The translations under genes and the position numbers were made by a program. Of a stretch of DNA of 64,000 bases, positions 1 through 64,000 are shown in pieces. Source of the stretch: Spirosoma aerolatum (GTDB taxonomy: Bacteria; Bacteroidota; Bacteroidia; Cytophagales; Spirosomataceae); the NCBI RefSeq assembly GCF_002056795.1, contig NZ_CP020104.1, positions 620,001 to 684,000 on the forward strand. Reading direction: 5' to 3'. Every line of letters starts with the position of its first letter. Positions within the stretch are counted from its first letter, which is position 1. Below the pieces are notes generated by a model. The model worked only from the letters and a program-made list of their open reading frames with translations, was not told the origin of the DNA and did not search any database.

Positions 1-169
1 TTACGAACGTGTAGTTTGGCGCGTTTTCGATGTCGGTCAGGTTTGCCAGGTTACCGGCATAGGTCAGCGCATCGAGGTTATAAATCTGGTACTCTGGGTA
101 TTTCGTTACGAACAGGCGCACCACATGCGACCCGATAAAGCCGGCTCCACCGGTAATTAAAAGTTTCAT
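1..169 (-). CDS. rfbB: dTDP-glucose 4,6-dehydratase, N-terminal part (cut by window edge)
   Basis: Only the first 56 codons lie in the window; the rest continues beyond position 1. The ATG is at 167-169 and the protein opens with MKLLITGGAGFIGSHVV, the Rossmann NAD-binding GxxGxxG loop of extended short-chain dehydrogenases. It continues with YNLDALTYAGNLANL, typical of RmlB, where Asp and the following Thr/Tyr contact NAD. RmlB converts dTDP-glucose to dTDP-4-keto-6-deoxyglucose in the dTDP-rhamnose pathway. It follows galE by 33 bases on the same strand, so the two are probably co-transcribed for nucleotide-sugar supply. Another NDP-sugar epimerase is possible because only the cofactor end is visible. 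Confidence 0.8.
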   Translation of the reverse strand, partial: MKLLITGGAGFIGSHVVRLFVTKYPEYQIYNLDALTYAGNLANLTDIENAPNYTFV

Positions 170-202
170 TTTAGTTTGGTTTATAAGCTTCAGCCTACCG
201 TT

Positions 203-1234
203 TTAACTAATCTTTTGCTGCCAGCGCCAGGCATCGCGCAACGAGTCGGCCAGAGAACGCCTTGCGGTCCAGCCCAGTACCTGATTCGCTTTCGATACAT
301 CGGCATATACCTGTTCTACATCGCCGGGCCGACGGGGGCCCAGTACATAGTTTAGCTTAACGCCAGTGGCTTCTTCAAACGTTTTGATCACATTCAGAAC
401 GGTTTCTCCACGCCCTGTACCGATATTAATGACGTCGTAACTTGCCGTTTCGTCACTTTCGATTAGTTTTCGGAGCGCCTGAACGTGGGCATCCGCCAAG
501 TCCATCACATCGATGTAGTCGCGGATACACGTACCATCGGGTGTGTTGTAATCGGATCCATACACCGTCAGACTGGAGCGAATACCGGCGGCTGTTTGGG
601 TAATGAATGGGACCAGATTGGCCGGAACACCGAGAGGCAGTTCACCGATTTCGGCCGATGGATGAGCACCGATTGGATTAAAATACCGAAGCGCAAAGGC
701 TTTGACCGGCGTTTGAGCCCGTACCGTATCGCGAATGATATCTTCCCCGATGGATTTGGTATTGCCGTAGGGGGATTGAGCTGGAAGCCGTGGTGTTGCT
801 TCTGTGACAGGTAGATGTTCAGGCTGGCCGTATACGGTGCAGGACGACGAAAATACGAAGTTGCGTATGTTGTACTTCGGCATCAGCTCCAGTAGGAGCA
901 TTAGCGAGTCGAGATTATTTCGGTAATATTTCAGCGGTTTTGCTACCGACTCACCCACGGCTTTAAAAGCGGCAAAATGAATGACGCCCAAAGGTGATTC
1001 TTTCTGAAATATATCGTTCATGGCGGCTGCATCGTTGCAGTCGACCGGGTAGCAGGTTACATCTCGACCCAGAATGGCCCGCAGGCCATCGAGCGCCGAG
1101 CGTTCGGAATTCGAAAAGTCGTCGACAATAACCGGTTCAAAACCAGCTTCAACCAACGAAACAACCGTGTGGGAGCCAATAAAACCAGCGCCACCAGTAA
1201 CCAGAATTTTGGAGGAATTATCTGTAGGAGTCAA
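203..1234 (-). CDS. galE: UDP-glucose 4-epimerase
   Basis: Extended SDR epimerase interconverting UDP-glucose and UDP-galactose. Visible are the NAD loop GGAGFIGSH, the VDDFSNS segment after beta-2, and the catalytic SSSCTVYG with YGNTKSIGE (Tyr-x3-Lys). The C-terminal GPRRPGDVEQVYADVSKA is characteristic of GalE. Length from this start is 343 residues, the usual family size. The frame is open back to a TTG at 1375, but that would add 47 unrelated residues and include a TAnnTTTG promoter box at 1291-1298, so I prefer the TTG at 1232-1234 just before the conserved start. There is no clear Shine-Dalgarno. It is followed by rfbB in the same direction. Confidence 0.85.
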   Translation of the reverse strand: MTPTDNSSKILVTGGAGFIGSHTVVSLVEAGFEPVIVDDFSNSERSALDGLRAILGRDVTCYPVDCNDAAAMNDIFQKESPLGVIHFAAFKAVGESVAKPLKYYRNNLDSLMLLLELMPKYNIRNFVFSSSCTVYGQPEHLPVTEATPRLPAQSPYGNTKSIGEDIIRDTVRAQTPVKAFALRYFNPIGAHPSAEIGELPLGVPANLVPFITQTAAGIRSSLTVYGSDYNTPDGTCIRDYIDVMDLADAHVQALRKLIESDETASYDVINIGTGRGETVLNVIKTFEEATGVKLNYVLGPRRPGDVEQVYADVSKANQVLGWTARRSLADSLRDAWRWQQKIS

Positions 1235-1290
1235 ACCGTTTTTTAGGAAAATTTTGTTGCTATAGTAGCATAGCGACTCGTAAAACCAGA

Positions 1291-1298
1291 CAAAAGTA
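1291..1298 (-). promoter_or_regulatory. Putative -7 promoter box for galE
   Basis: On the minus strand these bases read TACTTTTG, an exact match to the Bacteroidota -7 consensus TAnnTTTG. It lies about 57 bases upstream of the preferred galE start. No good TTG -33 box is seen at the right distance, so this is moderate evidence. If used, the longer galE reading frame would not be fully transcribed. Confidence 0.4.
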
Positions 1299-1364
1299 GT
1301 ATATTCAGGAGGTTTACGAAAGCAGTTTTTATTGTGAGGTAATTCTCTCAGGCGGTATAAACGA

Positions 1365-2237
1365 ATGAACGACAACGAATTGAAAGCCCTAATCTCGCTC
1401 CTAGACGATGAGGACCCGGAGGTGGTGGAGCATGTCGAACAGCGAATTCGGCAGATAGGGGGACAAATGATTCCGCTTTTGGAAACAGAATGGGAGGGGA
1501 GCTTTAATTCTGCACTGCAAAAACGGATTGAAGAACTGATTCATGACCTTCAATATGAATCCGTTCTGGAACGAATGCGCGACTGGAAAAACGGTGGCGC
1601 CATGGATTTGCTGGAAGGATTGTGGATCGTTGCTACCTATCAGTATCCTGACCTATCGCTGGCTAAACTTCGGCAGGATGTCGAGCAGTTGTTCTACGAT
1701 GTGTGGGTCGATTTTAAAGTCGATATGCATCCCGACGAACAAATCAAGGCTATGAATACGGCCTTTTTCTCGAAACTGAAATTCGCGCCCAACACAAAGC
1801 ATTTTCACTCGCCAGCCAACTCGATGATCAATCAGGTACTCGAATCGCGACGGGGTAATCCCATCACGCTTTGTGTGCTATATATGCTCATTGCCCGTCG
1901 ACTGAATCTACCGGTGTATGGAGTCAACCTCCCCAATCTGTTTGTGCTTACTTATAAAACCAATGGGGTACAGTTCTACATCAATGTGTTTAATCGGGGG
2001 TTGGTGTTTACGACGAAAGATATTGACCAGTACATCGACCAGTTGAATATTCAGCGGCTGGATGCCTTTTATCAACCCTGTACCAATACCGATATTGTCC
2101 GGCGGGTACTGCGCAACCTAACGCTGGCGTTTGAAAAAAATGGCGATACGGATCGGGTACAGGAGGTCGAAAAAATTATGGCTGCCGTTCGCGACGACGG
2201 CGATGGATTACCCTTGTCCGATTATACGCAGCGGTAG
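1365..2237 (+). CDS. Transglutaminase-like (SirB1-type) protein
   Basis: A 290-residue cytoplasmic protein without signal peptide. The N-terminal ~90 residues look like helical HEAT-type repeats (LISLLDDEDPEVVEHVEQRI). The C-terminal ~200 residues resemble the Transglut_core2/SirB1 family: LEGLWIVATYQYPD, then NSMINQVLESRRGNPITLCVLYMLIARRLNLPVYGVNLP, where the transglutaminase-like Cys is in TLCVLY. The usual His region is less obvious, so catalysis is uncertain. Biochemical function is unknown for this family in Bacteroidota. The ATG start gives a short divergent overlap with the long galE frame but not with the preferred galE start. Confidence 0.7.
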   Translation: MNDNELKALISLLDDEDPEVVEHVEQRIRQIGGQMIPLLETEWEGSFNSALQKRIEELIHDLQYESVLERMRDWKNGGAMDLLEGLWIVATYQYPDLSLAKLRQDVEQLFYDVWVDFKVDMHPDEQIKAMNTAFFSKLKFAPNTKHFHSPANSMINQVLESRRGNPITLCVLYMLIARRLNLPVYGVNLPNLFVLTYKTNGVQFYINVFNRGLVFTTKDIDQYIDQLNIQRLDAFYQPCTNTDIVRRVLRNLTLAFEKNGDTDRVQEVEKIMAAVRDDGDGLPLSDYTQR

Positions 2238-2239
2238 CA

Positions 2240-2310
2240 TTTTAATGCATAATGAACAATGGATAAACTGCATCTGAAGAGAATTATCCATTGTTCATTA
2301 TGCATTAAAA
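2240..2310. terminator. 27-bp perfect inverted repeat, bidirectional terminator
   Basis: Arms 2240-2266 and 2284-2310 are perfect 27-bp reverse complements with a 17-base loop. The repeat sits between two convergent genes, and its right arm contains the stop codon of the phosphopantetheinyl transferase gene at 2305-2307. The hairpin would end in T-rich sequence in both directions. Confidence 0.7.
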
Positions 2311-2931
2311 CGCTATCGCCAGCAATCCGGGGCCGGTTTTAAAACATCGGATAGTTAGTTCCTCTTCGTGATCGGGTAGGCGGACATGCCCTATTAGTTG
2401 GCTGGCATCGTCGGCAAATGGCTCAACGTGCAGATGTTCCCGAAAGGTGAGTTGCCGTTTGCCATAGAGTTTATAAAGTGCCTCTTTAGCGCACCAGTAT
2501 ACAGCCAGCCGATGCGGATTTCCGGCGGCATGGGCAATCTCGTCGGCCGATAACACGCGGGGGACAACGCGCGTGAACTGATCACGGACCGGCTCAATAT
2601 CGATTCCTACAGGTCGTGATCGGTGGAGAATAGCGGCCGCCCATCCACTTGTATGCGATAAGGAAATATGCCAGGGCGACCCGATCAGGTGCGGTTTTCC
2701 ATACTCATCTTTTTGCAGGCCAACGTACAATACGCCCTGAGCCTCGGTCAACTGCTGAATAGCCACACGGCAGGCCAGCCATTCTACTCGTTGAGCGGGG
2801 TGGGTGATACTGGCTAGTTCGCTCTCTTCCGCAACCGTAAGCGGTAGATTTTCCCTGAGAGCTTGTTCATCATCGGTGATCGCCCGGAGGGTGGCGATGC
2901 AGTCGCTGTTTATGTTTATCTGAAAAGTCAC
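2305..2931 (-). CDS. 4'-phosphopantetheinyl transferase superfamily protein (Sfp type)
   Basis: Transfers phosphopantetheine from CoA to a carrier-protein serine. The two signature motifs are present: VGIDIEP (about residues 112-118, Mg-binding Asp and Glu) and WCAKEALYKLYG (about residues 146-157). HISLSHTSGWAAA precedes them as in Sfp-type enzymes. The length of 208 residues fits the two-subdomain Sfp/EntD class rather than AcpS. No biosynthetic gene cluster is adjacent, so it may serve fatty-acid ACP or a distant polyketide or peptide synthase. It is convergent with the transglutaminase-like gene. Confidence 0.85.
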   Translation of the reverse strand: MTFQININSDCIATLRAITDDEQALRENLPLTVAEESELASITHPAQRVEWLACRVAIQQLTEAQGVLYVGLQKDEYGKPHLIGSPWHISLSHTSGWAAAILHRSRPVGIDIEPVRDQFTRVVPRVLSADEIAHAAGNPHRLAVYWCAKEALYKLYGKRQLTFREHLHVEPFADDASQLIGHVRLPDHEEELTIRCFKTGPGLLAIAF

Positions 2932-3044
2932 AAATCAAAAGTCGGAAGTAGCTGAACAAAAAGAAAGGTTTACGACCTTTGATTCGCTAGTTTGATGATT
3001 AGGCGCCTGAATCGTTGATCGTCAAACCAAAATTACATTGCAAC

Positions 3045-3943
3045 GTGATCGTAGAAAAGATTGATACTTTCGGTGGGCATCGCGACTGCGTTTATACACT
3101 CGAACAGGCATCGGCCCCGAACCTGTTTTTTTCGGCGGGGGGGATGGACAAATTGTCGAGTGGCGACTCGACCGCCCTGATCTGGGAAGACTGGTAGCGA
3201 GCGTACCAGCCTCTGTGTATGCGCTGGCTTTTCAGCCGACAACAGGTTTATTATGGGTTGGACAGAATTATGAGGGAATCCACTGGATCGACCCTGTTCA
3301 GAAACAGCAGATACATTCACTAAAAATTACATCGGCTGCTATCTTCGACATCAAGATTTATAAGCAGGACGCCTTCGTTGCTCTTTCCGACGGAGTTGTG
3401 ATTGTGCTGGATGCCAATCAGTTCGTAGTGCGGAAACACTTGAAAGCCTCTGGCCAATCGGCGCGTTGTATTACCGTAAACCCGGTGGAGCGGGAGTTTG
3501 CCGTAGGCTATAGCGATTATAACATTCGTATTTTCGATCTGGAAACATATGAACTCAAGCGAACGATTTCAGGTCATACCAACTCGGTGTTCACGGTCGC
3601 TTATTCGCCCGACTTTCGGTATCTGCTCACGGCCGGGCGCGATGCCCATCTGAAGGTATGGGATGTCGAGAATGGGTACGCGTTACAACATACCATTGTT
3701 GCCCATATGTTTGCGATCAATCATCTAGTGTTCAGTTCCGACGGGCGGTATCTGGCTACGGCAAGCATGGATAAGTCTATTAAGATCTGGAATGCCGAAA
3801 CGTATCGGCTATTGAAAGTAGTTGACCGGGCTCGTCATGCAGGTCATGGTACATCGGTCAATAAGCTGTTATGGATTGATTCGCACCAACTGGTATCGGG
3901 CAGCGATGATCGTACGATTTCGGTATGGAAATTGTCGGAATAG
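3045..3943 (+). pseudogene. WD40-repeat protein gene with one-base frameshift
   Basis: Two overlapping frames together encode one beta-propeller of about 300 residues. The 5' part reads IVEKIDTFGGHRDCVYTLE up to FFSAGG; the 3' part begins DGQIVEWRLDRPDLG and runs to the stop at 3941-3943. They are joined at a run of seven G at 3137-3143; eight G would give one continuous frame. Later blades are clear: GHTNSVFTVAYSPDFRYLLT, then SMDKSIKIWN and SGSDDRTISVWK. The start is uncertain (GTG 3045 or TTG 3015). The lesion could be a real -1 mutation, slippage at the G run, or a sequencing error. The protein would be a cytoplasmic scaffold of unknown partner. Confidence 0.7.
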
Positions 3944-4056
3944 TTATCGGTTAAATAGGAATCTCCTATTTTTCAGGCTATTTTTTGTAAAATACGTGGA
4001 ATGGCTGTTATTTCACCATTATTGGTATCAATAAATTCTAAAATCGTAGCGCACCA

Positions 4057-4932
4057 ATGAAAATTACGCCTATCGAAATCCGGCAGCACACATTTGAGAA
4101 AGGGTTGCGCGGTTATAAATCCGAAGACGTTGACGCCTTTTTGGTTTCGTTATCTCAGGAATGGGAACGTGTAACGGGGGAATATAAAATGCTGAAAATG
4201 CAGCTTGAGTTAGCTGAAAAAGAGCTAGGTAAACTCAAGGAGATCGAAATGACACTTTTCCGAACCTTGAAAACCGCCGAGGAAAATAGTGCCAATATTA
4301 CCGAACAGGCCAACAAAGCAGGAGAAAAATATATTGCCGATGCCAAACAGAAAGCGGATGAGATCATCGCCGATGCCCGCAAACGGTCGGCGTTGATGGT
4401 TCAGGACGCTGAAAATCAGGCACGCTATCTGAAAGATAATATTCTCAACGACCTGAAATCGCTGGAACATGACTTTAAAGCCCTGGAAGGGTATAAAGAA
4501 AATCTGGCGTCTCAGATTCGATTATTAGCCAGTAATGCGGTAGATAGCGTAGACCGATTTGAGAAGAAATTCAGCAAGCAGAATCTGAAAGGTAAAATCG
4601 ACGAGGTGTCAAGTCAGATTAAAGATGAGCTAAAGGAAGCTGATACTAAACCCACTGCCGAAACATCGGACGACGTTAAGACGGAGCCGGTCAGTAGTGC
4701 GGATGCAAGCGAATTGCCTCCTCTTGTTGATCGGGAAGAGTCAATTCCAGAAGCGATTCCAGACGATAAAGATATCCTGGAAAAGTTGGATGATGCTATT
4801 CAGGAAACCCAGTCAGAGCATACCAATGTCACTGTACCGGAGTCTGTTCTGGAAGAAGCAACAACTCCAGAGCCAGAAGCTTCCGAAGAGGCTCCTGTAA
4901 AGAAAGGCGGATCATTCTTCGACCAGATTTAA
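4057..4932 (+). CDS. DivIVA domain-containing protein
   Basis: A 291-residue coiled-coil protein. The N-terminal ~60 residues match the DivIVA/GpsB membrane-targeting domain: ITPIEIRQHTFEKGLRGYKSE followed by DVDAFL. A long, charged coiled coil follows (about residues 35-175, with ADAKQKADEIIADARKRS). The C-terminal third is acidic and Pro/Glu-rich and probably disordered, ending GGSFFDQI. DivIVA proteins recognise curved membrane at poles or septa. In Bacteroidota the role is not established, so cell-division function is inference. It is followed 56 bases later by folB on the same strand. Confidence 0.85.
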   Translation: MKITPIEIRQHTFEKGLRGYKSEDVDAFLVSLSQEWERVTGEYKMLKMQLELAEKELGKLKEIEMTLFRTLKTAEENSANITEQANKAGEKYIADAKQKADEIIADARKRSALMVQDAENQARYLKDNILNDLKSLEHDFKALEGYKENLASQIRLLASNAVDSVDRFEKKFSKQNLKGKIDEVSSQIKDELKEADTKPTAETSDDVKTEPVSSADASELPPLVDREESIPEAIPDDKDILEKLDDAIQETQSEHTNVTVPESVLEEATTPEPEASEEAPVKKGGSFFDQI

Positions 4933-4988
4933 TGGAGTGTGGGTAAGCCCCGCCACGAACTATGCGGGTTTTCGGCTCGCGCTAGAAA

Positions 4989-5339
4989 ATGGGAACAATT
5001 GCGTTAGAAGGACTTGAGTTTTTCTCCTATCACGGATTTTACGACGAAGAACAGAAGATTGGTAATAAATATTCCGTTGACATACTCGTAACAACCGATT
5101 TTTCGGAGGCAGCGCGTCGGGATCGTTTGAGTGATACCGTTAGTTACGAAGACTTATACCGGATCACAGCGGATGTGATGAAACAACCGGCTAGGTTACT
5201 CGAGCATATTGCTCATCAGATTATTCAGGAAATACGAATCCGCTACAACAGTTTAGAAGCTGTTGAAGTAAGCGTTTCGAAATTTAATCCACCCATTGGC
5301 GGAGTATGTCACCGGGCCCGGATTACGATGAAAGGGTAA
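4989..5339 (+). CDS. folB: Dihydroneopterin aldolase
   Basis: 116 residues, the full length of the FolB family. It opens GTIALEGLEFFSYHGFYDEE, with the YHG motif and the Glu of the pterin site, and has LLEHIAHQI in the position of the second conserved Glu region. The end, VSVSKFNPPIGGVCHRARI, carries the conserved KxxPP. It converts 7,8-dihydroneopterin to 6-hydroxymethyl-dihydropterin and glycolaldehyde in folate synthesis. The gene stands after divIVA with a gap of 56 bases and ends in a very long hairpin. Confidence 0.9.
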   Translation: MGTIALEGLEFFSYHGFYDEEQKIGNKYSVDILVTTDFSEAARRDRLSDTVSYEDLYRITADVMKQPARLLEHIAHQIIQEIRIRYNSLEAVEVSVSKFNPPIGGVCHRARITMKG

Positions 5340-5345
5340 AAGTTG

Positions 5346-5442
5346 GCATTAGGAGCAAGGGGTTAGTAGTGAGAATGGCGGACGCGTAAGCAAAAACATT
5401 ACGCGTCCGCCATTCTCACTACTAACCCCTTGCTCCTAATGC
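5346..5442. terminator. 44-bp perfect inverted repeat between folB and ytxJ
   Basis: Arms 5346-5389 and 5399-5442 are perfect reverse complements over 44 bp with a 9-base loop. This is far longer than a normal intrinsic terminator and lies exactly between two convergent genes, four bases from the ytxJ stop. Function as a bidirectional terminator is inferred. Confidence 0.65.
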
Positions 5443-5446
5443 TTTG

Positions 5447-5791
5447 TTAAACTGCCTGCTGCAATCCGGCGAAAGAGATTGACATATGCGAGGCATCATA
5501 AATACAAGTGCCGTTCTTGATCAGCAACACTTGCGGTGACTCGTGCTCAACCCCGAAATCGTGCTCTATTTTATTGGAGAGAGGTTTATTGGCCAGCAAA
5601 TCAAGATAATAGGCCTTAACCCCGAGCTGGTCGTTCCAGTTACGTTCCATCCGACTGAGTGCCATGTGGCTGATGGAGCAACTGGTACTATGTTTGAAAA
5701 TCATCACTGGACGCTTAACCGATTCCTCTTTGATTGTATCAAGCTGAGCTTCACTTGTTAACTTATTCCAATTCATTGTATCAACATGCAT
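5447..5791 (-). CDS. ytxJ: Bacilliredoxin, YtxJ (DUF2847) family
   Basis: A thioredoxin-fold protein of 114 residues. The active site is HSTSCSISHMA, a monothiol TCSIS motif as in YtxJ/BrxC, which remove bacillithiol from proteins. A cis-Pro region follows at HESPQVLLIKNG. The other possible ATG is five codons in, at MNWNKLT. Presence implies that the host makes bacillithiol, which is common in Cytophagales. An 18-bp AT-only palindrome (5804-5821) lies just upstream of the start. Confidence 0.85.
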   Translation of the reverse strand: MHVDTMNWNKLTSEAQLDTIKEESVKRPVMIFKHSTSCSISHMALSRMERNWNDQLGVKAYYLDLLANKPLSNKIEHDFGVEHESPQVLLIKNGTCIYDASHMSISFAGLQQAV

Positions 5792-5830
5792 TCTGTTGAT
5801 ATAAAATTAATATATTAATTTAAAAGTTCG

Positions 5831-6139
5831 CTAATTCTCGGGTGTGTATCGCAACTTTTCGGCCATTTCGGGAGAGATGGCTTCTGAGTATGTGCCGTAT
5901 GCATCAACTAATGTACCTTTATCGCCATTCTGGGCTTCGATGGCATAAAGAACCGTCTCATCGCCTGGATCAGTCATCCCTTCAAAGCGATAGACCTCCA
6001 CAATGTCGAAGTCAGCGGGTTGTAGCTCGATACTGTCCGACTGGCAATACAAACAATCGGGTTTCAGGTTGTAATCTTTCGTAAATCCTTGTTGACGGAG
6101 TCCTTCCAGAGCGTCGGTCAATGTGTCGTAGGCTTTCAT
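5831..6139 (-). CDS. Small conserved protein, often misnamed phosphoribosylpyrophosphate synthetase
   Basis: A 102-residue acidic protein without signal or membrane segment. The sequence MKAYDTLTDALEGLRQQGFT and LKPDCLYCQSDSIELQP is typical of a small Bacteroidota family sometimes labelled phosphoribosylpyrophosphate synthetase. It has none of the PRPP synthetase motifs and is far too short. It holds a CxxC pair (CLYC). Function is unknown. It is divergent from waaA, whose start lies about 35-60 bases away. Confidence 0.65.
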   Translation of the reverse strand: MKAYDTLTDALEGLRQQGFTKDYNLKPDCLYCQSDSIELQPADFDIVEVYRFEGMTDPGDETVLYAIEAQNGDKGTLVDAYGTYSEAISPEMAEKLRYTPEN

Positions 6140-6173
6140 AACAGGAGGTTTGCGTAGTAGTTCGTAGCTTTGT

Positions 6174-7436
6174 TTGTGTAATCAACCGCATATTAGCTTG
6201 TTTTCGGGACTTTATAACGCAGGGATTCTTGTTTTTCAGCAACTCGTGAAGTTGGCTGCTCGTTTCAATCCAAAAGCGCGTCTGTGGAATGAGGGCCGAC
6301 GCGATTGGGCCGAGAAACTGACGGTAATGCTGGCAGGTAACACAAGCCCTGTTGTTTGGTTTCATGCCGCTTCGCTGGGTGAGTTTGAACAGGGCAGGCC
6401 CGTCATGGAAGCGTTTCGAAAGACCTATCCAGCTTATAAAATCCTGTTGACATTCTTTTCGCCTTCGGGCTATGAGGTACGAAAAAACTATGATGGTGCC
6501 GATTATATCCTCTATCTGCCAGCCGATACACCGTCAAATGCTCGTCAGTTTGTGGAGATCGTAAAGCCTCAACTAGCGTTTTTTATCAAATATGAGTTCT
6601 GGTATAACTACCTTCGGGAACTGAATCGGGCGGCAGTACCAACCATTTCATTTTCTGCGATTTTCAGGCCTGATCAGCTTTTTTTTAAACCGTATGGCGG
6701 CTTTTATCGGTCCCTGCTTCGCTACTTCGACCATATTCTGGTACAGAATCAGGAGTCGCTGGATTTGTTAAAACAACTTGACCTAAAACAGTGTACACTG
6801 GCGGGCGATACGCGCTTCGATCGGGTGGCGCAGGTAGCTGCAGCGAAGCAGGAAATTCCCCTGGCTCAACGCTTTAAGAACAACCAGCTGGTTCTCGTCG
6901 TGGGGAGTGCCTGGCCGGAAGACATGCATGTAATAATTCCCTTTCTGAATGCATTCGATAAGCCTTTAAAAGCAATAATTGCCCCGCATGAGATTCAGGA
7001 AGCCGAGATAGAACAATGGCGTACCTTACTGAAAAAATCGTCGATCCGTTTTTCGCAGGCAAGTGCTGCTGATGCTTCGCGAGCCGAAATCCTTTTCATC
7101 GACAACGTGGGCATGCTTTCTTCTTTGTACCAGTACGGCGAATTTGCGTTTATTGGCGGTGCTTTCAAGCAGGGTTTGCATAACATCCTGGAAGCGGCTA
7201 CGTTTGGTATGCCTCTATTTTTTGGCCCTGCGTATAGTAAATACCAGGAGGCTGTCGATTTAGTAGCCGAAGGGGCTGCTTTCCCGGTTAGCACGACAAC
7301 TGAACTAATGACAGCATTCTCCCGGCAATACAGCAATCCGGCAGAGGCTGCCCGGATCAGTCGTCAATATGTGCAACGGAACATTGGCGCAACGGCAAAG
7401 GTTATGCAGGTGGTAGAACAAATAAAGAGTGAATGA
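6174..7436 (+). CDS. waaA: 3-deoxy-D-manno-octulosonic acid (Kdo) transferase
   Basis: A GT30-family glycosyltransferase that adds Kdo to lipid IVA at the inner membrane. Family features: a hydrophobic N-terminal anchor (LYNAGILVFQQLVKLAARF), NPKARLWNEGRRDW, VVWFHAASLGEFEQGRPV with the catalytic Glu, KYEFWYNYLREL, and GGAFKQGLHNILEAATFGMP near the sugar-nucleotide site. About 420 residues, the normal size. The start is uncertain: the frame opens with TTG at 6174, but a TAGCTTTG promoter-like box at 6165-6172 would favour a later TTG such as 6198. It is followed by rsgA. Confidence 0.88.
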   Translation: MCNQPHISLFSGLYNAGILVFQQLVKLAARFNPKARLWNEGRRDWAEKLTVMLAGNTSPVVWFHAASLGEFEQGRPVMEAFRKTYPAYKILLTFFSPSGYEVRKNYDGADYILYLPADTPSNARQFVEIVKPQLAFFIKYEFWYNYLRELNRAAVPTISFSAIFRPDQLFFKPYGGFYRSLLRYFDHILVQNQESLDLLKQLDLKQCTLAGDTRFDRVAQVAAAKQEIPLAQRFKNNQLVLVVGSAWPEDMHVIIPFLNAFDKPLKAIIAPHEIQEAEIEQWRTLLKKSSIRFSQASAADASRAEILFIDNVGMLSSLYQYGEFAFIGGAFKQGLHNILEAATFGMPLFFGPAYSKYQEAVDLVAEGAAFPVSTTTELMTAFSRQYSNPAEAARISRQYVQRNIGATAKVMQVVEQIKSE

Positions 7437-7474
7437 GCGAAATCCAAACATCGCCTTTCAGCTATTCACTCTTT
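7424..7474. repeat. Inverted repeat around the waaA stop codon
   Basis: The 11-mer AAAGAGTGAAT at 7424-7434 is repeated in inverse at 7464-7474, followed by more CTTT-type repeats to 7490. It overlaps the end of waaA and lies upstream of the preferred rsgA start. It may be an attenuator or a weak terminator. Confidence 0.35.
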
Positions 7475-7495
7475 CACTCTTTCGCTCTTTACATT

Positions 7496-8422
7496 TTGCA
7501 ACACGGATTAATAATTCGCTCTACAGGCTCCTGGTACGACATCCGTTCCATTGACGGCCACGTTTACCAAGGGCGGCTGAAGGGTAAATTCAAGATTAAA
7601 GGTCTCAAAGTTACGAACCCGATTGCTGTGGGTGATAAAGTAACCTTTGACGTTGAGGATGAAGCCGAAAATACGGCTGTCATTACCGACATTGCGCCCC
7701 GCGAAAATTATATAATCCGGCAGTCAGTCCATAAAACGGCTCATGGTCATATTCTGGCGGCCAACATTGATCAGGCTGTATTACTGGCAACATTGACATT
7801 ACCACGAACCTCATTAGGGTTTGTTGATCGTTTTCTGGTGTCGGCAGAGTCGTTTCGGATTCCGACTACCCTTGTTTTCAACAAAACCGATATTCTGAAC
7901 GACGAAGGACTGGCCTATCAGCAAGAGATTATGGACATGTATGAGCAAATCGGCTATCAGTGTCTGGCTACGTCGGCTACCGAAGGTGAAGGTGTTGATG
8001 CGTTTCGGCAACTGCTCGATCACAAAGTGACTCTTCTGTCAGGGCATTCGGGAGTTGGGAAATCATCGCTCGTAAACGCTATTTCTCCCGACCTGAACTT
8101 GCGTACTAACGAAGTGTCGACCTTTGCCAATAAAGGGGTTCATACGACAACCTTCGCCGAAATGTTTGAGCTAGCGCCCGATACATTTATCATCGATACG
8201 CCCGGTATTAAGGAGTTGGGGCTGATCGATACGGAAAAAGAAGAGATCAGTCATTATTTCCCTGAAATGCGCGATCGGCTAAATCAGTGTCGATTTCATA
8301 ACTGCCTGCATATCAACGAGCCAGGATGTGCCGTCAAAGATGCCGTTGCCGAAGGTGAAATAGCGGAAAGCCGTTATCTAAGCTATCTGAGCATGATGGA
8401 GGGTAGTGACAACCGGCGATAA
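7496..8422 (+). CDS. rsgA: Ribosome small-subunit-dependent GTPase A
   Basis: A circularly permuted GTPase that helps mature the 30S subunit. From this TTG start it has 308 residues, the normal size. An OB fold comes first (LIIRSTGSWYDI to VITDIAP). The GTPase motifs then appear in permuted order: G4 NKTD, G5 TSAT, G1 GHSGVGKSS, G2/G3 TTTF and DTPG. The C-terminal zinc knuckle is C-x5-H-x-C-x6-C (CRFHNCLHINEPGC is its core). An ATG at 7433 overlaps the waaA stop (ATGA) and would add 21 low-complexity residues; homology to the family favours the later start. Confidence 0.88.
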   Translation: MQHGLIIRSTGSWYDIRSIDGHVYQGRLKGKFKIKGLKVTNPIAVGDKVTFDVEDEAENTAVITDIAPRENYIIRQSVHKTAHGHILAANIDQAVLLATLTLPRTSLGFVDRFLVSAESFRIPTTLVFNKTDILNDEGLAYQQEIMDMYEQIGYQCLATSATEGEGVDAFRQLLDHKVTLLSGHSGVGKSSLVNAISPDLNLRTNEVSTFANKGVHTTTFAEMFELAPDTFIIDTPGIKELGLIDTEKEEISHYFPEMRDRLNQCRFHNCLHINEPGCAVKDAVAEGEIAESRYLSYLSMMEGSDNRR

Positions 8423-8430
8423 GGTACAGA

Positions 8431-8493
8431 TGTATGATGTAGGGTGTATGATGTATGTACTAACAAAATACATCATACACCCTACATCATACA
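8431..8493. terminator. 26-bp perfect inverted repeat between rsgA and the Uma2 gene
   Basis: Arms 8431-8456 and 8468-8493 are perfect reverse complements (26 bp, 11-base loop) between convergent genes. Each arm is itself a near tandem repeat of TGTATGATGTA. Confidence 0.6.
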
Positions 8494-8494
8494 G

Positions 8495-9100
8495 TTATAT
8501 TACTCCTTCTTCGGTGAGTAGATTGGCTACGTTTAGGGTGACGGTATCCAGTACCGGAACGGTGGCATCCCAGTTTAGCGTAAGCCAGCTTTCGCCTTTC
8601 TTAGCGACAAAGATCTTACGCGATTTGGTTGTAAGCCAGATAACCCGTTCGGTGCCGAAATCGAGCATAGACTGGGTCTTTTCATATATATAGTCCTGCT
8701 CTCGCGCCGGAAAGGCTTCCTGGTCAATTTTAATGTCTACTTCGACAACGACCTTTGGGGCTACATCGAAAAATTTGCCTTTCACGGTCACCTTGTCTTT
8801 CTCGTAAACCGCGATATCGTTAGACAAATTATCGCCCAATTGGATTTGTTAACCAGGTTCGTTTGTAACAATCCAGTAAGCTTTCCGATTTGCCTGGTTA
8901 TAGATGTAGGCGTGTAGAGTCGATACAATAATCGCTTGAAGGTCCCTGCAACCCATAATTTCGCCGGGTGTTTTTTGTTTGGCAAATACTTCCTTATACC
9001 CTTTCCGATAAAGAGGGCGTCCATTGAGGGTTTCGTAAATTAAGTAGGAAGGTATTGGCTGTTGGGCTGTCAGCTCCTGCGTTGTTGTTTCCGTCACCAT
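8495..9100 (-). pseudogene. Uma2 family endonuclease (DUF820) gene with in-frame stop
   Basis: The frame from ATG 9100 reads 84 codons to VTNEPG, meets TAA at 8849-8851, and continues in the same frame through QIQLGDNLSNDIAVYEKDKV to 8495. Without the stop it would be 201 residues, the normal Uma2 size. The core PD-(D/E)XK-like strand VAPKVVVEVDI and the TLNVANLLTE-like end are present. A single base change (for example TAT or TAC to TAA) would explain the break. Uma2 proteins are abundant restriction-like-fold proteins of unclear role. The gene follows the beta-synthase gene by 26 bases on the same strand. Confidence 0.65.
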
Positions 9101-9126
9101 GGCCTTATGCAATCTGCGTAAATCGG

Positions 9127-10518
9127 TTAGCTTGTCATAGCGGCCAGCAAGTCGGCCTGTGTGATAATATGGACCTGTTCTTTTTCATCCCGAACGAGCA
9201 GGGCTTTATTATCGCGGTCGATAAGCGAAGAAAGGGCATCAATGGTATTATCGAGCCCCACGAATTTAAAGGGCTTATCCATCACTTCACTAACGGGATG
9301 ATCTTTCACGGTGGGGTCCTCGATAAGCTTGTTCAGTATGGCTGAATCGGTTAAACTACCCACAATATGTCCGGTATCGTCGGTCACCGGAATTTGCGAG
9401 ATGCCGTACCGATTTAGTACATGAATAGCCTGGCTAACCGATACCCCTGAGCCGATCGTCGTAAGCTGCGAACGGCGATCAGCGGGGCCGCCATTTTTAT
9501 GCTGAATAATATCGCGGGCTGTTTTGAATGCACGATCTTCCAGAAAGCCATGATCTTTCATCCACGTATCATTGTAGATCTTGGCCAGATAACGAGTGCC
9601 ATGATCAGGTAGAAGAATAACCAGTACATCATCATCGGTCAAATGGTCTTTGGCCCACTCCAGCGCACCATGTACAGCCGTGCCACATGACCAGCCTACA
9701 AATAGTCCTTCTTCCCGGGCTAGTCTACGCGTCATGATAGCTGCATCCTTATCCGTAACCTTAACAAACTCGTTGATCAGATCAAAATCAACATTTTTAG
9801 GAAGAATATCTTCTCCAATGCCTTCGGTCAGATACGGATAGATCTCACCCTCATCGAAGATACCCGTTTCCTTGTATTTTTTGAAGACGGAGCCGTAGGT
9901 ATCCAGACCTATGGAAACAATAGCTGGATTCTGTTCTTTCAGGAATTTCGATGTGCCGCAGATCGTACCGCCTGTGCCTACACCTGCGGCAAAATGAGTG
10001 ATTTTTCCATCGGTATCGCGCCAGATTTCTGGGCCAGTGGTTTCATAATGAGCCGCTGTGTTGGCCAGGTTATCGTATTGGTTTGGGTATAGCGAATTTG
10101 GAATATCCCGGTTAAGGCGTTTGGCAACGGAGTAATACGAACGAGGATCATCGGGCGCAACATTAGTAGGGCATACGACTACTTCAGCCCCTACAGCACG
10201 TAAAATGTCAATCTTCTCCTTCGACTGTTTATCGGCCATCGTAAAAATACACTTATACCCTTTTCCGATAGCCGCCAGGGCGAGCCCCATGCCTGTATTT
10301 CCACTCGTACCTTCAATGATTGTACCACCCGGTTTGATAATGCCCCGAGCTTCGGCCTCTTCAATCATGCGGATGGCGATACGATCCTTAACCGAGTTGC
10401 CGGGGTTGAAGTATTCGATTTTGGCCAGAACAGTGCCTCGTATACCCTTTGTTACCTTATTTAGTTTTACCAGCGGAGTATTCCCAATCGTATCGATGAT
10501 CGAGTTATAGTAGTTCAT
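9127..10518 (-). CDS. Cystathionine beta-synthase-like PLP enzyme with CBS pair
   Basis: A fold-type II PLP enzyme of 463 residues. Residues about 1-320 form the catalytic domain: NTPLVKLNKV, the PLP lysine in PGNSVKDRIA, the GTSGNTGMGLA phosphate loop, GVGTGGTICGTSKFL, and the PLP-ring Ser region VGWSCGTAVHGA. Residues about 340-460 are two CBS repeats (ISQIPVTDDTGHIVGSLTD and KALLVRDEKEQVHIITQADLL). This layout is that of cystathionine beta-synthase, which condenses serine and homocysteine, although cysteine synthase activity cannot be excluded. The CBS pair probably binds an adenosyl ligand. Confidence 0.85.
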   Translation of the reverse strand: MNYYNSIIDTIGNTPLVKLNKVTKGIRGTVLAKIEYFNPGNSVKDRIAIRMIEEAEARGIIKPGGTIIEGTSGNTGMGLALAAIGKGYKCIFTMADKQSKEKIDILRAVGAEVVVCPTNVAPDDPRSYYSVAKRLNRDIPNSLYPNQYDNLANTAAHYETTGPEIWRDTDGKITHFAAGVGTGGTICGTSKFLKEQNPAIVSIGLDTYGSVFKKYKETGIFDEGEIYPYLTEGIGEDILPKNVDFDLINEFVKVTDKDAAIMTRRLAREEGLFVGWSCGTAVHGALEWAKDHLTDDDVLVILLPDHGTRYLAKIYNDTWMKDHGFLEDRAFKTARDIIQHKNGGPADRRSQLTTIGSGVSVSQAIHVLNRYGISQIPVTDDTGHIVGSLTDSAILNKLIEDPTVKDHPVSEVMDKPFKFVGLDNTIDALSSLIDRDNKALLVRDEKEQVHIITQADLLAAMTS

Positions 10519-10957
10519 AGTGAGTCTGTTTTGTCGTACGAATGTCGGCTCCTATCAAATGAGTCTTGTTATGAAAGTAAGCTTGTTTGCATGAATGTCA
10601 ATGGCTGATCGCTAAATCACATAGTACTATACAACGAATGAATTGATAGGTAAAGTTTATACGAACTCTATGACGTGAGCTAACGAATGAACTAACGAAA
10701 TAGCTACTTGACAAAAGCAAGGTTTAATAAATAGATGATTTTTGTTACTGATATTGTTTATATTTATATAATTTGTTTATTATTGTGATCAAGTAGATAT
10801 AATTGTAAACTCGTAAAAGAGAAGGATAAATGCTGGTACTAATAGGACTAGTATTTACAGGGTGATGATAGAGTTTATTGATACTGATTGTTTATAAGGC
10901 GCATTTTGCTGATATATACCAGGTTAGCATTCGTGGTGTTAAATTCGTTTTTTGTCA
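10519..10957. other. Intergenic region between the beta-synthase and LytTR genes
   Basis: About 440 bases, AT-rich in the middle (10740-10820). It must hold the promoters of both divergent genes, but I see no convincing TTG-N19-TAnnTTTG pair and no hairpin or coding stretch. Confidence 0.4.
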
Positions 10958-11341
10958 ATGACTTTTCGTTTCGACTCTTCGGCAGTGAACTCATCGGAGT
11001 TGCATTGCTGGCCCCCTATGCGTGTGTATAATGCTGAACGGGGTGCACAGTGGCTGGCAGTAGCCGATTTAGTTTATTTGAAAGGAGAAGAGAATTATAC
11101 CTGGCTACACTGGACGAATGGGCAGCGAGTTTTGGTTTCCTACACGCTCAAACGAGTGGAAGCTAAGCTCCCATCGACCTGGTTTATCCGATTGCATCGC
11201 CATTATATGGTTAACCGTCAGTTTATAGATCGGATTGAGTTCACGCCAACCGGGGTATTTGTCCATCTGGCTACGGGACAGGCATTGCCGATTTCTCGTC
11301 GGCGCTGGTCCTGTATCCGTAAAGAGTTGACAGTTCTATAA
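10958..11341 (+). CDS. LytTR-type DNA-binding protein without receiver
   Basis: About 127 residues, essentially only a LytTR DNA-binding domain: DLVYLKGEENYTWLHWTNGQ, TLKRVEAKLPSTWFIRLHRHYMVN and ALPISRRRW. The FIRLHRHYMVN motif is the classic conserved core. There is no receiver domain or membrane segment, so the input is unknown. I use the ATG at 10958; a TTG two codons earlier is also possible. It is followed by a clear bidirectional hairpin. Confidence 0.8.
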   Translation: MTFRFDSSAVNSSELHCWPPMRVYNAERGAQWLAVADLVYLKGEENYTWLHWTNGQRVLVSYTLKRVEAKLPSTWFIRLHRHYMVNRQFIDRIEFTPTGVFVHLATGQALPISRRRWSCIRKELTVL

Positions 11342-11415
11342 ATAACTTCAAGAATGACAAGGGCGTCGGCCAGATATAGGGCTAGACGTTGTATGTCTAC
11401 ACGATGGATTATGAA

Positions 11416-11442
11416 AATAGCCCGATTAAATACCGGGCTATT
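11416..11442. terminator. Bidirectional terminator hairpin
   Basis: AATAGCCCG at 11416-11424 and CGGGCTATT at 11434-11442 form a 9-bp stem between the LytTR gene and the convergent ECF sigma gene. Confidence 0.6.
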
Positions 11443-11476
11443 CAGACTATTTCTTAAGCAATAGGAAAATAGTTGA

Positions 11477-12028
11477 TCAGGCTTGCAAATAGTGGCTATA
11501 CAACCGTTGTACTCGTTCGCGGCTACGCTTAAGCCTCATTTTTACTGCACTGAGGTTGATTTTGTACAAGGCCGCAATCTCTTCGTTGCTCAATCCATCT
11601 TCATATTTCAGCCTCAGCAACTTTTGCTCTTCAACGGTAAGGCGTTCCATAGCCTGTGCCACGAGTTGTAGCATATCATCGTGAACAGACGTTTCTGCCG
11701 GGCCGTCCCAGGTTTGCTCAATACTGTCGCCCAAATTTACAGTAGGAAGCCGTTTTGCTAAGCGGAGCTGATCAGCGCAGTAATTATAGGCAATTGCATA
11801 AATCCAGGTAGAAAAGCTCGATCGCTGCTGAAAAGCATCTAGTTTATTAAATACCTTCAGGAATATATCCTGGGTAAAGTCCTGCGCTTGCTCACTGTCT
11901 TTAGTCATCGATAAGCACTGCTTATAAACTTTGCTTACATACCGAGTATAAAGTGTTTCAAAGCATTCACTGGGTTGATGAGGTAAGTGGTGACGAATCA
12001 TTTCTTCATCACTTAATGGCATATGCAT
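11477..12028 (-). CDS. ECF-type RNA polymerase sigma factor
   Basis: 183 residues with sigma region 2 (FETLYTRYVSKVYKQCLSMTK, then QDFTQDIFLKVFNKLDAF and FSTWIYAIAYNYCADQLR) and region 4 (MERLTVEEQKLLRLKYEDG followed by LSNEEIAALYKINLSAVKMR as the helix-turn-helix). No anti-sigma gene follows it, unlike the FecR-linked factors at 28.8 and 39.9 kb, so its control is unknown. The ATG at 12026-12028 is used; a second ATG lies two codons later. Confidence 0.85.
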   Translation of the reverse strand: MHMPLSDEEMIRHHLPHQPSECFETLYTRYVSKVYKQCLSMTKDSEQAQDFTQDIFLKVFNKLDAFQQRSSFSTWIYAIAYNYCADQLRLAKRLPTVNLGDSIEQTWDGPAETSVHDDMLQLVAQAMERLTVEEQKLLRLKYEDGLSNEEIAALYKINLSAVKMRLKRSRERVQRLYSHYLQA

Positions 12029-12791
12029 GATTTTATGGTAACAATAGGTTAGGTTTTATTGACAAATATAAATTATATAATATAGGTATGCCTATTTTAT
12101 GGTTCATTGTTAAAATTTAATTGCATAAAACTATTAAATGGTGCCGATACTTACAGTTTATGGGTTATATGTCAATCAAAACAATAAAATGGTATATGAA
12201 AGAATGATATTTGTTACTTTTATGGTATAAGAATAACTCAGTTATATTAAAGTAAACCCTTACCCTAAATTAAATGTGGGAGTTACAGTCAGGTTTAGGT
12301 CGGCCTGTTAAGCTTGCTATAGGCAGCAGCCGGCTTATTAACGCATAAATTAAACCTATAGCCTACCTTAAGCTGATTGGAAAAATCTAATTTTTAGCCG
12401 TCTAGGCCACCTGTAAAACACGCTAAAATGATGGCCGCATAATTAATAAGTTACCGAATTATTGTATTTATATCTATTTTGTTACCAAGTCGATGAGAAC
12501 GACTGGAAAAAGGATATTTGGAAACGCTGGTTCTATTAGAATCAGCGTTTTTTGAGCTATCTATCAAAATGATTAACAGGCTCATTAGTAATTAATTAGT
12601 TTAAAGATAAGGTATAATTCTACTAGTAAGCGGACTTGAGTAGGCTAATCGGTCGTAAATGGCTCATATTAGAAATATATTGTATAGTTAAAATACAGAA
12701 CAATACTTAAAAATTAACGAATAATAGATATTGAGAACTTGTGTGATTTGGGTCTGTATCTTTATTTTCTTTTAGATCAACAATTAAACAT
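12029..12791. other. 763-base non-coding region with an orphan terminator
   Basis: AT-rich and without a credible reading frame. It holds an 8-bp inverted pair (GCTATAGG near 12318 and CCTATAGC near 12355) and an intrinsic terminator at 12522-12553 that follows no gene, described separately. Confidence 0.5.
12488..12553 (+). ncRNA. Candidate small RNA ending in an orphan intrinsic terminator
   Basis: At 12522-12553 the bases AAACGCTGGTTCT and AGAATCAGCGTTT form a 13-bp stem with one G-U pair and a three-base loop, followed by further T. About 20 bases upstream is a small hairpin AGTCG-ATGAGAA-CGACT (12489-12505). No gene on the plus strand ends before it within several hundred bases. The 5' end is not defined; TATTTTG at 12475-12481 is one base short of a -7 box. 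Confidence 0.35.
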
Positions 12792-15700
12792 ATGCCTTAT
12801 CCACTCAACGAAGATAAGCGACTGGAGGCTCTGCATCGTTATCAAATCCTAGACACGTTACCAGAAGAGGCATTTGATAGGTTGACCGAGTTGGCCTCCT
12901 TAATTTGCCAGACCCCTATTTCATTAGTATCCTTAATTGATAAAGATCGGCAGTGGTTTAAGGCGAAAGTGGGGCTGGATATGGATGAAACCAGCCGGGA
13001 TATAGCTTTTTGTAGCTATGCCATTCTGGATAACCACCTATTTGAAGTAGAGGATGCTGCTTTGGATGAACGATTCCGGGACAACCCTCTTGTTACCAAC
13101 AATCCAAATATTCGATTCTACGCAGGCTATCCGATGACGGATTCGGACGGGAATGCATTAGGCACTCTTTGTGTACTCGATCAGACCCCCCGAAAGCTAA
13201 CAGAAGAACAGCAAAGGGCATTGAAGTTGCTGGGCGAAATAGCTATAGGATTGATTGTTGAGCATCGCCAGAAACAGGAGTTAATCTATTTTGAAAACCT
13301 GTTTACCCTGTCTAATGACCTGATTTTTGTAGCAGGAACAGATGGTTCTTTAAAGAAGATCAATCCGGCATTTCGACAGGTATTAGGATGGGATGAAGCG
13401 TACTTATTAGCTACCTCTCTGTTCGACCTGGTTCATCCCGACGACCGGCTGGAGGCTCAGCGGGAAATAAATCAGTTGGCGATTGGTAAACCTACGCTCA
13501 ATTTTACCTATCGCTTCCGCTGCCAGGATGGCTCCTATCGACATTTGCAGTGGGTAGCTACGCCCGAATCGGCAACTGGTTACTTGTTTGCCATTGCTCG
13601 TGACGTTACTGAAGAAAAACAGAAAGAAATTCGACTGTTTCAGTCCGAATCAAAATTTCGCTCCTTCTTTGAAAACTCGCATGGGTTGATGTGTACCCAT
13701 GCACTTGATGGAACATTCCTGAGCGTCAATACAGCAGGGGCCAAGGCACTAGGATATAAACCCGAAGAGATTGTCGGCCGACGTTTGCACGATATAGTAC
13801 CCCCAGAACAACAGGAGGGGTTAGGCTTTTATTTTAAAAGTATCCAGAAAACGGGTAAAGCCAGCGGGATTATGCACACCATCCATAAAGACGGGTCGTT
13901 GCAAATCTGGCTATTCACAAATGTTCTCGAAAATGAGCTGAATGGAGAGCCGTACGTTATTGGCAATGCGATCGATATTACGCGTCGTCACCAGCTTGAA
14001 GTTGATCTGCGAACCACCAAGCAGATGCTTGAACAAACTAATGAAGTGGCCCGAATTGGTACCTGGGAAGCCGATATGATCCATAGAACCATGCAATGGT
14101 CGGCCGTTACCAAGGCTATTCACGACGTACCGGACGATTATATACCCTTGATCGATACTGACGAAACGTTCTTTAGAGGAAACAATTACGAGCTGATCGT
14201 TGCTGCTGTAGATCAGGCCATTGAAAAAGGCACTCCATTCGATATCGAATTACAGATTGTTACGGCGCTCGATCGGGAAATATGGGTGCGTGTGGTTGGT
14301 ACACCTGAATTTGAGAACGGCATCTGCAAACGTGTATATGGCGCCTTTCAGGACATAGACGACAGAAAAAGGGCAGAGCAGGCATTAATTAATGAAAAGC
14401 TACGGCTGGCGGCCTTCGTTGAGCATGCACCGGCGGCAGTGGCTATGTTTGATCAAAATGTCAATTACCTGGCGGTCAGTAAGCGGTGGATGGAGGATTA
14501 CCACCTGACGGATAGCGTAATTGGCCGGTCGCTCTACGAAGTATTTCCCGGTATGTTGGAAAGCTGGCGGGAAATAATTAATCGCTGTATTGACGGAGCG
14601 GTAGAACGGCAGGACGAGTACATCTGGCGACCGGAGGGCTGGGACCATGATCAGTATTTGTGCTGGGAAGTAAGGCCGTGGTATCAGTTCGACGGTTCCA
14701 TTGGAGGCATCATGATGTACACGCAGGATATTACAGAAGCTTGCCAGCAACGTGATGAACTCAAAAAAGCAAAGCGCCAGGCCGAGCAGGCTAGTGTGGC
14801 TAAATCCGAATTTCTGGCCAACATGAGCCACGAAATTCGAACGCCACTAAATGGGGTGATTGGCTTCACCGATCTACTTTTGAAAACTTCCTTAACCGAA
14901 ACCCAGCATCAGTATTTGTCGATCGTTGATCAGTCGGCGAATGCCTTATTAAGCACGATCAACGATATTCTGGACTTTTCTAAAATTGAAGCTGGTAAGC
15001 TGGAACTGGCTTTAGAAAAGATAGATATTTACGAAATCAGCAGCCAGGCAGCCGATATTATTACCTATCAGGCACAGAACAAAGGCCTTGAGATGTTGCT
15101 CAACCTCCAGGCCAATTTGCCGCGCTTTATTTATTCAGATTCGGTACGGCTAAAACAGATATTGGTCAATTTGCTGGGCAATGCAGTGAAGTTCACCGAA
15201 AAAGGCGAGATCGAGCTGAAAATAATGCCCATAGGGGACTCTACAGACGAGTTTACTACGTTCCGGTTTGAAGTGCGCGATACGGGTATTGGCATAAAGC
15301 CTGAAATGCAGGGTCGTATCTTTGATGCCTTTTCTCAGGAAGACCCATCAACGACCAAAAAGTATGGCGGCACCGGGTTAGGGCTAACCATTTCGAACCG
15401 ACTGCTGGGCCTGATGGGCAGCCGTCTTCAACTAGTTAGTAAACCTGGCGAAGGAAGCTGTTTTTTCTTCGACGTAACGCTCAAAACAGAGCCTGGCGAC
15501 CCCATTATCTGGCGCGATATAAGCCTGATTAAGAATGTATTGATTGTTGATGATAATGAAAACAATCGCCTGATTTTACGGCAGATGTTTCTGCTGCGAC
15601 AAATCAACGTTGAAGAAGCCAGTAACGGATTCGAAGCCCTTCAGCAAATTAGTCGTAACAAACACTTCGATGTGATTCTGATGGACTACCATATGCCATT

Positions 15701-16718
15701 TATGGATGGTCTGGAAACGATTGAAAAGATTAGGGATAACTTCGGACCATTAGCCGACGAGCAGGTTATTATTCTATTACACAGTTCATCCGACGATGAG
15801 CGGATTATCCGTAGCAGTGAATCGCTAGGCATTAACCAGCGTCTGGTTAAGCCCGTTAAAATGACAGAGTTATACCGGGCCTTATCGCGCATTGTTCATC
15901 ATGACGAGCCGTTAAGTACCGATTCTCCCAGTCAGCCGGTTCAGGTGGGAGCCGGGTCGGTTAAGATACTGCTGGCTGAGGACAATATGGTAAATCAGCT
16001 ACTGACCAAAACTATTATTGGTCGGATTATGCCTGACGCTCAGGTGATTGAAGCGTTTAACGGACAGGAGGCCGTACAGGCTTATAGCATACATAAGCCT
16101 GATCTGGTATTGATGGATATCCAGATGCCGATTATGAATGGCTATGAAGCTACCCGGCAAATTCGTGAACTGGAAGAAGGAAAGCCTATTCCGATTATTG
16201 CGTTGACTGCCGGTACAGTAAAAGGCGAACGAGAAAAATGCCTTGCTGCCGGAATGGATGATTTCATCACAAAGCCCATCGTTGAAGCTGCCATTGTTGC
16301 CCTATTCCAGACCTGGTTAGGAACATCAGCGGATGGAGACGAACCAATGGAGCCGGGTGAAAGCCAGGAGATACACTTTGACCCTCAGGTAATAAAATTG
16401 ATGGCCGGGGATGATGCCGATTTTACCAATATGCTAATCGAAGCGGCCGAAATCGAATTACAGGGAGCCTTATCGGCTTTTTCGCAGCAGCTTACCAACG
16501 AGAACTTAACTGGGATTAAAGCGACTGGGCATAAATTACGAGGAACAGCCTTGAGCGCAGGTATGCCCGCTTTGGCCCAGATGGCCTTCGAAGCTGAACA
16601 TCTGGAACAATTCGAGACAAAATTGGTACAGGAACTGATTGGTCGTATAGAAACCGAAATAAAATGGCTACTGTCAGTATTGTCCGAACTGTTAAAAACC
16701 GATAATTCATTAGGATGA
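12792..16718 (+). CDS. Hybrid sensor histidine kinase (GAF-PAS4-HisKA-HATPase-REC-REC-HPt)
   Basis: 1308 residues, no transmembrane segment, so a soluble sensor. Order: GAF (about 20-155), four PAS domains (about 160-280, 287-405, 410-535, 545-665), HisKA with [19 protein letters not shown] (His 680), HATPase with N, G1 and G2 boxes ([16 protein letters not shown]), receiver 1 with DDNENN and Asp 965 (LMDYHMP), receiver 2 with AEDNMVNQ and Asp 1109 (LMDIQMP), and a C-terminal HPt with [12 protein letters not shown] (His 1247). All four phosphorelay residues are present, so it can run His-Asp-His internally. The output partner may be one of the two single receivers just downstream. The sensed signal is unknown. 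Confidence 0.9.
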
Positions 16719-16733
16719 TGCCTGACAGTTGTG

Positions 16734-16772
16734 GGAGTTACTAAGGCTATATAGGGTAGCCTTAGTAACTCC
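16734..16772. terminator. 16-bp perfect hairpin between kinase and receiver genes
   Basis: Arms 16734-16749 and 16757-16772 are perfect reverse complements with a 7-base loop, placed between convergent genes. Confidence 0.65.
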
Positions 16773-16785
16773 TTATGCAGAAGTA

Positions 16786-17199
16786 TCAAAGGCAGGCATC
16801 CAATCGCCAGTGTTGCCGAATTTCGCGAACAATATCCCCCAGCAACTTTAGGTTCATTGGTTTAGTAATAAAATCATTTGCTCCTAACTCGTACGCCAAC
16901 TGACGTTCGCTTAGAGAATTTGAGGTAGTTAAGATAACTACCGGAGTATGCTGATACAGAGAGTTACTTCGTAAAACGGTCAACGCTTCAAAGCCATTTA
17001 AGCGCGGCATATTCAAATCCAGCACGATCAGGCAGGGCGTAAACGGACTCTGGAAAAGTGTATCAATTAATACCATGCCATCTTCCGCAAATACTAACTG
17101 GCATTCAGGGCTATGCTCCTGAAAAGCGAGTTGTAATAAAAAACGATCGTCTTCATCATCGTCAGCGATAAACACTGCCTGCATTTCCTGTTGAGCCAT
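16786..17199 (-). CDS. Single-domain response regulator
   Basis: A receiver domain of 137 residues with no output domain. Acidic triad ADDDEDD, phospho-acceptor Asp in LIVLDLNMPRLNG, Thr in VVILTTSNS and Lys in DFITKPM are all present. The DDDEDDRFLLQLAF start is typical of Rcp1-like receivers. The frame is open for 35 more codons upstream, but the ATG at 17197-17199 fits the domain. It could take phosphate from the HPt of the neighbouring hybrid kinase; that is inference from position. Confidence 0.85.
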   Translation of the reverse strand: MAQQEMQAVFIADDDEDDRFLLQLAFQEHSPECQLVFAEDGMVLIDTLFQSPFTPCLIVLDLNMPRLNGFEALTVLRSNSLYQHTPVVILTTSNSLSERQLAYELGANDFITKPMNLKLLGDIVREIRQHWRLDACL

Positions 17200-17421
17200 C
17201 TGTGAATAAACTAGCCTGAATAGGTTACTGCTGAAGGAAGGTATAATAACACGTATAGTTGAGGTGAATATAAAAGAATTAATGTGCATATTTTCTATTG
17301 ACAAGCAAGATTAAACAGCTTTAATCCGCTTTCATATGAAGAGAGGCCAAACAAAATTGGCTTAGTCAGAGTATACTACAGGTGATCTACAAGTATATAG
17401 AGTATTTATTTAGGATTGACT

Positions 17422-17841
17422 ATGGCACCTGTAGTACCTCAGCAATGGATTGCTTTTTTAGATGCAGATGAAGAAGACTTTATCTTTTGGCAGTTTGGCT
17501 TTAAAAAATGGGGCAATGCAACTGAGCTTCACTGGTTTCTTTCGGCCGAAACATTTCTCGCCAACGTTACTGAAATAAAGAGTAAGCCCAAGGCTATGAT
17601 TCTGGATGGGATTGTGCCCTACGGATCGGAGAAAGCGTGGTTAACTACCTTTCTAGAACATGTCTGTTGTCAGGATATTCCCATTTACCTGCTCTCCGCT
17701 CAATATAATTCGAAGGATAAGAAAGATTATCTTGACTTAGGTGCTGCCGAATACCTAATAAAGCCGAATACGGCAGAAGAACTTCAGCATACCGTAAGAC
17801 AGGTGATGACCTGCCTGAATAGCTGGCATAAAGGTATCTAA
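17422..17841 (+). CDS. Receiver-like protein, divergent
   Basis: 139 residues with a receiver fold: acidic pocket LDADEED, a possible phospho-Asp in MILDGIVPYG, Ser in place of Thr (YLLSAQ), and Lys in YLIKP. The usual LDxxMPxxxG motif is altered to LDGIVPYG, so phosphorylation is possible but not certain. The ATG at 17422 is used; an upstream TTG would add two codons. It is divergent from the canonical receiver at 16786-17199 and has no output domain. Confidence 0.65.
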   Translation: MAPVVPQQWIAFLDADEEDFIFWQFGFKKWGNATELHWFLSAETFLANVTEIKSKPKAMILDGIVPYGSEKAWLTTFLEHVCCQDIPIYLLSAQYNSKDKKDYLDLGAAEYLIKPNTAEELQHTVRQVMTCLNSWHKGI

Positions 17842-18009
17842 TAACACCCTTTGGCTGGGGGAGCAATTTTGTCTGTTACTCTAATTACCTAAGAGTAAAT
17901 CATGTAATTATATTATATATACGGAATTTTATATTTAAAAACATTGATGTAAGGGCTTCTGTTGTTGGATTGTTGTAGATGTCCATTTCTTCAATAATTC
18001 CAACGTTTT

Positions 18010-19611
18010 ATGATAACTTTTTACGGTTCAACTGGCCATTTTGCGGAGCTTAATCGGTCAATTCTTCAGAAGAGCACGCTGATTACTTTGGTTGGCACTT
18101 TGATGGTGGTGTTAATGAGTCGTGTTCAGGCTCAGACCTTTCCTGCCAGCTTTAGCCAGGTTCAGGTAACGAATGGCCTTACCAGCCCAACAGCTATGGC
18201 ATTTGCGCCTGATGGCCGCATTTTCGTAACGGAACAGGGAGGGGCTTTACGGGTGATAAAAAATGGATCGTTGCTGCCTACACCTTTTATTCAGCTAACG
18301 GTCGATGACTCTGGTGAGCGCGGGCTCATTGGTATAGCGCTTGACCCTGGTTTTACCACCAATCATTACCTTTATCTGTACCATACGGTTCCAGGCTCGT
18401 CAGCGCATAATCGAATCAGTCGGTATACGGCCAATGGCGATGTGGTACTGACTGGTAGCGAAGTCGTGATTCTGGATTTAACCTCACTGAGCAGTGCTAC
18501 CAATCACAATGGGGGGGCTATGTGTTTTGGGCCTGATGGTAAACTATACGTTGGCGTTGGTGAAAACGCTAATGGCGCCAATGCCCAGAACCTGGACAAT
18601 TATTTAGGGAAGATTTTGCGGATCAATGCCGACGGAAGCGCACCGGCCGATAATCCGTTTCCAACCGGGTCGGAGCCGCGCAAACGCATATGGGGCTATG
18701 GACTGCGTAACCCATATACGATAGCCGTTCAACCGGGCACGGGGCGAATTTTTGTAAACGACGTTGGGCAAAGTACCTGGGAAGAGATCAATGAGGCAAC
18801 AACGGCGGGTTTGAATTTTGGCTGGCCCAATGCTGAAGGCAACAGCAGTAACCAGGCTTATACGAACCCTGTATTCGCTTATCCGCATTCAGGCAATGGG
18901 AGTGGATGTGCTATTACGGGGGGAGCGTTTTTTAATCCGGCCAGTACAACCTATCCTCCTGCTCTTGTTGGCCGCTATTTTTACCAGGATTTATGCAGCA
19001 ACTGGATTTATAGCCTCGATCTGTCGACAACTCCCGCTACATCATCATCGTTTGCTACCGGCCTTCCGGGAAGTTCCCTAAACATATCGATGGGCCTGGA
19101 CGGAAAACTATATTATCTGAGTCGCGATGCGGGGGCGCTCTACAAATTCATGTATCAGGCTCCCGACTTAAGCCCTACAATCGTGTTGCCTCAATCTAAT
19201 TTTAACCCTAACGACTCTCGCAATTTTGCGGTAACTATTTTTGAGGCAGAAGGCTACGCAACACCGCCGGGTAGCGTGACCGTTACTGTTTCGGCCCCGA
19301 CTGGCTACTCGCTTTCCTTCAATCAGTCATTGACGACCATCGATGTATCGGGGTCGGGAATGACATCAGTAAATAATGGCCAATGGTCCATCAGTCGTAA
19401 TGTGAGTAACCAGCAACTTTCACTGACAATGAACTCCGGGCAATCCATCGGTGCTGGAGAAACTTCCATACTGGGCGTAACGATTACACGAACGTCGGCC
19501 AATGCGGGCAGTACGGCTAATGTAACTATTAATGTAACGAATGATAGTAGTCGAACGTACGATACCAATCCCACCAACAATGTGTATGCCCGAATTATTA
19601 ACGGTTTATGA
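18010..19611 (+). CDS. Secreted PQQ-dependent sugar dehydrogenase (glucose/sorbosone dehydrogenase family)
   Basis: 533 residues. A membrane-crossing signal sequence (STLITLVGTLMVVLMSRVQA-Q) ends near residue 42. Residues about 50-385 form a six-bladed propeller of the GSDH family: TSPTAMAFAPDGRIFVTEQ, GERGLIGIALDPGF, ATNHNGGAMCFGPDGKLYVG with the catalytic-His region, and NPYTIAVQPGTGRIFVNDVG. The last ~140 residues are a separate beta-sandwich (DLSPTIVLPQSNFNPND onwards) rich in Thr/Ser/Asn, resembling CARDB/DUF11-type modules. Substrate unknown. A terminator hairpin follows. Confidence 0.8.
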   Translation: MITFYGSTGHFAELNRSILQKSTLITLVGTLMVVLMSRVQAQTFPASFSQVQVTNGLTSPTAMAFAPDGRIFVTEQGGALRVIKNGSLLPTPFIQLTVDDSGERGLIGIALDPGFTTNHYLYLYHTVPGSSAHNRISRYTANGDVVLTGSEVVILDLTSLSSATNHNGGAMCFGPDGKLYVGVGENANGANAQNLDNYLGKILRINADGSAPADNPFPTGSEPRKRIWGYGLRNPYTIAVQPGTGRIFVNDVGQSTWEEINEATTAGLNFGWPNAEGNSSNQAYTNPVFAYPHSGNGSGCAITGGAFFNPASTTYPPALVGRYFYQDLCSNWIYSLDLSTTPATSSSFATGLPGSSLNISMGLDGKLYYLSRDAGALYKFMYQAPDLSPTIVLPQSNFNPNDSRNFAVTIFEAEGYATPPGSVTVTVSAPTGYSLSFNQSLTTIDVSGSGMTSVNNGQWSISRNVSNQQLSLTMNSGQSIGAGETSILGVTITRTSANAGSTANVTINVTNDSSRTYDTNPTNNVYARIINGL

Positions 19612-19642
19612 GGGTAGGTATCGGTAGGCTATTTCTAGTTAG

Positions 19643-19669
19643 AAGTCCCGGCGGAAGTTGGGACTTTTT
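19643..19669 (+). terminator. Intrinsic terminator
   Basis: AAGTCCC (19643-19649) and GGGACTT (19660-19666) form a stem followed by TTTTG, about 30 bases after the sugar dehydrogenase-like gene. Confidence 0.75.
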
Positions 19670-19842
19670 GTTGTCCGCATTGTCCGGCATCGAACAGGTC
19701 TTGTCCACTAGTGGACATTATATGTGTAAGATGTAATAGTTAACATGTTGATTATCAGTTAGTGGATTTAGTTGGCACAGGCTTTGGATTAACTAGGGCA
19801 GACCAGTAAACAACATCGTTAAACGTAAACACAACAACTGCC

Positions 19843-20217
19843 ATGTTACCACTAATGACAAATCTGACCGCTGCCTTCCTGTTAAGTGCTTCGACTCTGT
19901 TCAATCCGACTACCCCCAAAACGCTTTCTTTCGATGCCAGCGCGTATGTTACTGCTGACCATCAAATTCGGCTGGCCGTTCAGAAGTCGGCCGATCAACC
20001 AGTTGAAGTGTTCCTTCGTAATAAAGGTGGAGAAGTTCTCTATCAGCGGATTATGGGGAAAAAAGAGACGCGATACGCAGTTAAGCTAAATATTAACGAC
20101 TTGGCAGATGGCGAATACGAACTGGAAATTAAGTCTGCTGAAGGCAGCATTACCAAACAGGTTAATGTGGCGACTCAACCCGTTCAGCAAACGAGCCGCA
20201 CAATTGCAATGCAATAG
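19843..20217 (+). CDS. Small exported protein with a beta-sandwich (T9SS-tail-like) domain
   Basis: 124 residues. The N-terminal ~20 residues are hydrophobic (MTNLTAAFLLSASTLF). The rest resembles the Ig-like domain of FlgD or type IX secretion tails: QPVEVFLRNKGGEVLYQRIM, LNINDLADGEYELEIKSAEG and a basic/polar end. It might be a periplasmic or surface-associated protein. I do not recognise a specific family with confidence. Confidence 0.55.
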   Translation: MLPLMTNLTAAFLLSASTLFNPTTPKTLSFDASAYVTADHQIRLAVQKSADQPVEVFLRNKGGEVLYQRIMGKKETRYAVKLNINDLADGEYELEIKSAEGSITKQVNVATQPVQQTSRTIAMQ

Positions 20218-20251
20218 AATGAGATAGGTTAAGTTAAGAAAAGCTGCAACG

Positions 20252-20274
20252 AGCCTGGCATTTGCCGGGCTTTG
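20252..20274 (+). terminator. Intrinsic terminator
   Basis: AGCCTGGC and GCCGGGCT (20252-20259, 20264-20271) pair with one wobble and a four-base loop, followed by TTT, just after the small exported protein gene. Confidence 0.7.
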
Positions 20275-20435
20275 TTGTTTGAGTCTATTCCCAGCCTAAA
20301 AAAGTACCAATGAATGTGTTCGACCATGGGTTCAATTTGTATAATCTGGAGCTTCTATTACTACTAAATTGCTTTTAAAGACAGCTAAAGTTGCCCATAT
20401 ATGAAGTTCTGTAGATTAAAGAGCTATTTTTACAT

Positions 20436-21911
20436 ATGAAGCAGATATACTTATTTTCTATCCTCTTTTTTAGTGTTCATCAATTATTACATGCCCAATC
20501 AGCAGGCTTTCATCAGGCTTATGTAGAGGTGGGGGCTTTGGCTTCGTCAACTGATCGAACGCCCTTCTGGCTTCGGGCCAATCAGTTTGGCACTGTTCCG
20601 TACTCGACGCCAATTGGCAGTCTGCGTGTGGGCGCTAAAGGGACTGTAGTACTTTCGGATACACTTGGTAAAGCACCAGATCGAGCCTGGCGGCTTACTT
20701 ATGGCGCCGAGGCCATAGGAAATGCCGGAAAACAGAACCAACTGCTGGCCCCTGAGTATTACATTTCCCTCACACATCGGCAGATTGAGTTTGTCGTTGG
20801 TCGTCGACGAGAGGTAATTGGGTTAGTCGATACAACTCTTACATCGGGATCGTATTCCTGGTCTGGCAATGCGCTTCCGATTCCTAAGGTTCAGTTTGGA
20901 ACCCGGGGGTTTGCACCACTGGGCCGCAAGCAGTGGCTGGCCATCAACGCCTTTATGGCTCATGGTTGGTTCGCCAATACGGAGTACATGCAGCATTCCT
21001 TTCTGCATCAGAAATCGGTTATTTTTCGAATTGGTAAACCTTCGGCCACCGTGCGAGGGTATGTGGGTATCAACCATAGCGTTCAATGGGGCGGCCATTC
21101 CGATTATCTGGATTACCACTATGCGGTTGACGGCCAGCTTCCGGGCGAACTTCGTGATTTCCCGAATGTATTTCTGGCGATTCGGACCAATGGGCTAAAT
21201 AATCCACGAATCACTTCGTTCGACTATACAAATCTATACGGGAACCATGTAGGCAGTATCGACCTGGGGGTTGAAGTGAGATTACCCTCGGCTAATCTGA
21301 TGCTTTATCATCAGCATAGCTATGAAGATGCCTCGGGTGTATTTTTTAAGAATGCACCGGATGGATTGACTGGGTTACGAATCCGGCCTGTCAGATCAGG
21401 TTCGTCGGGCTTTCATGTCGACGATTTCCTAATTGAATTTCTTAGCACGCTTGACCAGGGAGGACCGATATTTGAACCATGGAATGGGTTATCTGGCAAT
21501 GATAATTATTTCAACAATGGGCAGTACCAGGAGGGCTGGGCCTATAAAAATCGTATTATAGGTACGCCGTTTATTACCCTAAAGGATGATGTACTCCCTG
21601 AGTATGTGTACCCCTCTAGCCTGGCCGTCAATAACAACCGGGTGCAGGTAGCACATTTAGCCATGCGTGCCGGAGTAGGGCGACGAATCAGTTTGCTGGC
21701 TAAGGTGTCATATAGTCGGAATATGGGTACCTATGGCATTCTTTTTTCGAATAAGCCTAAACAATTGTCGTCGGTAATTCAATTAGGTATGCCTCTGAAC
21801 TGGTTAGACGGGCTTTCGCTGACGGCTAGCGTTGCTGCCGATATTGGTCAGTTATATACGAATACGATTGGTGGGTACGTAGGTCTTCGTAAAACGGTTT
21901 GGCGTAGATAG
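20436..21911 (+). CDS. Capsule assembly Wzi family outer-membrane protein
   Basis: 491 residues with a signal peptide (IYLFSILFFSVHQLLHAQ). The body matches the Wzi/porin-like family: RTPFWLRANQFGTVP, WRLTYGAEAIGNAG, a VGRRREVIG strand, and a run of amphipathic strands ending WRR-like. The Trp/Tyr-rich SVQWGGH segment is a common Wzi feature. Wzi is a beta-barrel lectin that holds capsule on the cell surface. No capsule genes are adjacent here. A hairpin-free AT-rich leader precedes the ATG. Confidence 0.75.
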   Translation: MKQIYLFSILFFSVHQLLHAQSAGFHQAYVEVGALASSTDRTPFWLRANQFGTVPYSTPIGSLRVGAKGTVVLSDTLGKAPDRAWRLTYGAEAIGNAGKQNQLLAPEYYISLTHRQIEFVVGRRREVIGLVDTTLTSGSYSWSGNALPIPKVQFGTRGFAPLGRKQWLAINAFMAHGWFANTEYMQHSFLHQKSVIFRIGKPSATVRGYVGINHSVQWGGHSDYLDYHYAVDGQLPGELRDFPNVFLAIRTNGLNNPRITSFDYTNLYGNHVGSIDLGVEVRLPSANLMLYHQHSYEDASGVFFKNAPDGLTGLRIRPVRSGSSGFHVDDFLIEFLSTLDQGGPIFEPWNGLSGNDNYFNNGQYQEGWAYKNRIIGTPFITLKDDVLPEYVYPSSLAVNNNRVQVAHLAMRAGVGRRISLLAKVSYSRNMGTYGILFSNKPKQLSSVIQLGMPLNWLDGLSLTASVAADIGQLYTNTIGGYVGLRKTVWRR

Positions 21912-22292
21912 GCTTATTGCACTCAATAGTACGCTTAATGATATAGATATTGAATCTGACTCACTGCCGCCTACTTGTTTGGCCAACTGATCCTGTCAGT
22001 AAAAGCTGGCAGACCTTAACCATTGCCGCTGACAACAGTTGCTCGGCGTTGCTGGTTGATAGCCAATATCGGCTCTGGGTTTGTGCTCTAAATCTGTATG
22101 ATGATTGAACCACGCGATTCGATCATTATTTTGCCCGCAGCAGGCAATCGCAACGCTTGGTTGCTGTTCTGTGCAAGCTGTGATGTTCTGTACGGATTTT
22201 AGGCCTCTATTCATTTTCCTTATCAAACCTATTCTTATAGATCATCATTGTGCAATATTAGCTGAACGTTAATAACCGAAGGTTTTATCGGC
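21912..22292. other. Intergenic region, 381 bases
   Basis: No recognised gene or strong hairpin. A 76-codon frame on the minus strand (21996-22226) has no recognisable domain and is probably chance. Confidence 0.4.
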
Positions 22293-23273
22293 ATGATATT
22301 CAGTTTTACCGCTACCCCCGATTTTGACTTTATGACGTACTTTGCCAGGTATATACAGGCAACGGTACAGAACGGCCTACTGGTCATACCAGATCATGTA
22401 GGAGAGGGATATATACGCAAGTTAGCATTCGGGCCAGACTTTAAAATAACCATACATCGGTACGTACTCAAGGAAGAGCTTGTCCTTAAACGCAATGCAT
22501 CTGGCCAGGGAAATGACCTGATCACTGTGTTCTTTTACAGCAACGACCAGGCTCTTGAAATTGCTTACAATGACGACCCGCAAGTACAGTTTTCGCAGCG
22601 CGATGAGTCGGCTATCCAGGTTACGTCTAACGATATGAGTTCAACCATTCGCTTCCCTGCTCATCAAACAATCCATTACGTCGTTGTTGCCATAAAGCCC
22701 CCTCGCTTAACCGACTTATTAGCCCTCAGAGAGCCTAATTCGGTACTTCAAACCATTACGGGCAGTGGTAATTCCTTTTTGTTCTTCGAACGTATGGAAG
22801 CCGAAACCAAGCTGTTGCTTAAAAACATGGCTGCCATAGATATGAATGATCGCCTGAGCCACTTCTATATGCAGATCAAAGTGCAGGAACTGCTTTATCT
22901 GGTTTTTTATAAATTATCTTTACGGGAAAATGCTGCTCATCAGGCAATTAACAACGCTGATGCCGAACGACTCCTGCACATTCGCAATGAAATCATCAGC
23001 GATTTGAGCGTACCGCCCGTAATCCGTGACCTGGCGCAGCTCGCAGCCATGAGCGAAACCAAACTGAAACAGCTGTTCAAACAAACGTTCGGTACCACGA
23101 TCTACAACTATTACCAGCAGGCTCGAATGGAAGAAGCCGCATTTCTGTTAAAGCAGGGCAAGCACTCTGTTGGCGAAGTGGGCTATGAGCTGGGATTTTC
23201 CAATCTGAGTCACTTCAGCCGAATATTTGAAAAGCACTATGGCCTGAACCCGAAGCGCTACTCGTATTCATAA
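22293..23273 (+). CDS. AraC family transcriptional regulator
   Basis: 326 residues. The C-terminal ~100 residues are a double helix-turn-helix: VPPVIRDLAQLAAMSETKLK, QLFKQTFGTTIYNYYQQARM, then VGEVGYELGFSNLSHFSRIF and EKHYGLNPKRYSYS. The N-terminal ~220 residues are a ligand-sensing region of unknown specificity, without the metal-binding cupin signature. It lies upstream of the oxidoreductase gene at 23757 on the same strand and might control it. Confidence 0.85.
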   Translation: MIFSFTATPDFDFMTYFARYIQATVQNGLLVIPDHVGEGYIRKLAFGPDFKITIHRYVLKEELVLKRNASGQGNDLITVFFYSNDQALEIAYNDDPQVQFSQRDESAIQVTSNDMSSTIRFPAHQTIHYVVVAIKPPRLTDLLALREPNSVLQTITGSGNSFLFFERMEAETKLLLKNMAAIDMNDRLSHFYMQIKVQELLYLVFYKLSLRENAAHQAINNADAERLLHIRNEIISDLSVPPVIRDLAQLAAMSETKLKQLFKQTFGTTIYNYYQQARMEEAAFLLKQGKHSVGEVGYELGFSNLSHFSRIFEKHYGLNPKRYSYS

Positions 23274-23756
23274 CGCGCAGTTTCCCCCAAATAATTGGAC
23301 GAGAACACTTTCTTACTGTACTTCTCGGCAATAACCTGTAGTTTTTTATGGTTACTTCATCAATATGGGGCGGAAGCAGAAACTGACCGGATGTAACGGT
23401 TGGCCAATCTCCTCGAAGAACGTTTCCAGTCCCGCAGGGACAAACCAAATTACATCCGTTTACATCCTTGTCCAGTATAAGACAGGAGTATCTGAAAGAG
23501 AATGGCTTGCCTGAGATGCGCTGTCGGATTCGACTATTTTTCTGGCTTTTTGCGCTATTTCCCCTTCATTGGAAGCTTCAACTTTGCCCTACAAAATCGC
23601 ATCACAGAGCAAAGAACAACTTAGTAACATTTTTTAGGGAGTTTGAGCTCTAGTGGTAAATCAGGGCAGTCGATCTGGAACCAGAAGTGCATGCATACAC
23701 CGATAAGCTATCATCAGGCCTGGAGCCTTTTGTTCAACGTAAAATAGTTAACCAAC
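23274..23756. other. Intergenic region, 483 bases
   Basis: No complete gene is supported. A minus-strand frame (23215-23448) and a plus-strand frame (23468-23653) show no recognisable domain. A small hairpin GTCCC-GCA-GGGAC is present near 23430. The stretch may be decayed coding sequence. Confidence 0.35.
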
Positions 23757-24698
23757 ATGAAAAAAGTAATTTATAATCAGTTTGGCGACGAGAGTATATT
23801 GGAATTAGTCGAGCAGACAGTACCAGAAATCAACAAGGATCAACTGCTGATCCGCGTAAAAGCCGTTTCCATCAATCCGTTGGATTGGAAGGTGTATGGT
23901 GGAGAAATGAAATTGATGTCAGGATCTAAATTTCCCAAATCGGTAGGCATCGATTTTTCGGGTATTGTTGAACAGGCAGGCAGTGCCGCTACACGCTTTA
24001 AAACTGGCGATGCGGTCATTGGCCTGCTGGACGTATTCAAAGGGGGAGCCTTGGCCGATTATATTGTAGTTAAAGAGACAGATATTGCCGCAAAACCCAC
24101 TAACATTTCATTTGAGCAGGCCGCAGCTCTGCCCGTAACCGGTCTCTCGGCCCTGCAAATTGTTGACCAACTGGCCGCAATCAGTCCTGGTCAGGACGTA
24201 TTGATAAACGGTGCTACGGGCGGTGTTGGTGTATTTGCCGTACAGATTGCTAAAAAACGCGGGGCTACTGTAACGGCAGTTGTCAGTACGAAAGGTGTTG
24301 CCGAGGCCGCTAAATGGGGGGCAGATACTGTAATCGACTATACAAAACAGCCAATCAGTAGCCTGCCTAATCAGTACGACGCAGTGATTGACCTTTCTAC
24401 CAAACTCTCTTTTGCCGATGCCAAGCGTTTATTGAAACCCAAGGCCTTCTTTGTCAGTACGCTACCTTCCCCGCTGACGCTTGTTTACTCATTTGTAAAT
24501 AATCTTTTTTCAGGAAAAAAAATGAAAATCCTGATCCTAAAGCCGACCGTTGAGGGATTCCGTAAATTAGTTGAACTAGCTGAAAATGGCTTGCAGATTG
24601 TACTGGACAAGACATACTCCATTTCAAATGTCAGACAAGGCTATCAGGAATCCCGTCGGGGCAAATCGATTGGAAAGTCGGTGATCGTTCTGAATTAA
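23757..24698 (+). CDS. NADP-dependent quinone oxidoreductase-type MDR enzyme
   Basis: 313 residues of the medium-chain dehydrogenase family without catalytic zinc. Visible are VKAVSINPLDWKVYGGE, SVGIDFSGIVEQAG, the Rossmann loop VLINGATGGVGVFAVQIAKK, and GADTVIDYT. There are no zinc-binding Cys clusters, as in quinone oxidoreductase and zeta-crystallin. The C-terminal IVLDKTYSISNVRQGYQES is typical. Substrate unknown; related proteins reduce quinones or enones. Confidence 0.85.
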   Translation: MKKVIYNQFGDESILELVEQTVPEINKDQLLIRVKAVSINPLDWKVYGGEMKLMSGSKFPKSVGIDFSGIVEQAGSAATRFKTGDAVIGLLDVFKGGALADYIVVKETDIAAKPTNISFEQAAALPVTGLSALQIVDQLAAISPGQDVLINGATGGVGVFAVQIAKKRGATVTAVVSTKGVAEAAKWGADTVIDYTKQPISSLPNQYDAVIDLSTKLSFADAKRLLKPKAFFVSTLPSPLTLVYSFVNNLFSGKKMKILILKPTVEGFRKLVELAENGLQIVLDKTYSISNVRQGYQESRRGKSIGKSVIVLN

Positions 24699-24728
24699 TG
24701 AAGGCTTCACCGCATAAATCGAATGTTG

Positions 24729-25316
24729 CTACTCTATAGGTTTGTATAACGGCTGTTTTTTTAAGCGTGATCGTTTCACCAATCGGTAAAGAAACCATAA
24801 GAGGCCCAGACCAGCTATTACAGAAAGAATCATTGTTTCGGGAGGAGTAAGGCTATCGTATAGCTGGTGAAGCCCCTGGGCCAAATTGTTCCCTATAAGT
24901 GCCACTGTTATAGCCCAGACGAGCGCCCCCAGGGCGTTGTAGGTCATAAAGCGGATCGAGGAAAAGCCTGCCAACCCTACGGCGGCTGGTATAGCTCCCC
25001 GTAAGCCATATAGTGCCCGAAAGCCTACTACCAGTCCTGTACCATAACGATTCATCAATTTCTCAATTCGATTATAACGAAGCTGCCAGCGAGGCCGCTT
25101 GCTGATAAAGGTTGAGCCGTATCGGTTACCAAGCAGAAAACAGAGCTGAGTGATACAAAACGAGGAAAGTGCGGCCAGGCCAATAACGACTGGTAAAGAA
25201 AAATACCCGCGTTGGGCTAAATACACTCCGACCAGTAAAAAGGCTTCACTTTCCAGCAGCACGCCTAGAAACAGCATCGGATAGCCGTAGGTGAGCATGA
25301 GTTCCTGGAAGTTCAT
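24729..25316 (-). CDS. DedA family membrane protein
   Basis: 195 residues with four to five hydrophobic segments. The family motifs are present: E-ALLVGV-like (SEAFLLVGVYLA), GNRYGSTF, the positively charged RFIP-equivalent GFRALYGLRGAIPAAVGLAG, and the C-terminal hydrophobic helix SVIAGLGLLWFLYRL. DedA proteins are inner-membrane transporters implicated in lipid-carrier recycling and proton-motive-force homeostasis. It is convergent with the oxidoreductase gene. Confidence 0.85.
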   Translation of the reverse strand: MNFQELMLTYGYPMLFLGVLLESEAFLLVGVYLAQRGYFSLPVVIGLAALSSFCITQLCFLLGNRYGSTFISKRPRWQLRYNRIEKLMNRYGTGLVVGFRALYGLRGAIPAAVGLAGFSSIRFMTYNALGALVWAITVALIGNNLAQGLHQLYDSLTPPETMILSVIAGLGLLWFLYRLVKRSRLKKQPLYKPIE

Positions 25317-25561
25317 CGTTCATTAGATAAAGTTGTTTCCTTAAAAACTTACTAAAAGTCAAATTGTTAGCGTCTAGCCGTCTTCATTATGCTGTAACCG
25401 CTGGAATCAATCGCACAGTCATCACTGGCAACTTTGGTTAGCGAAGCAACAATAATTAACTGGGCCAGTAAACTCGGTATATGATACAAGCTATAGTTGG
25501 TCATCTAGTAAAGGCAGTTTTATAAAAACGTCCTGATTGGTAGAGTTATGCGCTGAAGAAG

Positions 25562-26800
25562 TTAGCTTGCCTGAGGCCCTGTTTCCGGTACAAAAAACCA
25601 TAATACACCCAGGGCAATGAGGGCTAGACTGGCCAGGGTTAAAAAAGCGATATTGTAACTGGTTTGTTGCAGGAGTATACCGGCAAAGGCATTACTAAGA
25701 GAGGCCCCCAGCCCAACAGCTGTAGCAATAGCTCCCTGCGTAGTATTGAACAGGCCCGATCCGCGCGTCAGATCCGAGACAATCAGGATGGACAAAACAC
25801 CAAAAATTCCCGCACCAACACCGTCCAGAACCTGAATGGCAACTAGTAAAATGGGATCGCCCGTTAAGGTGTATAATAAGCCACGAAGGGGCAGTACAGC
25901 AAAGCCAATCAGTAACAACCGCTTGCGACCGGTCGGGGCCAGCTTCCCCGTCAGGTAACTAACAGGAATCATAACGAGCTGAGCGACAATGATACAGGCC
26001 GACATATATGCCGAAGATGTCCCTGCATTGATTCCCTGGGCCAGTCGTTGACCGAGCAGTGGCAGCATCGCTGCGTTAGCGAAATGAAAGAGTACACAGG
26101 CCAGCGCAAAAAAGAGAATTGACCGATTGCCGAGTAATGCCTGCCAGCCTGAACTGTTGTTGTTCGCCTGTTCCTCTTCCTCCGAACATCCCCTGGCGCG
26201 TTGATGGTCGATGTCTTCCTCTCGAATGCGCCAGATCGATAAGCTACTCAGAACAGACATTGCCGCCAGTAATAGAAAAATACCTTTTGTACTTACGTAA
26301 TAGCCCAGCAAGCCTGCCAGCATGGCAGCAAAAACATTCCCCGCGTGATTGAACGTTTCGTTGCGCCCAACTCGTTTGTCCAATCCTTTAGGGCCAACCA
26401 GCCCTAGTGTGATGGCCGCAATAGCGGGCGTAAACCAGGCGGCTGCCAAGCCCATAATAGCTTGGCCTCCCAGAATCACTGAGTAGGTTGGTACGGTAAT
26501 GGTAACGATGGCTGACAGGGCAATCAGAAGTGAAGCAACGATTGAGTAAGCACGCTTTCGGCGGGTTTGGTCGACCAGGGCACCGGCTGGTGTTTGCGCA
26601 ACCACAGTAGCAATGCCCATCACCGACATAGCGATACCGATAGTTTGCGCATTCCAGTGCAGAGTTGTTAATAAGTAAATAGCCAGATAAGGCCCCAGGC
26701 CATCCCGAACATCAGCCAGAAAGAAATTGGCAGCATCCAGCGCTCGTAGGCTGGTCAAACCAGGTTGTCGTGCCGTTAGTTTAGGTGATAATTTAACCAT
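25562..26800 (-). CDS. Major facilitator superfamily transporter
   Basis: 412 residues with about 12 hydrophobic segments in two halves separated by a charged loop near residue 205 (CSEEEEQANNNSS). The loop after TM2 is GALVDQTRRKRAY, the MFS A-type motif (GxxxDxxxRRxx), and the second half has the related GKLAPTGRKRLLL. The substrate is not predictable; such MFS members in Bacteroidota are often drug or metabolite exporters. It lies alone on the minus strand. Confidence 0.85.
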   Translation of the reverse strand: MVKLSPKLTARQPGLTSLRALDAANFFLADVRDGLGPYLAIYLLTTLHWNAQTIGIAMSVMGIATVVAQTPAGALVDQTRRKRAYSIVASLLIALSAIVTITVPTYSVILGGQAIMGLAAAWFTPAIAAITLGLVGPKGLDKRVGRNETFNHAGNVFAAMLAGLLGYYVSTKGIFLLLAAMSVLSSLSIWRIREEDIDHQRARGCSEEEEQANNNSSGWQALLGNRSILFFALACVLFHFANAAMLPLLGQRLAQGINAGTSSAYMSACIIVAQLVMIPVSYLTGKLAPTGRKRLLLIGFAVLPLRGLLYTLTGDPILLVAIQVLDGVGAGIFGVLSILIVSDLTRGSGLFNTTQGAIATAVGLGASLSNAFAGILLQQTSYNIAFLTLASLALIALGVLWFFVPETGPQAS

Positions 26801-27711
26801 ATTTTAATGATGGACTAGCGTTTCGCATACTGAATAGACAAACACTAATATGTAGGTCACCTAAATATTGTACCAAGCTATACTGGGGGAAGAATAGATT
26901 GCTAATTAACAGATAGCTAAATAGTTGGCTGTTGGTGTTTCTGGGCGGACTACTTAATTTGCTGTAGAGAAAAATACCTATAGTTGTTGTCGGATGTAGG
27001 CATGGTTAATTGGATTCGGTAAAATGCCAATTGGCGGCTGAAGAGCTATAATGCTACAGGCGAAGTCAAAAGCAGCTAAAGGATAAGAACATCTGCATGC
27101 TTGGCATCATGAAAGACGCTGCGATACCGAAGAATCTAATGGCTATACCTACTTCGTTAGAAGACTATTGAGTTTATGCCAAGAGAAATGCTTTATCGTA
27201 GTTGTAAGCAGGTCGGGGCCTAGGAAAAGCTGACCAGCCTGAGCGAACAGAAAGCAACGGTACTGGAAGAGATAATACTACGACTCAAACGCGAATTAGT
27301 CAGTGCGAGATTGTCTTTTCGGCTGAGCATATCAACCTTACAGATTGCATTTACGACAGGTTTCGGCATGGCCCTCACGCAGGGCTTCCTGAACTGTAGA
27401 GTACCGATCTTCAGAGGTGAAATTTAGCCTGATTTGCTCATATTTGCTGAATGTAAAGGGGCTAATTGCACCGGTGCCCTGGCTGACTTTACAGTTTTGT
27501 CCAGTCATTCAGGGAGTTAAGGCAGCATCAAGACGCCTTCTATTTTAGAGATCGGTCGTCTGTTGCATTTAAGCCGAGCGACGGTTTACCGGTATTTAGC
27601 TTGGCAGGGGGATGCTGATATATAGAACCTTGCTCCATAAAATGGGCGGTTTATGAGGCATTCAGTAAGGCATATCAAGCTTTCATTGCAGGGATCACAG
27701 ATAATGCTAAA
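26801..27711. other. Non-coding, decayed region of 911 bases
   Basis: No intact gene. The 27.2-27.4 kb stretch has a short open frame with a coiled-coil-like SLSEQKATVLEEIILRLKRE, and 27521-27625 encodes a helix-turn-helix relic (next entry). This looks like remains of one or more mobile or accessory genes. Confidence 0.45.
27521..27625 (+). pseudogene. Helix-turn-helix relic, transposase- or resolvase-like
   Basis: An open frame of 34 codons reads SIKTPSILEIGRLLHLSRAT followed by VYRYLAWQGDAD. The core ILEIGRLLHLSRATVYRYL is a good fit to the DNA-binding helix-turn-helix of transposases or serine recombinases. There is no start codon and stops flank it, so it is a fragment. Confidence 0.4.
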
Positions 27712-28140
27712 TTAGTTTAAGCTTCGGCACTCGACAGGTGAAACCCCCACTTTCTGCTTGAAGAACCGAGTAAAATGCTGGGGATACTTGAACCCTAATT
27801 CATACGCAATCTCACCGACCGATTTGCTGGTATCGAAAATCCGCTCTTTCGCTAGATCAATCAAATGAAGCTGGATGTATTCCAGAGCTGATTTACCCGT
27901 TTCTTTTTTGATTAAATCGCCGAAGTAATTGGGTGATAAGTGCAACTCCTGGGCAAAGTAAGCAACCGTTGGCACGCCATCGGTTCGTAGTTTTTCGCCT
28001 AATAAATATTCGTTTAGTTTCTGCTCAAATTGTTCAATTAGCCCATGATTCACATGCCCACGGGTCATAAATTGGCGGTCGTAAAAGCGGGAACAATATT
28101 TCAGCAGCAATTCCAAATTCGCGATAATCAGTTCTTTACT
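27712..28140 (-). pseudogene. AraC family regulator gene truncated at its 5' end
   Basis: The reading frame encodes the C-terminal ~142 residues of an AraC-type regulator: ELIIANLELLLKYCSRFYDR, LSPNYFGDLIKKETG and SVGEIAYELGFKYPQHFTRF. The frame stays open to 28320, but from about 28141 the translated residues are antisense to a cupin-gene fragment, not AraC. The usual N-terminal domain is therefore missing. I mark it as a pseudogene; if translated from an internal start it would be only the DNA-binding half. Confidence 0.65.
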
Positions 28141-28311
28141 GTGCCCCGAGAAGGGGATTCGGTTACTATTCCTCCCCAGGTGACACACTGGCATGGTGCA
28201 GGCCCTTCTGGCCAATTCACCCACATAGCTATCAATCCAAACGTGAGTAAGGGAGGAGCCGTCAACTGGCTCCAAACCGTTACGGATGAAGAATACAATA
28301 AAGCGCCCTAG
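28141..28311 (+). pseudogene. Cupin-domain gene fragment, 3' end only
   Basis: The plus strand encodes GDSVTIPPQVTHWHGAGPSG, then QFTHIAINPN and VTDEEYNKAP to a TAG at 28309-28311. This is the metal-binding end of a cupin of the (R)-mandelonitrile-lyase/carboxymuconolactone-decarboxylase-like type: HWHGA and the HIAI-like strand. The N-terminal half is missing, and upstream sequence belongs to the AraC fragment on the other strand. Position and direction fit one deletion across a divergent promoter region. Confidence 0.65.
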
Positions 28312-28318
28312 CAGGAAC

Positions 28319-28356
28319 AAACAAACCGACTACTTTTGATTAGTCGGTTTGTTTTT
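28319..28356 (+). terminator. Terminator after the cupin fragment
   Basis: Arms 28319-28332 and 28341-28354 form a 14-bp perfect stem with an 8-base loop, followed by TT. It is the original terminator of the cupin gene. Confidence 0.75.
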
Positions 28357-28812
28357 CTATAAAGTGTACCCACATAAACGGCGCTTCATGAAACGCATAA
28401 GGGACCTATTTTTCAACATGAAGTTTTTCGTACTTAGGCCAGCTTACATGCCGAACTAGTCAATTACCAGGAAACGACGGCTACTAATCTGCAACATTCT
28501 AACTACACAGGTGTCATTGAGGACATTAGCTGAATCCTTTTCAACTTCACCCTCTATGATGCTTCGATTAATCTTGCTTTGGGGATCTTTTTTGCTGACG
28601 ACTCTTCTGGCCTTCCCCCAAGCAGCCAATTGCCTTATCGCCAGGTAAGCGGCTCTATCATTGCCCAATTTAAGCAATCCCGCGTACTTAAAGCCAATCT
28701 ACCCAGTACAGGTTCACGTTGAACTACTTCCTCTCATCATTAGCTTTTTCAGTAATCAGGCTTACTAGAAGTGTGGAGCAATGATTGTTTAATCCAGTAG
28801 ACCAGTCGATAG
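28357..28812. other. Intergenic region upstream of the first ECF/FecR/SusCD locus
   Basis: 456 bases. A 29-codon frame starting MLRLILLWGSFLLTTLLAF (from 28560) looks like a signal peptide with nothing after it. Another stretch stays open from 28534 to 28722 without a recognised domain. No intact gene; possibly more decayed sequence from the deletion event upstream. Confidence 0.35.
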
Positions 28813-29424
28813 ATGAGTGTAACACCGCCGACCAACGAACAAGTACTCTGGCTTACGTTCCAGTCGGGCGATGAAGGGGCTTTTCAGCAACTCTATCAAC
28901 TCCATATTCGGCATCTGCTCAACTATGGGCTGCGTCTTTGCGACTCGTTAGCGACCGTTGAAGACTGCATTCAGGATGTATTCACCGAACTATGGCACTA
29001 TCGGCAACGGGTTGCCCAGCCGGCTTCAGTGCGCTTTTATTTGCTGAAGGCACTTCGCAACCGGCTCAAAGCGCAGTACCGACGGGAGCAGCCGTTTATT
29101 TCAGGCTGGGATGATGATCGGGATGAAGTCGGTCAATCGATGTTTAGCATTGAGCCGTCGGCTGAACAGCAACTCATCGCCCTGGATATTGATTCCGAGC
29201 GAGCCGAAAAAATCCGGCTGGCCATGAATGCCTTATCGCCCCGGCAACGCGAAATAATTTACCTCCGCTACTTTAACGACCTGTCGTATGAGCAGATCTG
29301 TGAGTTGATGAACATTAACTACCAAACTGCCCGCTCACAGATTTATTCGAGTTTAAAACAATTGCGTATACTTCTGAAAGACAAAGAGTTGTCTTTACTG
29401 ATTTCCTTCTTTTTCTTCAATTAG
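28813..29424 (+). CDS. ECF sigma-70 factor of the FecI/SusCD-linked type
   Basis: 203 residues. Region 2 (FQQLYQLHIRHLLNYGLRLC, VEDCIQDVFTELWHYRQR) and region 4 (MNALSPRQREIIYLRYFNDL, SYEQICELMNINYQTARSQI) are intact. It is followed 72 bases later by the FecR anti-sigma gene and then SusC/SusD, the usual order of an ECF-regulated polysaccharide or nutrient locus. The C-terminal tail is hydrophobic (LLISFFFFN). Confidence 0.88.
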   Translation: MSVTPPTNEQVLWLTFQSGDEGAFQQLYQLHIRHLLNYGLRLCDSLATVEDCIQDVFTELWHYRQRVAQPASVRFYLLKALRNRLKAQYRREQPFISGWDDDRDEVGQSMFSIEPSAEQQLIALDIDSERAEKIRLAMNALSPRQREIIYLRYFNDLSYEQICELMNINYQTARSQIYSSLKQLRILLKDKELSLLISFFFFN

Positions 29425-29468
29425 GAAAATTTTTTACATTTTTTATACTACAAAAGGCTGCTTTTTCT

Positions 29469-29513
29469 TCACTGTATGATAGAATAACCTGATGGTATGA
29501 AATCATACAGTGA
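29469..29513 (+). promoter_or_regulatory. Hairpin that places the FecR start codon in its loop
   Basis: TCACTGTATGAT at 29469-29480 and ATCATACAGTGA at 29502-29513 are perfect 12-bp complements. The 21-base loop contains the FecR ATG (29497-29499). In the mRNA the ribosome start would sit in a hairpin, which could reduce anti-sigma translation relative to the sigma factor. Confidence 0.45.
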
Positions 29514-30546
29514 TTACCTGCCTTACGATACCGAAGCATTTCTGATGGATGCTTCCTTTCGGGACTGGATTGCGAAGCCAACTCCAGAGATGACGGCGTA
29601 CTGGCAAGGGCTGGTGGAAACCTATCCACACCTGCGTGACTCGTTTGAGCAAGCCCGGCTGCTCGCCCAGGGACTGGCCGCTACCTGGATTCCCTTTTCT
29701 GATGAATACACGGCTGATCTGTTTCAGCGGACGCTGGCCAATCGAACGCCCGAACCTGTGGAGCACACCGCTACGATCCGACCCATGCCACGCGTATCGT
29801 ATTGGACTTATGCCGCTGCCGCGCTGATTCCACTACTGATCGGCATTTGGGCCTACCTCTATTTTTTTCAGGAACGGCTGATTCAGAACGGGAATGCCCA
29901 GTTTCAGACACTTATCTTGTACGATGGAACGGAGGTAAGACTTAATGCCAACAGTCGACTGCGCATTCCCTCGCGTTTCCATTGGCGGTCGAACCGGGAA
30001 GTCTGGCTTACGGGCGAAGGTTTCTTTGCCGTTCAGAAACAGAAAAACGACGCGACTGGAAGCTATCGAAAATTCATCGTTCATGCCGAGCGGGCTGATA
30101 TTGCCGTATTGGGGACCCGATTCACGGTCTATACAAGATCTCAACGGACGCAGGTGTTGCTGGAAGAAGGGCGGATCGCTCTAACCGACCCGGTTAGCCA
30201 AAAAACAATCGTGATGAAGCCAGGGCAGCTAGCAACTTACCAGACAGGCGCATCGCGCTATACACTCGCCAAGGTCAATGCCGCTCAGCAACGCCCGCTG
30301 ACGGCCTGGCGCGACAAACTATTGGTGTTTGAAAATGCGTCGATGGCGGTTCTCGGGCAACGGTTCCGAGAGGTATATGGTGTGCAACTGGTGCTGGAAG
30401 GCGAGGGCTTTGCCGATCAGCAATTTACCGGTGAACTGCCTATCGATAATCAGGAGAAAGCCCTACGCATTCTTTCCGAAACCTTCGGGCTCAAAGCGGT
30501 ACCGTACCAGAACCGCATCTACTTTATTCCCAGTCCAGTGAACTGA
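29497..30546 (+). CDS. FecR family anti-sigma factor
   Basis: 349 residues, inner-membrane protein. An N-terminal cytoplasmic region of about 105 residues should bind the sigma factor. One transmembrane helix lies at about 107-128 (YAAAALIPLLIGIWAYLYFF). The periplasmic FecR domain follows (LYDGTEVRLNANSRLRIPSR, FHWRSNREVWLTGEGFFAVQ, GTRFTVYTRSQRTQVLLEEG). The last ~75 residues are the DUF4974-type domain (FENASMAVLGQRFREVYGVQ) that receives the signal from the SusC STN domain. The start codon lies in a predicted hairpin. Confidence 0.88.
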   Translation: MKSYSDYLPYDTEAFLMDASFRDWIAKPTPEMTAYWQGLVETYPHLRDSFEQARLLAQGLAATWIPFSDEYTADLFQRTLANRTPEPVEHTATIRPMPRVSYWTYAAAALIPLLIGIWAYLYFFQERLIQNGNAQFQTLILYDGTEVRLNANSRLRIPSRFHWRSNREVWLTGEGFFAVQKQKNDATGSYRKFIVHAERADIAVLGTRFTVYTRSQRTQVLLEEGRIALTDPVSQKTIVMKPGQLATYQTGASRYTLAKVNAAQQRPLTAWRDKLLVFENASMAVLGQRFREVYGVQLVLEGEGFADQQFTGELPIDNQEKALRILSETFGLKAVPYQNRIYFIPSPVN

Positions 30547-30633
30547 CGCAGGCAGTCGGCCTGTAAAAATAAAACCACACTCAGCGAGCGTGGCCTATTC
30601 AATTTATAAATTCTAAAACAAAGAACGTAAAAA

Positions 30634-33600
30634 ATGCCTAAACCCTTACATCGTGAGTGCCTTCATTTTGCTGCGTTGGCACTACTGACGGGCGGAATCG
30701 GCTCGGTTTCTGCCCAGACCCTGGCCCTGGCTCGTTATCAAAACCCGTCTGGTGTAAACCAACCAGCGCTCAATTCACTGGAACTCAAAACCCTGCTTGG
30801 ACAACTGGAAGGTAAGTATGGGGTTCGTTTTAATTACCGGGCGGCCCTGGTGCGTTCGGTTACGATTTTGACACCCCCGTTAGCCGATTTTAGTGAGCAT
30901 ATTCCCGAAACACTGAACCGGATTCTGGCACCAAAGGAATTGCAGTGTATCCAGATCGATGCCCGCACCTATGTCATCCAACCCGTAAGCAGTACAAAAA
31001 AAGGAGTAAAGTCCGAATCACCAAATACTGCCGACACACGTCCAATCATTACCCCTTCGCTTACTTCTATCGTTTTTGAGCAGGTGCAGGAACGTACCCT
31101 GAGTGGGCAAGTCGTGGATGCCGCATCCGGGCAGGGATTGCCGGGGGTTAGCGTTCTGATCAAAAATACCAGCAAGGGAACCGTTACCGATACGGACGGC
31201 AATTTTCGACTAGTTATTCCCAATCAAGCTGAAATCGTTGTGTTTTCGTTCATCGGCTACATCTCTCAGGAAGTTGCCGTTAAGAACCAAACCATACTGA
31301 CCGTCAAGCTGGTCGCTGACACCAAAGCGCTTAACGAAGTCGTGGTGGTCGGTTATGGTACCCAGAAGAAATCGGACGTGACTGGCGCGGTATCGACCAT
31401 TACAGCCGAAAAGCTAAAGTCACAGCCTGTTGCCGGTATTGATCAGGCATTAGCCGGGCAACTACCGGGCATTCAGGTTACCCAACCCTCAGGCGCGCCA
31501 GGTGGTGGGGTTCGAGTACGGGTGCGGGGATCTGGCTCTATTTCATCCAGCAACGAGCCGCTGTATGTGATTGACGGCTATCCAGTACAGGGAAACTTTG
31601 ATCAGAACTATAATCCGCTGACGACCCTCAATCCCGCCGATATTGAATCCATCAACGTACTCAAAGATGCCTCCTCAACGGCTATTTATGGTTCTCGAGG
31701 GTCAAATGGCGTGGTAATCATTACCACTAAACGAGGAAAAGCCGGAAAAACGCGGATTGATTTCGATGCGTATGTCGGTACCCAGTCGCTGGACCGACCC
31801 ATCAAGATGCTCAATGCCGCACAACTGGCCGAAATCGGTATCGAGGCTCGAAATGAATATTATCGCGATGTGATTGGGGGAAATCCGGCCGATAGCAACG
31901 AAGAGCGATTGAAGAAAACATCGGCCGGTCTGGCCCTGATTCCGCCCTTCTTTACTCAACCCAGCCCATACGATACCGACTGGCAGAAGGCCTTTTACCG
32001 AGCCGCGCCCATCAGTAGCTACAACGTGTCGGTCAGTGGTGGTAATGAACGGACTACGTTTTCGGTAGGGGCTGGGTATTTCAACCAGCAGGGCATTATT
32101 CCCAATACCAACCTGCTGCGTTACTCTATTCGGGCCAATATCGAATCGCAGGCTAGTGACCGACTCAAAATTGGGGTCAGTTTGCTGCCATCTGTCCGAA
32201 CCCAGCGCGTTGTCGATGTGGAAGGGCACGTGTCGGTGGGGGCAATCACGGGTACGCTTAATTTCCTGCCCCAATTGCCAGTTCAATACCCCGATGGAAC
32301 CTATAGTACCATGACCAACATGCAGTATGGGTTTCAGACGCCCGAAAATCCGCTGGTGATTGTCAATGAAGAAAATCGGCAGCAGTTGGCCTACCGGATG
32401 CTGGGAACGGTGTATGCTGATTATTCCCTTCTGAAAGATCTCAACCTGCGGGTAACCGTTGGGGGTGACCTGAATGCCTCGCGGGAAGATCGGTTTCGGT
32501 CGTCCAAAATTGGCAACCCCGGCCAGCCAGCGCCAACCGTACCGTCAGGATTTGCCAACGATGGGATGAGTTATAACTGGCTGAACGAAAATACCGCCAC
32601 CTACACCCGGCAGCTTGGAAACCATGGCTTTACGGCGCTGGCAGGGTATACCATTCAGAAAAACCGGAATTATGGAACCTCCTTAACGGCTATCAATTTC
32701 CCCAACGATCTGGTGACGACCCTCAATGCGGGGCAGATTAACGGGGGAAATACAACGCGTGACGAATGGGCCCTTTTGTCCTGGCTGGGTCGGATCAACT
32801 ACAATTACCAGGATCGGTATCTGCTAACCGTTAGCTTCCGGCGGGACGGCAGCAGTCGGTTTGGGTCCAATAATCGCTGGGGTAATTTCCCGTCGGTTGC
32901 GGCTGCCTGGCGAATCATCGACGAACCGTTTATGAAGTCGGTCAAAGCGATTAGCGACCTGAAGTTGCGGGCCAGCTACGGGCTAAACGGAAATAATTTT
33001 ATCAGTAACTACGGCTCGATTGGGCTAATTAGCACGTCCAATTACATCACCGGGGCTGGTACGGGCGCGCTGGCCAATGGCCTGGTACCTTCATCCATCG
33101 CGAACCCCGATCTGACCTGGGAAAAATCCAAGCAGGTAGATGTCGGTCTGGAAGTTGGTCTGTTCAACAACCGCCTGTTGCTGACTGCCGATTATTACAA
33201 CCGATTAACCTCGGGCTTACTATTGAATGTGCCGGTTCCGTCGATCACGGGTTTTACCAATGCCTTACAAAACATTGGTCAGGTAAAGAATTATGGGCTG
33301 GAGTTTGGCCTAATGAGTCGAAATATTGTGGGGAAAGGCTTTACCTGGACTACGGACGCCAATATCTCCTTCAACCGAAATCGGGTGCTGGCTCTGGGGC
33401 CCAAAGGCGATCCTATTCGTAGCTCTACCGACGTAGCCGATACGCACATCACCCAGATTGGATCGCCCATCAGCAATTATTATGGCTACCAGGTCGATGG
33501 TATTTTCCAGAACCAGGCGCAGGTCGATGCGGGGCCAACCTGGGCAGCACCGGTCATTACCCGGCCGGGTGATTTCCGATTCAAAGACATCAATGGGGAT

Positions 33601-34146
33601 GGAAAAATCGACGCCAACGACCGGACCGTCATTGGTACGCCCTACCCTAAATTTGTTTTTGGAATAACAAACACAATTAGCTACAAAGGATTCGACCTGA
33701 GTATATTACTACAGGGATCGCAGGGAAATCAGGTATTGTATTTGCAGCGCCGTTTCTTCGGTTTCGTCAATTCCAGCAATTCGTATGCGGATGTGGTAAA
33801 CCGGTGGCAGAGCGAAGCTAATCCGGGCGATGGCAAACATCCACGGGCGTATCCGGCGGGTAACTCCAATCAGGTAACATCCTACTATGTGGAAGATGGC
33901 TCGTATCTGCGGATTCGCAATGTTTCGCTGGGGTATCGACTGCCGGCTCCCTGGGCCAAACGCATCGGGATGCAGGGCTTACGCATCTATACGACGGGCC
34001 AGAACCTCTATACGTTTACCAAATACGCGGGTTACAATCCTGAAGTCAACCGAAACTACAGCGGTAATCCGCTTGTCGAAGGGGTCGATTATGGGGTTTA
34101 CCCACTCGCTCGCAGTTTCACCGTTGGTCTGAATGCTTCCTTCTAA
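30634..34146 (+). CDS. SusC/RagA family TonB-linked outer-membrane protein with STN domain
   Basis: 1170 residues. After a signal peptide (ends VSAQ near residue 28) comes an STN domain (about 50-115, FSEHIPETLNRILAPKELQC), a carboxypeptidase-D-like domain (about 150-235, TLSGQVVDAASGQGLPGVSV), the plug (VVVVGYGTQKKSDVTGAVST, GVRVRVRGSGSI, EPLYVIDGYPV, LKDASSTAIYGSRGSNGVV) and a 22-strand barrel ending FTVGLNASF. It imports a ligand, probably a glycan, with the SusD next to it. The STN domain should pass ligand binding to the FecR/ECF pair upstream. Confidence 0.92.
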   Translation: MPKPLHRECLHFAALALLTGGIGSVSAQTLALARYQNPSGVNQPALNSLELKTLLGQLEGKYGVRFNYRAALVRSVTILTPPLADFSEHIPETLNRILAPKELQCIQIDARTYVIQPVSSTKKGVKSESPNTADTRPIITPSLTSIVFEQVQERTLSGQVVDAASGQGLPGVSVLIKNTSKGTVTDTDGNFRLVIPNQAEIVVFSFIGYISQEVAVKNQTILTVKLVADTKALNEVVVVGYGTQKKSDVTGAVSTITAEKLKSQPVAGIDQALAGQLPGIQVTQPSGAPGGGVRVRVRGSGSISSSNEPLYVIDGYPVQGNFDQNYNPLTTLNPADIESINVLKDASSTAIYGSRGSNGVVIITTKRGKAGKTRIDFDAYVGTQSLDRPIKMLNAAQLAEIGIEARNEYYRDVIGGNPADSNEERLKKTSAGLALIPPFFTQPSPYDTDWQKAFYRAAPISSYNVSVSGGNERTTFSVGAGYFNQQGIIPNTNLLRYSIRANIESQASDRLKIGVSLLPSVRTQRVVDVEGHVSVGAITGTLNFLPQLPVQYPDGTYSTMTNMQYGFQTPENPLVIVNEENRQQLAYRMLGTVYADYSLLKDLNLRVTVGGDLNASREDRFRSSKIGNPGQPAPTVPSGFANDGMSYNWLNENTATYTRQLGNHGFTALAGYTIQKNRNYGTSLTAINFPNDLVTTLNAGQINGGNTTRDEWALLSWLGRINYNYQDRYLLTVSFRRDGSSRFGSNNRWGNFPSVAAAWRIIDEPFMKSVKAISDLKLRASYGLNGNNFISNYGSIGLISTSNYITGAGTGALANGLVPSSIANPDLTWEKSKQVDVGLEVGLFNNRLLLTADYYNRLTSGLLLNVPVPSITGFTNALQNIGQVKNYGLEFGLMSRNIVGKGFTWTTDANISFNRNRVLALGPKGDPIRSSTDVADTHITQIGSPISNYYGYQVDGIFQNQAQVDAGPTWAAPVITRPGDFRFKDINGDGKIDANDRTVIGTPYPKFVFGITNTISYKGFDLSILLQGSQGNQVLYLQRRFFGFVNSSNSYADVVNRWQSEANPGDGKHPRAYPAGNSNQVTSYYVEDGSYLRIRNVSLGYRLPAPWAKRIGMQGLRIYTTGQNLYTFTKYAGYNPEVNRNYSGNPLVEGVDYGVYPLARSFTVGLNASF

Positions 34147-34160
34147 CCCCTAGCTTTTCC

Positions 34161-35582
34161 ATGAAACGTTTTTCATCTAGCTTACTCCTTCTACTCGGAC
34201 TGGCCTCCTCGGCTTGCCAGGACGACTTCCTGGCCCTATCACCGATTTCGTCGGCCAACATCGATAAATTTTACCAGACTCCGGCCGATTTTCAGACGGC
34301 TATTCTGGGCGCATATTCGACCTTACAGACGGGCGGCATGTACGGAAACTGGTTTTTATTTGCCGAAGAACGCTCCGACAATACCGAACAGGAAGATTAC
34401 GCAGGGACCACGCAGGTCTATGGCGATTTTGATACGTTTACCCTACTGTCTACCAACAGTTTTATATCCGATGCCTGGAATGCCCATTATCGGTTGATCA
34501 ATCAGTGCAATACCGTTCTGAGCCGGATACCGTCGGTAAATTTTTCGGACGCCACCCAAAAAGACCAGTTGATCGGCGAAGCTAAATTTTTGCGGGCACT
34601 AGCCTATTTCAATCTGGTACGGGTGTATGGCGATGTTCCGCTGGTAACAACGGCCATTAGCGGGGCCGATGCCTATCAAGTCAATCGGAGTCCAGTAGCC
34701 GATATCTATACCCAAATTGGAGCCGACCTGGCCGATGCCAGTGCAAAACTGCCCGCGAGTTACACCGGAGCCAACCTAGGTAGAGCCACCAAAGGCGCTG
34801 CGGCAACGTTGCTGGGGAAAGTGTATCTGACGCAAAAGCAATATGATAAAGCCACCCAGACGCTCAAAACAGTAATTGATGCTGGTACCTACAGCTTGCT
34901 GCCTGCCTACGCCAGCGTGTTTCTGGATGCCAACGCGCAGAATAAAGAGTCGATTTTTGAAGTAGCCTATAAAGCCAGCAGTCAAGGTGAGGGCAGCACC
35001 TATGCTACCAATTTTTCGCCGAAACGGGGCGCCGTTTATGTCACGGGCCAGGGGAATGGGCAGGGCTACAACCGACCTACGCAGAACATGATTGCCGCCT
35101 ATGAGCCGGGTGATCTGCGCAAACCTGTGTCGTTAAGCGAAACCTGGACCGATGGTAAGCAGGTGTACAATGATCCCTACGTAAAAAAGCAATTCATTAC
35201 CCCCTTGGCGACTGCGTATGATGGCGATGGCAACTGGATTGTATTGCGTTACGCGGATGTGCTGCTTATGTATGCCGAAGCCCTGAATGAACAGGGGCAG
35301 ACCAGTCAGGCGCTTCCCTTTCTCAACCAGGTTCGGGTCCGGGCGGGACTTGCGGAGCGTACTGGTCTGTCGCAGGCTGATGCCCGGCTCGCACTGGAAC
35401 AGGAACGTCGCGTTGAGTTAGCCTTTGAAGGGCATCGCTGGTTCGACCTGGTTCGAACAGGCCGCGCCCTGACGGTGATGAAAGCAACGGGTAAGACTGT
35501 TTCGGAGCGGGATCTACTGTTCCCGATTCCCCAGCAGCAGATTGATATAAACCCGCTTTTAAAGCAAAACACGGGGTATTGA
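34161..35582 (+). CDS. SusD/RagB family nutrient-binding lipoprotein
   Basis: 473 residues, starting 14 bases after susC. Lipoprotein signal LLLLLGLASSAC with the acylated Cys at about residue 19. The SusD fold is shown by FYQTPADFQTAILGAYSTLQ, the TPR-type FLRALAYFNLVRVYGDVPLV, and the C-terminal LRYADVLLMYAEALNEQGQ, then RVELAFEGHRWFDLVRTGRA. It caps the SusC barrel at the cell surface. The bound glycan cannot be read from sequence. Confidence 0.92.
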   Translation: MKRFSSSLLLLLGLASSACQDDFLALSPISSANIDKFYQTPADFQTAILGAYSTLQTGGMYGNWFLFAEERSDNTEQEDYAGTTQVYGDFDTFTLLSTNSFISDAWNAHYRLINQCNTVLSRIPSVNFSDATQKDQLIGEAKFLRALAYFNLVRVYGDVPLVTTAISGADAYQVNRSPVADIYTQIGADLADASAKLPASYTGANLGRATKGAAATLLGKVYLTQKQYDKATQTLKTVIDAGTYSLLPAYASVFLDANAQNKESIFEVAYKASSQGEGSTYATNFSPKRGAVYVTGQGNGQGYNRPTQNMIAAYEPGDLRKPVSLSETWTDGKQVYNDPYVKKQFITPLATAYDGDGNWIVLRYADVLLMYAEALNEQGQTSQALPFLNQVRVRAGLAERTGLSQADARLALEQERRVELAFEGHRWFDLVRTGRALTVMKATGKTVSERDLLFPIPQQQIDINPLLKQNTGY

Positions 35583-35585
35583 TTT

Positions 35586-35629
35586 TAGTGTACTTTTCTT
35601 CCGCCAATCGGCGGAAGAAAAGTACACTA
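35586..35629. terminator. 20-bp perfect hairpin after SusD
   Basis: Arms 35586-35605 and 35610-35629 are perfect complements with a four-base loop, just 4 bases after the SusD stop codon. Confidence 0.7.
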
Positions 35630-35674
35630 GGGGCTAGTCTATTAGGGATACAAATAGATTATAAAAAAAGGCGT

Positions 35675-35764
35675 TTTTGTCATGCTGACGCAGGAAGCAT
35701 CTCAAAATTTCCTCATTGATAATTATGGATGCGTTAAGATGCTTCCTGCGTCAGCATGACAAAA
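35675..35764. repeat. REP-like palindromic element
   Basis: 28-bp arms at 35675-35702 and 35737-35764 are perfect complements with a 34-base AT-rich loop. The arm sequence TGACGCAGGAAGCATCT resembles the TGTCATGCTGA...GAAGCATCT palindromes that I recall as dispersed in Hymenobacter/Spirosoma-type genomes. Only one copy is in this window, so the repeat nature is inferred. Confidence 0.45.
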
Positions 35765-35783
35765 AATAAGCTAGCCTACTGGT

Positions 35784-36776
35784 ATGCAACCGCTTCTGAT
35801 TTTATACCTGATCGCCGGGTTATTTACCCGGTCTGGGCCAGCGGAGCCACCCGTTAACAATCGGTTGACCGCATTGACATCGCCTATTCTGTTTCGAGGT
35901 GACGAGCACACGGCCTATCGCGACCCGGCATTCCTCTATCACCAGGATAGTCTGTACGTCTTTTTTACACTGGTACGCATTGAGGAGGAGCATAAAATTT
36001 ACGCTTACGTTGCCATGAGTCGGACTAAAGACCTCCAGCATTGGACACCCATCCGCACCCTAACCCCCCGCGACCAACGGCTCAATTACAGTAGTCCCGG
36101 CAATGTTGTCCGGCAGGGCGACGAATGGGTATTGTGCCTGCAAACTTACCCCCGACCCGATTATACGACTGATCAAATGCCTCGGTATGCCACCCAGGAT
36201 GCCCGGATTTTTACGATGCGCAGCCGGGATTTACATCACTGGAGTAGCCCGGAGTTGCTTCGCGTGAAAGGGTCTTCCGTAACAGAAAAGGATATGGGAC
36301 GAATGATCGATCCGTATCTGCTGGCCGACAAAGACGCGCCGGGGAAATGGTGGTGTTTTTATAAACAGAATGGCGTCAGTATGTCGAGTTCTTACGATCT
36401 ACGTAACTGGACCTTTGTCGGCCATACCGAGTCAGGCGAAAATGCCTGTGTGTTAGTCGAAGATAGCCAGTACATTCTGATGCATTCCCCGAAAAACGGT
36501 ATCGGCTTAAAACGCTCAACGGATTTAAAAAGCTGGCAGGACTGGGGCGGACTCATAACACTGGGCCAGTCGGATTGGCCCTGGGCCAAGGGGCGACTGA
36601 CGGCGGGCGCGGTCCTGAACCTCAAACAAGTTCCTGCCTTTGGCAAATATGTGATGCTCTTCCACGGTTCCGGGCCACTGAGTGAAGAGGCTGGAGACTT
36701 CGACAAAAATGCGTCCATAGGCATTGCCTGGAGCGATGACCTGCTGAACTGGCAATGGCCCGCCAAGACCCGTTGA
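35784..36776 (+). CDS. GH43-like five-bladed propeller glycosidase
   Basis: 330 residues with a short hydrophobic N-terminus (LLILYLIAGLFTRSG) that may be a signal. The propeller blades are visible: YRDPAFLYHQDSLYVFFTLV with the Asp, MSRTKDLQHWTPIRT, MRSRDLHHWSSPELL, MIDPYLLADKDAPGKWWCFY, and FHGSGPLSEEAGDFDKNASI. The pattern fits family 43/117-type glycosidases of clan GH-F-like folds. The three acidic catalytic residues cannot be fixed with certainty. It follows the SusCD pair and is probably part of the locus. Confidence 0.65.
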   Translation: MQPLLILYLIAGLFTRSGPAEPPVNNRLTALTSPILFRGDEHTAYRDPAFLYHQDSLYVFFTLVRIEEEHKIYAYVAMSRTKDLQHWTPIRTLTPRDQRLNYSSPGNVVRQGDEWVLCLQTYPRPDYTTDQMPRYATQDARIFTMRSRDLHHWSSPELLRVKGSSVTEKDMGRMIDPYLLADKDAPGKWWCFYKQNGVSMSSSYDLRNWTFVGHTESGENACVLVEDSQYILMHSPKNGIGLKRSTDLKSWQDWGGLITLGQSDWPWAKGRLTAGAVLNLKQVPAFGKYVMLFHGSGPLSEEAGDFDKNASIGIAWSDDLLNWQWPAKTR

Positions 36777-36817
36777 TCAATTGGTCTTCGGCTTATAGAC
36801 AACCAAAACATACCTGA

Positions 36818-38164
36818 ATGAAATCGAACGAACTTACCCGACGCGTTTTTTTACAACAATCGTCTATGGCTGCCGCCAGTGTGGTTACTGCCTCATCGCT
36901 TCCCTCTCTTACATTAAACGCGCCCAAACGTCGGGTGGCCATGGTTGGAACTGGGCATCGGGGAACCAGTATGTGGGGGATACCCGTCGTGCAGGAATTT
37001 GGTGATATCGTCGATTTTGTCGGGCTGTGCGACAAAAACATTGGACGAGCGACTACCGCCCAAAAATTGATGAACGTTACCTGCCCGGTCTATACCGACT
37101 TCGACAAAATGATGCGGGAGACCAAACCCGACGTGTTGATCGTCACCACGGTCGATGCGACCCACGATCAGTTTATCATCAAAGGGATGGAGATGGGCGC
37201 CGACATCATTACCGAAAAACCCATGACCACCGATGAAACCAAATGCCGGGCTATTCTGGATGCCGAAAAGCGGACAGGCAAAAAAGTGACGGTCACCTTC
37301 AATTATCGGTATTCACCCCACCGTCAGAAACTCTACGAACTGCTGCGCGAAGGCGTCATCGGGACGATTACTTCGGTTGACTTCCACTGGTATTTAGACA
37401 TTCATCACGGGGCCGATTATTTCCGACGCTGGCACAGGCTCCAGGAAAACAGCGGTTCCTTGTGGGTACACAAAGCCAGTCACCACTTCGACTTGCTCAA
37501 TTGGTGGCTGGAGTCCGAGCCGGAGCAGGTTTATGCGCAGGGAACGTTAGATTTTTACGGCAAAAAAGGGCCCTTCCGGGCGGAAAACTGCCGAAGCTGT
37601 TCCCACAAGAAGGACTGTAACTTTTACTGGGACATCACGAAGGATAAACGGTTAACGGCGCTCTACGTCGACAACGAGAAGTATGATGGCTACCTGCGAG
37701 ATGGCTGTGTATTTAAAGACGATGTCAACATCGACGATAAAATGGCGGCTACCATTCGGTATGCCAACGGGGTTAATGTCAGTTATTCGCTGACCACCTA
37801 TTCCCCTTACGAAGGTTACCGGATTGCCTTTAACGGAACGAAGGGACGACTGGAAGCCTGGATCAAGGAAACGGGTAAAATGCCAATCGAAGCTTATGAC
37901 GAACTCATGCTATCCAAAAACTTTGGCGAGGTCGAGTACATTAAAGTGCCTCAGGCTGAAGGGCATGGCGGAGGGGATGCACGCCTTCGGGATAAGATTT
38001 TTCGAAACCCCAGCACCCCGGATGCATTCCGCCAGACGGCCGGAAGCCGGGATGGGGCCATGGCGATCCTGGTCGGCATTTGCGCGCGCAAAAGTAAGCA
38101 AACCGGTCAGTCTGTTCGTATTGAAGAAGTATCAGGGCTGAAGCCAAAAGCGATTAAAGGGTAA
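36818..38164 (+). CDS. Tat-exported Gfo/Idh/MocA family oxidoreductase
   Basis: 448 residues. A twin-arginine signal is present (LTRRVFLQQSSMAAASVV). The Rossmann fold starts VAMVGTGHRGTSMWG, followed by EKPMTTDETKCRAILDAEK with the conserved EKP Lys. The C-terminal domain has DFHWYLDIHHGADYFRRWHR and the catalytic-site-like SGSLWVHKASHHFDLLNWWL. An unusual Cys cluster (C-R-S-C-S-H-K-K-D-C) at about residues 260-270 may bind metal. Family members oxidise or reduce sugars and sugar derivatives with NAD(P), and some are glycosidases. Confidence 0.85.
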   Translation: MKSNELTRRVFLQQSSMAAASVVTASSLPSLTLNAPKRRVAMVGTGHRGTSMWGIPVVQEFGDIVDFVGLCDKNIGRATTAQKLMNVTCPVYTDFDKMMRETKPDVLIVTTVDATHDQFIIKGMEMGADIITEKPMTTDETKCRAILDAEKRTGKKVTVTFNYRYSPHRQKLYELLREGVIGTITSVDFHWYLDIHHGADYFRRWHRLQENSGSLWVHKASHHFDLLNWWLESEPEQVYAQGTLDFYGKKGPFRAENCRSCSHKKDCNFYWDITKDKRLTALYVDNEKYDGYLRDGCVFKDDVNIDDKMAATIRYANGVNVSYSLTTYSPYEGYRIAFNGTKGRLEAWIKETGKMPIEAYDELMLSKNFGEVEYIKVPQAEGHGGGDARLRDKIFRNPSTPDAFRQTAGSRDGAMAILVGICARKSKQTGQSVRIEEVSGLKPKAIKG

Positions 38165-38342
38165 GGATAGTTCAATAAATAATGTAAAATGAACCGCACG
38201 GCCGACCCTGAATGCTTGATATTCATCTTATTTTCATTCTACATTGTCCATTTACTTATATGATAGGTTGGTAATTGAGCAAAGCACCACCGTCTTGTGT
38301 GATTGTTTTCTTTTATAACTGTGATCTTGCTTCACATTCAAC

Positions 38343-39233
38343 ATGATAAAAAAACTACTACTAATCGGTTACTGCTGCTTTTCAGCACTCATCGGGTTGG
38401 CTCAACAAGAAATTCCGTTGTATACGGGGGCCATACCCAATGTGAAAGCATCGGAGGTCAACGAAATAAAACGAGCCGATCAGAGTGTATCCAATGTCGT
38501 TCGGCCAACGCTGACTCTCTTTTTACCAGCCAAGGAAAAAGCCACCGGTACGGCTGTCATTGTCTGCCCCGGCGGTGGCTACGAAACGCTGGTTATGAAA
38601 CGGGAAGGCTTCGACATTGCCGAAGCCTTTGCTAAAATAGGCGTGACTGCTTTTGTGCTGAAATACCGGCTGCCCAGTGAGAAAACAATGATCGATCCAT
38701 CTATTGGTCCTTTGCAGGATGCCCAGCAAGCGCTGAGAACCATTCGCCAACGTTCAACCGAATGGGGTGTTGATCCAAACCGAATCGGGATTATGGGCTT
38801 TTCGGCTGGTGGTCATCTGGCGGCTACCGCCGGAACTCATTTTCAAAAGCCGGTCATCGACAATCCTGAATCCATAAACCTACGACCGGATTTTATGATC
38901 CTGATTTATCCGGTAATTAGCCTGTCGCATGAAATTGGCAGCGAGAAAACACGCAAAAATCTGCTTGGTATGTCACCTAGTCCGGAGCTAATCAGGCTCT
39001 ATTCCAACGAATTGCATATTGACAAAACGACCCCGCCAACTTTCTTAACCCATGCGGGTGATGACTCGAAAGTGCCCGTTAAAAACAGCTTGGTCTTCTA
39101 TGAGGCCCTCCAGCAAAACGGTGTACCAGCCAACCTGCATATATACAGCAAAGGCGAACATGGCTTCGGCAAAACCCCAGCGTTCGACGAGTGGTTTGGG
39201 CGGATCCACCAGTGGATGAAAGATATGCACTAA
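38343..39233 (+). CDS. Secreted alpha/beta hydrolase, esterase or acetyl-xylan esterase type
   Basis: 296 residues with a signal peptide (LLLIGYCCFSALIGLAQ). The fold is the BD-FAE/Axe-type: VIVCPGGGYETLVMKREGFD (oxyanion GGG), GIMGFSAGGHLAATAG with the nucleophile Ser, HAGDDSKVPVKNS with the Asp, and the His in YSKGEHGFG. Such enzymes remove acetyl or other esters from plant or algal polysaccharides. It ends the first locus, after the GH43-like and Gfo/Idh genes. Confidence 0.82.
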   Translation: MIKKLLLIGYCCFSALIGLAQQEIPLYTGAIPNVKASEVNEIKRADQSVSNVVRPTLTLFLPAKEKATGTAVIVCPGGGYETLVMKREGFDIAEAFAKIGVTAFVLKYRLPSEKTMIDPSIGPLQDAQQALRTIRQRSTEWGVDPNRIGIMGFSAGGHLAATAGTHFQKPVIDNPESINLRPDFMILIYPVISLSHEIGSEKTRKNLLGMSPSPELIRLYSNELHIDKTTPPTFLTHAGDDSKVPVKNSLVFYEALQQNGVPANLHIYSKGEHGFGKTPAFDEWFGRIHQWMKDMH

Positions 39234-39275
39234 CTGTTATTATTGGGATCGTTGACTAAATAATATTTTCTCGTT

Positions 39276-39559
39276 TCATTGTCGAATGGGTGGACTAAAA
39301 CTATTAGTAAGGCCTTCGATCTGCCCGCTGAGTTCATCGAAATGAAGCTGTTCGGAAGGCTGGGTCGTCGGGCTTAGTTGTTCGTTAATTGACAGCAGTT
39401 CCTGCAAAACCGTATGTCCAGCTTCCCGTTGCAGGTAAAGCAGACAATGCTGACGAACGGCCCAATACAGGTAAGCCCGGTACGAAAAAGTAATTCGCTC
39501 GAACAGGCGCTTCTGCCAGAAAAGCTGAACAGATCGGCAACAATAGCTTCGGTCAGCAT
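39276..39559 (-). pseudogene. Degenerate ECF sigma factor gene
   Basis: On the minus strand one frame reads MLTEAIVADLF and then, after a frame change near 39520-39530, another reads LFWQKRLFERITFSYRAYLY, then WAVRQHCLLYLQREAG to a TGA at 39276-39278. This is region 2 of an ECF sigma factor and closely parallels the intact gene at 39915 (EVFLLFWNNQVYQTITISYR). Region 4 and the 5' end are absent. Upstream residues RIDVYS may be part of it. It is on the opposite strand to the intact gene. Confidence 0.6.
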
Positions 39560-39914
39560 CGTTGAGTATACATCGATACGATGGAATCAGGCCCGCTTGA
39601 AGGCAGCAGACGAACAGACTGGTTTCCTGGGAATGAATTAGACGGTAGGGGACCCATAGTTGATATGTGGTTCTCTATAGATACCATTTGGGCGATTTTT
39701 CCTAATGCGTTCGTCAGAAAAGTTGCCGCTTCTGGTCGGGCCGCTTCGCCATCCCAGCCTTTTCCTATTTGTTAAGTCGAGTTACGCTGGAGTGGAGAAA
39801 ATAATCGTTAAAACTAAGCCGGATTCTTTGAGAGATTCATAAATTTCTAAAAAAGTTTCAATTGGGCTCGGGGGTAGGGCTGCTTTTATTGTCTATAGGC
39901 TACGAACCCTACGA
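39560..39914. other. Intergenic region before the second ECF sigma gene
   Basis: 355 bases; the part to about 39650 probably contains more of the decayed sigma gene. No other gene or hairpin recognised. The promoter of the following operon must be here, but no clear TTG/TAnnTTTG pair is visible. Confidence 0.35.
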
Positions 39915-40595
39915 ATGGAGCCCATGCAGACGGTCGCTTTCAGGTATAATCAACAACGTTCCGTGAAACCCACAGAACCCGGTCCGTCAGCAACCGATGC
40001 TAACCAGGAGCTGGATGCCGAATATTTTATTCGTCTGGCTTTTGAAACCGACCCGAAGCGGGGTTGCGAACTATTGTTCCGGGCCTATTACCGCGATTTG
40101 TGCAGTACGGCCATCCGATTTGTCTATTCCCGTCAGGCAGCCGAAGATATTGTCGGCGAAGTTTTCCTGCTGTTCTGGAATAATCAGGTTTATCAAACCA
40201 TAACCATTTCGTATCGAGCCTATCTGTTCCGCGCTGTTCGGAATCGGGCGCTCAACTACATCAAATTTGATCTGAATCGATCGGCTTCGCTGGATTTACT
40301 TCCTGATGACAGCGAGCCGGATACGACCGTTCAACAACCTGATCAAATTTTACAGGTGGATGAGCTGCTACGACGTATTAATGAAATCGTGCGTACGCTG
40401 CCGCTGCAAGCCCAGCGGGTGTTCATCATGAGCCGTTTCGACGGTCGATCGCATGCTGAAATCGCCCAGGAGTTACAGATCAATCATAAAACGGTTGAAA
40501 GCCATATCACACGGGCTTTGTCGAGCCTAAGGCATTTACTTCGTCAGGAACTGTGTCTGTTGTTACCAGGATTATTATACGCACTAGTAAGCTAA
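39915..40595 (+). CDS. ECF sigma-70 factor, FecI-like, second locus
   Basis: 226 residues, with a ~40-residue N-terminal extension. Region 2: CELLFRAYYRDLCSTAIRFV, AAEDIVGEVFLLFWNN, ISYRAYLFRAVRNRALNYI. Region 4: IVRTLPLQAQRVFIMSRFDG and RSHAEIAQELQINHKTVESH. The next gene, FecR, begins 9 bases after it, so the two are translated together, unlike the 72-base hairpin-containing gap in the first locus. Confidence 0.9.
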   Translation: MEPMQTVAFRYNQQRSVKPTEPGPSATDANQELDAEYFIRLAFETDPKRGCELLFRAYYRDLCSTAIRFVYSRQAAEDIVGEVFLLFWNNQVYQTITISYRAYLFRAVRNRALNYIKFDLNRSASLDLLPDDSEPDTTVQQPDQILQVDELLRRINEIVRTLPLQAQRVFIMSRFDGRSHAEIAQELQINHKTVESHITRALSSLRHLLRQELCLLLPGLLYALVS

Positions 40596-40604
40596 TCCTC
40601 ACCT

Positions 40605-41615
40605 ATGAATACTGCGATAAACAAAGAGCTTCTATTCACCCATTTCGACGGGCGAACCACCCCGCTTCAGATCGAACTGCTTCGGGAGTGGCTGCAAACG
40701 GCGGAGAATCAGCAGGTTTATTATGGCTGGTTACAGGAATGGGAGCACCAAAATCCACAGGTATTTACCGACCCCGATCAAGCTTATTCCCTGTTTCTAC
40801 ACAAATTGGATGCATCACCACAATCCGTCTCAACCCGTCAGGTTCCCATACTGAAACGTTGGCATGTAAGGAGCTTTTTAGCGGCCGCTTCGGTAGCAAT
40901 TTTTCTGCTCGCCGTTATGTACCTAACCCAGCCGTACTGGAGTATGCGTACCATTGCAACCGACTATGGGGAAGTGCGATCTGTGGTACTCGACGACGGT
41001 AGCCGGGTAACGCTGAACGCGAATTCAAAACTTCAGATCCCCCGATTTCACCTAAGAACCTCATCCCGCGATGTGTTTTTACAGGGAGAAGCAGAGTTTG
41101 CTATCGTGCATACGATTTCGCACGACCCGTTTAAAGTGCATACCGCCAATGACGTAGAAGTGATTGTTTTAGGAACGGAATTTACGGTCAATACGCGCCG
41201 GAATAATACGCGGGTGGTACTAAATCGGGGTAAGGTGAAGGTACGTTATCCGACGCCTAATCAAATCAATACGCTGACGATGAAACCGGGCGATTGGGTT
41301 ACCCTCACCCCAAATGAACGGCCAAAACGAGGACGTCAGTCCATTGACCAAACTACGGGAGCCAATTGGAAAAATTATCAGTACACCTTTCGAAACACAC
41401 CGTTGCCGGAAATTGCAGCCCTGATCAGCGATAATTTCGGGGTCACGGTTCAACTGGATGAAGCCCTGACCAAACGGAGTGTTACCGGTACATTTCACGC
41501 GCAAAATGCAGATGAACTCATACAGGCACTCATAGAACTATTCGAGTTTGACGTAATCCGTCAGGGAAAGATAATAAAGCTGGTTTTATCTGATTCAACG
41601 AAGACCCTAAACTAA
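40605..41615 (+). CDS. FecR family anti-sigma factor, second locus
   Basis: 336 residues. N-terminal cytoplasmic region (~80 residues), one membrane helix at about 86-108 (FLAAASVAIFLLAVMYL), FecR domain (VVLDDGSRVTLNANSKLQIP, RDVFLQGEAEFAIVHTI, VIVLGTEFTVNTRRNNTRVV), and a C-terminal DUF4974-type domain (YTFRNTPLPEIAALISDNFG to the end). Partner of the ECF factor just upstream and of the STN domain of the SusC downstream. Confidence 0.88.
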   Translation: MNTAINKELLFTHFDGRTTPLQIELLREWLQTAENQQVYYGWLQEWEHQNPQVFTDPDQAYSLFLHKLDASPQSVSTRQVPILKRWHVRSFLAAASVAIFLLAVMYLTQPYWSMRTIATDYGEVRSVVLDDGSRVTLNANSKLQIPRFHLRTSSRDVFLQGEAEFAIVHTISHDPFKVHTANDVEVIVLGTEFTVNTRRNNTRVVLNRGKVKVRYPTPNQINTLTMKPGDWVTLTPNERPKRGRQSIDQTTGANWKNYQYTFRNTPLPEIAALISDNFGVTVQLDEALTKRSVTGTFHAQNADELIQALIELFEFDVIRQGKIIKLVLSDSTKTLN

Positions 41616-41634
41616 TTTCTAAATCCTTTTCTCT

Positions 41635-44600
41635 ATGAAAATTTGGCTACTATCCAGTTGCTGGGGACTTGCTTTGTTCTCTTTTTTTCCGGCACCGGCG
41701 CAATTACTGGCGACCTCGCGCGTAAAACCAACTTATTATCAGGCACAAACCTCAACCATACGTTTGCAGGATGCCTTACTGGAACTGCAGCGGATTTATC
41801 ACGTGGATATTCTATTCGAAGAGGCCAGTATGCAGCAGATCAAGGTGCCCGCCAATCAGCTTGATTTTAGCGGCTCACTGGAAAAAAACCTGCGCAAAGT
41901 GCTGATCCCAAATGGATTTGGGTATAAAAAACTAGCTAAAGGCGGCTATGTTGTGCGTCGGTTGCCAACCGCTAGGGAAGAGCTTCCCAGACAACGGGCC
42001 GACATGCAGGTCGATGTAAAAGACATCCTCATGATCCCCCCAACGCTGGAAACGGTTGAGCCGATGGCCGAACCCGCTAAGGCAGACCGTACCGTAACCG
42101 GAAAAACAACAGACGAAAAAGGGGAAGAACTACCAGGAGTAAGTGTTATTATCAAAGGAACCCAGCGAGGCACAACTTCCGATAATAATGGAAACTACTC
42201 CCTTAAGGTACCCGATGGAAATCCGACTCTTATTTTCTCGTTTGTAGGCTACATTCCTCAAGAAGTGGTTCTGGGCAATCAGTCAATAGTAAATGTTGCC
42301 CTTCTGACCGACAACCGAGCGTTAAAAGAAGTCGTTGTCGTCGGCTATGGTACCCAGCAGGCTAAAGATGTGACGGGGGCTGTAGCTACCCTCAACCAGT
42401 CTGCAATTAAAGATTTGCCGGTATCGTCGCTGGATCAAAAGATGATTGGTCAGGTGGCCGGTGTACAGATCCAGCAGGTGTCTGGAGCACCGGGGGCGGG
42501 TACGTCGATACGCATTCGGGGGAGTGGGTCGCTGGGCGCTGGTAACGAGCCCTTATACGTAGTCGATGGAATGCCTTATTCATCGGGGCTAAATCAAAAC
42601 TTGAATCCGCTGGTCTTCATCAACCCTAATGACATTGAATCCATCACCATTCTGAAAGATGCATCGTCGACCGCCATTTACGGTTCGCGCGGGGCGAATG
42701 GTGTGGTCATGATTACGACCAAACAAGGCCAGTTTAACCGCACTCAGATCACTGGCTCAGTAATGCGGGGTGTTCAGGTTGTCCCCCAAAAAGGACGGCC
42801 TAAATTGATGAACCAGCAGGAGTTTATTGACCTGCAACGCAACAAAATTGACATTGCCGTGCTTCGGGCCGAAAATCGGGCCACTACCCTGGCCGACTAT
42901 CCAGCTGAGTATCAGCACCCCGAACAACTGGTTGGAAAAGGAACGGACTGGTACGATCTGATTCTCCAGGCGGCACCCATTCAGGACTATAACGTCAATC
43001 TCAACCGGGGATCACAGGATTCGCGGCTGAGTGCCAGTCTTGGGTATTTCAAACAGGATGGGGTATTGCGTTTTACCGGTATTGAACGATACAGTGCCCG
43101 GCTCGGTATGGATTCGAATCTGGGAAAAGCGTTTCGGGTGGGCGTTTCTCTCCAGCCAACCTTCATCAACCAAACCCGTACTAATACGAACACCAGCCGG
43201 GAAGATGTGATTGGGGTTGCGAACTGGGCCAACCCGGTAATGTCGCCCTATGATGCGAACGGAAACCTGATTCCCTACATTGTTTCGCCCCAAAGTAAGT
43301 ACCATTCGGCCTGGAGTTTTGCTAATCCTTTGTTTACTCTTCGGGAAACTACCCAGTCTCAGCAGCAATTTCAAAATATTGGTATTGCCTTCCTCGAATG
43401 GTCGATAACCCCGGATCTGAAAGTAAAAACCTCCGTCAATACGATCTGGTCGACTTCCAAATTTTCGCAATACGTTCCCAGTACGGTCGGTGGGTCAAAC
43501 CGGCCACCGGTAGCCGGAACGGGAAGCTCGGTCAATACAAACGGGCAGAGTTTCAACTGGCTCATCGAAAACACACTGACCTATAAAAAAGCGTTCGGTG
43601 ATCACCGAATCGATGCTGTGGCGGGCTACACAACCCAGAAAAATACAACGAATACATTGACCCTTACGGCGGGCCCCTACGGCAATGACCTGATCCAGAC
43701 CATCAACGCAGCCCCCGCCATCAGTGCCTGGGGACAAACGATTGACGAATGGAGTATCATCTCATATTTGGGTCGGATAAACTACGGATTCAAAGAAAAA
43801 TACCTGCTCACGGCAACCATCCGGTCCGATGGCTCATCCCGCTTTGGTTCCCGAAATCGGTATGCCTATTTCCCGTCGCTGGCTGGGGCCTGGCGAATCT
43901 CGGAAGAAGCGTTCATGAAGAATAATCCGTACGTAAATAACCTTAAACTGCGGGTTAGCTACGGCAAAAGCGGCAACAACAACATTGGTAATTACTCTCA
44001 TCTGGCCTCCATTAATTCAGGTGCCTACGTTTTTGGATCGACTCAGGTATCCGCTTCTTATGTAGGGTTAGCCAATCCCTATTTAACCTGGGAGGAATCG
44101 CAACAGGTCGATGCGGGGGTGGATGCCGAATTCCTTAATGGGCGGTTCTCGCTGACGGTCGATGTCTATAACCGGTTAAGCAAAAACATGCTGCTGAACG
44201 ACGTCATACCGGCAATTACGGGCTATAATACAGCGGTTGTCAACAAAGGCAACGTCCGCAATCAGGGACTGGAAATTGCTCTGGGCGCCAAACCCATTAT
44301 GGGTACATTGAACTGGGACATTGGCGCTAATATCGCGTTCAACCGGAATAAAGTACTCTCCCTGAATGACAATGGCGACCGGATTTTATCGGGCAATAAC
44401 GACAACAATCCAACGAACGTTACCGTTGTGGGTCAGCCTGTTGGCCAGTTTTTTGGTTTTGTACTCGATGGCGTTTATTCGGATGCCGACATTGCCAATC
44501 CGAATCTGGCTAAAACCGCACAGGTATATGCCGGTAATCCTAAATACCGGGATATCAATGGCGATGGTATTGTTAATGATTTGCTGGATTACACCATCAT

Positions 44601-45126
44601 CGGCAATCCTTATCCAAAGTTCACTTTTGGGCTGACGAATAACCTGACTTATAAGCGGTTCAATCTGGGCATTATCGTGAATGGCTCCTTTGGAGGTCAC
44701 GTAATGAACGGACTTCGGCAAACGGTCGATAACCTGCAGGGATTTTTCAATGTTCGCGAAGAGTGGGTAAACCGCTGGCGGAGTTCAGACAATCCGGGTA
44801 CGGGTATGTTATATGGAGTGCCCAAGCTGACGCCAAGCTGGGGTCACCGGGTCAATACGATGTGGGTTGAAGATGCTTCATTTTTACGCATCGCCAACCT
44901 ATCGCTGGGCTATTCCCTTCCGGATAAACTCGTTCGGAAAAGTGGTTTTCTGGAGGGATGCCGTCTGTACATGACCATTCAAAACCTGGCCATGTTTACC
45001 CGCTACGAAGGCGCCAATCCAGAAGGACAGTCGAAAAGCATCGACAACACGCTGTCGCCCGGTTTCGATATTACGTCCTATCCGCTGGCCCGGACAACCT
45101 CGTTTGGCCTCAATTTACAATTCTGA
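41635..45126 (+). CDS. SusC/RagA family TonB-linked outer-membrane protein with STN domain
   Basis: 1163 residues of the same design as the one at 30634. Signal peptide (LFSFFPAPAQ), STN domain (ILFEEASMQQIKVPANQLDF), carboxypeptidase-like domain (TVTGKTTDEKGEELPGVSVI), plug (EVVVVGYGTQQAKDVTGAVA, TSIRIRGSGSLGAGNEPLYV, KDASSTAIYGSRGANGVVMI) and barrel ending TTSFGLNLQF. The C-terminal aromatic-ended strand is intact. A homologue of the first SusC rather than a recent copy, because the barrel sequences diverge. Confidence 0.92.
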   Translation: MKIWLLSSCWGLALFSFFPAPAQLLATSRVKPTYYQAQTSTIRLQDALLELQRIYHVDILFEEASMQQIKVPANQLDFSGSLEKNLRKVLIPNGFGYKKLAKGGYVVRRLPTAREELPRQRADMQVDVKDILMIPPTLETVEPMAEPAKADRTVTGKTTDEKGEELPGVSVIIKGTQRGTTSDNNGNYSLKVPDGNPTLIFSFVGYIPQEVVLGNQSIVNVALLTDNRALKEVVVVGYGTQQAKDVTGAVATLNQSAIKDLPVSSLDQKMIGQVAGVQIQQVSGAPGAGTSIRIRGSGSLGAGNEPLYVVDGMPYSSGLNQNLNPLVFINPNDIESITILKDASSTAIYGSRGANGVVMITTKQGQFNRTQITGSVMRGVQVVPQKGRPKLMNQQEFIDLQRNKIDIAVLRAENRATTLADYPAEYQHPEQLVGKGTDWYDLILQAAPIQDYNVNLNRGSQDSRLSASLGYFKQDGVLRFTGIERYSARLGMDSNLGKAFRVGVSLQPTFINQTRTNTNTSREDVIGVANWANPVMSPYDANGNLIPYIVSPQSKYHSAWSFANPLFTLRETTQSQQQFQNIGIAFLEWSITPDLKVKTSVNTIWSTSKFSQYVPSTVGGSNRPPVAGTGSSVNTNGQSFNWLIENTLTYKKAFGDHRIDAVAGYTTQKNTTNTLTLTAGPYGNDLIQTINAAPAISAWGQTIDEWSIISYLGRINYGFKEKYLLTATIRSDGSSRFGSRNRYAYFPSLAGAWRISEEAFMKNNPYVNNLKLRVSYGKSGNNNIGNYSHLASINSGAYVFGSTQVSASYVGLANPYLTWEESQQVDAGVDAEFLNGRFSLTVDVYNRLSKNMLLNDVIPAITGYNTAVVNKGNVRNQGLEIALGAKPIMGTLNWDIGANIAFNRNKVLSLNDNGDRILSGNNDNNPTNVTVVGQPVGQFFGFVLDGVYSDADIANPNLAKTAQVYAGNPKYRDINGDGIVNDLLDYTIIGNPYPKFTFGLTNNLTYKRFNLGIIVNGSFGGHVMNGLRQTVDNLQGFFNVREEWVNRWRSSDNPGTGMLYGVPKLTPSWGHRVNTMWVEDASFLRIANLSLGYSLPDKLVRKSGFLEGCRLYMTIQNLAMFTRYEGANPEGQSKSIDNTLSPGFDITSYPLARTTSFGLNLQF

Positions 45127-45172
45127 TCCTACTCGTTCAGGGCTTTATATTCATCATTAACCGTCAAACAAA

Positions 45173-46651
45173 ATGAGACACCTCATTTGCGGATTCCTCC
45201 TCCTGGTATTGACAGGCTGCTCCAACAGTTTTCTGGAACTCTACCCCAAAACGACGTTAAACGAAGGGAATTTCTACCAATCGGAAGTGGAGTACATTTT
45301 ACTGGCCAATGGTTGTTACGTACCGATTCGGGATTATGAAAAGAATATTCACTGGGTGATGGCGGAGTTGATTTCCGATAACGCCAGTTTCCAGTATAAT
45401 ACCAAAACGGGCGAAGCGTCTAAAGGGGTGATTGACCAGTTCATCTTCACCTCCGACAACGTAGCCTATTCCAGCTTCTGGAACCTCTCCTACAACGGTA
45501 TAACCCGGTGCAACAAACTACTCAGCGAACTGGAAAGAACCGGTGTAAGCTGGTCAAAGATTTCCTATAAAGATCGCTGTGCCGGCGAAGCGCTGTTTTT
45601 GCGGGCCTTGTACTATTTCAATTTGGTTCGGCAGTTTGGGGGCGTGCCGCTGGTATTAACGCCCATTACGTCGCAGGAAGCGGGAAACGTGAAACGGAGT
45701 ACGGAAGAGCAGGTGTATACCAGTATCATCAGCGACCTCAAGCAGGCGGCTACCCATTTTGCCAGCGCCAGGGATGTGGAAGAGGTGGGCCGCGCTAATG
45801 AAATGGCGGCTTTGGCCATGCTGGGTAAGGTGTATCTGACCCGACTTAATTATGCCGAGGCCGAACAGGTGCTAAAATCGGTGATTATGGCGGGGAAATA
45901 TAGCCTGCAACCCAACTATGCTGACGTTTTTAACCCAGCCAGTAAGGATTACAAAGAAACACTTTTTGCCATTCAGTACTCCGAAAGCAGCGCTGATCTG
46001 GCGAGTCGGTTCATTTTCTGGTTTGCGCCCAACACTTCGGGCGGGGAGATAACCAAACGCCCGAATATCAGTGTCGTTGGATCGGGGTGGAATCAGCCCA
46101 CGCAGGATTTGATAAACGCATTCGAAGCGGGTGATAAACGAAAAGACGTCTCCATCGGATTCTGGAAAGGTGTCGACTGGGATTCTCAGATTCGTTCCAT
46201 ACCCTATTGTGCCAAATACAAACCACCTATTTCGGCTCCCGACGATCGATGTAGCGATAATCTGCCCGTTTTGCGCTATTCCGATGTACTGTTGATGTAT
46301 GCCGAAACGCTTAATGAACTCGGTAGGACGAGCGAAGCGCTTCCCTACGTGCAGCAGGTTCGTACCCGAGCGGGTTTGGTAAATTCCCTGGCTGGCCTGG
46401 ATAAGACAGCACTGCAAACCCTGATTGCCAAAGAACGGCAGGTTGAATTCTGTTTTGAAAATCAGCGCTGGTATGACTTAAAACGAACGGGAAAAGCGAT
46501 TGAGGTGATGACTGCCCATGGCAAACGGGAGAAATCGCTTAAATCGTTCTTGTATCCTGAAGCATACGCTATTACGCCCGCCAAACTAGTAGCGCCCATT
46601 CCGAATACGGAGGTTTCTATCAATAAAATTGAGCAGAATCCTGGCTATTAA
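45173..46651 (+). CDS. SusD/RagB family nutrient-binding lipoprotein
   Basis: 492 residues. Lipobox LLLVLTGC with Cys at residue 16. SusD features: FYQSEVEYILLANGCYVPIR, EALFLRALYYFNLVRQFGGV, ADVFNPASKDYKETLFAIQY, VLRYSDVLLMYAETLNELGR, and EFCFENQRWYDLKRTGKAIE. It is 46 bases after SusC. It should bind the same glycan as that transporter. Downstream sulfatases suggest a sulfated ligand. Confidence 0.92.
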   Translation: MRHLICGFLLLVLTGCSNSFLELYPKTTLNEGNFYQSEVEYILLANGCYVPIRDYEKNIHWVMAELISDNASFQYNTKTGEASKGVIDQFIFTSDNVAYSSFWNLSYNGITRCNKLLSELERTGVSWSKISYKDRCAGEALFLRALYYFNLVRQFGGVPLVLTPITSQEAGNVKRSTEEQVYTSIISDLKQAATHFASARDVEEVGRANEMAALAMLGKVYLTRLNYAEAEQVLKSVIMAGKYSLQPNYADVFNPASKDYKETLFAIQYSESSADLASRFIFWFAPNTSGGEITKRPNISVVGSGWNQPTQDLINAFEAGDKRKDVSIGFWKGVDWDSQIRSIPYCAKYKPPISAPDDRCSDNLPVLRYSDVLLMYAETLNELGRTSEALPYVQQVRTRAGLVNSLAGLDKTALQTLIAKERQVEFCFENQRWYDLKRTGKAIEVMTAHGKREKSLKSFLYPEAYAITPAKLVAPIPNTEVSINKIEQNPGY

Positions 46652-46671
46652 CCCAACTAATATTTAGCATC

Positions 46672-48072
46672 TTGAAACCATTCCTTTTCTTACTAGTCGC
46701 CGGAATCGTAGCCATCGGCTTTCGACCGATGGACCGTTGTTCAGCTAAGCTGCCCACAGCTCCCAATATTATATTCTTGCTGGCCGACGACCAGCGATGG
46801 GATGCGCTTGGGGTGGCAGGGAATACCATCATCCAAACCCCTAACCTCGACCGACTGGCCCGCGATGGATTTTATTTCCGCCGTTCCTATGTGACGACTC
46901 CCATCTGTGCCATTAGCCGGGCCAGCATCTTTAGCGGACAATACGCCCGCCGTCATGGGATCATCGATTTTGCCACCCCGTTTACCGATTCTGCGTTGGC
47001 TAATACCTATCCTATGTTGTTGAAAAAAGCAGGCTATCGAATCGGATTTATTGGCAAATATGGGGTTGGTAACAAAATGCCGACCGAAGCCTATGACTAC
47101 TGGCGTGGCTTCGGAGGACAAGGTAATTATGCTGCGAAGGACGCCCAGGGCCAGCCGATTCATCTGACCGATTTGATGGGCCAGCAAATGGAGGAGTTCC
47201 TCCAGGCCAACCCTCAGGGCAAGCCGTTTTGCCTTTCGGTGAGCTTTAAGGCTCCCCACGCCCAGGATGCAGCTAATCCCGAATTTCCCTATGCCGACCG
47301 TTTCGGAAAACTCTACACTGACAAAACCATAAAACGCCCTGTTCTGGCTCAGGATAAATATTATCGGCAATTTCCGGAGTGGTTTCGGCATAACGACAAG
47401 AACGAGTCCCGCATTCGCTGGAGCCGCCGATTTGCGACCGATTCGCTATTTCAGCAAACCACCAAATCCTACAATCGGCTGATTACCGGGGTAGATGATG
47501 TGGTGGGGCAGCTCCGTCGTTCGTTGCAGCAGCGTGGCTTATCAGAAAATACGATCATCGTCTATACGAGCGACAATGGTTTTTACGAAGGTGAGTATGG
47601 CTTTGCCGATAAATGGTATGGCCATGAGTTATCGATTCGGGTACCGCTGATCATCTACGATCCTAGGCAACAAGCCTGGCACGGACGAACTACGGACCAG
47701 TATACGCTTAACATTGATATTGCGCCAACCCTGCTAACGTTTGCGGGGGTGTCGGTACCAGCCAGAATGCAGGGCCATACGCTGACCCAATTGATGGATA
47801 CCCCCGCAACTCCCTGGCGAAAAGAATTCTATTTCGAGCATCCGATTAATATTCCGGCTGTATTTATTCCGCAATCGGAAGGAGTATTGAGTGCTGATCG
47901 GAAATACGTTCACTATTATAACGTTCGGGAACCTGCCGATACCTACGAAGAAGTCTATGACCTGAAAGCCGATCCGAAGGAACTTGTCAATCTGGCGGCT
48001 CAGCCGCAGGGAAAGGCTCTGAAGACAACGTTACTGCCCATCTTTGAGCGACTAAAAGAGGCCGCCCGATAA
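46672..48072 (+). CDS. Sulfatase (S1 family)
   Basis: 466 residues with signal sequence (PFLFLLVAGIVAIGF), starting at a TTG 20 bases after SusD. The metal site is NIIFLLADDQRWDALG. The formylglycine motif is CAISRASIFSGQYARRHG, with the modified Cys but Ile instead of Pro or Ala in the third position. Further motifs: IGFIGKYGVG, VVGQLRRSLQQRG and YTSDNGFYEGEYGFADKW. It hydrolyses sulfate esters, likely on a polysaccharide. The altered third residue may affect maturation. Confidence 0.85.
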   Translation: MKPFLFLLVAGIVAIGFRPMDRCSAKLPTAPNIIFLLADDQRWDALGVAGNTIIQTPNLDRLARDGFYFRRSYVTTPICAISRASIFSGQYARRHGIIDFATPFTDSALANTYPMLLKKAGYRIGFIGKYGVGNKMPTEAYDYWRGFGGQGNYAAKDAQGQPIHLTDLMGQQMEEFLQANPQGKPFCLSVSFKAPHAQDAANPEFPYADRFGKLYTDKTIKRPVLAQDKYYRQFPEWFRHNDKNESRIRWSRRFATDSLFQQTTKSYNRLITGVDDVVGQLRRSLQQRGLSENTIIVYTSDNGFYEGEYGFADKWYGHELSIRVPLIIYDPRQQAWHGRTTDQYTLNIDIAPTLLTFAGVSVPARMQGHTLTQLMDTPATPWRKEFYFEHPINIPAVFIPQSEGVLSADRKYVHYYNVREPADTYEEVYDLKADPKELVNLAAQPQGKALKTTLLPIFERLKEAAR

Positions 48073-48087
48073 CCTGCTTATTCCGCT

Positions 48088-49557
48088 ATGAAATATTCTT
48101 TTGTTTTTGTAGGTGGTGCATTCCTGATGGGCCTGATTGCCTGGAAACCATCGTCACCCGTTAGCCGCCCAGCCGTAGTTCCCCCCAGTAGTCGCAAACC
48201 TAACATTGTGATCGTAATGGCCGACCAATGGCGGGCTCAGGATATTGGCTATGCAGGTAATAAACAGGTGATCACTCCCAATCTGGATAAACTGGCCGGT
48301 GAGTCAGTCAATGCCCGCCTGTGCGTTGCCGAAGTGCCCGTCTGTTCGCCCACCCGGGCAAGCCTGCTGACAGGGCAACACGCTACTACCCACGGAGTAT
48401 TTTATAATGACCGACCACTTCGCAATGAAGCCGTCACGCTGGCGGAGGTATGTCAGCAAAATGGGTATCGGACGGGATTTATCGGGAAATGGCACATCAA
48501 CGGTGGAATGGACAAGAACTTCGCACCGGGGCGACTGGCGCCCATTCCGGTCGATCGGCGGCAGGGTTTCGAGTATTGGCGTGCTCTGGAATGTACCCAC
48601 GATTATAACAATTCGCCTTACTACAATGAAGTAAACAAGCGGTTTGTCTGGCAACAATACGACGCCATCAGCCAGACCGATTCGGCCATTTCGTTCATGA
48701 CTCAACCCCGCGATAAGCCTTTCCTGCTGGTACTGGCCTGGGGCCCACCGCATGATCCTTACCAGACAGCTCCGAAGGAATATCGCCAGAAATACGCCAA
48801 TCAAACCATCCAGTTGCGCCCAAATGTACCAGTTAAGGATACTATGGAAGCCAACCGGGCTTTAAAAGGCTATTACGCCCATATCAACGCGCTCGACGAT
48901 TGCATTGGTCGGTTGCAGGCTGCCCTGAAACAAGCCAAACTGGAGGATAATACCATCTTTGTGTTCACGTCCGATCACGGCGACATGCTGTATTCGCACG
49001 ATCAGATCAACAAACAAAAACCCTGGGATGAATCCATTCGCATCCCTTTCCTGCTCAAATACCCCGCCGGACTGAGCCGCAAAGGCAGCACGCTCGACGT
49101 CCCCGTTACTTTAACCGATGTAATGCCGACTTTACTGTCGATGACCGGACAGAAAATTCCTGCCAGTGTGGAAGGGCATGATTTTGCGGCTCTCTTCCGA
49201 AATCCGCGTGCACCTCGTCCTGATGATGCAGCCCTGATTGCCTGTATTGTTCCCTTCCACCAATGGAATTACGCACGGGGTGGGCGCGAGTATCGCGGTA
49301 TTCGTACAGCCCGGTACACGTATGTACGGGATCTGAATGGTCCATGGCTATTGTATGACAATCTGAAAGACCCGTATCAATTGACAAATTTGGTCGATCA
49401 GTCAGGTATGGCCCAGACCAAACAGCAACTGGAGACAATACTGACGCAAAAACTTCGGGATGCGAACGACAGTTTTTCACCCGGTAATATTTACATGGAC
49501 AAATGGCACTACCCCTGGGCCTCCATTGATTCAGTAGGTAATCCGTATTATAAATAG
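48088..49557 (+). CDS. Sulfatase (S1 family)
   Basis: 489 residues, starting 15 bases after the first sulfatase. N-terminal hydrophobic signal (SFVFVGGAFLMGLIAW). Metal site NIVIVMADQWRAQDIG, formylglycine motif CSPTRASLLTGQHATTHG with the canonical C-x-P-T-R, then IGKWHINGGMD and FTSDHGDMLYSH. Both sulfatases need the anaerobic or aerobic formylglycine-generating enzyme, which is not encoded in this window. Together with SusCD they form a sulfated-glycan utilisation locus. Confidence 0.88.
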   Translation: MKYSFVFVGGAFLMGLIAWKPSSPVSRPAVVPPSSRKPNIVIVMADQWRAQDIGYAGNKQVITPNLDKLAGESVNARLCVAEVPVCSPTRASLLTGQHATTHGVFYNDRPLRNEAVTLAEVCQQNGYRTGFIGKWHINGGMDKNFAPGRLAPIPVDRRQGFEYWRALECTHDYNNSPYYNEVNKRFVWQQYDAISQTDSAISFMTQPRDKPFLLVLAWGPPHDPYQTAPKEYRQKYANQTIQLRPNVPVKDTMEANRALKGYYAHINALDDCIGRLQAALKQAKLEDNTIFVFTSDHGDMLYSHDQINKQKPWDESIRIPFLLKYPAGLSRKGSTLDVPVTLTDVMPTLLSMTGQKIPASVEGHDFAALFRNPRAPRPDDAALIACIVPFHQWNYARGGREYRGIRTARYTYVRDLNGPWLLYDNLKDPYQLTNLVDQSGMAQTKQQLETILTQKLRDANDSFSPGNIYMDKWHYPWASIDSVGNPYYK

Positions 49558-49797
49558 GCCAAAATAGATCGACGTTTTCGCGTACGATTTTAGTCAATGC
49601 CAATTACTGCGATAAGTTGTTCATTAACAGAGTTTTATTTCTGAGCGGGGAGAAGCCGAAAAGATCCGCTACCCATAAAAAAGCCGACAATCATGTAGGT
49701 AGCCCGGTACTATGCAATTGATTGGATTGACCATTCATTGACTTTTAATCCGTCAAATTTTAATGTCGAAGCTCAAACAATAGGCTAACCAAAATAG

Positions 49798-49818
49798 TAT
49801 ATTTGCTACATTGTTGCA
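49798..49818 (+). promoter_or_regulatory. -7 box and predicted Zur-type operator of the His-rich lipoprotein
   Basis: TATATTTG at 49798-49805 is an exact TAnnTTTG box. The 15-mer TGCTACATTGTTGCA at 49804-49818 overlaps it and covers the expected transcription start. It matches the operators at 55.4 and 59.4 kb (13 or more of 15 to the consensus TGCAACAATGTTGCA). A -33 TTG at the ideal spacing is not seen. Confidence 0.55.
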
Positions 49819-49838
49819 TTTGGCAAACTTATACATAC

Positions 49839-50333
49839 ATGAAGCGACTTTTTTCTTATCTGACTGCCGTTGCGTTGGTTATTGCCATTTTGGTCGGTTG
49901 TCAATCAAACAATAAATCGGGCGAATCGCATCAGACGCTGATAGCTCAGCACGACTCACTCGAAGCCAGTCATCAGCAATTGGAAGCGACCCATCACCAG
50001 ATGGAAGGCGAACATGAAAAAATGAAAGCGGCTCATGACGCCTTACCCGAGAGCTTTACCCAGCATGCAGCTATCGAAGCCAAACACGAAAAACTGCTGG
50101 TCGAACATGCCCAGATCATAGCGAAACATGAGGCAATGATGAAGGAGCACGCCGAACTGGAAGCTAAACATGAGAAAGGTGAAGTGTCGGACGAACAGAT
50201 GATAAAAGATCATGAGCGTATGAAGGCCGAAGACGAGCAGATGATGCAGGACGATAAGCGCATGATTGACGAGGAAGCTCAGATGATCAAAGACCACGAA
50301 AAGATGATGGCTGAGCACCGCAAGAAGCAGTAA
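49839..50333 (+). CDS. His- and Glu-rich coiled-coil lipoprotein
   Basis: 164 residues. The ATG at 49839 begins a lipoprotein signal (LFSYLTAVALVIAILVGC, Cys near residue 21); the longer frame upstream lacks a signal start. The mature part is a near-continuous helix of His, Glu, Lys and Met in a rough seven-residue repeat (for example ASHQQLEATHHQMEGEHEKM and HEAMMKEHAELEAKHEKGE). It could bind metal ions through its many His, Glu and Asp residues. No known family is recognised. It has a predicted Zur-type operator at its promoter. Confidence 0.7.
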   Translation: MKRLFSYLTAVALVIAILVGCQSNNKSGESHQTLIAQHDSLEASHQQLEATHHQMEGEHEKMKAAHDALPESFTQHAAIEAKHEKLLVEHAQIIAKHEAMMKEHAELEAKHEKGEVSDEQMIKDHERMKAEDEQMMQDDKRMIDEEAQMIKDHEKMMAEHRKKQ

Positions 50334-50350
50334 CGTTCTGGCTCTATGAC

Positions 50351-50396
50351 CAACCAAAAACGGACGACCATCAATCAGGTCGTCCGTTTTTGGTTG
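50351..50396. terminator. 19-bp perfect bidirectional terminator
   Basis: Arms 50351-50369 and 50378-50396 are perfect complements with an 8-base loop. The stem starts with AAAAA and ends with TTTTT, which gives U-tracts in both directions. It separates the lipoprotein gene from the convergent DUF4625 genes. Confidence 0.8.
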
Positions 50397-50491
50397 CAAC
50401 AAAGGTACTTCACAGGTATATCGGCATATGGTAGTTCTTTCTGCATCTGGTTGAGAAAAGAATACCCGTTTGCAAACACGCCAATTCACAA

Positions 50492-51319
50492 TCAATAATT
50501 GATTGTAATGGGATAATGCGGAGACACGACGTAATTGGCGCCATAGGCGTTGGTCGCTACGACGATTAGGTAATACTTGCCGGATTGCCAGGCGTTAGTA
50601 CCCGTGATATCCTTGAACATGTCCTTAGCCGCCCCAACGGTGATATTGGCGTCAAACGGGTAGGCCATCGTGGGCGTTTTAAAATCGTACCCCAGGGCCA
50701 GTGAAATCGAGTTTGTCGAGTTTAGACTGGTGTCGCTTATTTTTTGATCCTCCCGAAGCAGGCCCACGTAAACGATACCAATTCCTTTGTCTTCGGTAAC
50801 CGTACCTTTTATCGAAATAACATCGCCTTTCTTAAAGGTTGCGCCGTTGGCAGGGGCAGCGGTAACGGTAATGACCGGGGGCGTAAAATCACTCAGGGAC
50901 AAAATCTCGAGATCTTTTTTTACCTCCGTTACTCCGCCTTTAGTATCCTTTACCAGCATCGTAAAATCGTACATGCCTGTACCTGCGGTAACCGGTATAA
51001 TGATGTGCTCATGGAACGTAGTATTCTTGACATTGGCATACACGCCTGTATAGGTCGTGTCCTTTTGCCATTTCGAGGCATACGTTACATTGCTTTTCTG
51101 CGTAATCTTCACCTGAATGTTACTGATCGTATTGACAGCTACCAGCTCGGACGCAATATGGATGTCTTTACCGGCGTAGGCCTGCTGGCTGTTGGAGGTG
51201 CCCAGCTCAAACGTCTTCACTTCAGGTTTAACAAGATCAGCAGGCTCTTCCTTTTCGCAGGAGAACAGCACCGATGCCGAAAGGGCAATCGCCAGAAAGG
51301 GGAATTTAGTCAACTTCAT
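50492..51319 (-). CDS. DUF4625-type lipoprotein, third in the receptor operon
   Basis: 275 residues. Lipoprotein signal LAIALSASVLFSC with Cys at residue 21. The N-terminal half matches the DUF4625 pattern found in Bacteroidota: VKTFELGTSNSQQAYAGKDI, HIASELVAVNTISNIQVKIT, TFHEHIIIPVTAGTGMYDFT. The second half is a further beta-sandwich (PPVITVTAAPANGATFKKGD). It is the last gene after the TonB receptor. Function of DUF4625 is unknown; location next to a metal-type receptor suggests surface metal or metallophore capture. Confidence 0.7.
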   Translation of the reverse strand: MKLTKFPFLAIALSASVLFSCEKEEPADLVKPEVKTFELGTSNSQQAYAGKDIHIASELVAVNTISNIQVKITQKSNVTYASKWQKDTTYTGVYANVKNTTFHEHIIIPVTAGTGMYDFTMLVKDTKGGVTEVKKDLEILSLSDFTPPVITVTAAPANGATFKKGDVISIKGTVTEDKGIGIVYVGLLREDQKISDTSLNSTNSISLALGYDFKTPTMAYPFDANITVGAAKDMFKDITGTNAWQSGKYYLIVVATNAYGANYVVSPHYPITINY

Positions 51320-51354
51320 GAGTATAAAAATTGGGATGAGTTACTATTGTGTAT

Positions 51355-51840
51355 TTACTTGATTTTGATGCTCAGGCCTTTGATGGTCTGCCAGCCTTCC
51401 TTGTCGGTCAGCCGGATCAGGAAATGATAATCGCCCGGATCTACGTCGGCGGGCACCTGAATGGCTTGCTGAACGGCGTAGGTCTTCAAATTGGCCGGAA
51501 TGGGGTACGTCTGAATGAGCAGAAAGGGTTTTACTGGGGTTTTCACCGGGTCCAGGTTGCAGGTTTCGATCTCCGTACTGTGATTATGATGATCGAAGTT
51601 GTTGTGAATATCCACACTCACCGAGCCCAGCTGGGCGTTGTCGCTCAGCTGCGCCTGGAACATAAACGTTCCGCCCCGGTTGACGGTGCTACAACCCTTG
51701 GGAAAGGCCGTGGCACTCGTAATGTCGATTACCGGATATTCGGTATCGGGGGTTATTTCATTCTCCTTACTACAGCCGCCAAGCAACAGCAAAGTGCCTA
51801 AAACAACCGTCACGGAAAAGCTTCTGGTTTTCATATGCAT
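51355..51840 (-). CDS. DUF4625-type lipoprotein, second in the receptor operon
   Basis: 161 residues, the shortest of the three. Signal with lipobox VVLGTLLLLGGC (Cys near residue 22). Mature part: VIDITSATAFPKGCSTVNRG, GSVSVDIHNNFDHHNHSTEI, then DPGDYHFLIRLTDKEG. The sequence NFDHHNHSTE has four His within ten residues and lies where the DUF4625 family often has a metal-like site. A second ATG two codons in (51834) could also be the start. 35 bases upstream of the next DUF4625 gene. Confidence 0.68.
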   Translation of the reverse strand: MHMKTRSFSVTVVLGTLLLLGGCSKENEITPDTEYPVIDITSATAFPKGCSTVNRGGTFMFQAQLSDNAQLGSVSVDIHNNFDHHNHSTEIETCNLDPVKTPVKPFLLIQTYPIPANLKTYAVQQAIQVPADVDPGDYHFLIRLTDKEGWQTIKGLSIKIK

Positions 51841-51939
51841 TAGAAAATGGCTTGGTTTTGCTGCCCAATAGTGGCAGAGCCAGGTCGTTTGGATTCGGGG
51901 AAGCAGGTTTGCCGGCTATGGCAAACCTGCGTTGACGGC

Positions 51940-52896
51940 CTACTTAATCTCAACAGGAACTTCGATGTACTGGAAGAAGCTCATGTTGTAGGTCGTGTTT
52001 TTATAGATCACCCCATAATAATACGTACCTGATTCCCAGGCTTTAGCACCGCTGACCGGGCTGGGCGATGGCGTATTGTTGTCATTGGCGGCTCCGATGG
52101 CAAAAGCCGGGAAGACGCGGATCGGTTTAAACGACACCAGATCAAACGTAGCATTAGAAAAATCGCCTACCGTTGCCATGCCTTTGTGCTCGAGGACATC
52201 ATAGACAATGGCTTTGCTGAAGTCAATTTTATCGATTGACTCGGGGCGGTGGTTATGCTTCTTGTTGATTAACAGCAGGTACATCTTACCATCACCTTTC
52301 ACTCCGGAGATGGTGGCCTGCGTTTTGATCGTGTCCCCTTTTATTAATGCCTGACCTGGCGTGATGAAGGCTCCATTGCGGTAATACCGTGCGTTGTTAC
52401 GGTAGGTAAGAAAAATCGAGAGAACAGGGTTAACGGGCAGATTTTTCTCCAGGTAGAGAGCAACATTCCGTTTCTCTTCCAGCTTAGTACCGTTCTGATC
52501 CTTAACAATAATCAGAAAGTCATACTTGCCTTCGGGTGCGTCGGCTGGAATATCAAAGTGCTTATGCACCGTGGCATTTTTGACACCCTGATAGCTGTCG
52601 GTCCAGGTGATCTCATGTTGCCAGGCTTTGGCGTAGGTTTCTCCGGCCTTTGGTAGAATTTTAATTTGTACGTTTTCGATCTTGTCGCCGGCCAATACTT
52701 CGACGTTCAAATGAAAATCTTTGCCAATCACCCCGATTTCGTTGTTGCCCAGACCAATCTCCACATTGGAAACCGTCGGTATGGGCAGCGCGGGTTCTTC
52801 GTCTTTTTTACAGGCGGTAAAGGTGGCGGCACAAAGCAGAAAGGCAAAAATGGTGCGGCTTAGGTGGGCAAATCGTTGGTTGACTTGTCGATTCAT
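51940..52896 (-). CDS. DUF4625-type lipoprotein, first in the receptor operon
   Basis: 318 residues, starting 19 bases after the receptor stop. Lipobox AATFTACKKDEE (Cys near residue 29). The DUF4625 domain reads VSNVEIGLGNNEIGVIGKDF, then KNATVHKHFDIPADAPEGKY, with the conserved strand VHKHFDIP. The C-terminal half (IFLTYRNNARYYRNGAFITP to YIEVPVEIK) is a second beta domain with KKHNHRPES, another His-rich loop. The three lipoproteins form an apparent family expansion behind one receptor. Confidence 0.72.
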   Translation of the reverse strand: MNRQVNQRFAHLSRTIFAFLLCAATFTACKKDEEPALPIPTVSNVEIGLGNNEIGVIGKDFHLNVEVLAGDKIENVQIKILPKAGETYAKAWQHEITWTDSYQGVKNATVHKHFDIPADAPEGKYDFLIIVKDQNGTKLEEKRNVALYLEKNLPVNPVLSIFLTYRNNARYYRNGAFITPGQALIKGDTIKTQATISGVKGDGKMYLLLINKKHNHRPESIDKIDFSKAIVYDVLEHKGMATVGDFSNATFDLVSFKPIRVFPAFAIGAANDNNTPSPSPVSGAKAWESGTYYYGVIYKNTTYNMSFFQYIEVPVEIK

Positions 52897-52915
52897 GGTT
52901 GTACTGATTACTAGT

Positions 52916-55342
52916 TTATTTTAATTTGGTTGTAAGCAATGAGAAGGGGATGGTAAGCGACAGAATGATGTTCCGCCCGGCTTCGGGTAGTTCAATCAAC
53001 CGGTAGAAGCTGGTGTGGTTAAAATACCTGGTGTTGAGCAGGTTTTGCGCCTGGAGGCTGATCCTGACCGGCTGGCTATACAAATGCAGGTGCGTACCAG
53101 CCTGTAGATTGATCACGCCATATCCCGGCGTTTTCTTCTCAGGTGGCACAATCCGGTTCTGGGCAGCCGACAACCGGTAGTCTACTGAGAAATACGTGTT
53201 GTGTACCTTACCGCTAAGGGTAGGCGACCAGGTCAGGTTGAACAATACTGAGGCCGGGGGCGAAAACGGAAGTGTATAGCCCTGCTTCTCGCCCGATAGC
53301 TGCCGGGCATACACGTATTCGCCCAGTAACTCCGTGCTAAGGGTACTGAGTAACCTGTATTTCAGCTGGATTTCCCCGCCATAGCGCATAACCCGGCTTT
53401 GTGCATAATGAAACACCTGGTTTCCCGCTCCGTAAAAGTAGTCGTGCTGGGCCGTGGGATTCAGGTAGATGTAATTAGGGAAGTAGTTGTAAAATGGACT
53501 GAGCTGCACCGTTACCTTACTGGTAGTCACACTTACGCTCAGGTCAGCCTGGTAAGACTGCTCCGGGGAAAGCGTTGGATCACCCCGCTCGTAGCTGAAA
53601 TAATGGTAGTTGACCCCGTTGGCTGATAGCTCTTTGGCAATGGGCATTCGAAAGCTCTTACCCAGGTTCGCTTTGAGGGCAAACGTTTCCCGGTTGTAGT
53701 TTACCCCTACCGACCAGACCATACTCCGAAACGTGCGGGTAAGTTCTTCGGCGCGGTTCAATCGCTGTGAAACGGTCGTGGTACCGGTCGTCACCGTTGA
53801 GGGGAACCAGTCGGTATAGGGCAACAGGTGAATCTGACCGTAGTCGAACCGGAGCGCCCCGTGCAGCACCAGTTGGTCGCTGAGCCGTACTTTATCGTAC
53901 CCAAACACGCCCGATGTCGTTTGCGTAAAGGCGGGTACCAGAAAACTCCAGCCCCCGATCCGGTTCTGCTGCCGCTCGCCCGTAAACCCCACGGTCAGCG
54001 TGTGCCGGCCCAGACTCAGCTCGTCGCGTCCGTTGATGGAATACACGTGTTTGTCGAACTGACGCTCCAGGGTAGGGGAAATTGCCAGCGTGTCGGGGTA
54101 GACTGGCGGCATATAGCCGTGGTTGACATACTGACTGAATTCCTGCCGAAAATTATGCTGGTAGCCCAGTTCCAGCGACAGTCGGTGGTTTCCCTTAGTA
54201 TACTCGCTTCGGTTGATGAGCTTGTCATGGGCTACCTGCTGGCTGGGCATCAGTATATCCCGATCCGAGCGGTCGTGTAATTCGCGATCTACCCGACGGG
54301 GTTCCAGCCCGTGCGCATTGGCAAAAAAACCGCTTTGGCTATAGGTATGGCTGACGTAAACGATGGAGCTGAAATGATCGTTGAGGTAACCCATGTTCAG
54401 GTGCATCCCGGTTTCACGTCCGGCCGTGTTGCGCAGGCGTTTTTTGTCCAGGTCAACGGCATAGTCATACACGTATACCCGGTCGGTCGGCACGCGGTAG
54501 TCGCCGTAGCGCTGTCCGGTGAACCGCGCATCAACGAACCAGCGCTGTGTGCGGCCAAACAGATTGATCGATGTACCGTAGAGATTATTGTTGGTTTTTC
54601 CGATTAGATCGACCGAGCCGCCTAGCGTGTGCGGGGCCGGTGACGGAACGGGTTTTACGTCGATGGCCCCACCGATTGCGTCCGAACCGTACAGAAACGA
54701 GGCTGCTCCTTTTAGCAACTGCACCTCGCCGGCGGCAAACTGATCGAGTTCCAGTCCGTGGTCAGCCCCCCACTGCTGCCCTTCGTGTTTTACACCTTTA
54801 TCCACAACGACTATCCGGTTAAACCCCATCCCCCGAATCAGAGGCTTCGACTGCCCCGACCCGATGCCGATCGTTTTGACCCCTGGTAAGCGTTCCAGCG
54901 ATTTCATCAGGCTTCCGCCCAAGTAGCGCTGAATAAAGTCTGGGTTGACCACTTCCAGATTAAGCGACTCATCCCGTTTTCGGGCCTGGGTGTAATCGCC
55001 TTTCACAACTACTTCCCCAAGTTGCGTTTGGGCAGGTCGAAGAATCAGTGGAATAACGACATGACTTCGCCGAATGGTAACGGAAAAGCTAAGCGTTTGA
55101 TAGTCAGATAGCTCCGTAGTTAACTGGTAAAACCCCGGAGACAAGTCTATAAACTGAAACGCGCCCGTTGAATCCGTCAGCGTCGATAATGACCGGTTGG
55201 CGAGAGTCAGCCTGACGCCGACTATTGGCTGCTGCTTGGTATCCAGCACCTGCCCCGACAAGCGGTACGTTTGCGCCTGCGCCTGATTTATAAGGAGTAT
55301 AAGCCAGCCAAAAACCAGTTGTATGTAAAGCAACCGGTTCAT
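52916..55342 (-). CDS. TonB-dependent receptor, predicted metal (zinc) uptake
   Basis: 808 residues. Signal peptide (LVFGWLILLINQAQA), carboxypeptidase-like domain (LSGQVLDTKQQPIVGVRLTL), plug (ARKRDESLNLEVVNPDFIQR, SLERLPGVKTIGIGSGQSKP, GMGFNRIVVVDKGVKHEGQQ) and barrel to ILSLTIPFSLLTTKLK. The plug has GAASFLYGSDAIGGAIDVKP. No STN domain, so it is not of the SusC type. Its promoter carries two inverted copies of the shared 15-bp operator, and it leads an operon with three DUF4625 lipoproteins. Zinc specificity is inference from context. Confidence 0.85.
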   Translation of the reverse strand: MNRLLYIQLVFGWLILLINQAQAQTYRLSGQVLDTKQQPIVGVRLTLANRSLSTLTDSTGAFQFIDLSPGFYQLTTELSDYQTLSFSVTIRRSHVVIPLILRPAQTQLGEVVVKGDYTQARKRDESLNLEVVNPDFIQRYLGGSLMKSLERLPGVKTIGIGSGQSKPLIRGMGFNRIVVVDKGVKHEGQQWGADHGLELDQFAAGEVQLLKGAASFLYGSDAIGGAIDVKPVPSPAPHTLGGSVDLIGKTNNNLYGTSINLFGRTQRWFVDARFTGQRYGDYRVPTDRVYVYDYAVDLDKKRLRNTAGRETGMHLNMGYLNDHFSSIVYVSHTYSQSGFFANAHGLEPRRVDRELHDRSDRDILMPSQQVAHDKLINRSEYTKGNHRLSLELGYQHNFRQEFSQYVNHGYMPPVYPDTLAISPTLERQFDKHVYSINGRDELSLGRHTLTVGFTGERQQNRIGGWSFLVPAFTQTTSGVFGYDKVRLSDQLVLHGALRFDYGQIHLLPYTDWFPSTVTTGTTTVSQRLNRAEELTRTFRSMVWSVGVNYNRETFALKANLGKSFRMPIAKELSANGVNYHYFSYERGDPTLSPEQSYQADLSVSVTTSKVTVQLSPFYNYFPNYIYLNPTAQHDYFYGAGNQVFHYAQSRVMRYGGEIQLKYRLLSTLSTELLGEYVYARQLSGEKQGYTLPFSPPASVLFNLTWSPTLSGKVHNTYFSVDYRLSAAQNRIVPPEKKTPGYGVINLQAGTHLHLYSQPVRISLQAQNLLNTRYFNHTSFYRLIELPEAGRNIILSLTIPFSLLTTKLK

Positions 55343-55370
55343 TTACAAGTTATCAGACAGAATGAATATA

Positions 55371-55423
55371 TGCATCATTGTTGCAAATATAATCTATTCG
55401 CCTGTTTTTGCAACAATGATGCA
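55371..55423 (-). promoter_or_regulatory. Receptor promoter with two inverted Zur-type operators
   Basis: On the minus strand, TTG (55411-55413) and TATATTTG (55384-55391) are separated by 19 bases, an exact Bacteroidota promoter. The 15-mers TGCATCATTGTTGCA (55371-55385) and TGCAACAATGATGCA (55409-55423) are perfect inverse copies. One overlaps the -7 box and start, the other the -33 box. Surrounding bases extend the inverted repeat to 18 bp (55370-55387, 55407-55424). Binding of a dimer at both would block RNA polymerase. Confidence 0.65.
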
Positions 55424-55549
55424 TTTAGATTGATTACGAATGGGCCATGTTATAAGAACGCTAAACTTGTTTCAGGTACGTCAGCTATTACATGGCAGCC
55501 ACTCGTGCTGTTGAACAGCGGATCGGTACATGTAGGCGTCATCATCCCG

Positions 55550-56632
55550 TTACTCCGAGAACCCCGAATCTGCCGGGTTCGTAATCTGCCAGACAGGTTC
55601 TTTGGTAAAACACTGACGCAGCATTTTCTCGAAGCCTGCCGGTTTGAGCAACTTGCCGATAAACACAAGGCGACTAAGGCGCGGCTCGTCGTTTTCCCAG
55701 GTGGCTCCGTCGATCATCGTCAGGTTTTTGCCTACCGACTGAATAATCCAGCGTTGCGGACGGCTGGCATCGTAAATGATCCCTTTAACGCGGTAGATAC
55801 CCTTGCCCTGAAACAGTAACAGCATGGTTAGCCGGTGGTGAAGCTGGATCAGATCGAAGGATTCTCCGAAGCGGAAACTCAGCGAAACAATATCACTGTG
55901 CCGGTGATGATGGTGGCGATGCGGCAACGTACCCAGCGGACGCGGGCGGTTCGCAGGGGTTGGCGGTGAACCGGGGAAGGTTAGCCGTGGAGTCGCTTTG
56001 GCCGGTACAAAGCGGGCCGGTTGCAGAGCGATGGCCGTTTCCCGTTCGATGGCCATTAGTTCACGAATCGGGTAGTTTTCTTTCTGGCCGGTTAGTACCT
56101 GCGCGAATGGGTTAAGGCCCCGCAGCGTTTCGACCAGGCTGGCAAGGTACACGGCCGAAACCCGGTCCGTTTTGTTAATAAGCAACACGTCGCTGAAGGA
56201 AATCTGCTGGATGGCTTCTTCCGTATCGCGTAGCTGATCCTCAATGAGTTCGGCATCGACCAGGCAAATCACCCGTTTGAGCGTAAACACACGCTGCACC
56301 ATCGGTAGCATCAGAAACGGAACCGCTACGCCCGCCGGATCGCCAATACCGGTGGTTTCGATAAGCAGCTCGTCGAAACTGTCGCGCCGGTCGTAGAGAT
56401 CTTCCAGCACATCGAGCAAACTATCGTTCAGGGAGCAGCAGATGCAGCCGTCGCTCAACTCAATAATTTCTGCATCGGGCCGAAGCACAAGCTGTCCGTC
56501 AATACCTTCTTCGCCGTATTCGTTTTCGATCAGGGCAAAACGGGTTTGGGGCCGGTCGGCCATCAATGCGTTGAGTAGGGTGGTTTTGCCCGCCCCCAGA
56601 AAACCCGTTAGTAAGGTTACGTCTATTGGCAT
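55550..56632 (-). CDS. CobW/COG0523 family GTPase, predicted zinc chaperone
   Basis: 360 residues. G1 [14 protein letters not shown], the metal motif CICC ([11 protein letters not shown]), G3-like ETTGIGDP, and G4 NKTD are present. A His-rich loop [18 protein letters not shown] at about residues 235-250 separates the GTPase domain from the C-terminal CobW_C domain ([20 protein letters not shown]). COG0523 GTPases such as ZigA and ZNG1 load zinc proteins during starvation. It is 4 bases after the alkaline phosphatase gene, so co-translated with it. Confidence 0.85.
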
Positions 56633-56636
56633 GGGT

Positions 56637-58052
56637 TTATTTGGCGTCTACCGTCTGGTGGTCCACCTCAGCGGCTTTCAGCAGGAAGTTATGTAAATCC
56701 GTATTTTTAACCAGGCCCGGTAACTGCTCACTTCCCGGACCCAACATGGCCAGTTCCACAAAGTCGGCGGTATGGTCCATACCAGCCCAACCCACCGACG
56801 TATGCGCCGTTTGCAGGGCAGCTAACTGCCGATACGGAAGTTTACGTGGATTGTACACACCCGTCTCATCCAACTGGGAGTAATGCGTCAACAAGCCAGC
56901 GGCTTCATCGGCTTTAATGACAATTCCCTGCGCGGCTTCGATCCGTTCAATCAGTTGAGCGGGTGTGCTGTCTTTGGAAATTCCGGTTAGAATCCACTCA
57001 TTCGTATGCCGGAATTGCTGAATCCGGTCAAAATTAGCGTTGGCCTGCGGACCGTAGAGTAGAGCGGGATCTGAATTGCCGTGGTCCGTAGTGATGACCA
57101 CCAGTGTATTCCCGTCGCGGTCGGCGAAGTCAACGGCTACCTGCACCGCATCGTCGAACGCTAACTGATCATACAACAGGGCTCCCACGTCGTTGGCGTG
57201 CGCTCCCCAGTCTACCTTACCGCCTTCCACCTGCAACACAAACCCGTTTTTATTGGCTTGCATCCGGCTGATAGCCGTGGAAGTCATTTCGGCCAGGGTC
57301 GGAATGGTTTTTTGCAGGTCGGTATTATTGGCCCGGTCAAGCGAATACGGTAATCCATCTTCGTGAAATACGCCCAGCAGCGGCTGGCCAGCTGGTGCCC
57401 CCAACATGGCCGCGCGGGTTTGCGCCACCTGATATCCCTGCTGGCTAAACTGACTGAATAAGTCTTTTTTATCGGCTCGTTTATCGGCACTGAACTGTTC
57501 GGTACCGCCCCCCATCATCACATCGAAACGCAGACCCAGGTATTGCTCAGCAATATCGGCCATGCTGCCCCGACTTTTGCTGTTGATGCAGAAACCGGCG
57601 GGCGTAGCGTGGGTGATGGGTACGGTCGTCACGCAGCCAACCGCCTTGCCTGCCTGTTTGAATTTCTGGAGGATCGGTCGGTGAGCCTGTCCATCGGGCC
57701 CTACGTTCAGGGCCCCATTGTTGACCCGTACGCCACCGCCCCAGGCCGAGGAAGCAGCCGCCGAATCCGTAATGAGGGAGGAAGCCGAAGCCGTATCCAT
57801 CAAGGCTCGCCGTACTCGGTTGTTGCGGTATAAGCCTAACCAGTTGCTCGATCGGCCCTCTTTACGCTGCCGTAGCAGATCGGCCATATTCAGGGTACCG
57901 GTGCTCATGCCATCGCTAACCATAAAAATGATGTTCTGGGCCCGTTTGCCTTTGCTTGTTGACAAATTAGCCTCGGCAGCCCGGCCTGACCCGACCAGTG
58001 AGGTACTCAGGGCAGCGGCTGTTGTATTGCGGAAGAAATCTCGACGTTTCAT
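56637..58052 (-). CDS. Alkaline phosphatase (PhoA family), Tat-exported
   Basis: 471 residues. Twin-arginine start ([15 protein letters not shown]). Catalytic core: [30 protein letters not shown] with the nucleophile Ser after Asp, HATPAGF, and the metal ligands [32 protein letters not shown] and [15 protein letters not shown]. All residues for two zinc and one magnesium appear present. It hydrolyses phosphate monoesters in the periplasm. Its place beside a CobW GTPase and a Fur-type repressor hints at zinc delivery to this enzyme; inference. Confidence 0.88.
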
Positions 58053-58123
58053 TGATTTGGATCAGATTGCCGCAGCGGACGATCGCTGATGTGGCAGAAT
58101 ACGTTATGACTATTCGTTTAAAC

Positions 58124-58564
58124 TTATGATAATGAGGTTGTTATCGATTGATTCTGTCGGTCTGCCTGTTGCCTGCACGTGCCACAAAGCCCTTCGGCTA
58201 GCAGGTGAAGTGTATCAATCTGGTATTGACGCAGGGTATTCAGGTAGTCTTCGGGTAGGCCAGGCAGACAAGTAACCGTTTCGCATTGCGAACATTTGAA
58301 ATGGGGATGGCTGTTTGCCGACGTTACTTCGAAAAAGTACGAGCAGTTGCCATCTGAGTCGATCAATTTCTGAACGATACCAGCCTCGGTCAGTGTCAGC
58401 AAACAGCGGTATAGGCTTACCCTGTCCAACTGCTTATCAAAGGCCCGTTCCAGATCAGCATGGGTAAATGCTTTCCTGGCTTGCATCAGGAAGTGGAGCA
58501 CCGCCGTTCGGAGGGTCGTGATGCGGATACCTTTTTTGTGTAACAGTTGTTCAGCCTCAGTCAT
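58124..58564 (-). CDS. Fur-family repressor, probably Zur
   Basis: 146 residues. Winged-helix part: EQLLHKKGIRITTLRTAVLH, AFTHADLERAFDKQLDRVSL, YRCLLTLTEAGIVQKL. Metal part: the regulatory-site HPHFKCSQC with Cys-x2-Cys, and the structural CGTC near the C-terminus. Two Cys pairs are typical of zinc-structured Fur proteins. The surrounding genes (CobW, metal-type receptor, DUF3299) argue for a zinc sensor rather than Fur or PerR, but the metal is not proved. A weak 11/15 match to the shared operator lies at 58639-58653, upstream of its start. Confidence 0.78.
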   Translation of the reverse strand: MTEAEQLLHKKGIRITTLRTAVLHFLMQARKAFTHADLERAFDKQLDRVSLYRCLLTLTEAGIVQKLIDSDGNCSYFFEVTSANSHPHFKCSQCETVTCLPGLPEDYLNTLRQYQIDTLHLLAEGLCGTCRQQADRQNQSITTSLS

Positions 58565-58664
58565 ATCAGGAATAGGCTAGCACAGTAGTGGTTTGAATCG
58601 ATGTATCCGGCCTAAAAAACCGTTTTTTGTATAGAACCTGCGGTCATGTAGCAAATGGAGGTAG

Positions 58665-58868
58665 TTAATCAAAAGCACCTGGCCGGAAGGGGGGAGCATA
58701 GAATGACCAGACAAGAGTTATTAATTCCCGGCGCAAACGAGCTACGTAGGTTTGGCTGTAGGTATCGGCTTCACCCTGGTTTGCGTCCATCTGGTCCTGT
58801 GCATAACCGGGCCGTAGCAAACCGACCAGGAAAACTAACAACAGGCAGGTACGGATCAAAACGGTCAT
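58665..58868 (-). CDS. 67-residue exported protein of unknown function
   Basis: Signal peptide LIRTCLLLVFLVGLLRPGYA followed by a mature part of about 42 residues (QDQMDANQGEADTYSQTYVA onwards) with no Cys. The start ATG overlaps the stop of the upstream DUF3299-type gene by four bases (58865-58868), which shows translational coupling. Unrecognised. It should act with the DUF3299-type protein in the periplasm. Confidence 0.6.
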   Translation of the reverse strand: MTVLIRTCLLLVFLVGLLRPGYAQDQMDANQGEADTYSQTYVARLRRELITLVWSFYAPPFRPGAFD

Positions 58869-59317
58869 GAGTTGTCGGATTGCAGTTCGGCCCCGTCCAG
58901 AATGTAGTTCAACTCATAGATATTATCGGCATTCAGCCGAAGCGTGCCCGAAAAGGTACGCCGTTCGTCGGTACGAAATTTGCGCGGTAATCGCTTAAAT
59001 TTCAGGGTCATGATTGACTCAGGCCCGGCAGCTCCGCAGAAAAAGCAGGCCGCCATAGGAAACTCGGACACCACGTATAGCCCACTTTCGAGGTCGATGG
59101 GAATAACATAACCGGTGATCGAGATAGCTTTCCCGTTAAGTGCTTTCACTGTAGGGCCGAACTTAGGGTACAGCATGACCACACTTTCTTCAGGATACCA
59201 TTTTTTCTTAAACTGTACATCGCGCAGTTGTTCCCATCTAATAACCGGCGGTCCCGAAGCTACCGTCAGGCTACTCAGAAGCAGCCAGCACACTATGCTA
59301 CCTGTGATTTGTTTCAT
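58865..59317 (-). CDS. DUF3299-type periplasmic protein
   Basis: 150 residues from the ATG at 59315-59317. Signal GSIVCWLLLSSLTVASG. The mature domain matches the DUF3299/COG3495 pattern: VIRWEQLRDVQFKKKWYPEE, VKALNGKAISITGYVIPIDL, and the Cys-containing EFPMAACFFCGAAGPES. A CxxC-type pair (CFFC) is exposed. I recall such proteins beside Zur-controlled zinc uptake genes in Proteobacteria; the molecular function is unknown. It is the first gene after the 59.4-kb operator and promoter. Confidence 0.68.
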   Translation of the reverse strand: MKQITGSIVCWLLLSSLTVASGPPVIRWEQLRDVQFKKKWYPEESVVMLYPKFGPTVKALNGKAISITGYVIPIDLESGLYVVSEFPMAACFFCGAAGPESIMTLKFKRLPRKFRTDERRTFSGTLRLNADNIYELNYILDGAELQSDNS

Positions 59318-59426
59318 CGCCAACTTGTGATTTTTAACAGGTTAATCAATCAGTAAAGCATAGTTCATAGACCTTCAAGATATAAACGTCATGCCCGAAT
59401 CATTCGAACGATTTGTATCTACGAGT

Positions 59427-59456
59427 CAAAAATAGCTATTTGCAACAACGTTGCAA
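59427..59456 (-). promoter_or_regulatory. Promoter with Zur-type operator upstream of the DUF3299-type gene
   Basis: Minus-strand TTG (59454-59456), a 19-base spacer, and TATTTTTG (59427-59434) form a perfect promoter. The palindrome TGCAACAACGTTGCA at 59441-59455 lies in the spacer and overlaps the -33 box; it extends to 13-bp arms (AGCTATTTGCAAC / GTTGCAAATAGCT). The leader to the ATG is about 100 bases. Confidence 0.6.
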
Positions 59457-59796
59457 ATAGCTGCGCTATAAATTTTGTATAGACTTTTTTGTCTTACGGC
59501 TTGTTGCCGTTGAGTTCAGGCCAGCAAAGGGGTTGCTGAGGAATAGAGCGCTTGGTTGGACGAACGATGTCGCGCTTCTCGGTATTTTACCCATCAACTG
59601 AGGGTAAATCTAAAAAAAGGGACCGCACCTGTGGCCCGGTCACAAACTCAGCAAGCTTGTAAGATTTCGAGTTTGATTTGTGACCGGGCCACAGGTGCGG
59701 ATGACATTGTGAGGATCTATACCTTATGGTATGAATTCTCTGATCAGAGAATCTTTATATCTCGTGAATAGGGCGTTTAAAGAGATAGTATACACA
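59457..59796. other. Intergenic region downstream of the operator
   Basis: 340 bases without a gene. It contains the long inverted repeat at 59623-59700 and, near 59600, an A-rich stretch. Neither strand shows a recognised coding frame. Confidence 0.4.
59623..59700. repeat. 24-bp perfect inverted repeat
   Basis: Arms 59623-59646 and 59677-59700 are perfect complements with a 30-base loop that contains a further short inverted pair (AAACTC near 59645 and GAGTTT near 59670). It lies after the end of the propeller lipoprotein gene on the minus strand and may be its terminator. Confidence 0.5.
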
Positions 59797-60822
59797 TTAT
59801 TTCTGATCTTCTTTCCGTCTAAAGTCCGTAATGCTTTTTCCATCATACCGAAACACGCCACTTGTTGCCTCCAAAGCGCCAAACCAAATACTCCCATCGG
59901 TAGCTTCCAGAATCCCACAAAGCATTCCCGGTCCATCTATTGACATGATTTCTGTTACAGTTGGCTTTTCTTTGTACAACGATGCTTGATCGTACCGTGA
60001 AAGTGCCCAGACATTTCCATTCGGAGGATGTACGCTACCAGTAGTCCAGATGTTCCCTTTTTTATCTTCGATCATGGCTGAAGCACCTCGCTTCGATACC
60101 AATGTATAGCTACTGCCGTCATAGCGCCAAAGTCCATCATTGTCACCCAACCAAATAGCCCCTTTTTTATCTTCGATGATCGACCAAACGTTGGTAAAAG
60201 CTTTACCCTCTTTAGTTCTGAAAACAGTAAATGTCTTTCCATCATAAAAACAGGGCTCACCTCTGGTGCCAAACCATAATTTCCCGGTTTTGTCTTCCAT
60301 GATCGTAGTAAGACTATTGTTGGAAAGGCCTTCTTTAGTGGTAAAATTTCGAAAGGATCTCCCGTCGTAACGACTCAGGCCATTTCCTGTGCCAAACCAA
60401 ACGATGCCAGCTCTATCTTCATAAATTTTACAAACAAAATTATTGGCAAGTCCTTCCCTGGTTGTAAAATGTTCAAAAGACTTCCCATTGTAATAATAAA
60501 CACCTGAATCCCGGGTAGCTAACCAGAGGTTTCCTTTTCGATCTTCCAGCACATCCCAGAAGCTGGGCGAACTTATTTTACTGGTGAGATTGGTGAACGA
60601 TTTTCCGTCGTATCGAAGAATACCCTTCCATGAGGCAATCAAAATAGTTCCGTTTCTACCCTGCTTTACATTCCGAACCATTGAGTTTGGCCCGTAGGAA
60701 GTGACTGGGTCTTTGCTATTGTAATTGATAGTATCTTTCGGGAGTTGTGTTGTTTTTTGTCCTTTACAGGACGTGCCCAAAACAAGCATCCATAGAGCAC
60801 AAACGTATACGCGTTTAGTCAT
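59797..60822 (-). CDS. Two-component-regulator propeller (Reg_prop) lipoprotein
   Basis: 341 residues from the ATG at 60820-60822; the frame upstream is open but unsupported. The lipobox is LVLGTSCKGQ (Cys near residue 20). The body has at least six blades of the Reg_prop type, each with a core such as GIVWFGTGNGLSRYDGRSF, GKLWFGTRGEPCFYDGKTF and GAIWLGDNDGLWRYDGSSY. In hybrid two-component systems these blades form a sensor; here no kinase is attached. A promoter box TAGCTTTG (60882-60889) with TTG 23 bases away (60913-60915) lies upstream. Role unknown. Confidence 0.75.
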   Translation of the reverse strand: MTKRVYVCALWMLVLGTSCKGQKTTQLPKDTINYNSKDPVTSYGPNSMVRNVKQGRNGTILIASWKGILRYDGKSFTNLTSKISSPSFWDVLEDRKGNLWLATRDSGVYYYNGKSFEHFTTREGLANNFVCKIYEDRAGIVWFGTGNGLSRYDGRSFRNFTTKEGLSNNSLTTIMEDKTGKLWFGTRGEPCFYDGKTFTVFRTKEGKAFTNVWSIIEDKKGAIWLGDNDGLWRYDGSSYTLVSKRGASAMIEDKKGNIWTTGSVHPPNGNVWALSRYDQASLYKEKPTVTEIMSIDGPGMLCGILEATDGSIWFGALEATSGVFRYDGKSITDFRRKEDQK

Positions 60823-61288
60823 TACTCGTTCTATTTTTAAGGACATCAACCATTGCGCTGAGCCACCATTGCGGTGGGCCTCAAAGCTAAAAGTTTCGCT
60901 TTTATCATCTATCAATAGCCTGTAAAAGAAGGTTAACTAAGCGTAAAAGTTCCGCTTCGGCGACCGTTCGTAGCTGCGGTCTGATTTTGCGGACTGTGAT
61001 GGCTTTTGGCCTTTAGAAGTTGGAAATACTGTAGAATATTATTGCCTACACAACAGTCTCACGTAAACGCTCTATTAGTGCGATGGTTACGTCATCTATC
61101 GGGGCAAGTGACAAATTTGCAGGGTGGCCGGTGCGATCCGTTTTTTAGATTTACCCAACTGATCACTATTGCAGGCGTAGTAAGCGATTTTGCGGATAGA
61201 CGCTCCCGGTTGGTAGACGTTACCTACTGCCTGAATGATAAAAGCCGGGCATTTCGCCCGGAAGAATTGTCAACGGTAATCGTGCCGT
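60823..61288. other. Intergenic region between lipoprotein and beta-lactamase genes
   Basis: 466 bases. The left part holds the Reg_prop promoter (60882-60915). A 100-codon plus-strand frame (61006-61308) overlaps the beta-lactamase end and shows no domain. A terminator for the beta-lactamase lies at 61245-61261. Nothing else recognised. Confidence 0.4.
61245..61261 (-). terminator. Intrinsic terminator of the beta-lactamase gene
   Basis: CCGGGC (61245-61250) and GCCCGG (61256-61261) form a stem; on the minus strand it is followed by CTTTTAT. Confidence 0.6.
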
Positions 61289-62194
61289 TCACTGAAGCCG
61301 TTTCATGAAATAGTCCCAGGTGGCTTTCCCAATGTCGGCAATTAGCTTCTCATTCGTGTCTTCATTCTCTCTGGAGTCCTTTACAAAGACACTGATGAAA
61401 TAATAGCGGCCATTGGGCAAAAACACAATGCCAATGTCGTTAACGGCTGCGGTTATTCCTGCCTTGTTCGTTCCCGAAGAACCCGTTTTATGAGCCACAA
61501 TCGTTTGTTTGGGTAGCTGCCCCTTTAGTCTGGCCTGACCCGTTTGGGTGCCTTTCATCACCGTCCAGATAAAGTCGTGACTTTGGGTTGACAGCCGTTT
61601 GTTCCGGTTCACATAAAAGGTTTGCAGTACATTGACGGCGGCCCTGGGTGTTGTCCAGTTTTTAAATTGCAGGTCCCAATTCGCCTGCTGCGTTTCTTCG
61701 TTTACTTTTATGGATATATCGTTCGTGCCGCTTTGTTTGATGTAGCGCTCTACCGCTTCCGGCCCTCCGAGTAGTTTGAGCAGCAAGTCGCACCCCACGT
61801 TATCGCTTTGCGATACGGTATACGCCAGCATTTCGGATAGGTTCATCGTAGTGCCATTCGGATACTTGTCCCGAATCGGACTATACAGCTTCGGTAAGAG
61901 GTCTTTCTTTTGAATTTTGATGGGTTGATCCAACGAAAACTTGCCCTGATCGATTTGCGACAACATTGCCAGGGCAATATGAAATTTAAACACACTCTGC
62001 AACGGAAAATGCCGGTTACCGTAGATGGAGGCCGTATCTTTCCCATCGTCGCTCATTAAGGCGATGCCCACCGTGGCTTTCTTTCCGGCAACGATGTGCT
62101 GAATTTGTTGTCGTACCGAATTCAGATTTTGCGCCATCGTCTCCATAGAGACTAGGAAAACTAGGACAGCCAGAACGTGATGTCTTTTTAGCAT
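61289..62194 (-). CDS. bla: Class A beta-lactamase, A2 subclass-like
   Basis: 301 residues with a signal peptide (LAVLVFLVSMETMAQ). The class A motifs are all present: SVFK with the active-site Ser, SDN as YTVSQSDN, the Glu of the omega loop in VNEETQQANW, and KTG as AHKTGSSG. The sequence PLQSVFKFHIALAMLSQID and the SQSDNVGCDLLLKLLGG context are typical of the Bacteroidota A2 group (CfxA/PER/VEB-like). It hydrolyses beta-lactams, probably including cephalosporins; the spectrum cannot be read from sequence. It is alone, without a regulator or mobile element. Confidence 0.88.
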   Translation of the reverse strand: MLKRHHVLAVLVFLVSMETMAQNLNSVRQQIQHIVAGKKATVGIALMSDDGKDTASIYGNRHFPLQSVFKFHIALAMLSQIDQGKFSLDQPIKIQKKDLLPKLYSPIRDKYPNGTTMNLSEMLAYTVSQSDNVGCDLLLKLLGGPEAVERYIKQSGTNDISIKVNEETQQANWDLQFKNWTTPRAAVNVLQTFYVNRNKRLSTQSHDFIWTVMKGTQTGQARLKGQLPKQTIVAHKTGSSGTNKAGITAAVNDIGIVFLPNGRYYFISVFVKDSRENEDTNEKLIADIGKATWDYFMKRLQ

Positions 62195-62225
62195 ATACGT
62201 ATACGTAAAAAAAGGAATAGTGAAG

Positions 62226-62294
62226 GCGACTAAAAGCCACCCGTCTGGTCAACCATCAAAAGCACGGTCGGCCAGACGGGTGGCTTTTAGTCGC
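62226..62294. repeat. 23-bp perfect inverted repeat
   Basis: Arms 62226-62248 and 62272-62294 are perfect complements with a 23-base loop, between the tandem M14 peptidase and beta-lactamase genes. It is probably the terminator of the peptidase gene. Confidence 0.55.
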
Positions 62295-62304
62295 TTGAAA
62301 AGAA

Positions 62305-64000
62305 TTACATCGTTTTCGTTACAACCCCGCCCTTGCGGCTATCCACTTCGACGGTGTATTTGTCGGCTTTGCCCTTAACAATCCAGCGGACCCGGACCGA
62401 GTTACCCCCGCCACCAAAACCGCCGAAGCCATTGCCTCCGCCCCCTGACACCGTGCCGCCAATGTTGGCTACTTCAATGGTCTGCGGGTTTCGTTTCTGT
62501 TCGCGGGTTAGGCCCAGATCGGCATTCTCGACAATCATCCCCGCCACCACCTGTGCATTTTTGAGGGTAATATAATCGGGCCGTTCGATCTTAAACCGAA
62601 GATCCTGGGCCGAGTGGGTCGGGATGGCGCGGTGGTTCATCACCGTAGCAGTTACCTCCGAATATCCCCCCGGCAGTTCGCGGGATTTGATGTCCATGAT
62701 CTCCAGTTTGGGCGTATGGAACGTGTGGAGCAAGGTAAACGCCATGTTGCGATGGCCTTCCTCCTCCAGCATGAAGCCCGGCGTATTCCGCACATAGTTT
62801 CGCTTTACGCCCCCGATCTCAATGTCGCCGTACTGGGGGTGTTTGATGGGCTTCCACTTTACGTAGGCATCGCCGAGGAGCAACAACTTATCGAATTCCT
62901 CAAATTCCGTGTTGGAAAACCGGTCGGCTGTTGAGTTTTTATTGAATAGGCGGTATGAGTTATTGATTTCGTTGGAGAACATAAAGATACCCCGATTCAA
63001 CCCGATAAAGTCGATCTCTCCCCCATAGACCGTGTACAGGTCTTTCCAGAGCACATAGTATTTGTATCCTGGAATCATTTTCTCGCCGGTCTTGCCGATC
63101 AGGTCATATACAGCAATGTCGGCCTGGGGCACGTACATCTGGTCTTCCTCGGCACCCGGTGGGCGCAAAAACATCCCCCCAAAATTATGGTAACTTTGGG
63201 CACCGGCAATGTTGGGGTGGCTATAGAAAAATTTCTTTACGTTCTGAGTTTCGGCCAGCGTACCGGGGAAGTAGAAAGCGCCATTCTGCACGTAATCGGG
63301 CTGCCAGTTCCAGCCCCAGTCGCGGTTCGGGTCATAGGAACCGGGCGTATCTTCATTCACCCGCCCGTCGCCGTCGTTATCGATGCCTTCGTTGCCCAGT
63401 AGTTCATACTCACCCGGTTCGTCGGGAGCGGCCTGAATCATGCGCACGGGGTTGCTGGGGTCCACTTTCCAACGACCGGTCGGCGATTTACGGCGCATCT
63501 GCACAATATTCCCATCGCCGTCGAGGTCGTCCACATCGTCTTCATCGGCCGTCCCGTCGCCATCGTCATCGAGGGGAATCATACCCGAGCGCGACGAACT
63601 GGTCGTGTTGGCTTTGTGCATAAAATTTTCGTGAGCATCGGGGTTGAGTGACGGCGAAATGTAGAACGTTTTGTCTTTCAGCAGCTGGGTAATAAAATCG
63701 ACTTTGCCAAAATTTTCGGCCAGGTACCAGACGGTATACATGCTGAACTGCGTTCCCTGCAACTCGTTGGCGTGAATGTTGCCATCGATCCAGAAGGCCG
63801 GTTTTTGTTCGGGCTTACCGGTTTTGAAATCGCTCACCGTAATCACCCACATATCGCGCCCCATCGACGACTTGCCCATGCTTTCGACCCGCACCAGATC
63901 GGGGTGCTTTTTGGCCAGTTCCTGGGCCAGTTTGGTGTAGCCGGCAAAGTCCATGTAGTAATTCCACGTCCAGGGGACTTTGGGGTTGGCGGGCGTACCA
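62305..64000 (-). CDS. M14 family zinc carboxypeptidase, 5' end beyond the window
   Basis: At least 565 codons; the frame is open to the right edge. A TonB-independent secreted peptidase: residues before the internal Met read WTWNYYMDFAGYTKLAQELA. Zinc ligands appear as GNIHANELQGTQFS (His-x2-Glu) and SYHNFGGMF (third His). Two Asp-rich insertions, DDDGDGTADEDDVDDLDGDG and NDGDGRVNEDTPGS, look like calcium-binding loops. The C-terminal ~130 residues are a beta domain with a glycine-rich segment (GGGGNGFGGFGGGG). Substrate is unknown; a Glu for catalysis is probably in the YVRNTPGFMLEEEGHRN region. Confidence 0.82.
   Translation of the reverse strand, partial: GTPANPKVPWTWNYYMDFAGYTKLAQELAKKHPDLVRVESMGKSSMGRDMWVITVSDFKTGKPEQKPAFWIDGNIHANELQGTQFSMYTVWYLAENFGKVDFITQLLKDKTFYISPSLNPDAHENFMHKANTTSSSRSGMIPLDDDGDGTADEDDVDDLDGDGNIVQMRRKSPTGRWKVDPSNPVRMIQAAPDEPGEYELLGNEGIDNDGDGRVNEDTPGSYDPNRDWGWNWQPDYVQNGAFYFPGTLAETQNVKKFFYSHPNIAGAQSYHNFGGMFLRPPGAEEDQMYVPQADIAVYDLIGKTGEKMIPGYKYYVLWKDLYTVYGGEIDFIGLNRGIFMFSNEINNSYRLFNKNSTADRFSNTEFEEFDKLLLLGDAYVKWKPIKHPQYGDIEIGGVKRNYVRNTPGFMLEEEGHRNMAFTLLHTFHTPKLEIMDIKSRELPGGYSEVTATVMNHRAIPTHSAQDLRFKIERPDYITLKNAQVVAGMIVENADLGLTREQKRNPQTIEVANIGGTVSGGGGNGFGGFGGGGNSVRVRWIVKGKADKYTVEVDSRKGGVVTKTM

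Follow-up and report, generated by a model that had tools for sequence, protein, structure and literature searches.

We found that the 64-kb stretch of DNA analysed here (the window) carries four copies of one 7-1-7 palindrome with the core TGCAACnnnGTTGCA (operators 1 to 4, Table 1), and that their interpretation as part of a Zur-type regulon is well supported at the sequence level. Comparison between genomes supports the predicted operator, its embedding in promoters, the gene content, the conservation of the arrangement and the link to a Zur-like clade of regulators. Our joint reading, to which we assign a probability of roughly 85%, is that TGCAACAnTGTTGCA is the Zur operator of Bacteroidota, that the protein encoded at 7882139-7882552 of the genome (the 7.88 Mb protein) acts as general repressor and that FurW, the Fur-family regulator of the window, adds a second layer. 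The window would hold two zinc-starvation gene rows and one single gene, and the predicted zinc gene set is larger than is visible there.

Table 1. Palindromes and neighbouring genes (window positions)
Feature	Position	Strand	Remarks
Operator 1 (TGCTACATTGTTGCA)	49804..49818		overlaps TATATTTG; 20 nt upstream of His-rich lipoprotein start
His-rich coiled-coil lipoprotein	49839..50333	+	164 aa, 16 His
DUF4625 lipoprotein a	50492..51319	-	PF15418, 89.2 bits
DUF4625 lipoprotein b	51355..51840	-	PF15418, 136.5 bits; His-rich stretch
DUF4625 lipoprotein c	51940..52896	-	PF15418, 89.2 bits
TonB-dependent receptor	52916..55342	-	best NCBIfam score ZnuD, 115.6 bits
Operator 2	55371..55385		overlaps -7 element TATATTTG of TonB receptor promoter (offset -6)
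Operator 3	55409..55423		includes -33 TTG of TonB receptor promoter, TTG-N19-TATATTTG (offset +32)
COG0523/CobW GTPase	55550..56632	-	GCICC and His-rich insert
Alkaline phosphatase	56637..58052	-	PF00245, 251.7 bits, above gathering score; RR-type (Tat-like) signal peptide
FurW, Fur-family regulator	58124..58564	-	Zur side of tree; sensor region diverged
DinB-family protein, N-terminal fragment	58665..58868	-	longer homologue L020:5104-5685
Exported DUF3299-like protein	58865..59317	-	below Pfam cut-off
Operator 4 (TGCAACAACGTTGCA)	59441..59455		inside TTG-N19-TATTTTTG promoter of DUF3299-like/FurW/phosphatase/CobW gene row

All four 15-mers lie where the sequence-only reading had placed them, and their number exceeds expectation. 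A scan of the window allowing up to 2 mismatches to TGCAACAATGTTGCA gave 8 strand matches, corresponding to these 4 places; none of 100 dinucleotide shuffles of the window had 8 matches (mean 2.12, largest 7). When at most 1 mismatch to TGCAACnnnGTTGCA was allowed the scan returned only the same 4 places, as compared with a mean of 0.1 and a largest value of 2 in 100 second-order Markov simulations. It had further been claimed that every copy overlaps a TAnnTTTG or TTG-N19-TAnnTTTG promoter. Operators 2 and 3 share one perfect TTG-N19-TATATTTG promoter directed at the TonB receptor gene, and operator 4, which can be extended to a 13-3-13 perfect palindrome, lies within the spacer of the TTG-N19-TATTTTTG promoter directed at the DUF3299-like gene. 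At operator 1 the overlap with TATATTTG was found, but there is no TTG at N18-N20.

The gene set that had been assigned to these promoters was right, except on three points: a small exported partner, a DUF3299-type protein and the identity of the repressor (considered below). The three DUF4625 lipoproteins pass the gathering score of PF15418 (27); the His-rich lipoprotein behind operator 1 matched no Pfam family above cut-off. Although ZnuD, a zinc receptor, gave the top NCBIfam score of the TonB receptor, this score is far below the cut-off of 950 and, unlike ZnuD, the receptor is partnered with DUF4625 lipoproteins. The COG0523/CobW GTPase has CobW N (157.2 bits) and C (64.5 bits) domains and the GCxCC motif, and did not reach the cut-off of the ZigA equivalog (121.6 bits, cut-off 600). 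The supposed small exported partner proved to be an N-terminal fragment of a DinB-family protein that is longer elsewhere (Table 1). The DUF3299-like protein scored 17.3 bits with PF11736, which has a gathering score of 22; one of four relatives gave 16.5 bits with this model and three had no match. It hit the structure 4hsp (PA4066) at E 0.11, but a profile of five sequences did not recover 4hsp at E<=1. Membership of DUF3299/PA4066 was therefore dropped, the protein differing from PA4066 in both respects. A CFFCG motif is invariant across its five aligned relatives.

Over the whole genome (7.96 Mb), the palindrome was found with up to 2 mismatches at 17 places (14 forward and 14 reverse rows), as against 1 and 6 rows for the same 15-mer read backwards. 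Ten of the 17 places fall within 51 kb (669804-720621), and the remaining places of this cluster are upstream of COG0523, TonB, lipoprotein, ZIP and ABC genes. A second operon behind the palindrome contains spare thrS and folE genes. The second ThrS and FolE retain motifs that we take to be the usual zinc ligands, and we therefore ruled them out as zinc-free substitutes. Five more places, at 2 mismatches (2.54, 2.60, 5.61, 5.69 and 6.66 Mb), were rejected as operators and treated as chance; three of them are inside called ORFs and two precede genes with no evident link to zinc. The 15-mer is thus not distributed at random or before unrelated genes, but is clustered and stands mostly before genes of one kind.

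The predicted zinc-starvation gene set recurs in related Bacteroidota. We detected the core in 48 of the 59 genomes compared (126 copies; reversed pattern, 15), and the palindrome in all 36 genomes of the genus. In the stretches as fetched, a gene of the set comes first behind 60 of the 67 promoter regions and behind none of the 15 reversed control sites; the families counted were defined from the palindrome neighbours of the present genome, TonB receptors are widespread in the phylum, and the genomes, being related, are not independent. The same rule, applied to sites and control with all stretches cut to 3 kb, a length too short to show a TonB receptor gene in full, gave a gene of the set behind 37 of 67 promoter regions (control again 0 of 15), and behind 35 of 67 with TonB receptors and ABC ATPases left out. 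Seven of the 67 regions have no gene of the set, and 7 sites are inside called ORFs of at least 120 aa. Across the compared sites the palindrome is built into TTG-N19-TAnnTTTG promoters, with TAnnTTTG at offset -6 in 11 of 148 orientations and at +32 to +34 in 23 of 148 (expected 0.057 per offset). The clustering of sites within 51 kb, and the sharing of sequence among copied gene cassettes, would also be compatible with repeats or mobile element ends rather than operators. However, the sites measure ∼15 bp, are phased to promoters and precede non-homologous genes in several families; the phasing together with the conservation across families largely contradicts such an origin, which we consider extremely improbable. 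On the genome counts, the reversed-pattern control and promoter phasing, we rejected the idea that the 15-mers arose by chance or as repeats.

The palindrome also occurs close to genes for Zur-like proteins. In stretches chosen for closeness, five genomes from four other families have it 10-51 nt upstream of a Zur-like gene, and in six genomes the palindrome stands with MerC on one side and Zur or SCO1-Zur on the other. All six of these MerC neighbours match PF03203 (43.5-84.4 bits, cut-off 27.6), as do MerC proteins beside the palindrome in L020 (62.5 bits) and L230 (47.1 bits). In G051 a single palindrome is followed on one strand by folE, hisI, two COG0523 genes and zur. Within a sample of the phylum, a Zur-like gene was present in 14 of 16 genomes with multiple copies of the palindrome versus 86 of 280 others (p 8e-6); it was undetected in 34 of the 71 palindrome-positive genomes of this sample, and the exact palindrome was absent from 63 of the 100 with a Zur-like gene. 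The reversed pattern leans the opposite way (3 of 100 genomes with a Zur-like gene versus 22 of 196 others, p 0.015), indicating that base composition differs between genomes with and without the gene. DUF4625 was considered as a general marker of the regulon and dropped, since it was found in 7 of 59 genomes at E<=1e-3 (4 over cut-off) and is not always near a palindrome: it adjoins a 1-mismatch copy in G042, is ∼13 kb from an exact copy in G051 and has none within 12 kb in G045.

Clustering and the kinds of genes thus agree with the Zur-type zinc-starvation regulon that had been proposed, but the accompanying proposal that FurW is its zinc repressor was not supported. A FurW-type gene occurs in 2 of the 36 genus genomes, and it is a different Zur-like gene, of the 7.88 Mb kind and usually single-copy, that accompanies the palindrome and is the genus-wide Zur candidate. 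On these comparisons the role of general repressor falls most likely to the predicted Zur-like protein at 7882139-7882552. FurW is a diverged protein of the same clade, and its gene probably arose as a late copy that does not encode the main zinc sensor. Both proteins pass the PF01475 cut-off of 23.1 (FurW 43.2 bits, 7.88 Mb protein 43.3 bits), and the structural Cys4 site (two CxxC) is present in three FurW-type sequences and in the 7.88 Mb protein. All Fur-family proteins tested fall below the NCBIfam cut-offs: with the Zur model NF008646 (cut-off 167) FurW scored 32.7 bits and the 7.88 Mb protein 35.2 bits, this being the best model of the latter, and FurW did not reach the cut-off of any Zur, Fur or PerR model that it matched. 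The sensing site of E. coli Zur is described as His77, Cys88, His96 and Glu111 (PMC4219657), and a YALC motif of the 7.88 Mb protein aligns with Cys88. A 100/100 split in the tree separates Fur and PerR-like sequences from the Zur side, to which FurW-type proteins belong; the recognition helix reads DRV[ST]xYR in 36 of 43 sequences on the Zur side and SRATVYN in 11 of 11 Fur/PerR-like ones. A scan of genome contigs with a FurW-type alignment returned 3 loci, the best in the Spirosomataceae MAG L196, which matches G021 both in its position and in what it contains. The whole-genome scan revealed no palindrome at up to 2 mismatches at the 7.88 Mb gene.

We gave some weight to the alternative that FurW and its paralogue at 348 kb are the main zinc repressor of the window genes and that the 7.88 Mb gene has another role, but consider it unlikely. 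The gene row that encodes FurW has a palindrome of its own, and the order of the row is retained in G021 (around the alkaline phosphatase the operon order is the same in G021 and L196); FurW shares its recognition helix with the 7.88 Mb clade, and the FurW type is present in two intact copies. In a pairwise alignment FurW also has a cysteine opposite Cys88 of E. coli Zur, but this is out of register in the multiple alignment, where the 348 kb copy has no cysteine at that place. Moreover, 34 of 36 genus genomes carry the palindrome without a FurW-type gene, and in other families it adjoins genes of the 7.88 Mb kind. We also considered that the palindrome might serve a Fur-family regulator responsive to peroxide or to a metal other than zinc (cobalt, manganese, iron), with the zinc genes as only part of its set. 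PerR is both the best solved-structure match and the best-scoring NCBIfam model of FurW, Fur or PerR models give the top scores of two palindrome-adjacent relatives, and cobalt handling is reported as part of the Pseudomonas Zur response (PMC11481552). However, the targets include ZIP, COG0523, ThrS, FolE and, in G051, HisI, and the best matches of the 7.88 Mb protein are the Zur model and the structure 2o03 (called a probable zinc uptake regulation protein), with PerR close behind; sensing of another signal therefore appears quite improbable.

With the 7.88 Mb protein as the preferred general repressor, we infer that zinc is the effector, that control is by repression, that the gene rows are operons and that this is the protein bound to the palindrome. 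In the presence of zinc, a repressor dimer would sit on the palindrome and cover the -33 TTG or the -7 TAnnTTTG, excluding RNA polymerase; in zinc starvation it would leave and the gene set would be made. The response would include receptors with lipoproteins at the outer membrane, ZIP, probably MerC, and ABC system carriers at the inner membrane, zinc chaperones of the COG0523 type and additional copies of zinc enzymes. Since its gene row has its own operator, FurW production probably rises in zinc starvation as well, and FurW probably forms a second layer of control at these same sites. More speculatively, FurW and two copies may be Zur paralogues with a changed sensor that, induced via their own palindrome, compete or pair with the main Zur at shared operators and set a second threshold, with the cytoplasmic zinc chaperone CobW loading the Tat-exported alkaline phosphatase of the same row; we regard this extended scheme as distinctly doubtful.

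Our search of open-licence papers revealed no described Zur regulon in Bacteroidota, in agreement with the earlier statement that no described Bacteroidota system with this composition was known. The operator, however, had already been predicted in Desulfovibrio, where a ZUR site with the consensus ATGCAACnnnGTTGCAT is located upstream of znuABC-zur (Rodionov 2004, PMC545781). The 12 fixed core bases are identical, which suggests an old or shared Zur-operator pair. Desulfovibrio belongs to another phylum and is described as having one znuABC-zur operon per genome, whereas the genes found here are TonB, lipoprotein, MerC, ZIP and COG0523 genes. The 7-1-7 type of operator is also that of reviewed Zur regulons of Proteobacteria, Firmicutes, Actinobacteria and Cyanobacteria, with which the present set has in common COG0523, TonB receptors, ZIP, thrS2/folE2 paralogues and, in some, autoregulation (PMC6103462); the main text of that review contains no occurrence of Bacteroidetes or of alkaline phosphatase. 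PgFur of Porphyromonas gingivalis, described for virulence gene control, is by its description a similar Fur protein from the Bacteroidota that has a CxxC zinc site but lacks the usual His-rich sensor motif, and the available text of that description makes no link to the TGCAACAnTGTTGCA palindrome (PMC6613475).

The predicted operator, the candidate Zur and the recurring target list make this zinc response directly testable. Several as yet unnamed families would gain an initial clue to their function from recurring targets such as MerC, the TonB receptor with Lipo18 or DUF4625 lipoproteins, a thioredoxin-reductase-like flavoprotein and a MacB-type ABC system. In G042, the DUF3299-like gene comes after an ABC pair with FtsX/MacB domains; this part resembles PA4063-PA4066 of Pseudomonas aeruginosa, which, like a Vibrio counterpart, is described as a Zur-controlled MacB-type ABC system (ATPase, permease) with small exported proteins (PMC11481552, PMC8561739).

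The four 15-mers that the sequence-only reading had placed at metal-gene promoters were confirmed in the window, and they are the only places in its 64 kb that match TGCAACnnnGTTGCA with at most one mismatch (background mean 0.1, maximum 2, in 100 second-order Markov simulations). Across the 7.96 Mb chromosome, in which the window spans 620001-684000, 17 places match TGCAACAATGTTGCA with at most two mismatches, and these are clustered rather than random, 10 of the 17 falling within 669804-720621. The chromosome rows gave 14 forward and 14 reverse matches for the 15-mer, compared with 1 forward and 6 reverse when it was read backwards. Seven places outside the window have a clear gene context and an eighth adjoins a truncated gene (Table); the other five look like chance matches.

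Table. Palindromes and associated features (chromosome coordinates unless marked as window or as a fetched stretch, L)
Feature	Position	Description
Operators 1-4 (putative)	window 49804, 55371, 55409, 59441	15-mers
Palindrome	352377	upstream of MerC
Palindrome	704720	upstream of His-rich lipoprotein
Palindromes	710736, 710797	both between COG0523 GTPase and TonB receptor
Palindrome	714966	upstream of lipoprotein adjoining M43 peptidase gene
Palindromes	720518, 720607	both between ZIP transporter and ABC ATPase gene; putative permease gene, by appearance, behind the latter
Palindrome	3627672	between truncated DUF3299-like gene and small unassigned protein
SusD-like protein, two sulfatases (PF00884)	window 45173-49557	immediately left of operator 1; not preceded by a palindrome within the window
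FurW, Fur-family regulator	window 58124-58564 (-)	
DinB fragment, DUF3299-like gene end	window 58721-59013	81% identical to L020
Inverted repeat	window 59623-59700	24 nt, perfect, 30-nt loop; between operator 4 and next gene; could be a terminator or small mobile element
Beta-lactamase-like protein	window 61289-62194 (-)	PF13354, 145.8 bits
Third FurW-type copy	718847-719250; L018:16832-17250	frameshifted; adjoined by DUF3299-like remnant
Truncated DUF3299-like genes	L020:5726-5941, L021:5419-5679	
Genus-wide Zur candidate	7882139-7882552	

The exact core is present in 48 of 59 genomes (our own and 58 relatives), comprising each of the 36 genus genomes (our own among them) and 12 of the 23 outside it, with 126 copies in total versus 15 of the reversed pattern. 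For context we took 53 stretches from 26 relatives among the places listed, excluding one contig-end stretch (G052:C639); with the own genome this gave 74 exact sites in 27 genomes and 67 promoter regions. In 60 of these regions the first gene came from the families that neighbor palindromes in the own genome, and in 7 none did; the palindromes mostly precede genes of one set. The first-gene tally, in which one region may be counted twice, was TonB receptor 26, COG0523 10, flavoprotein 10, MerC 6, His-rich lipoprotein 4, two each of ZIP, ABC ATPase, Lipo18, small protein and Zur, and DUF3299-like 1. The thioredoxin-reductase-like flavoprotein (PF07992 in the own genome) adjoins the palindrome in L057, L061, L076, L081, L083, L086, L091, L094, L099 and L101, of which L076 belongs to another family. 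None of the 15 reversed-pattern sites had a gene of the set within its 3-kb stretch, and 12 lay within ORFs of at least 120 aa. Under the same rule, the real regions trimmed to 3 kb scored 37/67 versus 0/15, or 35/67 without TonB receptors and ABC ATPases, with 8/67 inside such ORFs; the counted families were defined from the own genome, TonB receptors are common across the phylum, and the genomes, being related, are not independent samples.

Bacteroidota use a -33/-7 promoter type. Over 148 palindrome orientations, TAnnTTTG (expected 0.057 per offset) starts at -6 from the palindrome start in 11 and at +32, +33 and +34 in 10, 9 and 4. The -6 signal is in part a matter of letters common to both motifs: of the 540 TGCAAC in this DNA, 18 have TAnnTT directly in front, among them these 11. 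At +32 the palindrome's own TTG serves as the -33 element of TTG-N19-TAnnTTTG, and the window's receptor promoter combines both arrangements through operators 2 and 3. Such overlap is what a repressor excluding RNA polymerase would require.

The sequence-only reading had proposed FurW as the repressor, which the distribution does not support: FurW-type genes occur only in the own genome and the relative G021, that is in 2/36 genus genomes, whereas the palindrome occurs in 36/36. Five Fur-family genes of the own genome exceed the Pfam cut-off, the frameshifted FurW-type copy being additional to these, and the type represented by the 7.88 Mb gene is far more widespread than FurW. A match to the FurW query at E≤1e-10, FurW-type included, was found in 48 of 59 genomes, 46 of them with the palindrome; two of the 11 others carry it, both incomplete assemblies. 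Across the phylum, 100 of 296 genomes have a Zur-like gene (E≤1e-6), and the palindrome occurs in 37 of these versus 34 of the other 196 (p 3e-4), with at least two copies in 14 versus 2 (p 8e-6). The reversed pattern showed the opposite direction (3 versus 22, p 0.015), and base composition therefore also differs between the two groups.

Among stretches selected for closeness of palindrome and Zur, the Zur-like gene lies 10-51 nt downstream of the palindrome in G240, G236, G230, G238 and G075 (four families). The palindrome has MerC on one side and either Zur or SCO1-Zur on the other in G240, G230, G238, G182, G206 and G308; in the last two it falls within the MerC ORF as called, at its 5' end. 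All six MerC proteins beside Zur exceed the Pfam cut-off. A MerC-family gene adjoins Zur, with the palindrome in the common upstream region, in L219, L221, L222 and L225-L227 (three families), an arrangement that points to a zinc-carrier role for MerC. In G051 a single palindrome heads a one-strand series of zur, COG0523, hisI, folE and another COG0523 gene, zur being followed by a 0.9 kb gap. Sequence scores point to more than one kind of sensor. For the 7.88 Mb protein the best NCBIfam match is the Zur model (35.2 bits of 167) and the best structure is 2o03, a probable zinc regulator, PerR being a close second; for FurW the top scores come from PerR models and structures, and for two palindrome-adjacent relatives from Fur or PerR models.

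A 40-row tree, which carries long-branch warnings, places FurW-type proteins on the Zur side and separates this side from Fur and PerR-like proteins at 100/100. The helix DRV[ST]xYR is found in 36/43 Zur-side rows, including FurW and both intact relatives, and SRATVYN in 11/11 Fur and PerR-like rows. FurW still has its two CxxC pairs. Its sensor region is reduced in length and lacks the His cluster and the YALC motif, which aligns opposite E. coli Zur Cys88. In E. coli, changing this cysteine to serine abolishes DNA binding (PMC4219657). A FurW cysteine stands opposite Cys88 in one pairwise alignment and not in the multiple alignment, in which the paralogue at 348 kb has no cysteine there; FurW may therefore sense zinc in a different way. 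This local layer of Zur paralogues is the newest part of the finding, and an odd one.

The palindrome regulon is well conserved, and Zur-type regulons are already known; the Bacteroidota case appears new, since searches of open-licence papers directed at Zur regulons of Bacteroidota found no description, as the earlier reading had supposed. The core is identical to that of the predicted Desulfovibrio site ATGCAACnnnGTTGCAT, and the gene set overlaps the targets of described Zur regulons and PA4063-PA4066 (PMC545781, PMC6103462, PMC8561739 and PMC11481552). A Riemerella paper deals with ZntR (PMC11960050).

After palindrome 352377 the one-strand order is MerC, truncated DUF3299-like, DinB-family, thrS, Fur-family, DsrE-like and folE, thrS and folE each having one other full match in the own genome. 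ThrS and GTP cyclohydrolase I are zinc enzymes. Because both second copies retain the usual ligand motifs, a zinc-free status is unsupported for them. Anabaena Zur targets include thrS2 and folE2 (PMC6103462).

In the window, operator 4 is followed on one strand by DUF3299-like, DinB fragment, FurW, alkaline phosphatase and COG0523, and the same order, with no DinB gene called, follows the palindrome in G021 and the agreeing Spirosomataceae MAG L196, where the phosphatase-COG0523 region is 69% identical in nucleotides over 2.4 kb. The "small exported partner" of the earlier reading is instead the DinB fragment, which its identity to L020 marks as part of a copied cassette. The frameshifted FurW-type copy and the truncated DUF3299-like genes look like products of a cassette duplicated repeatedly and now in decay. 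Relatives of the receptor-DUF4625 pair are present in G042: there MerC, receptor and DUF4625 lie opposite an ABC pair and DUF3299-like gene across a 1-mismatch palindrome; alongside the pairs of G051 and G045 the palindrome is absent. The phosphatase signal peptide is of the RR type, and the enzyme would therefore fold and acquire metal in the cytoplasm, where a COG0523 protein could load it.
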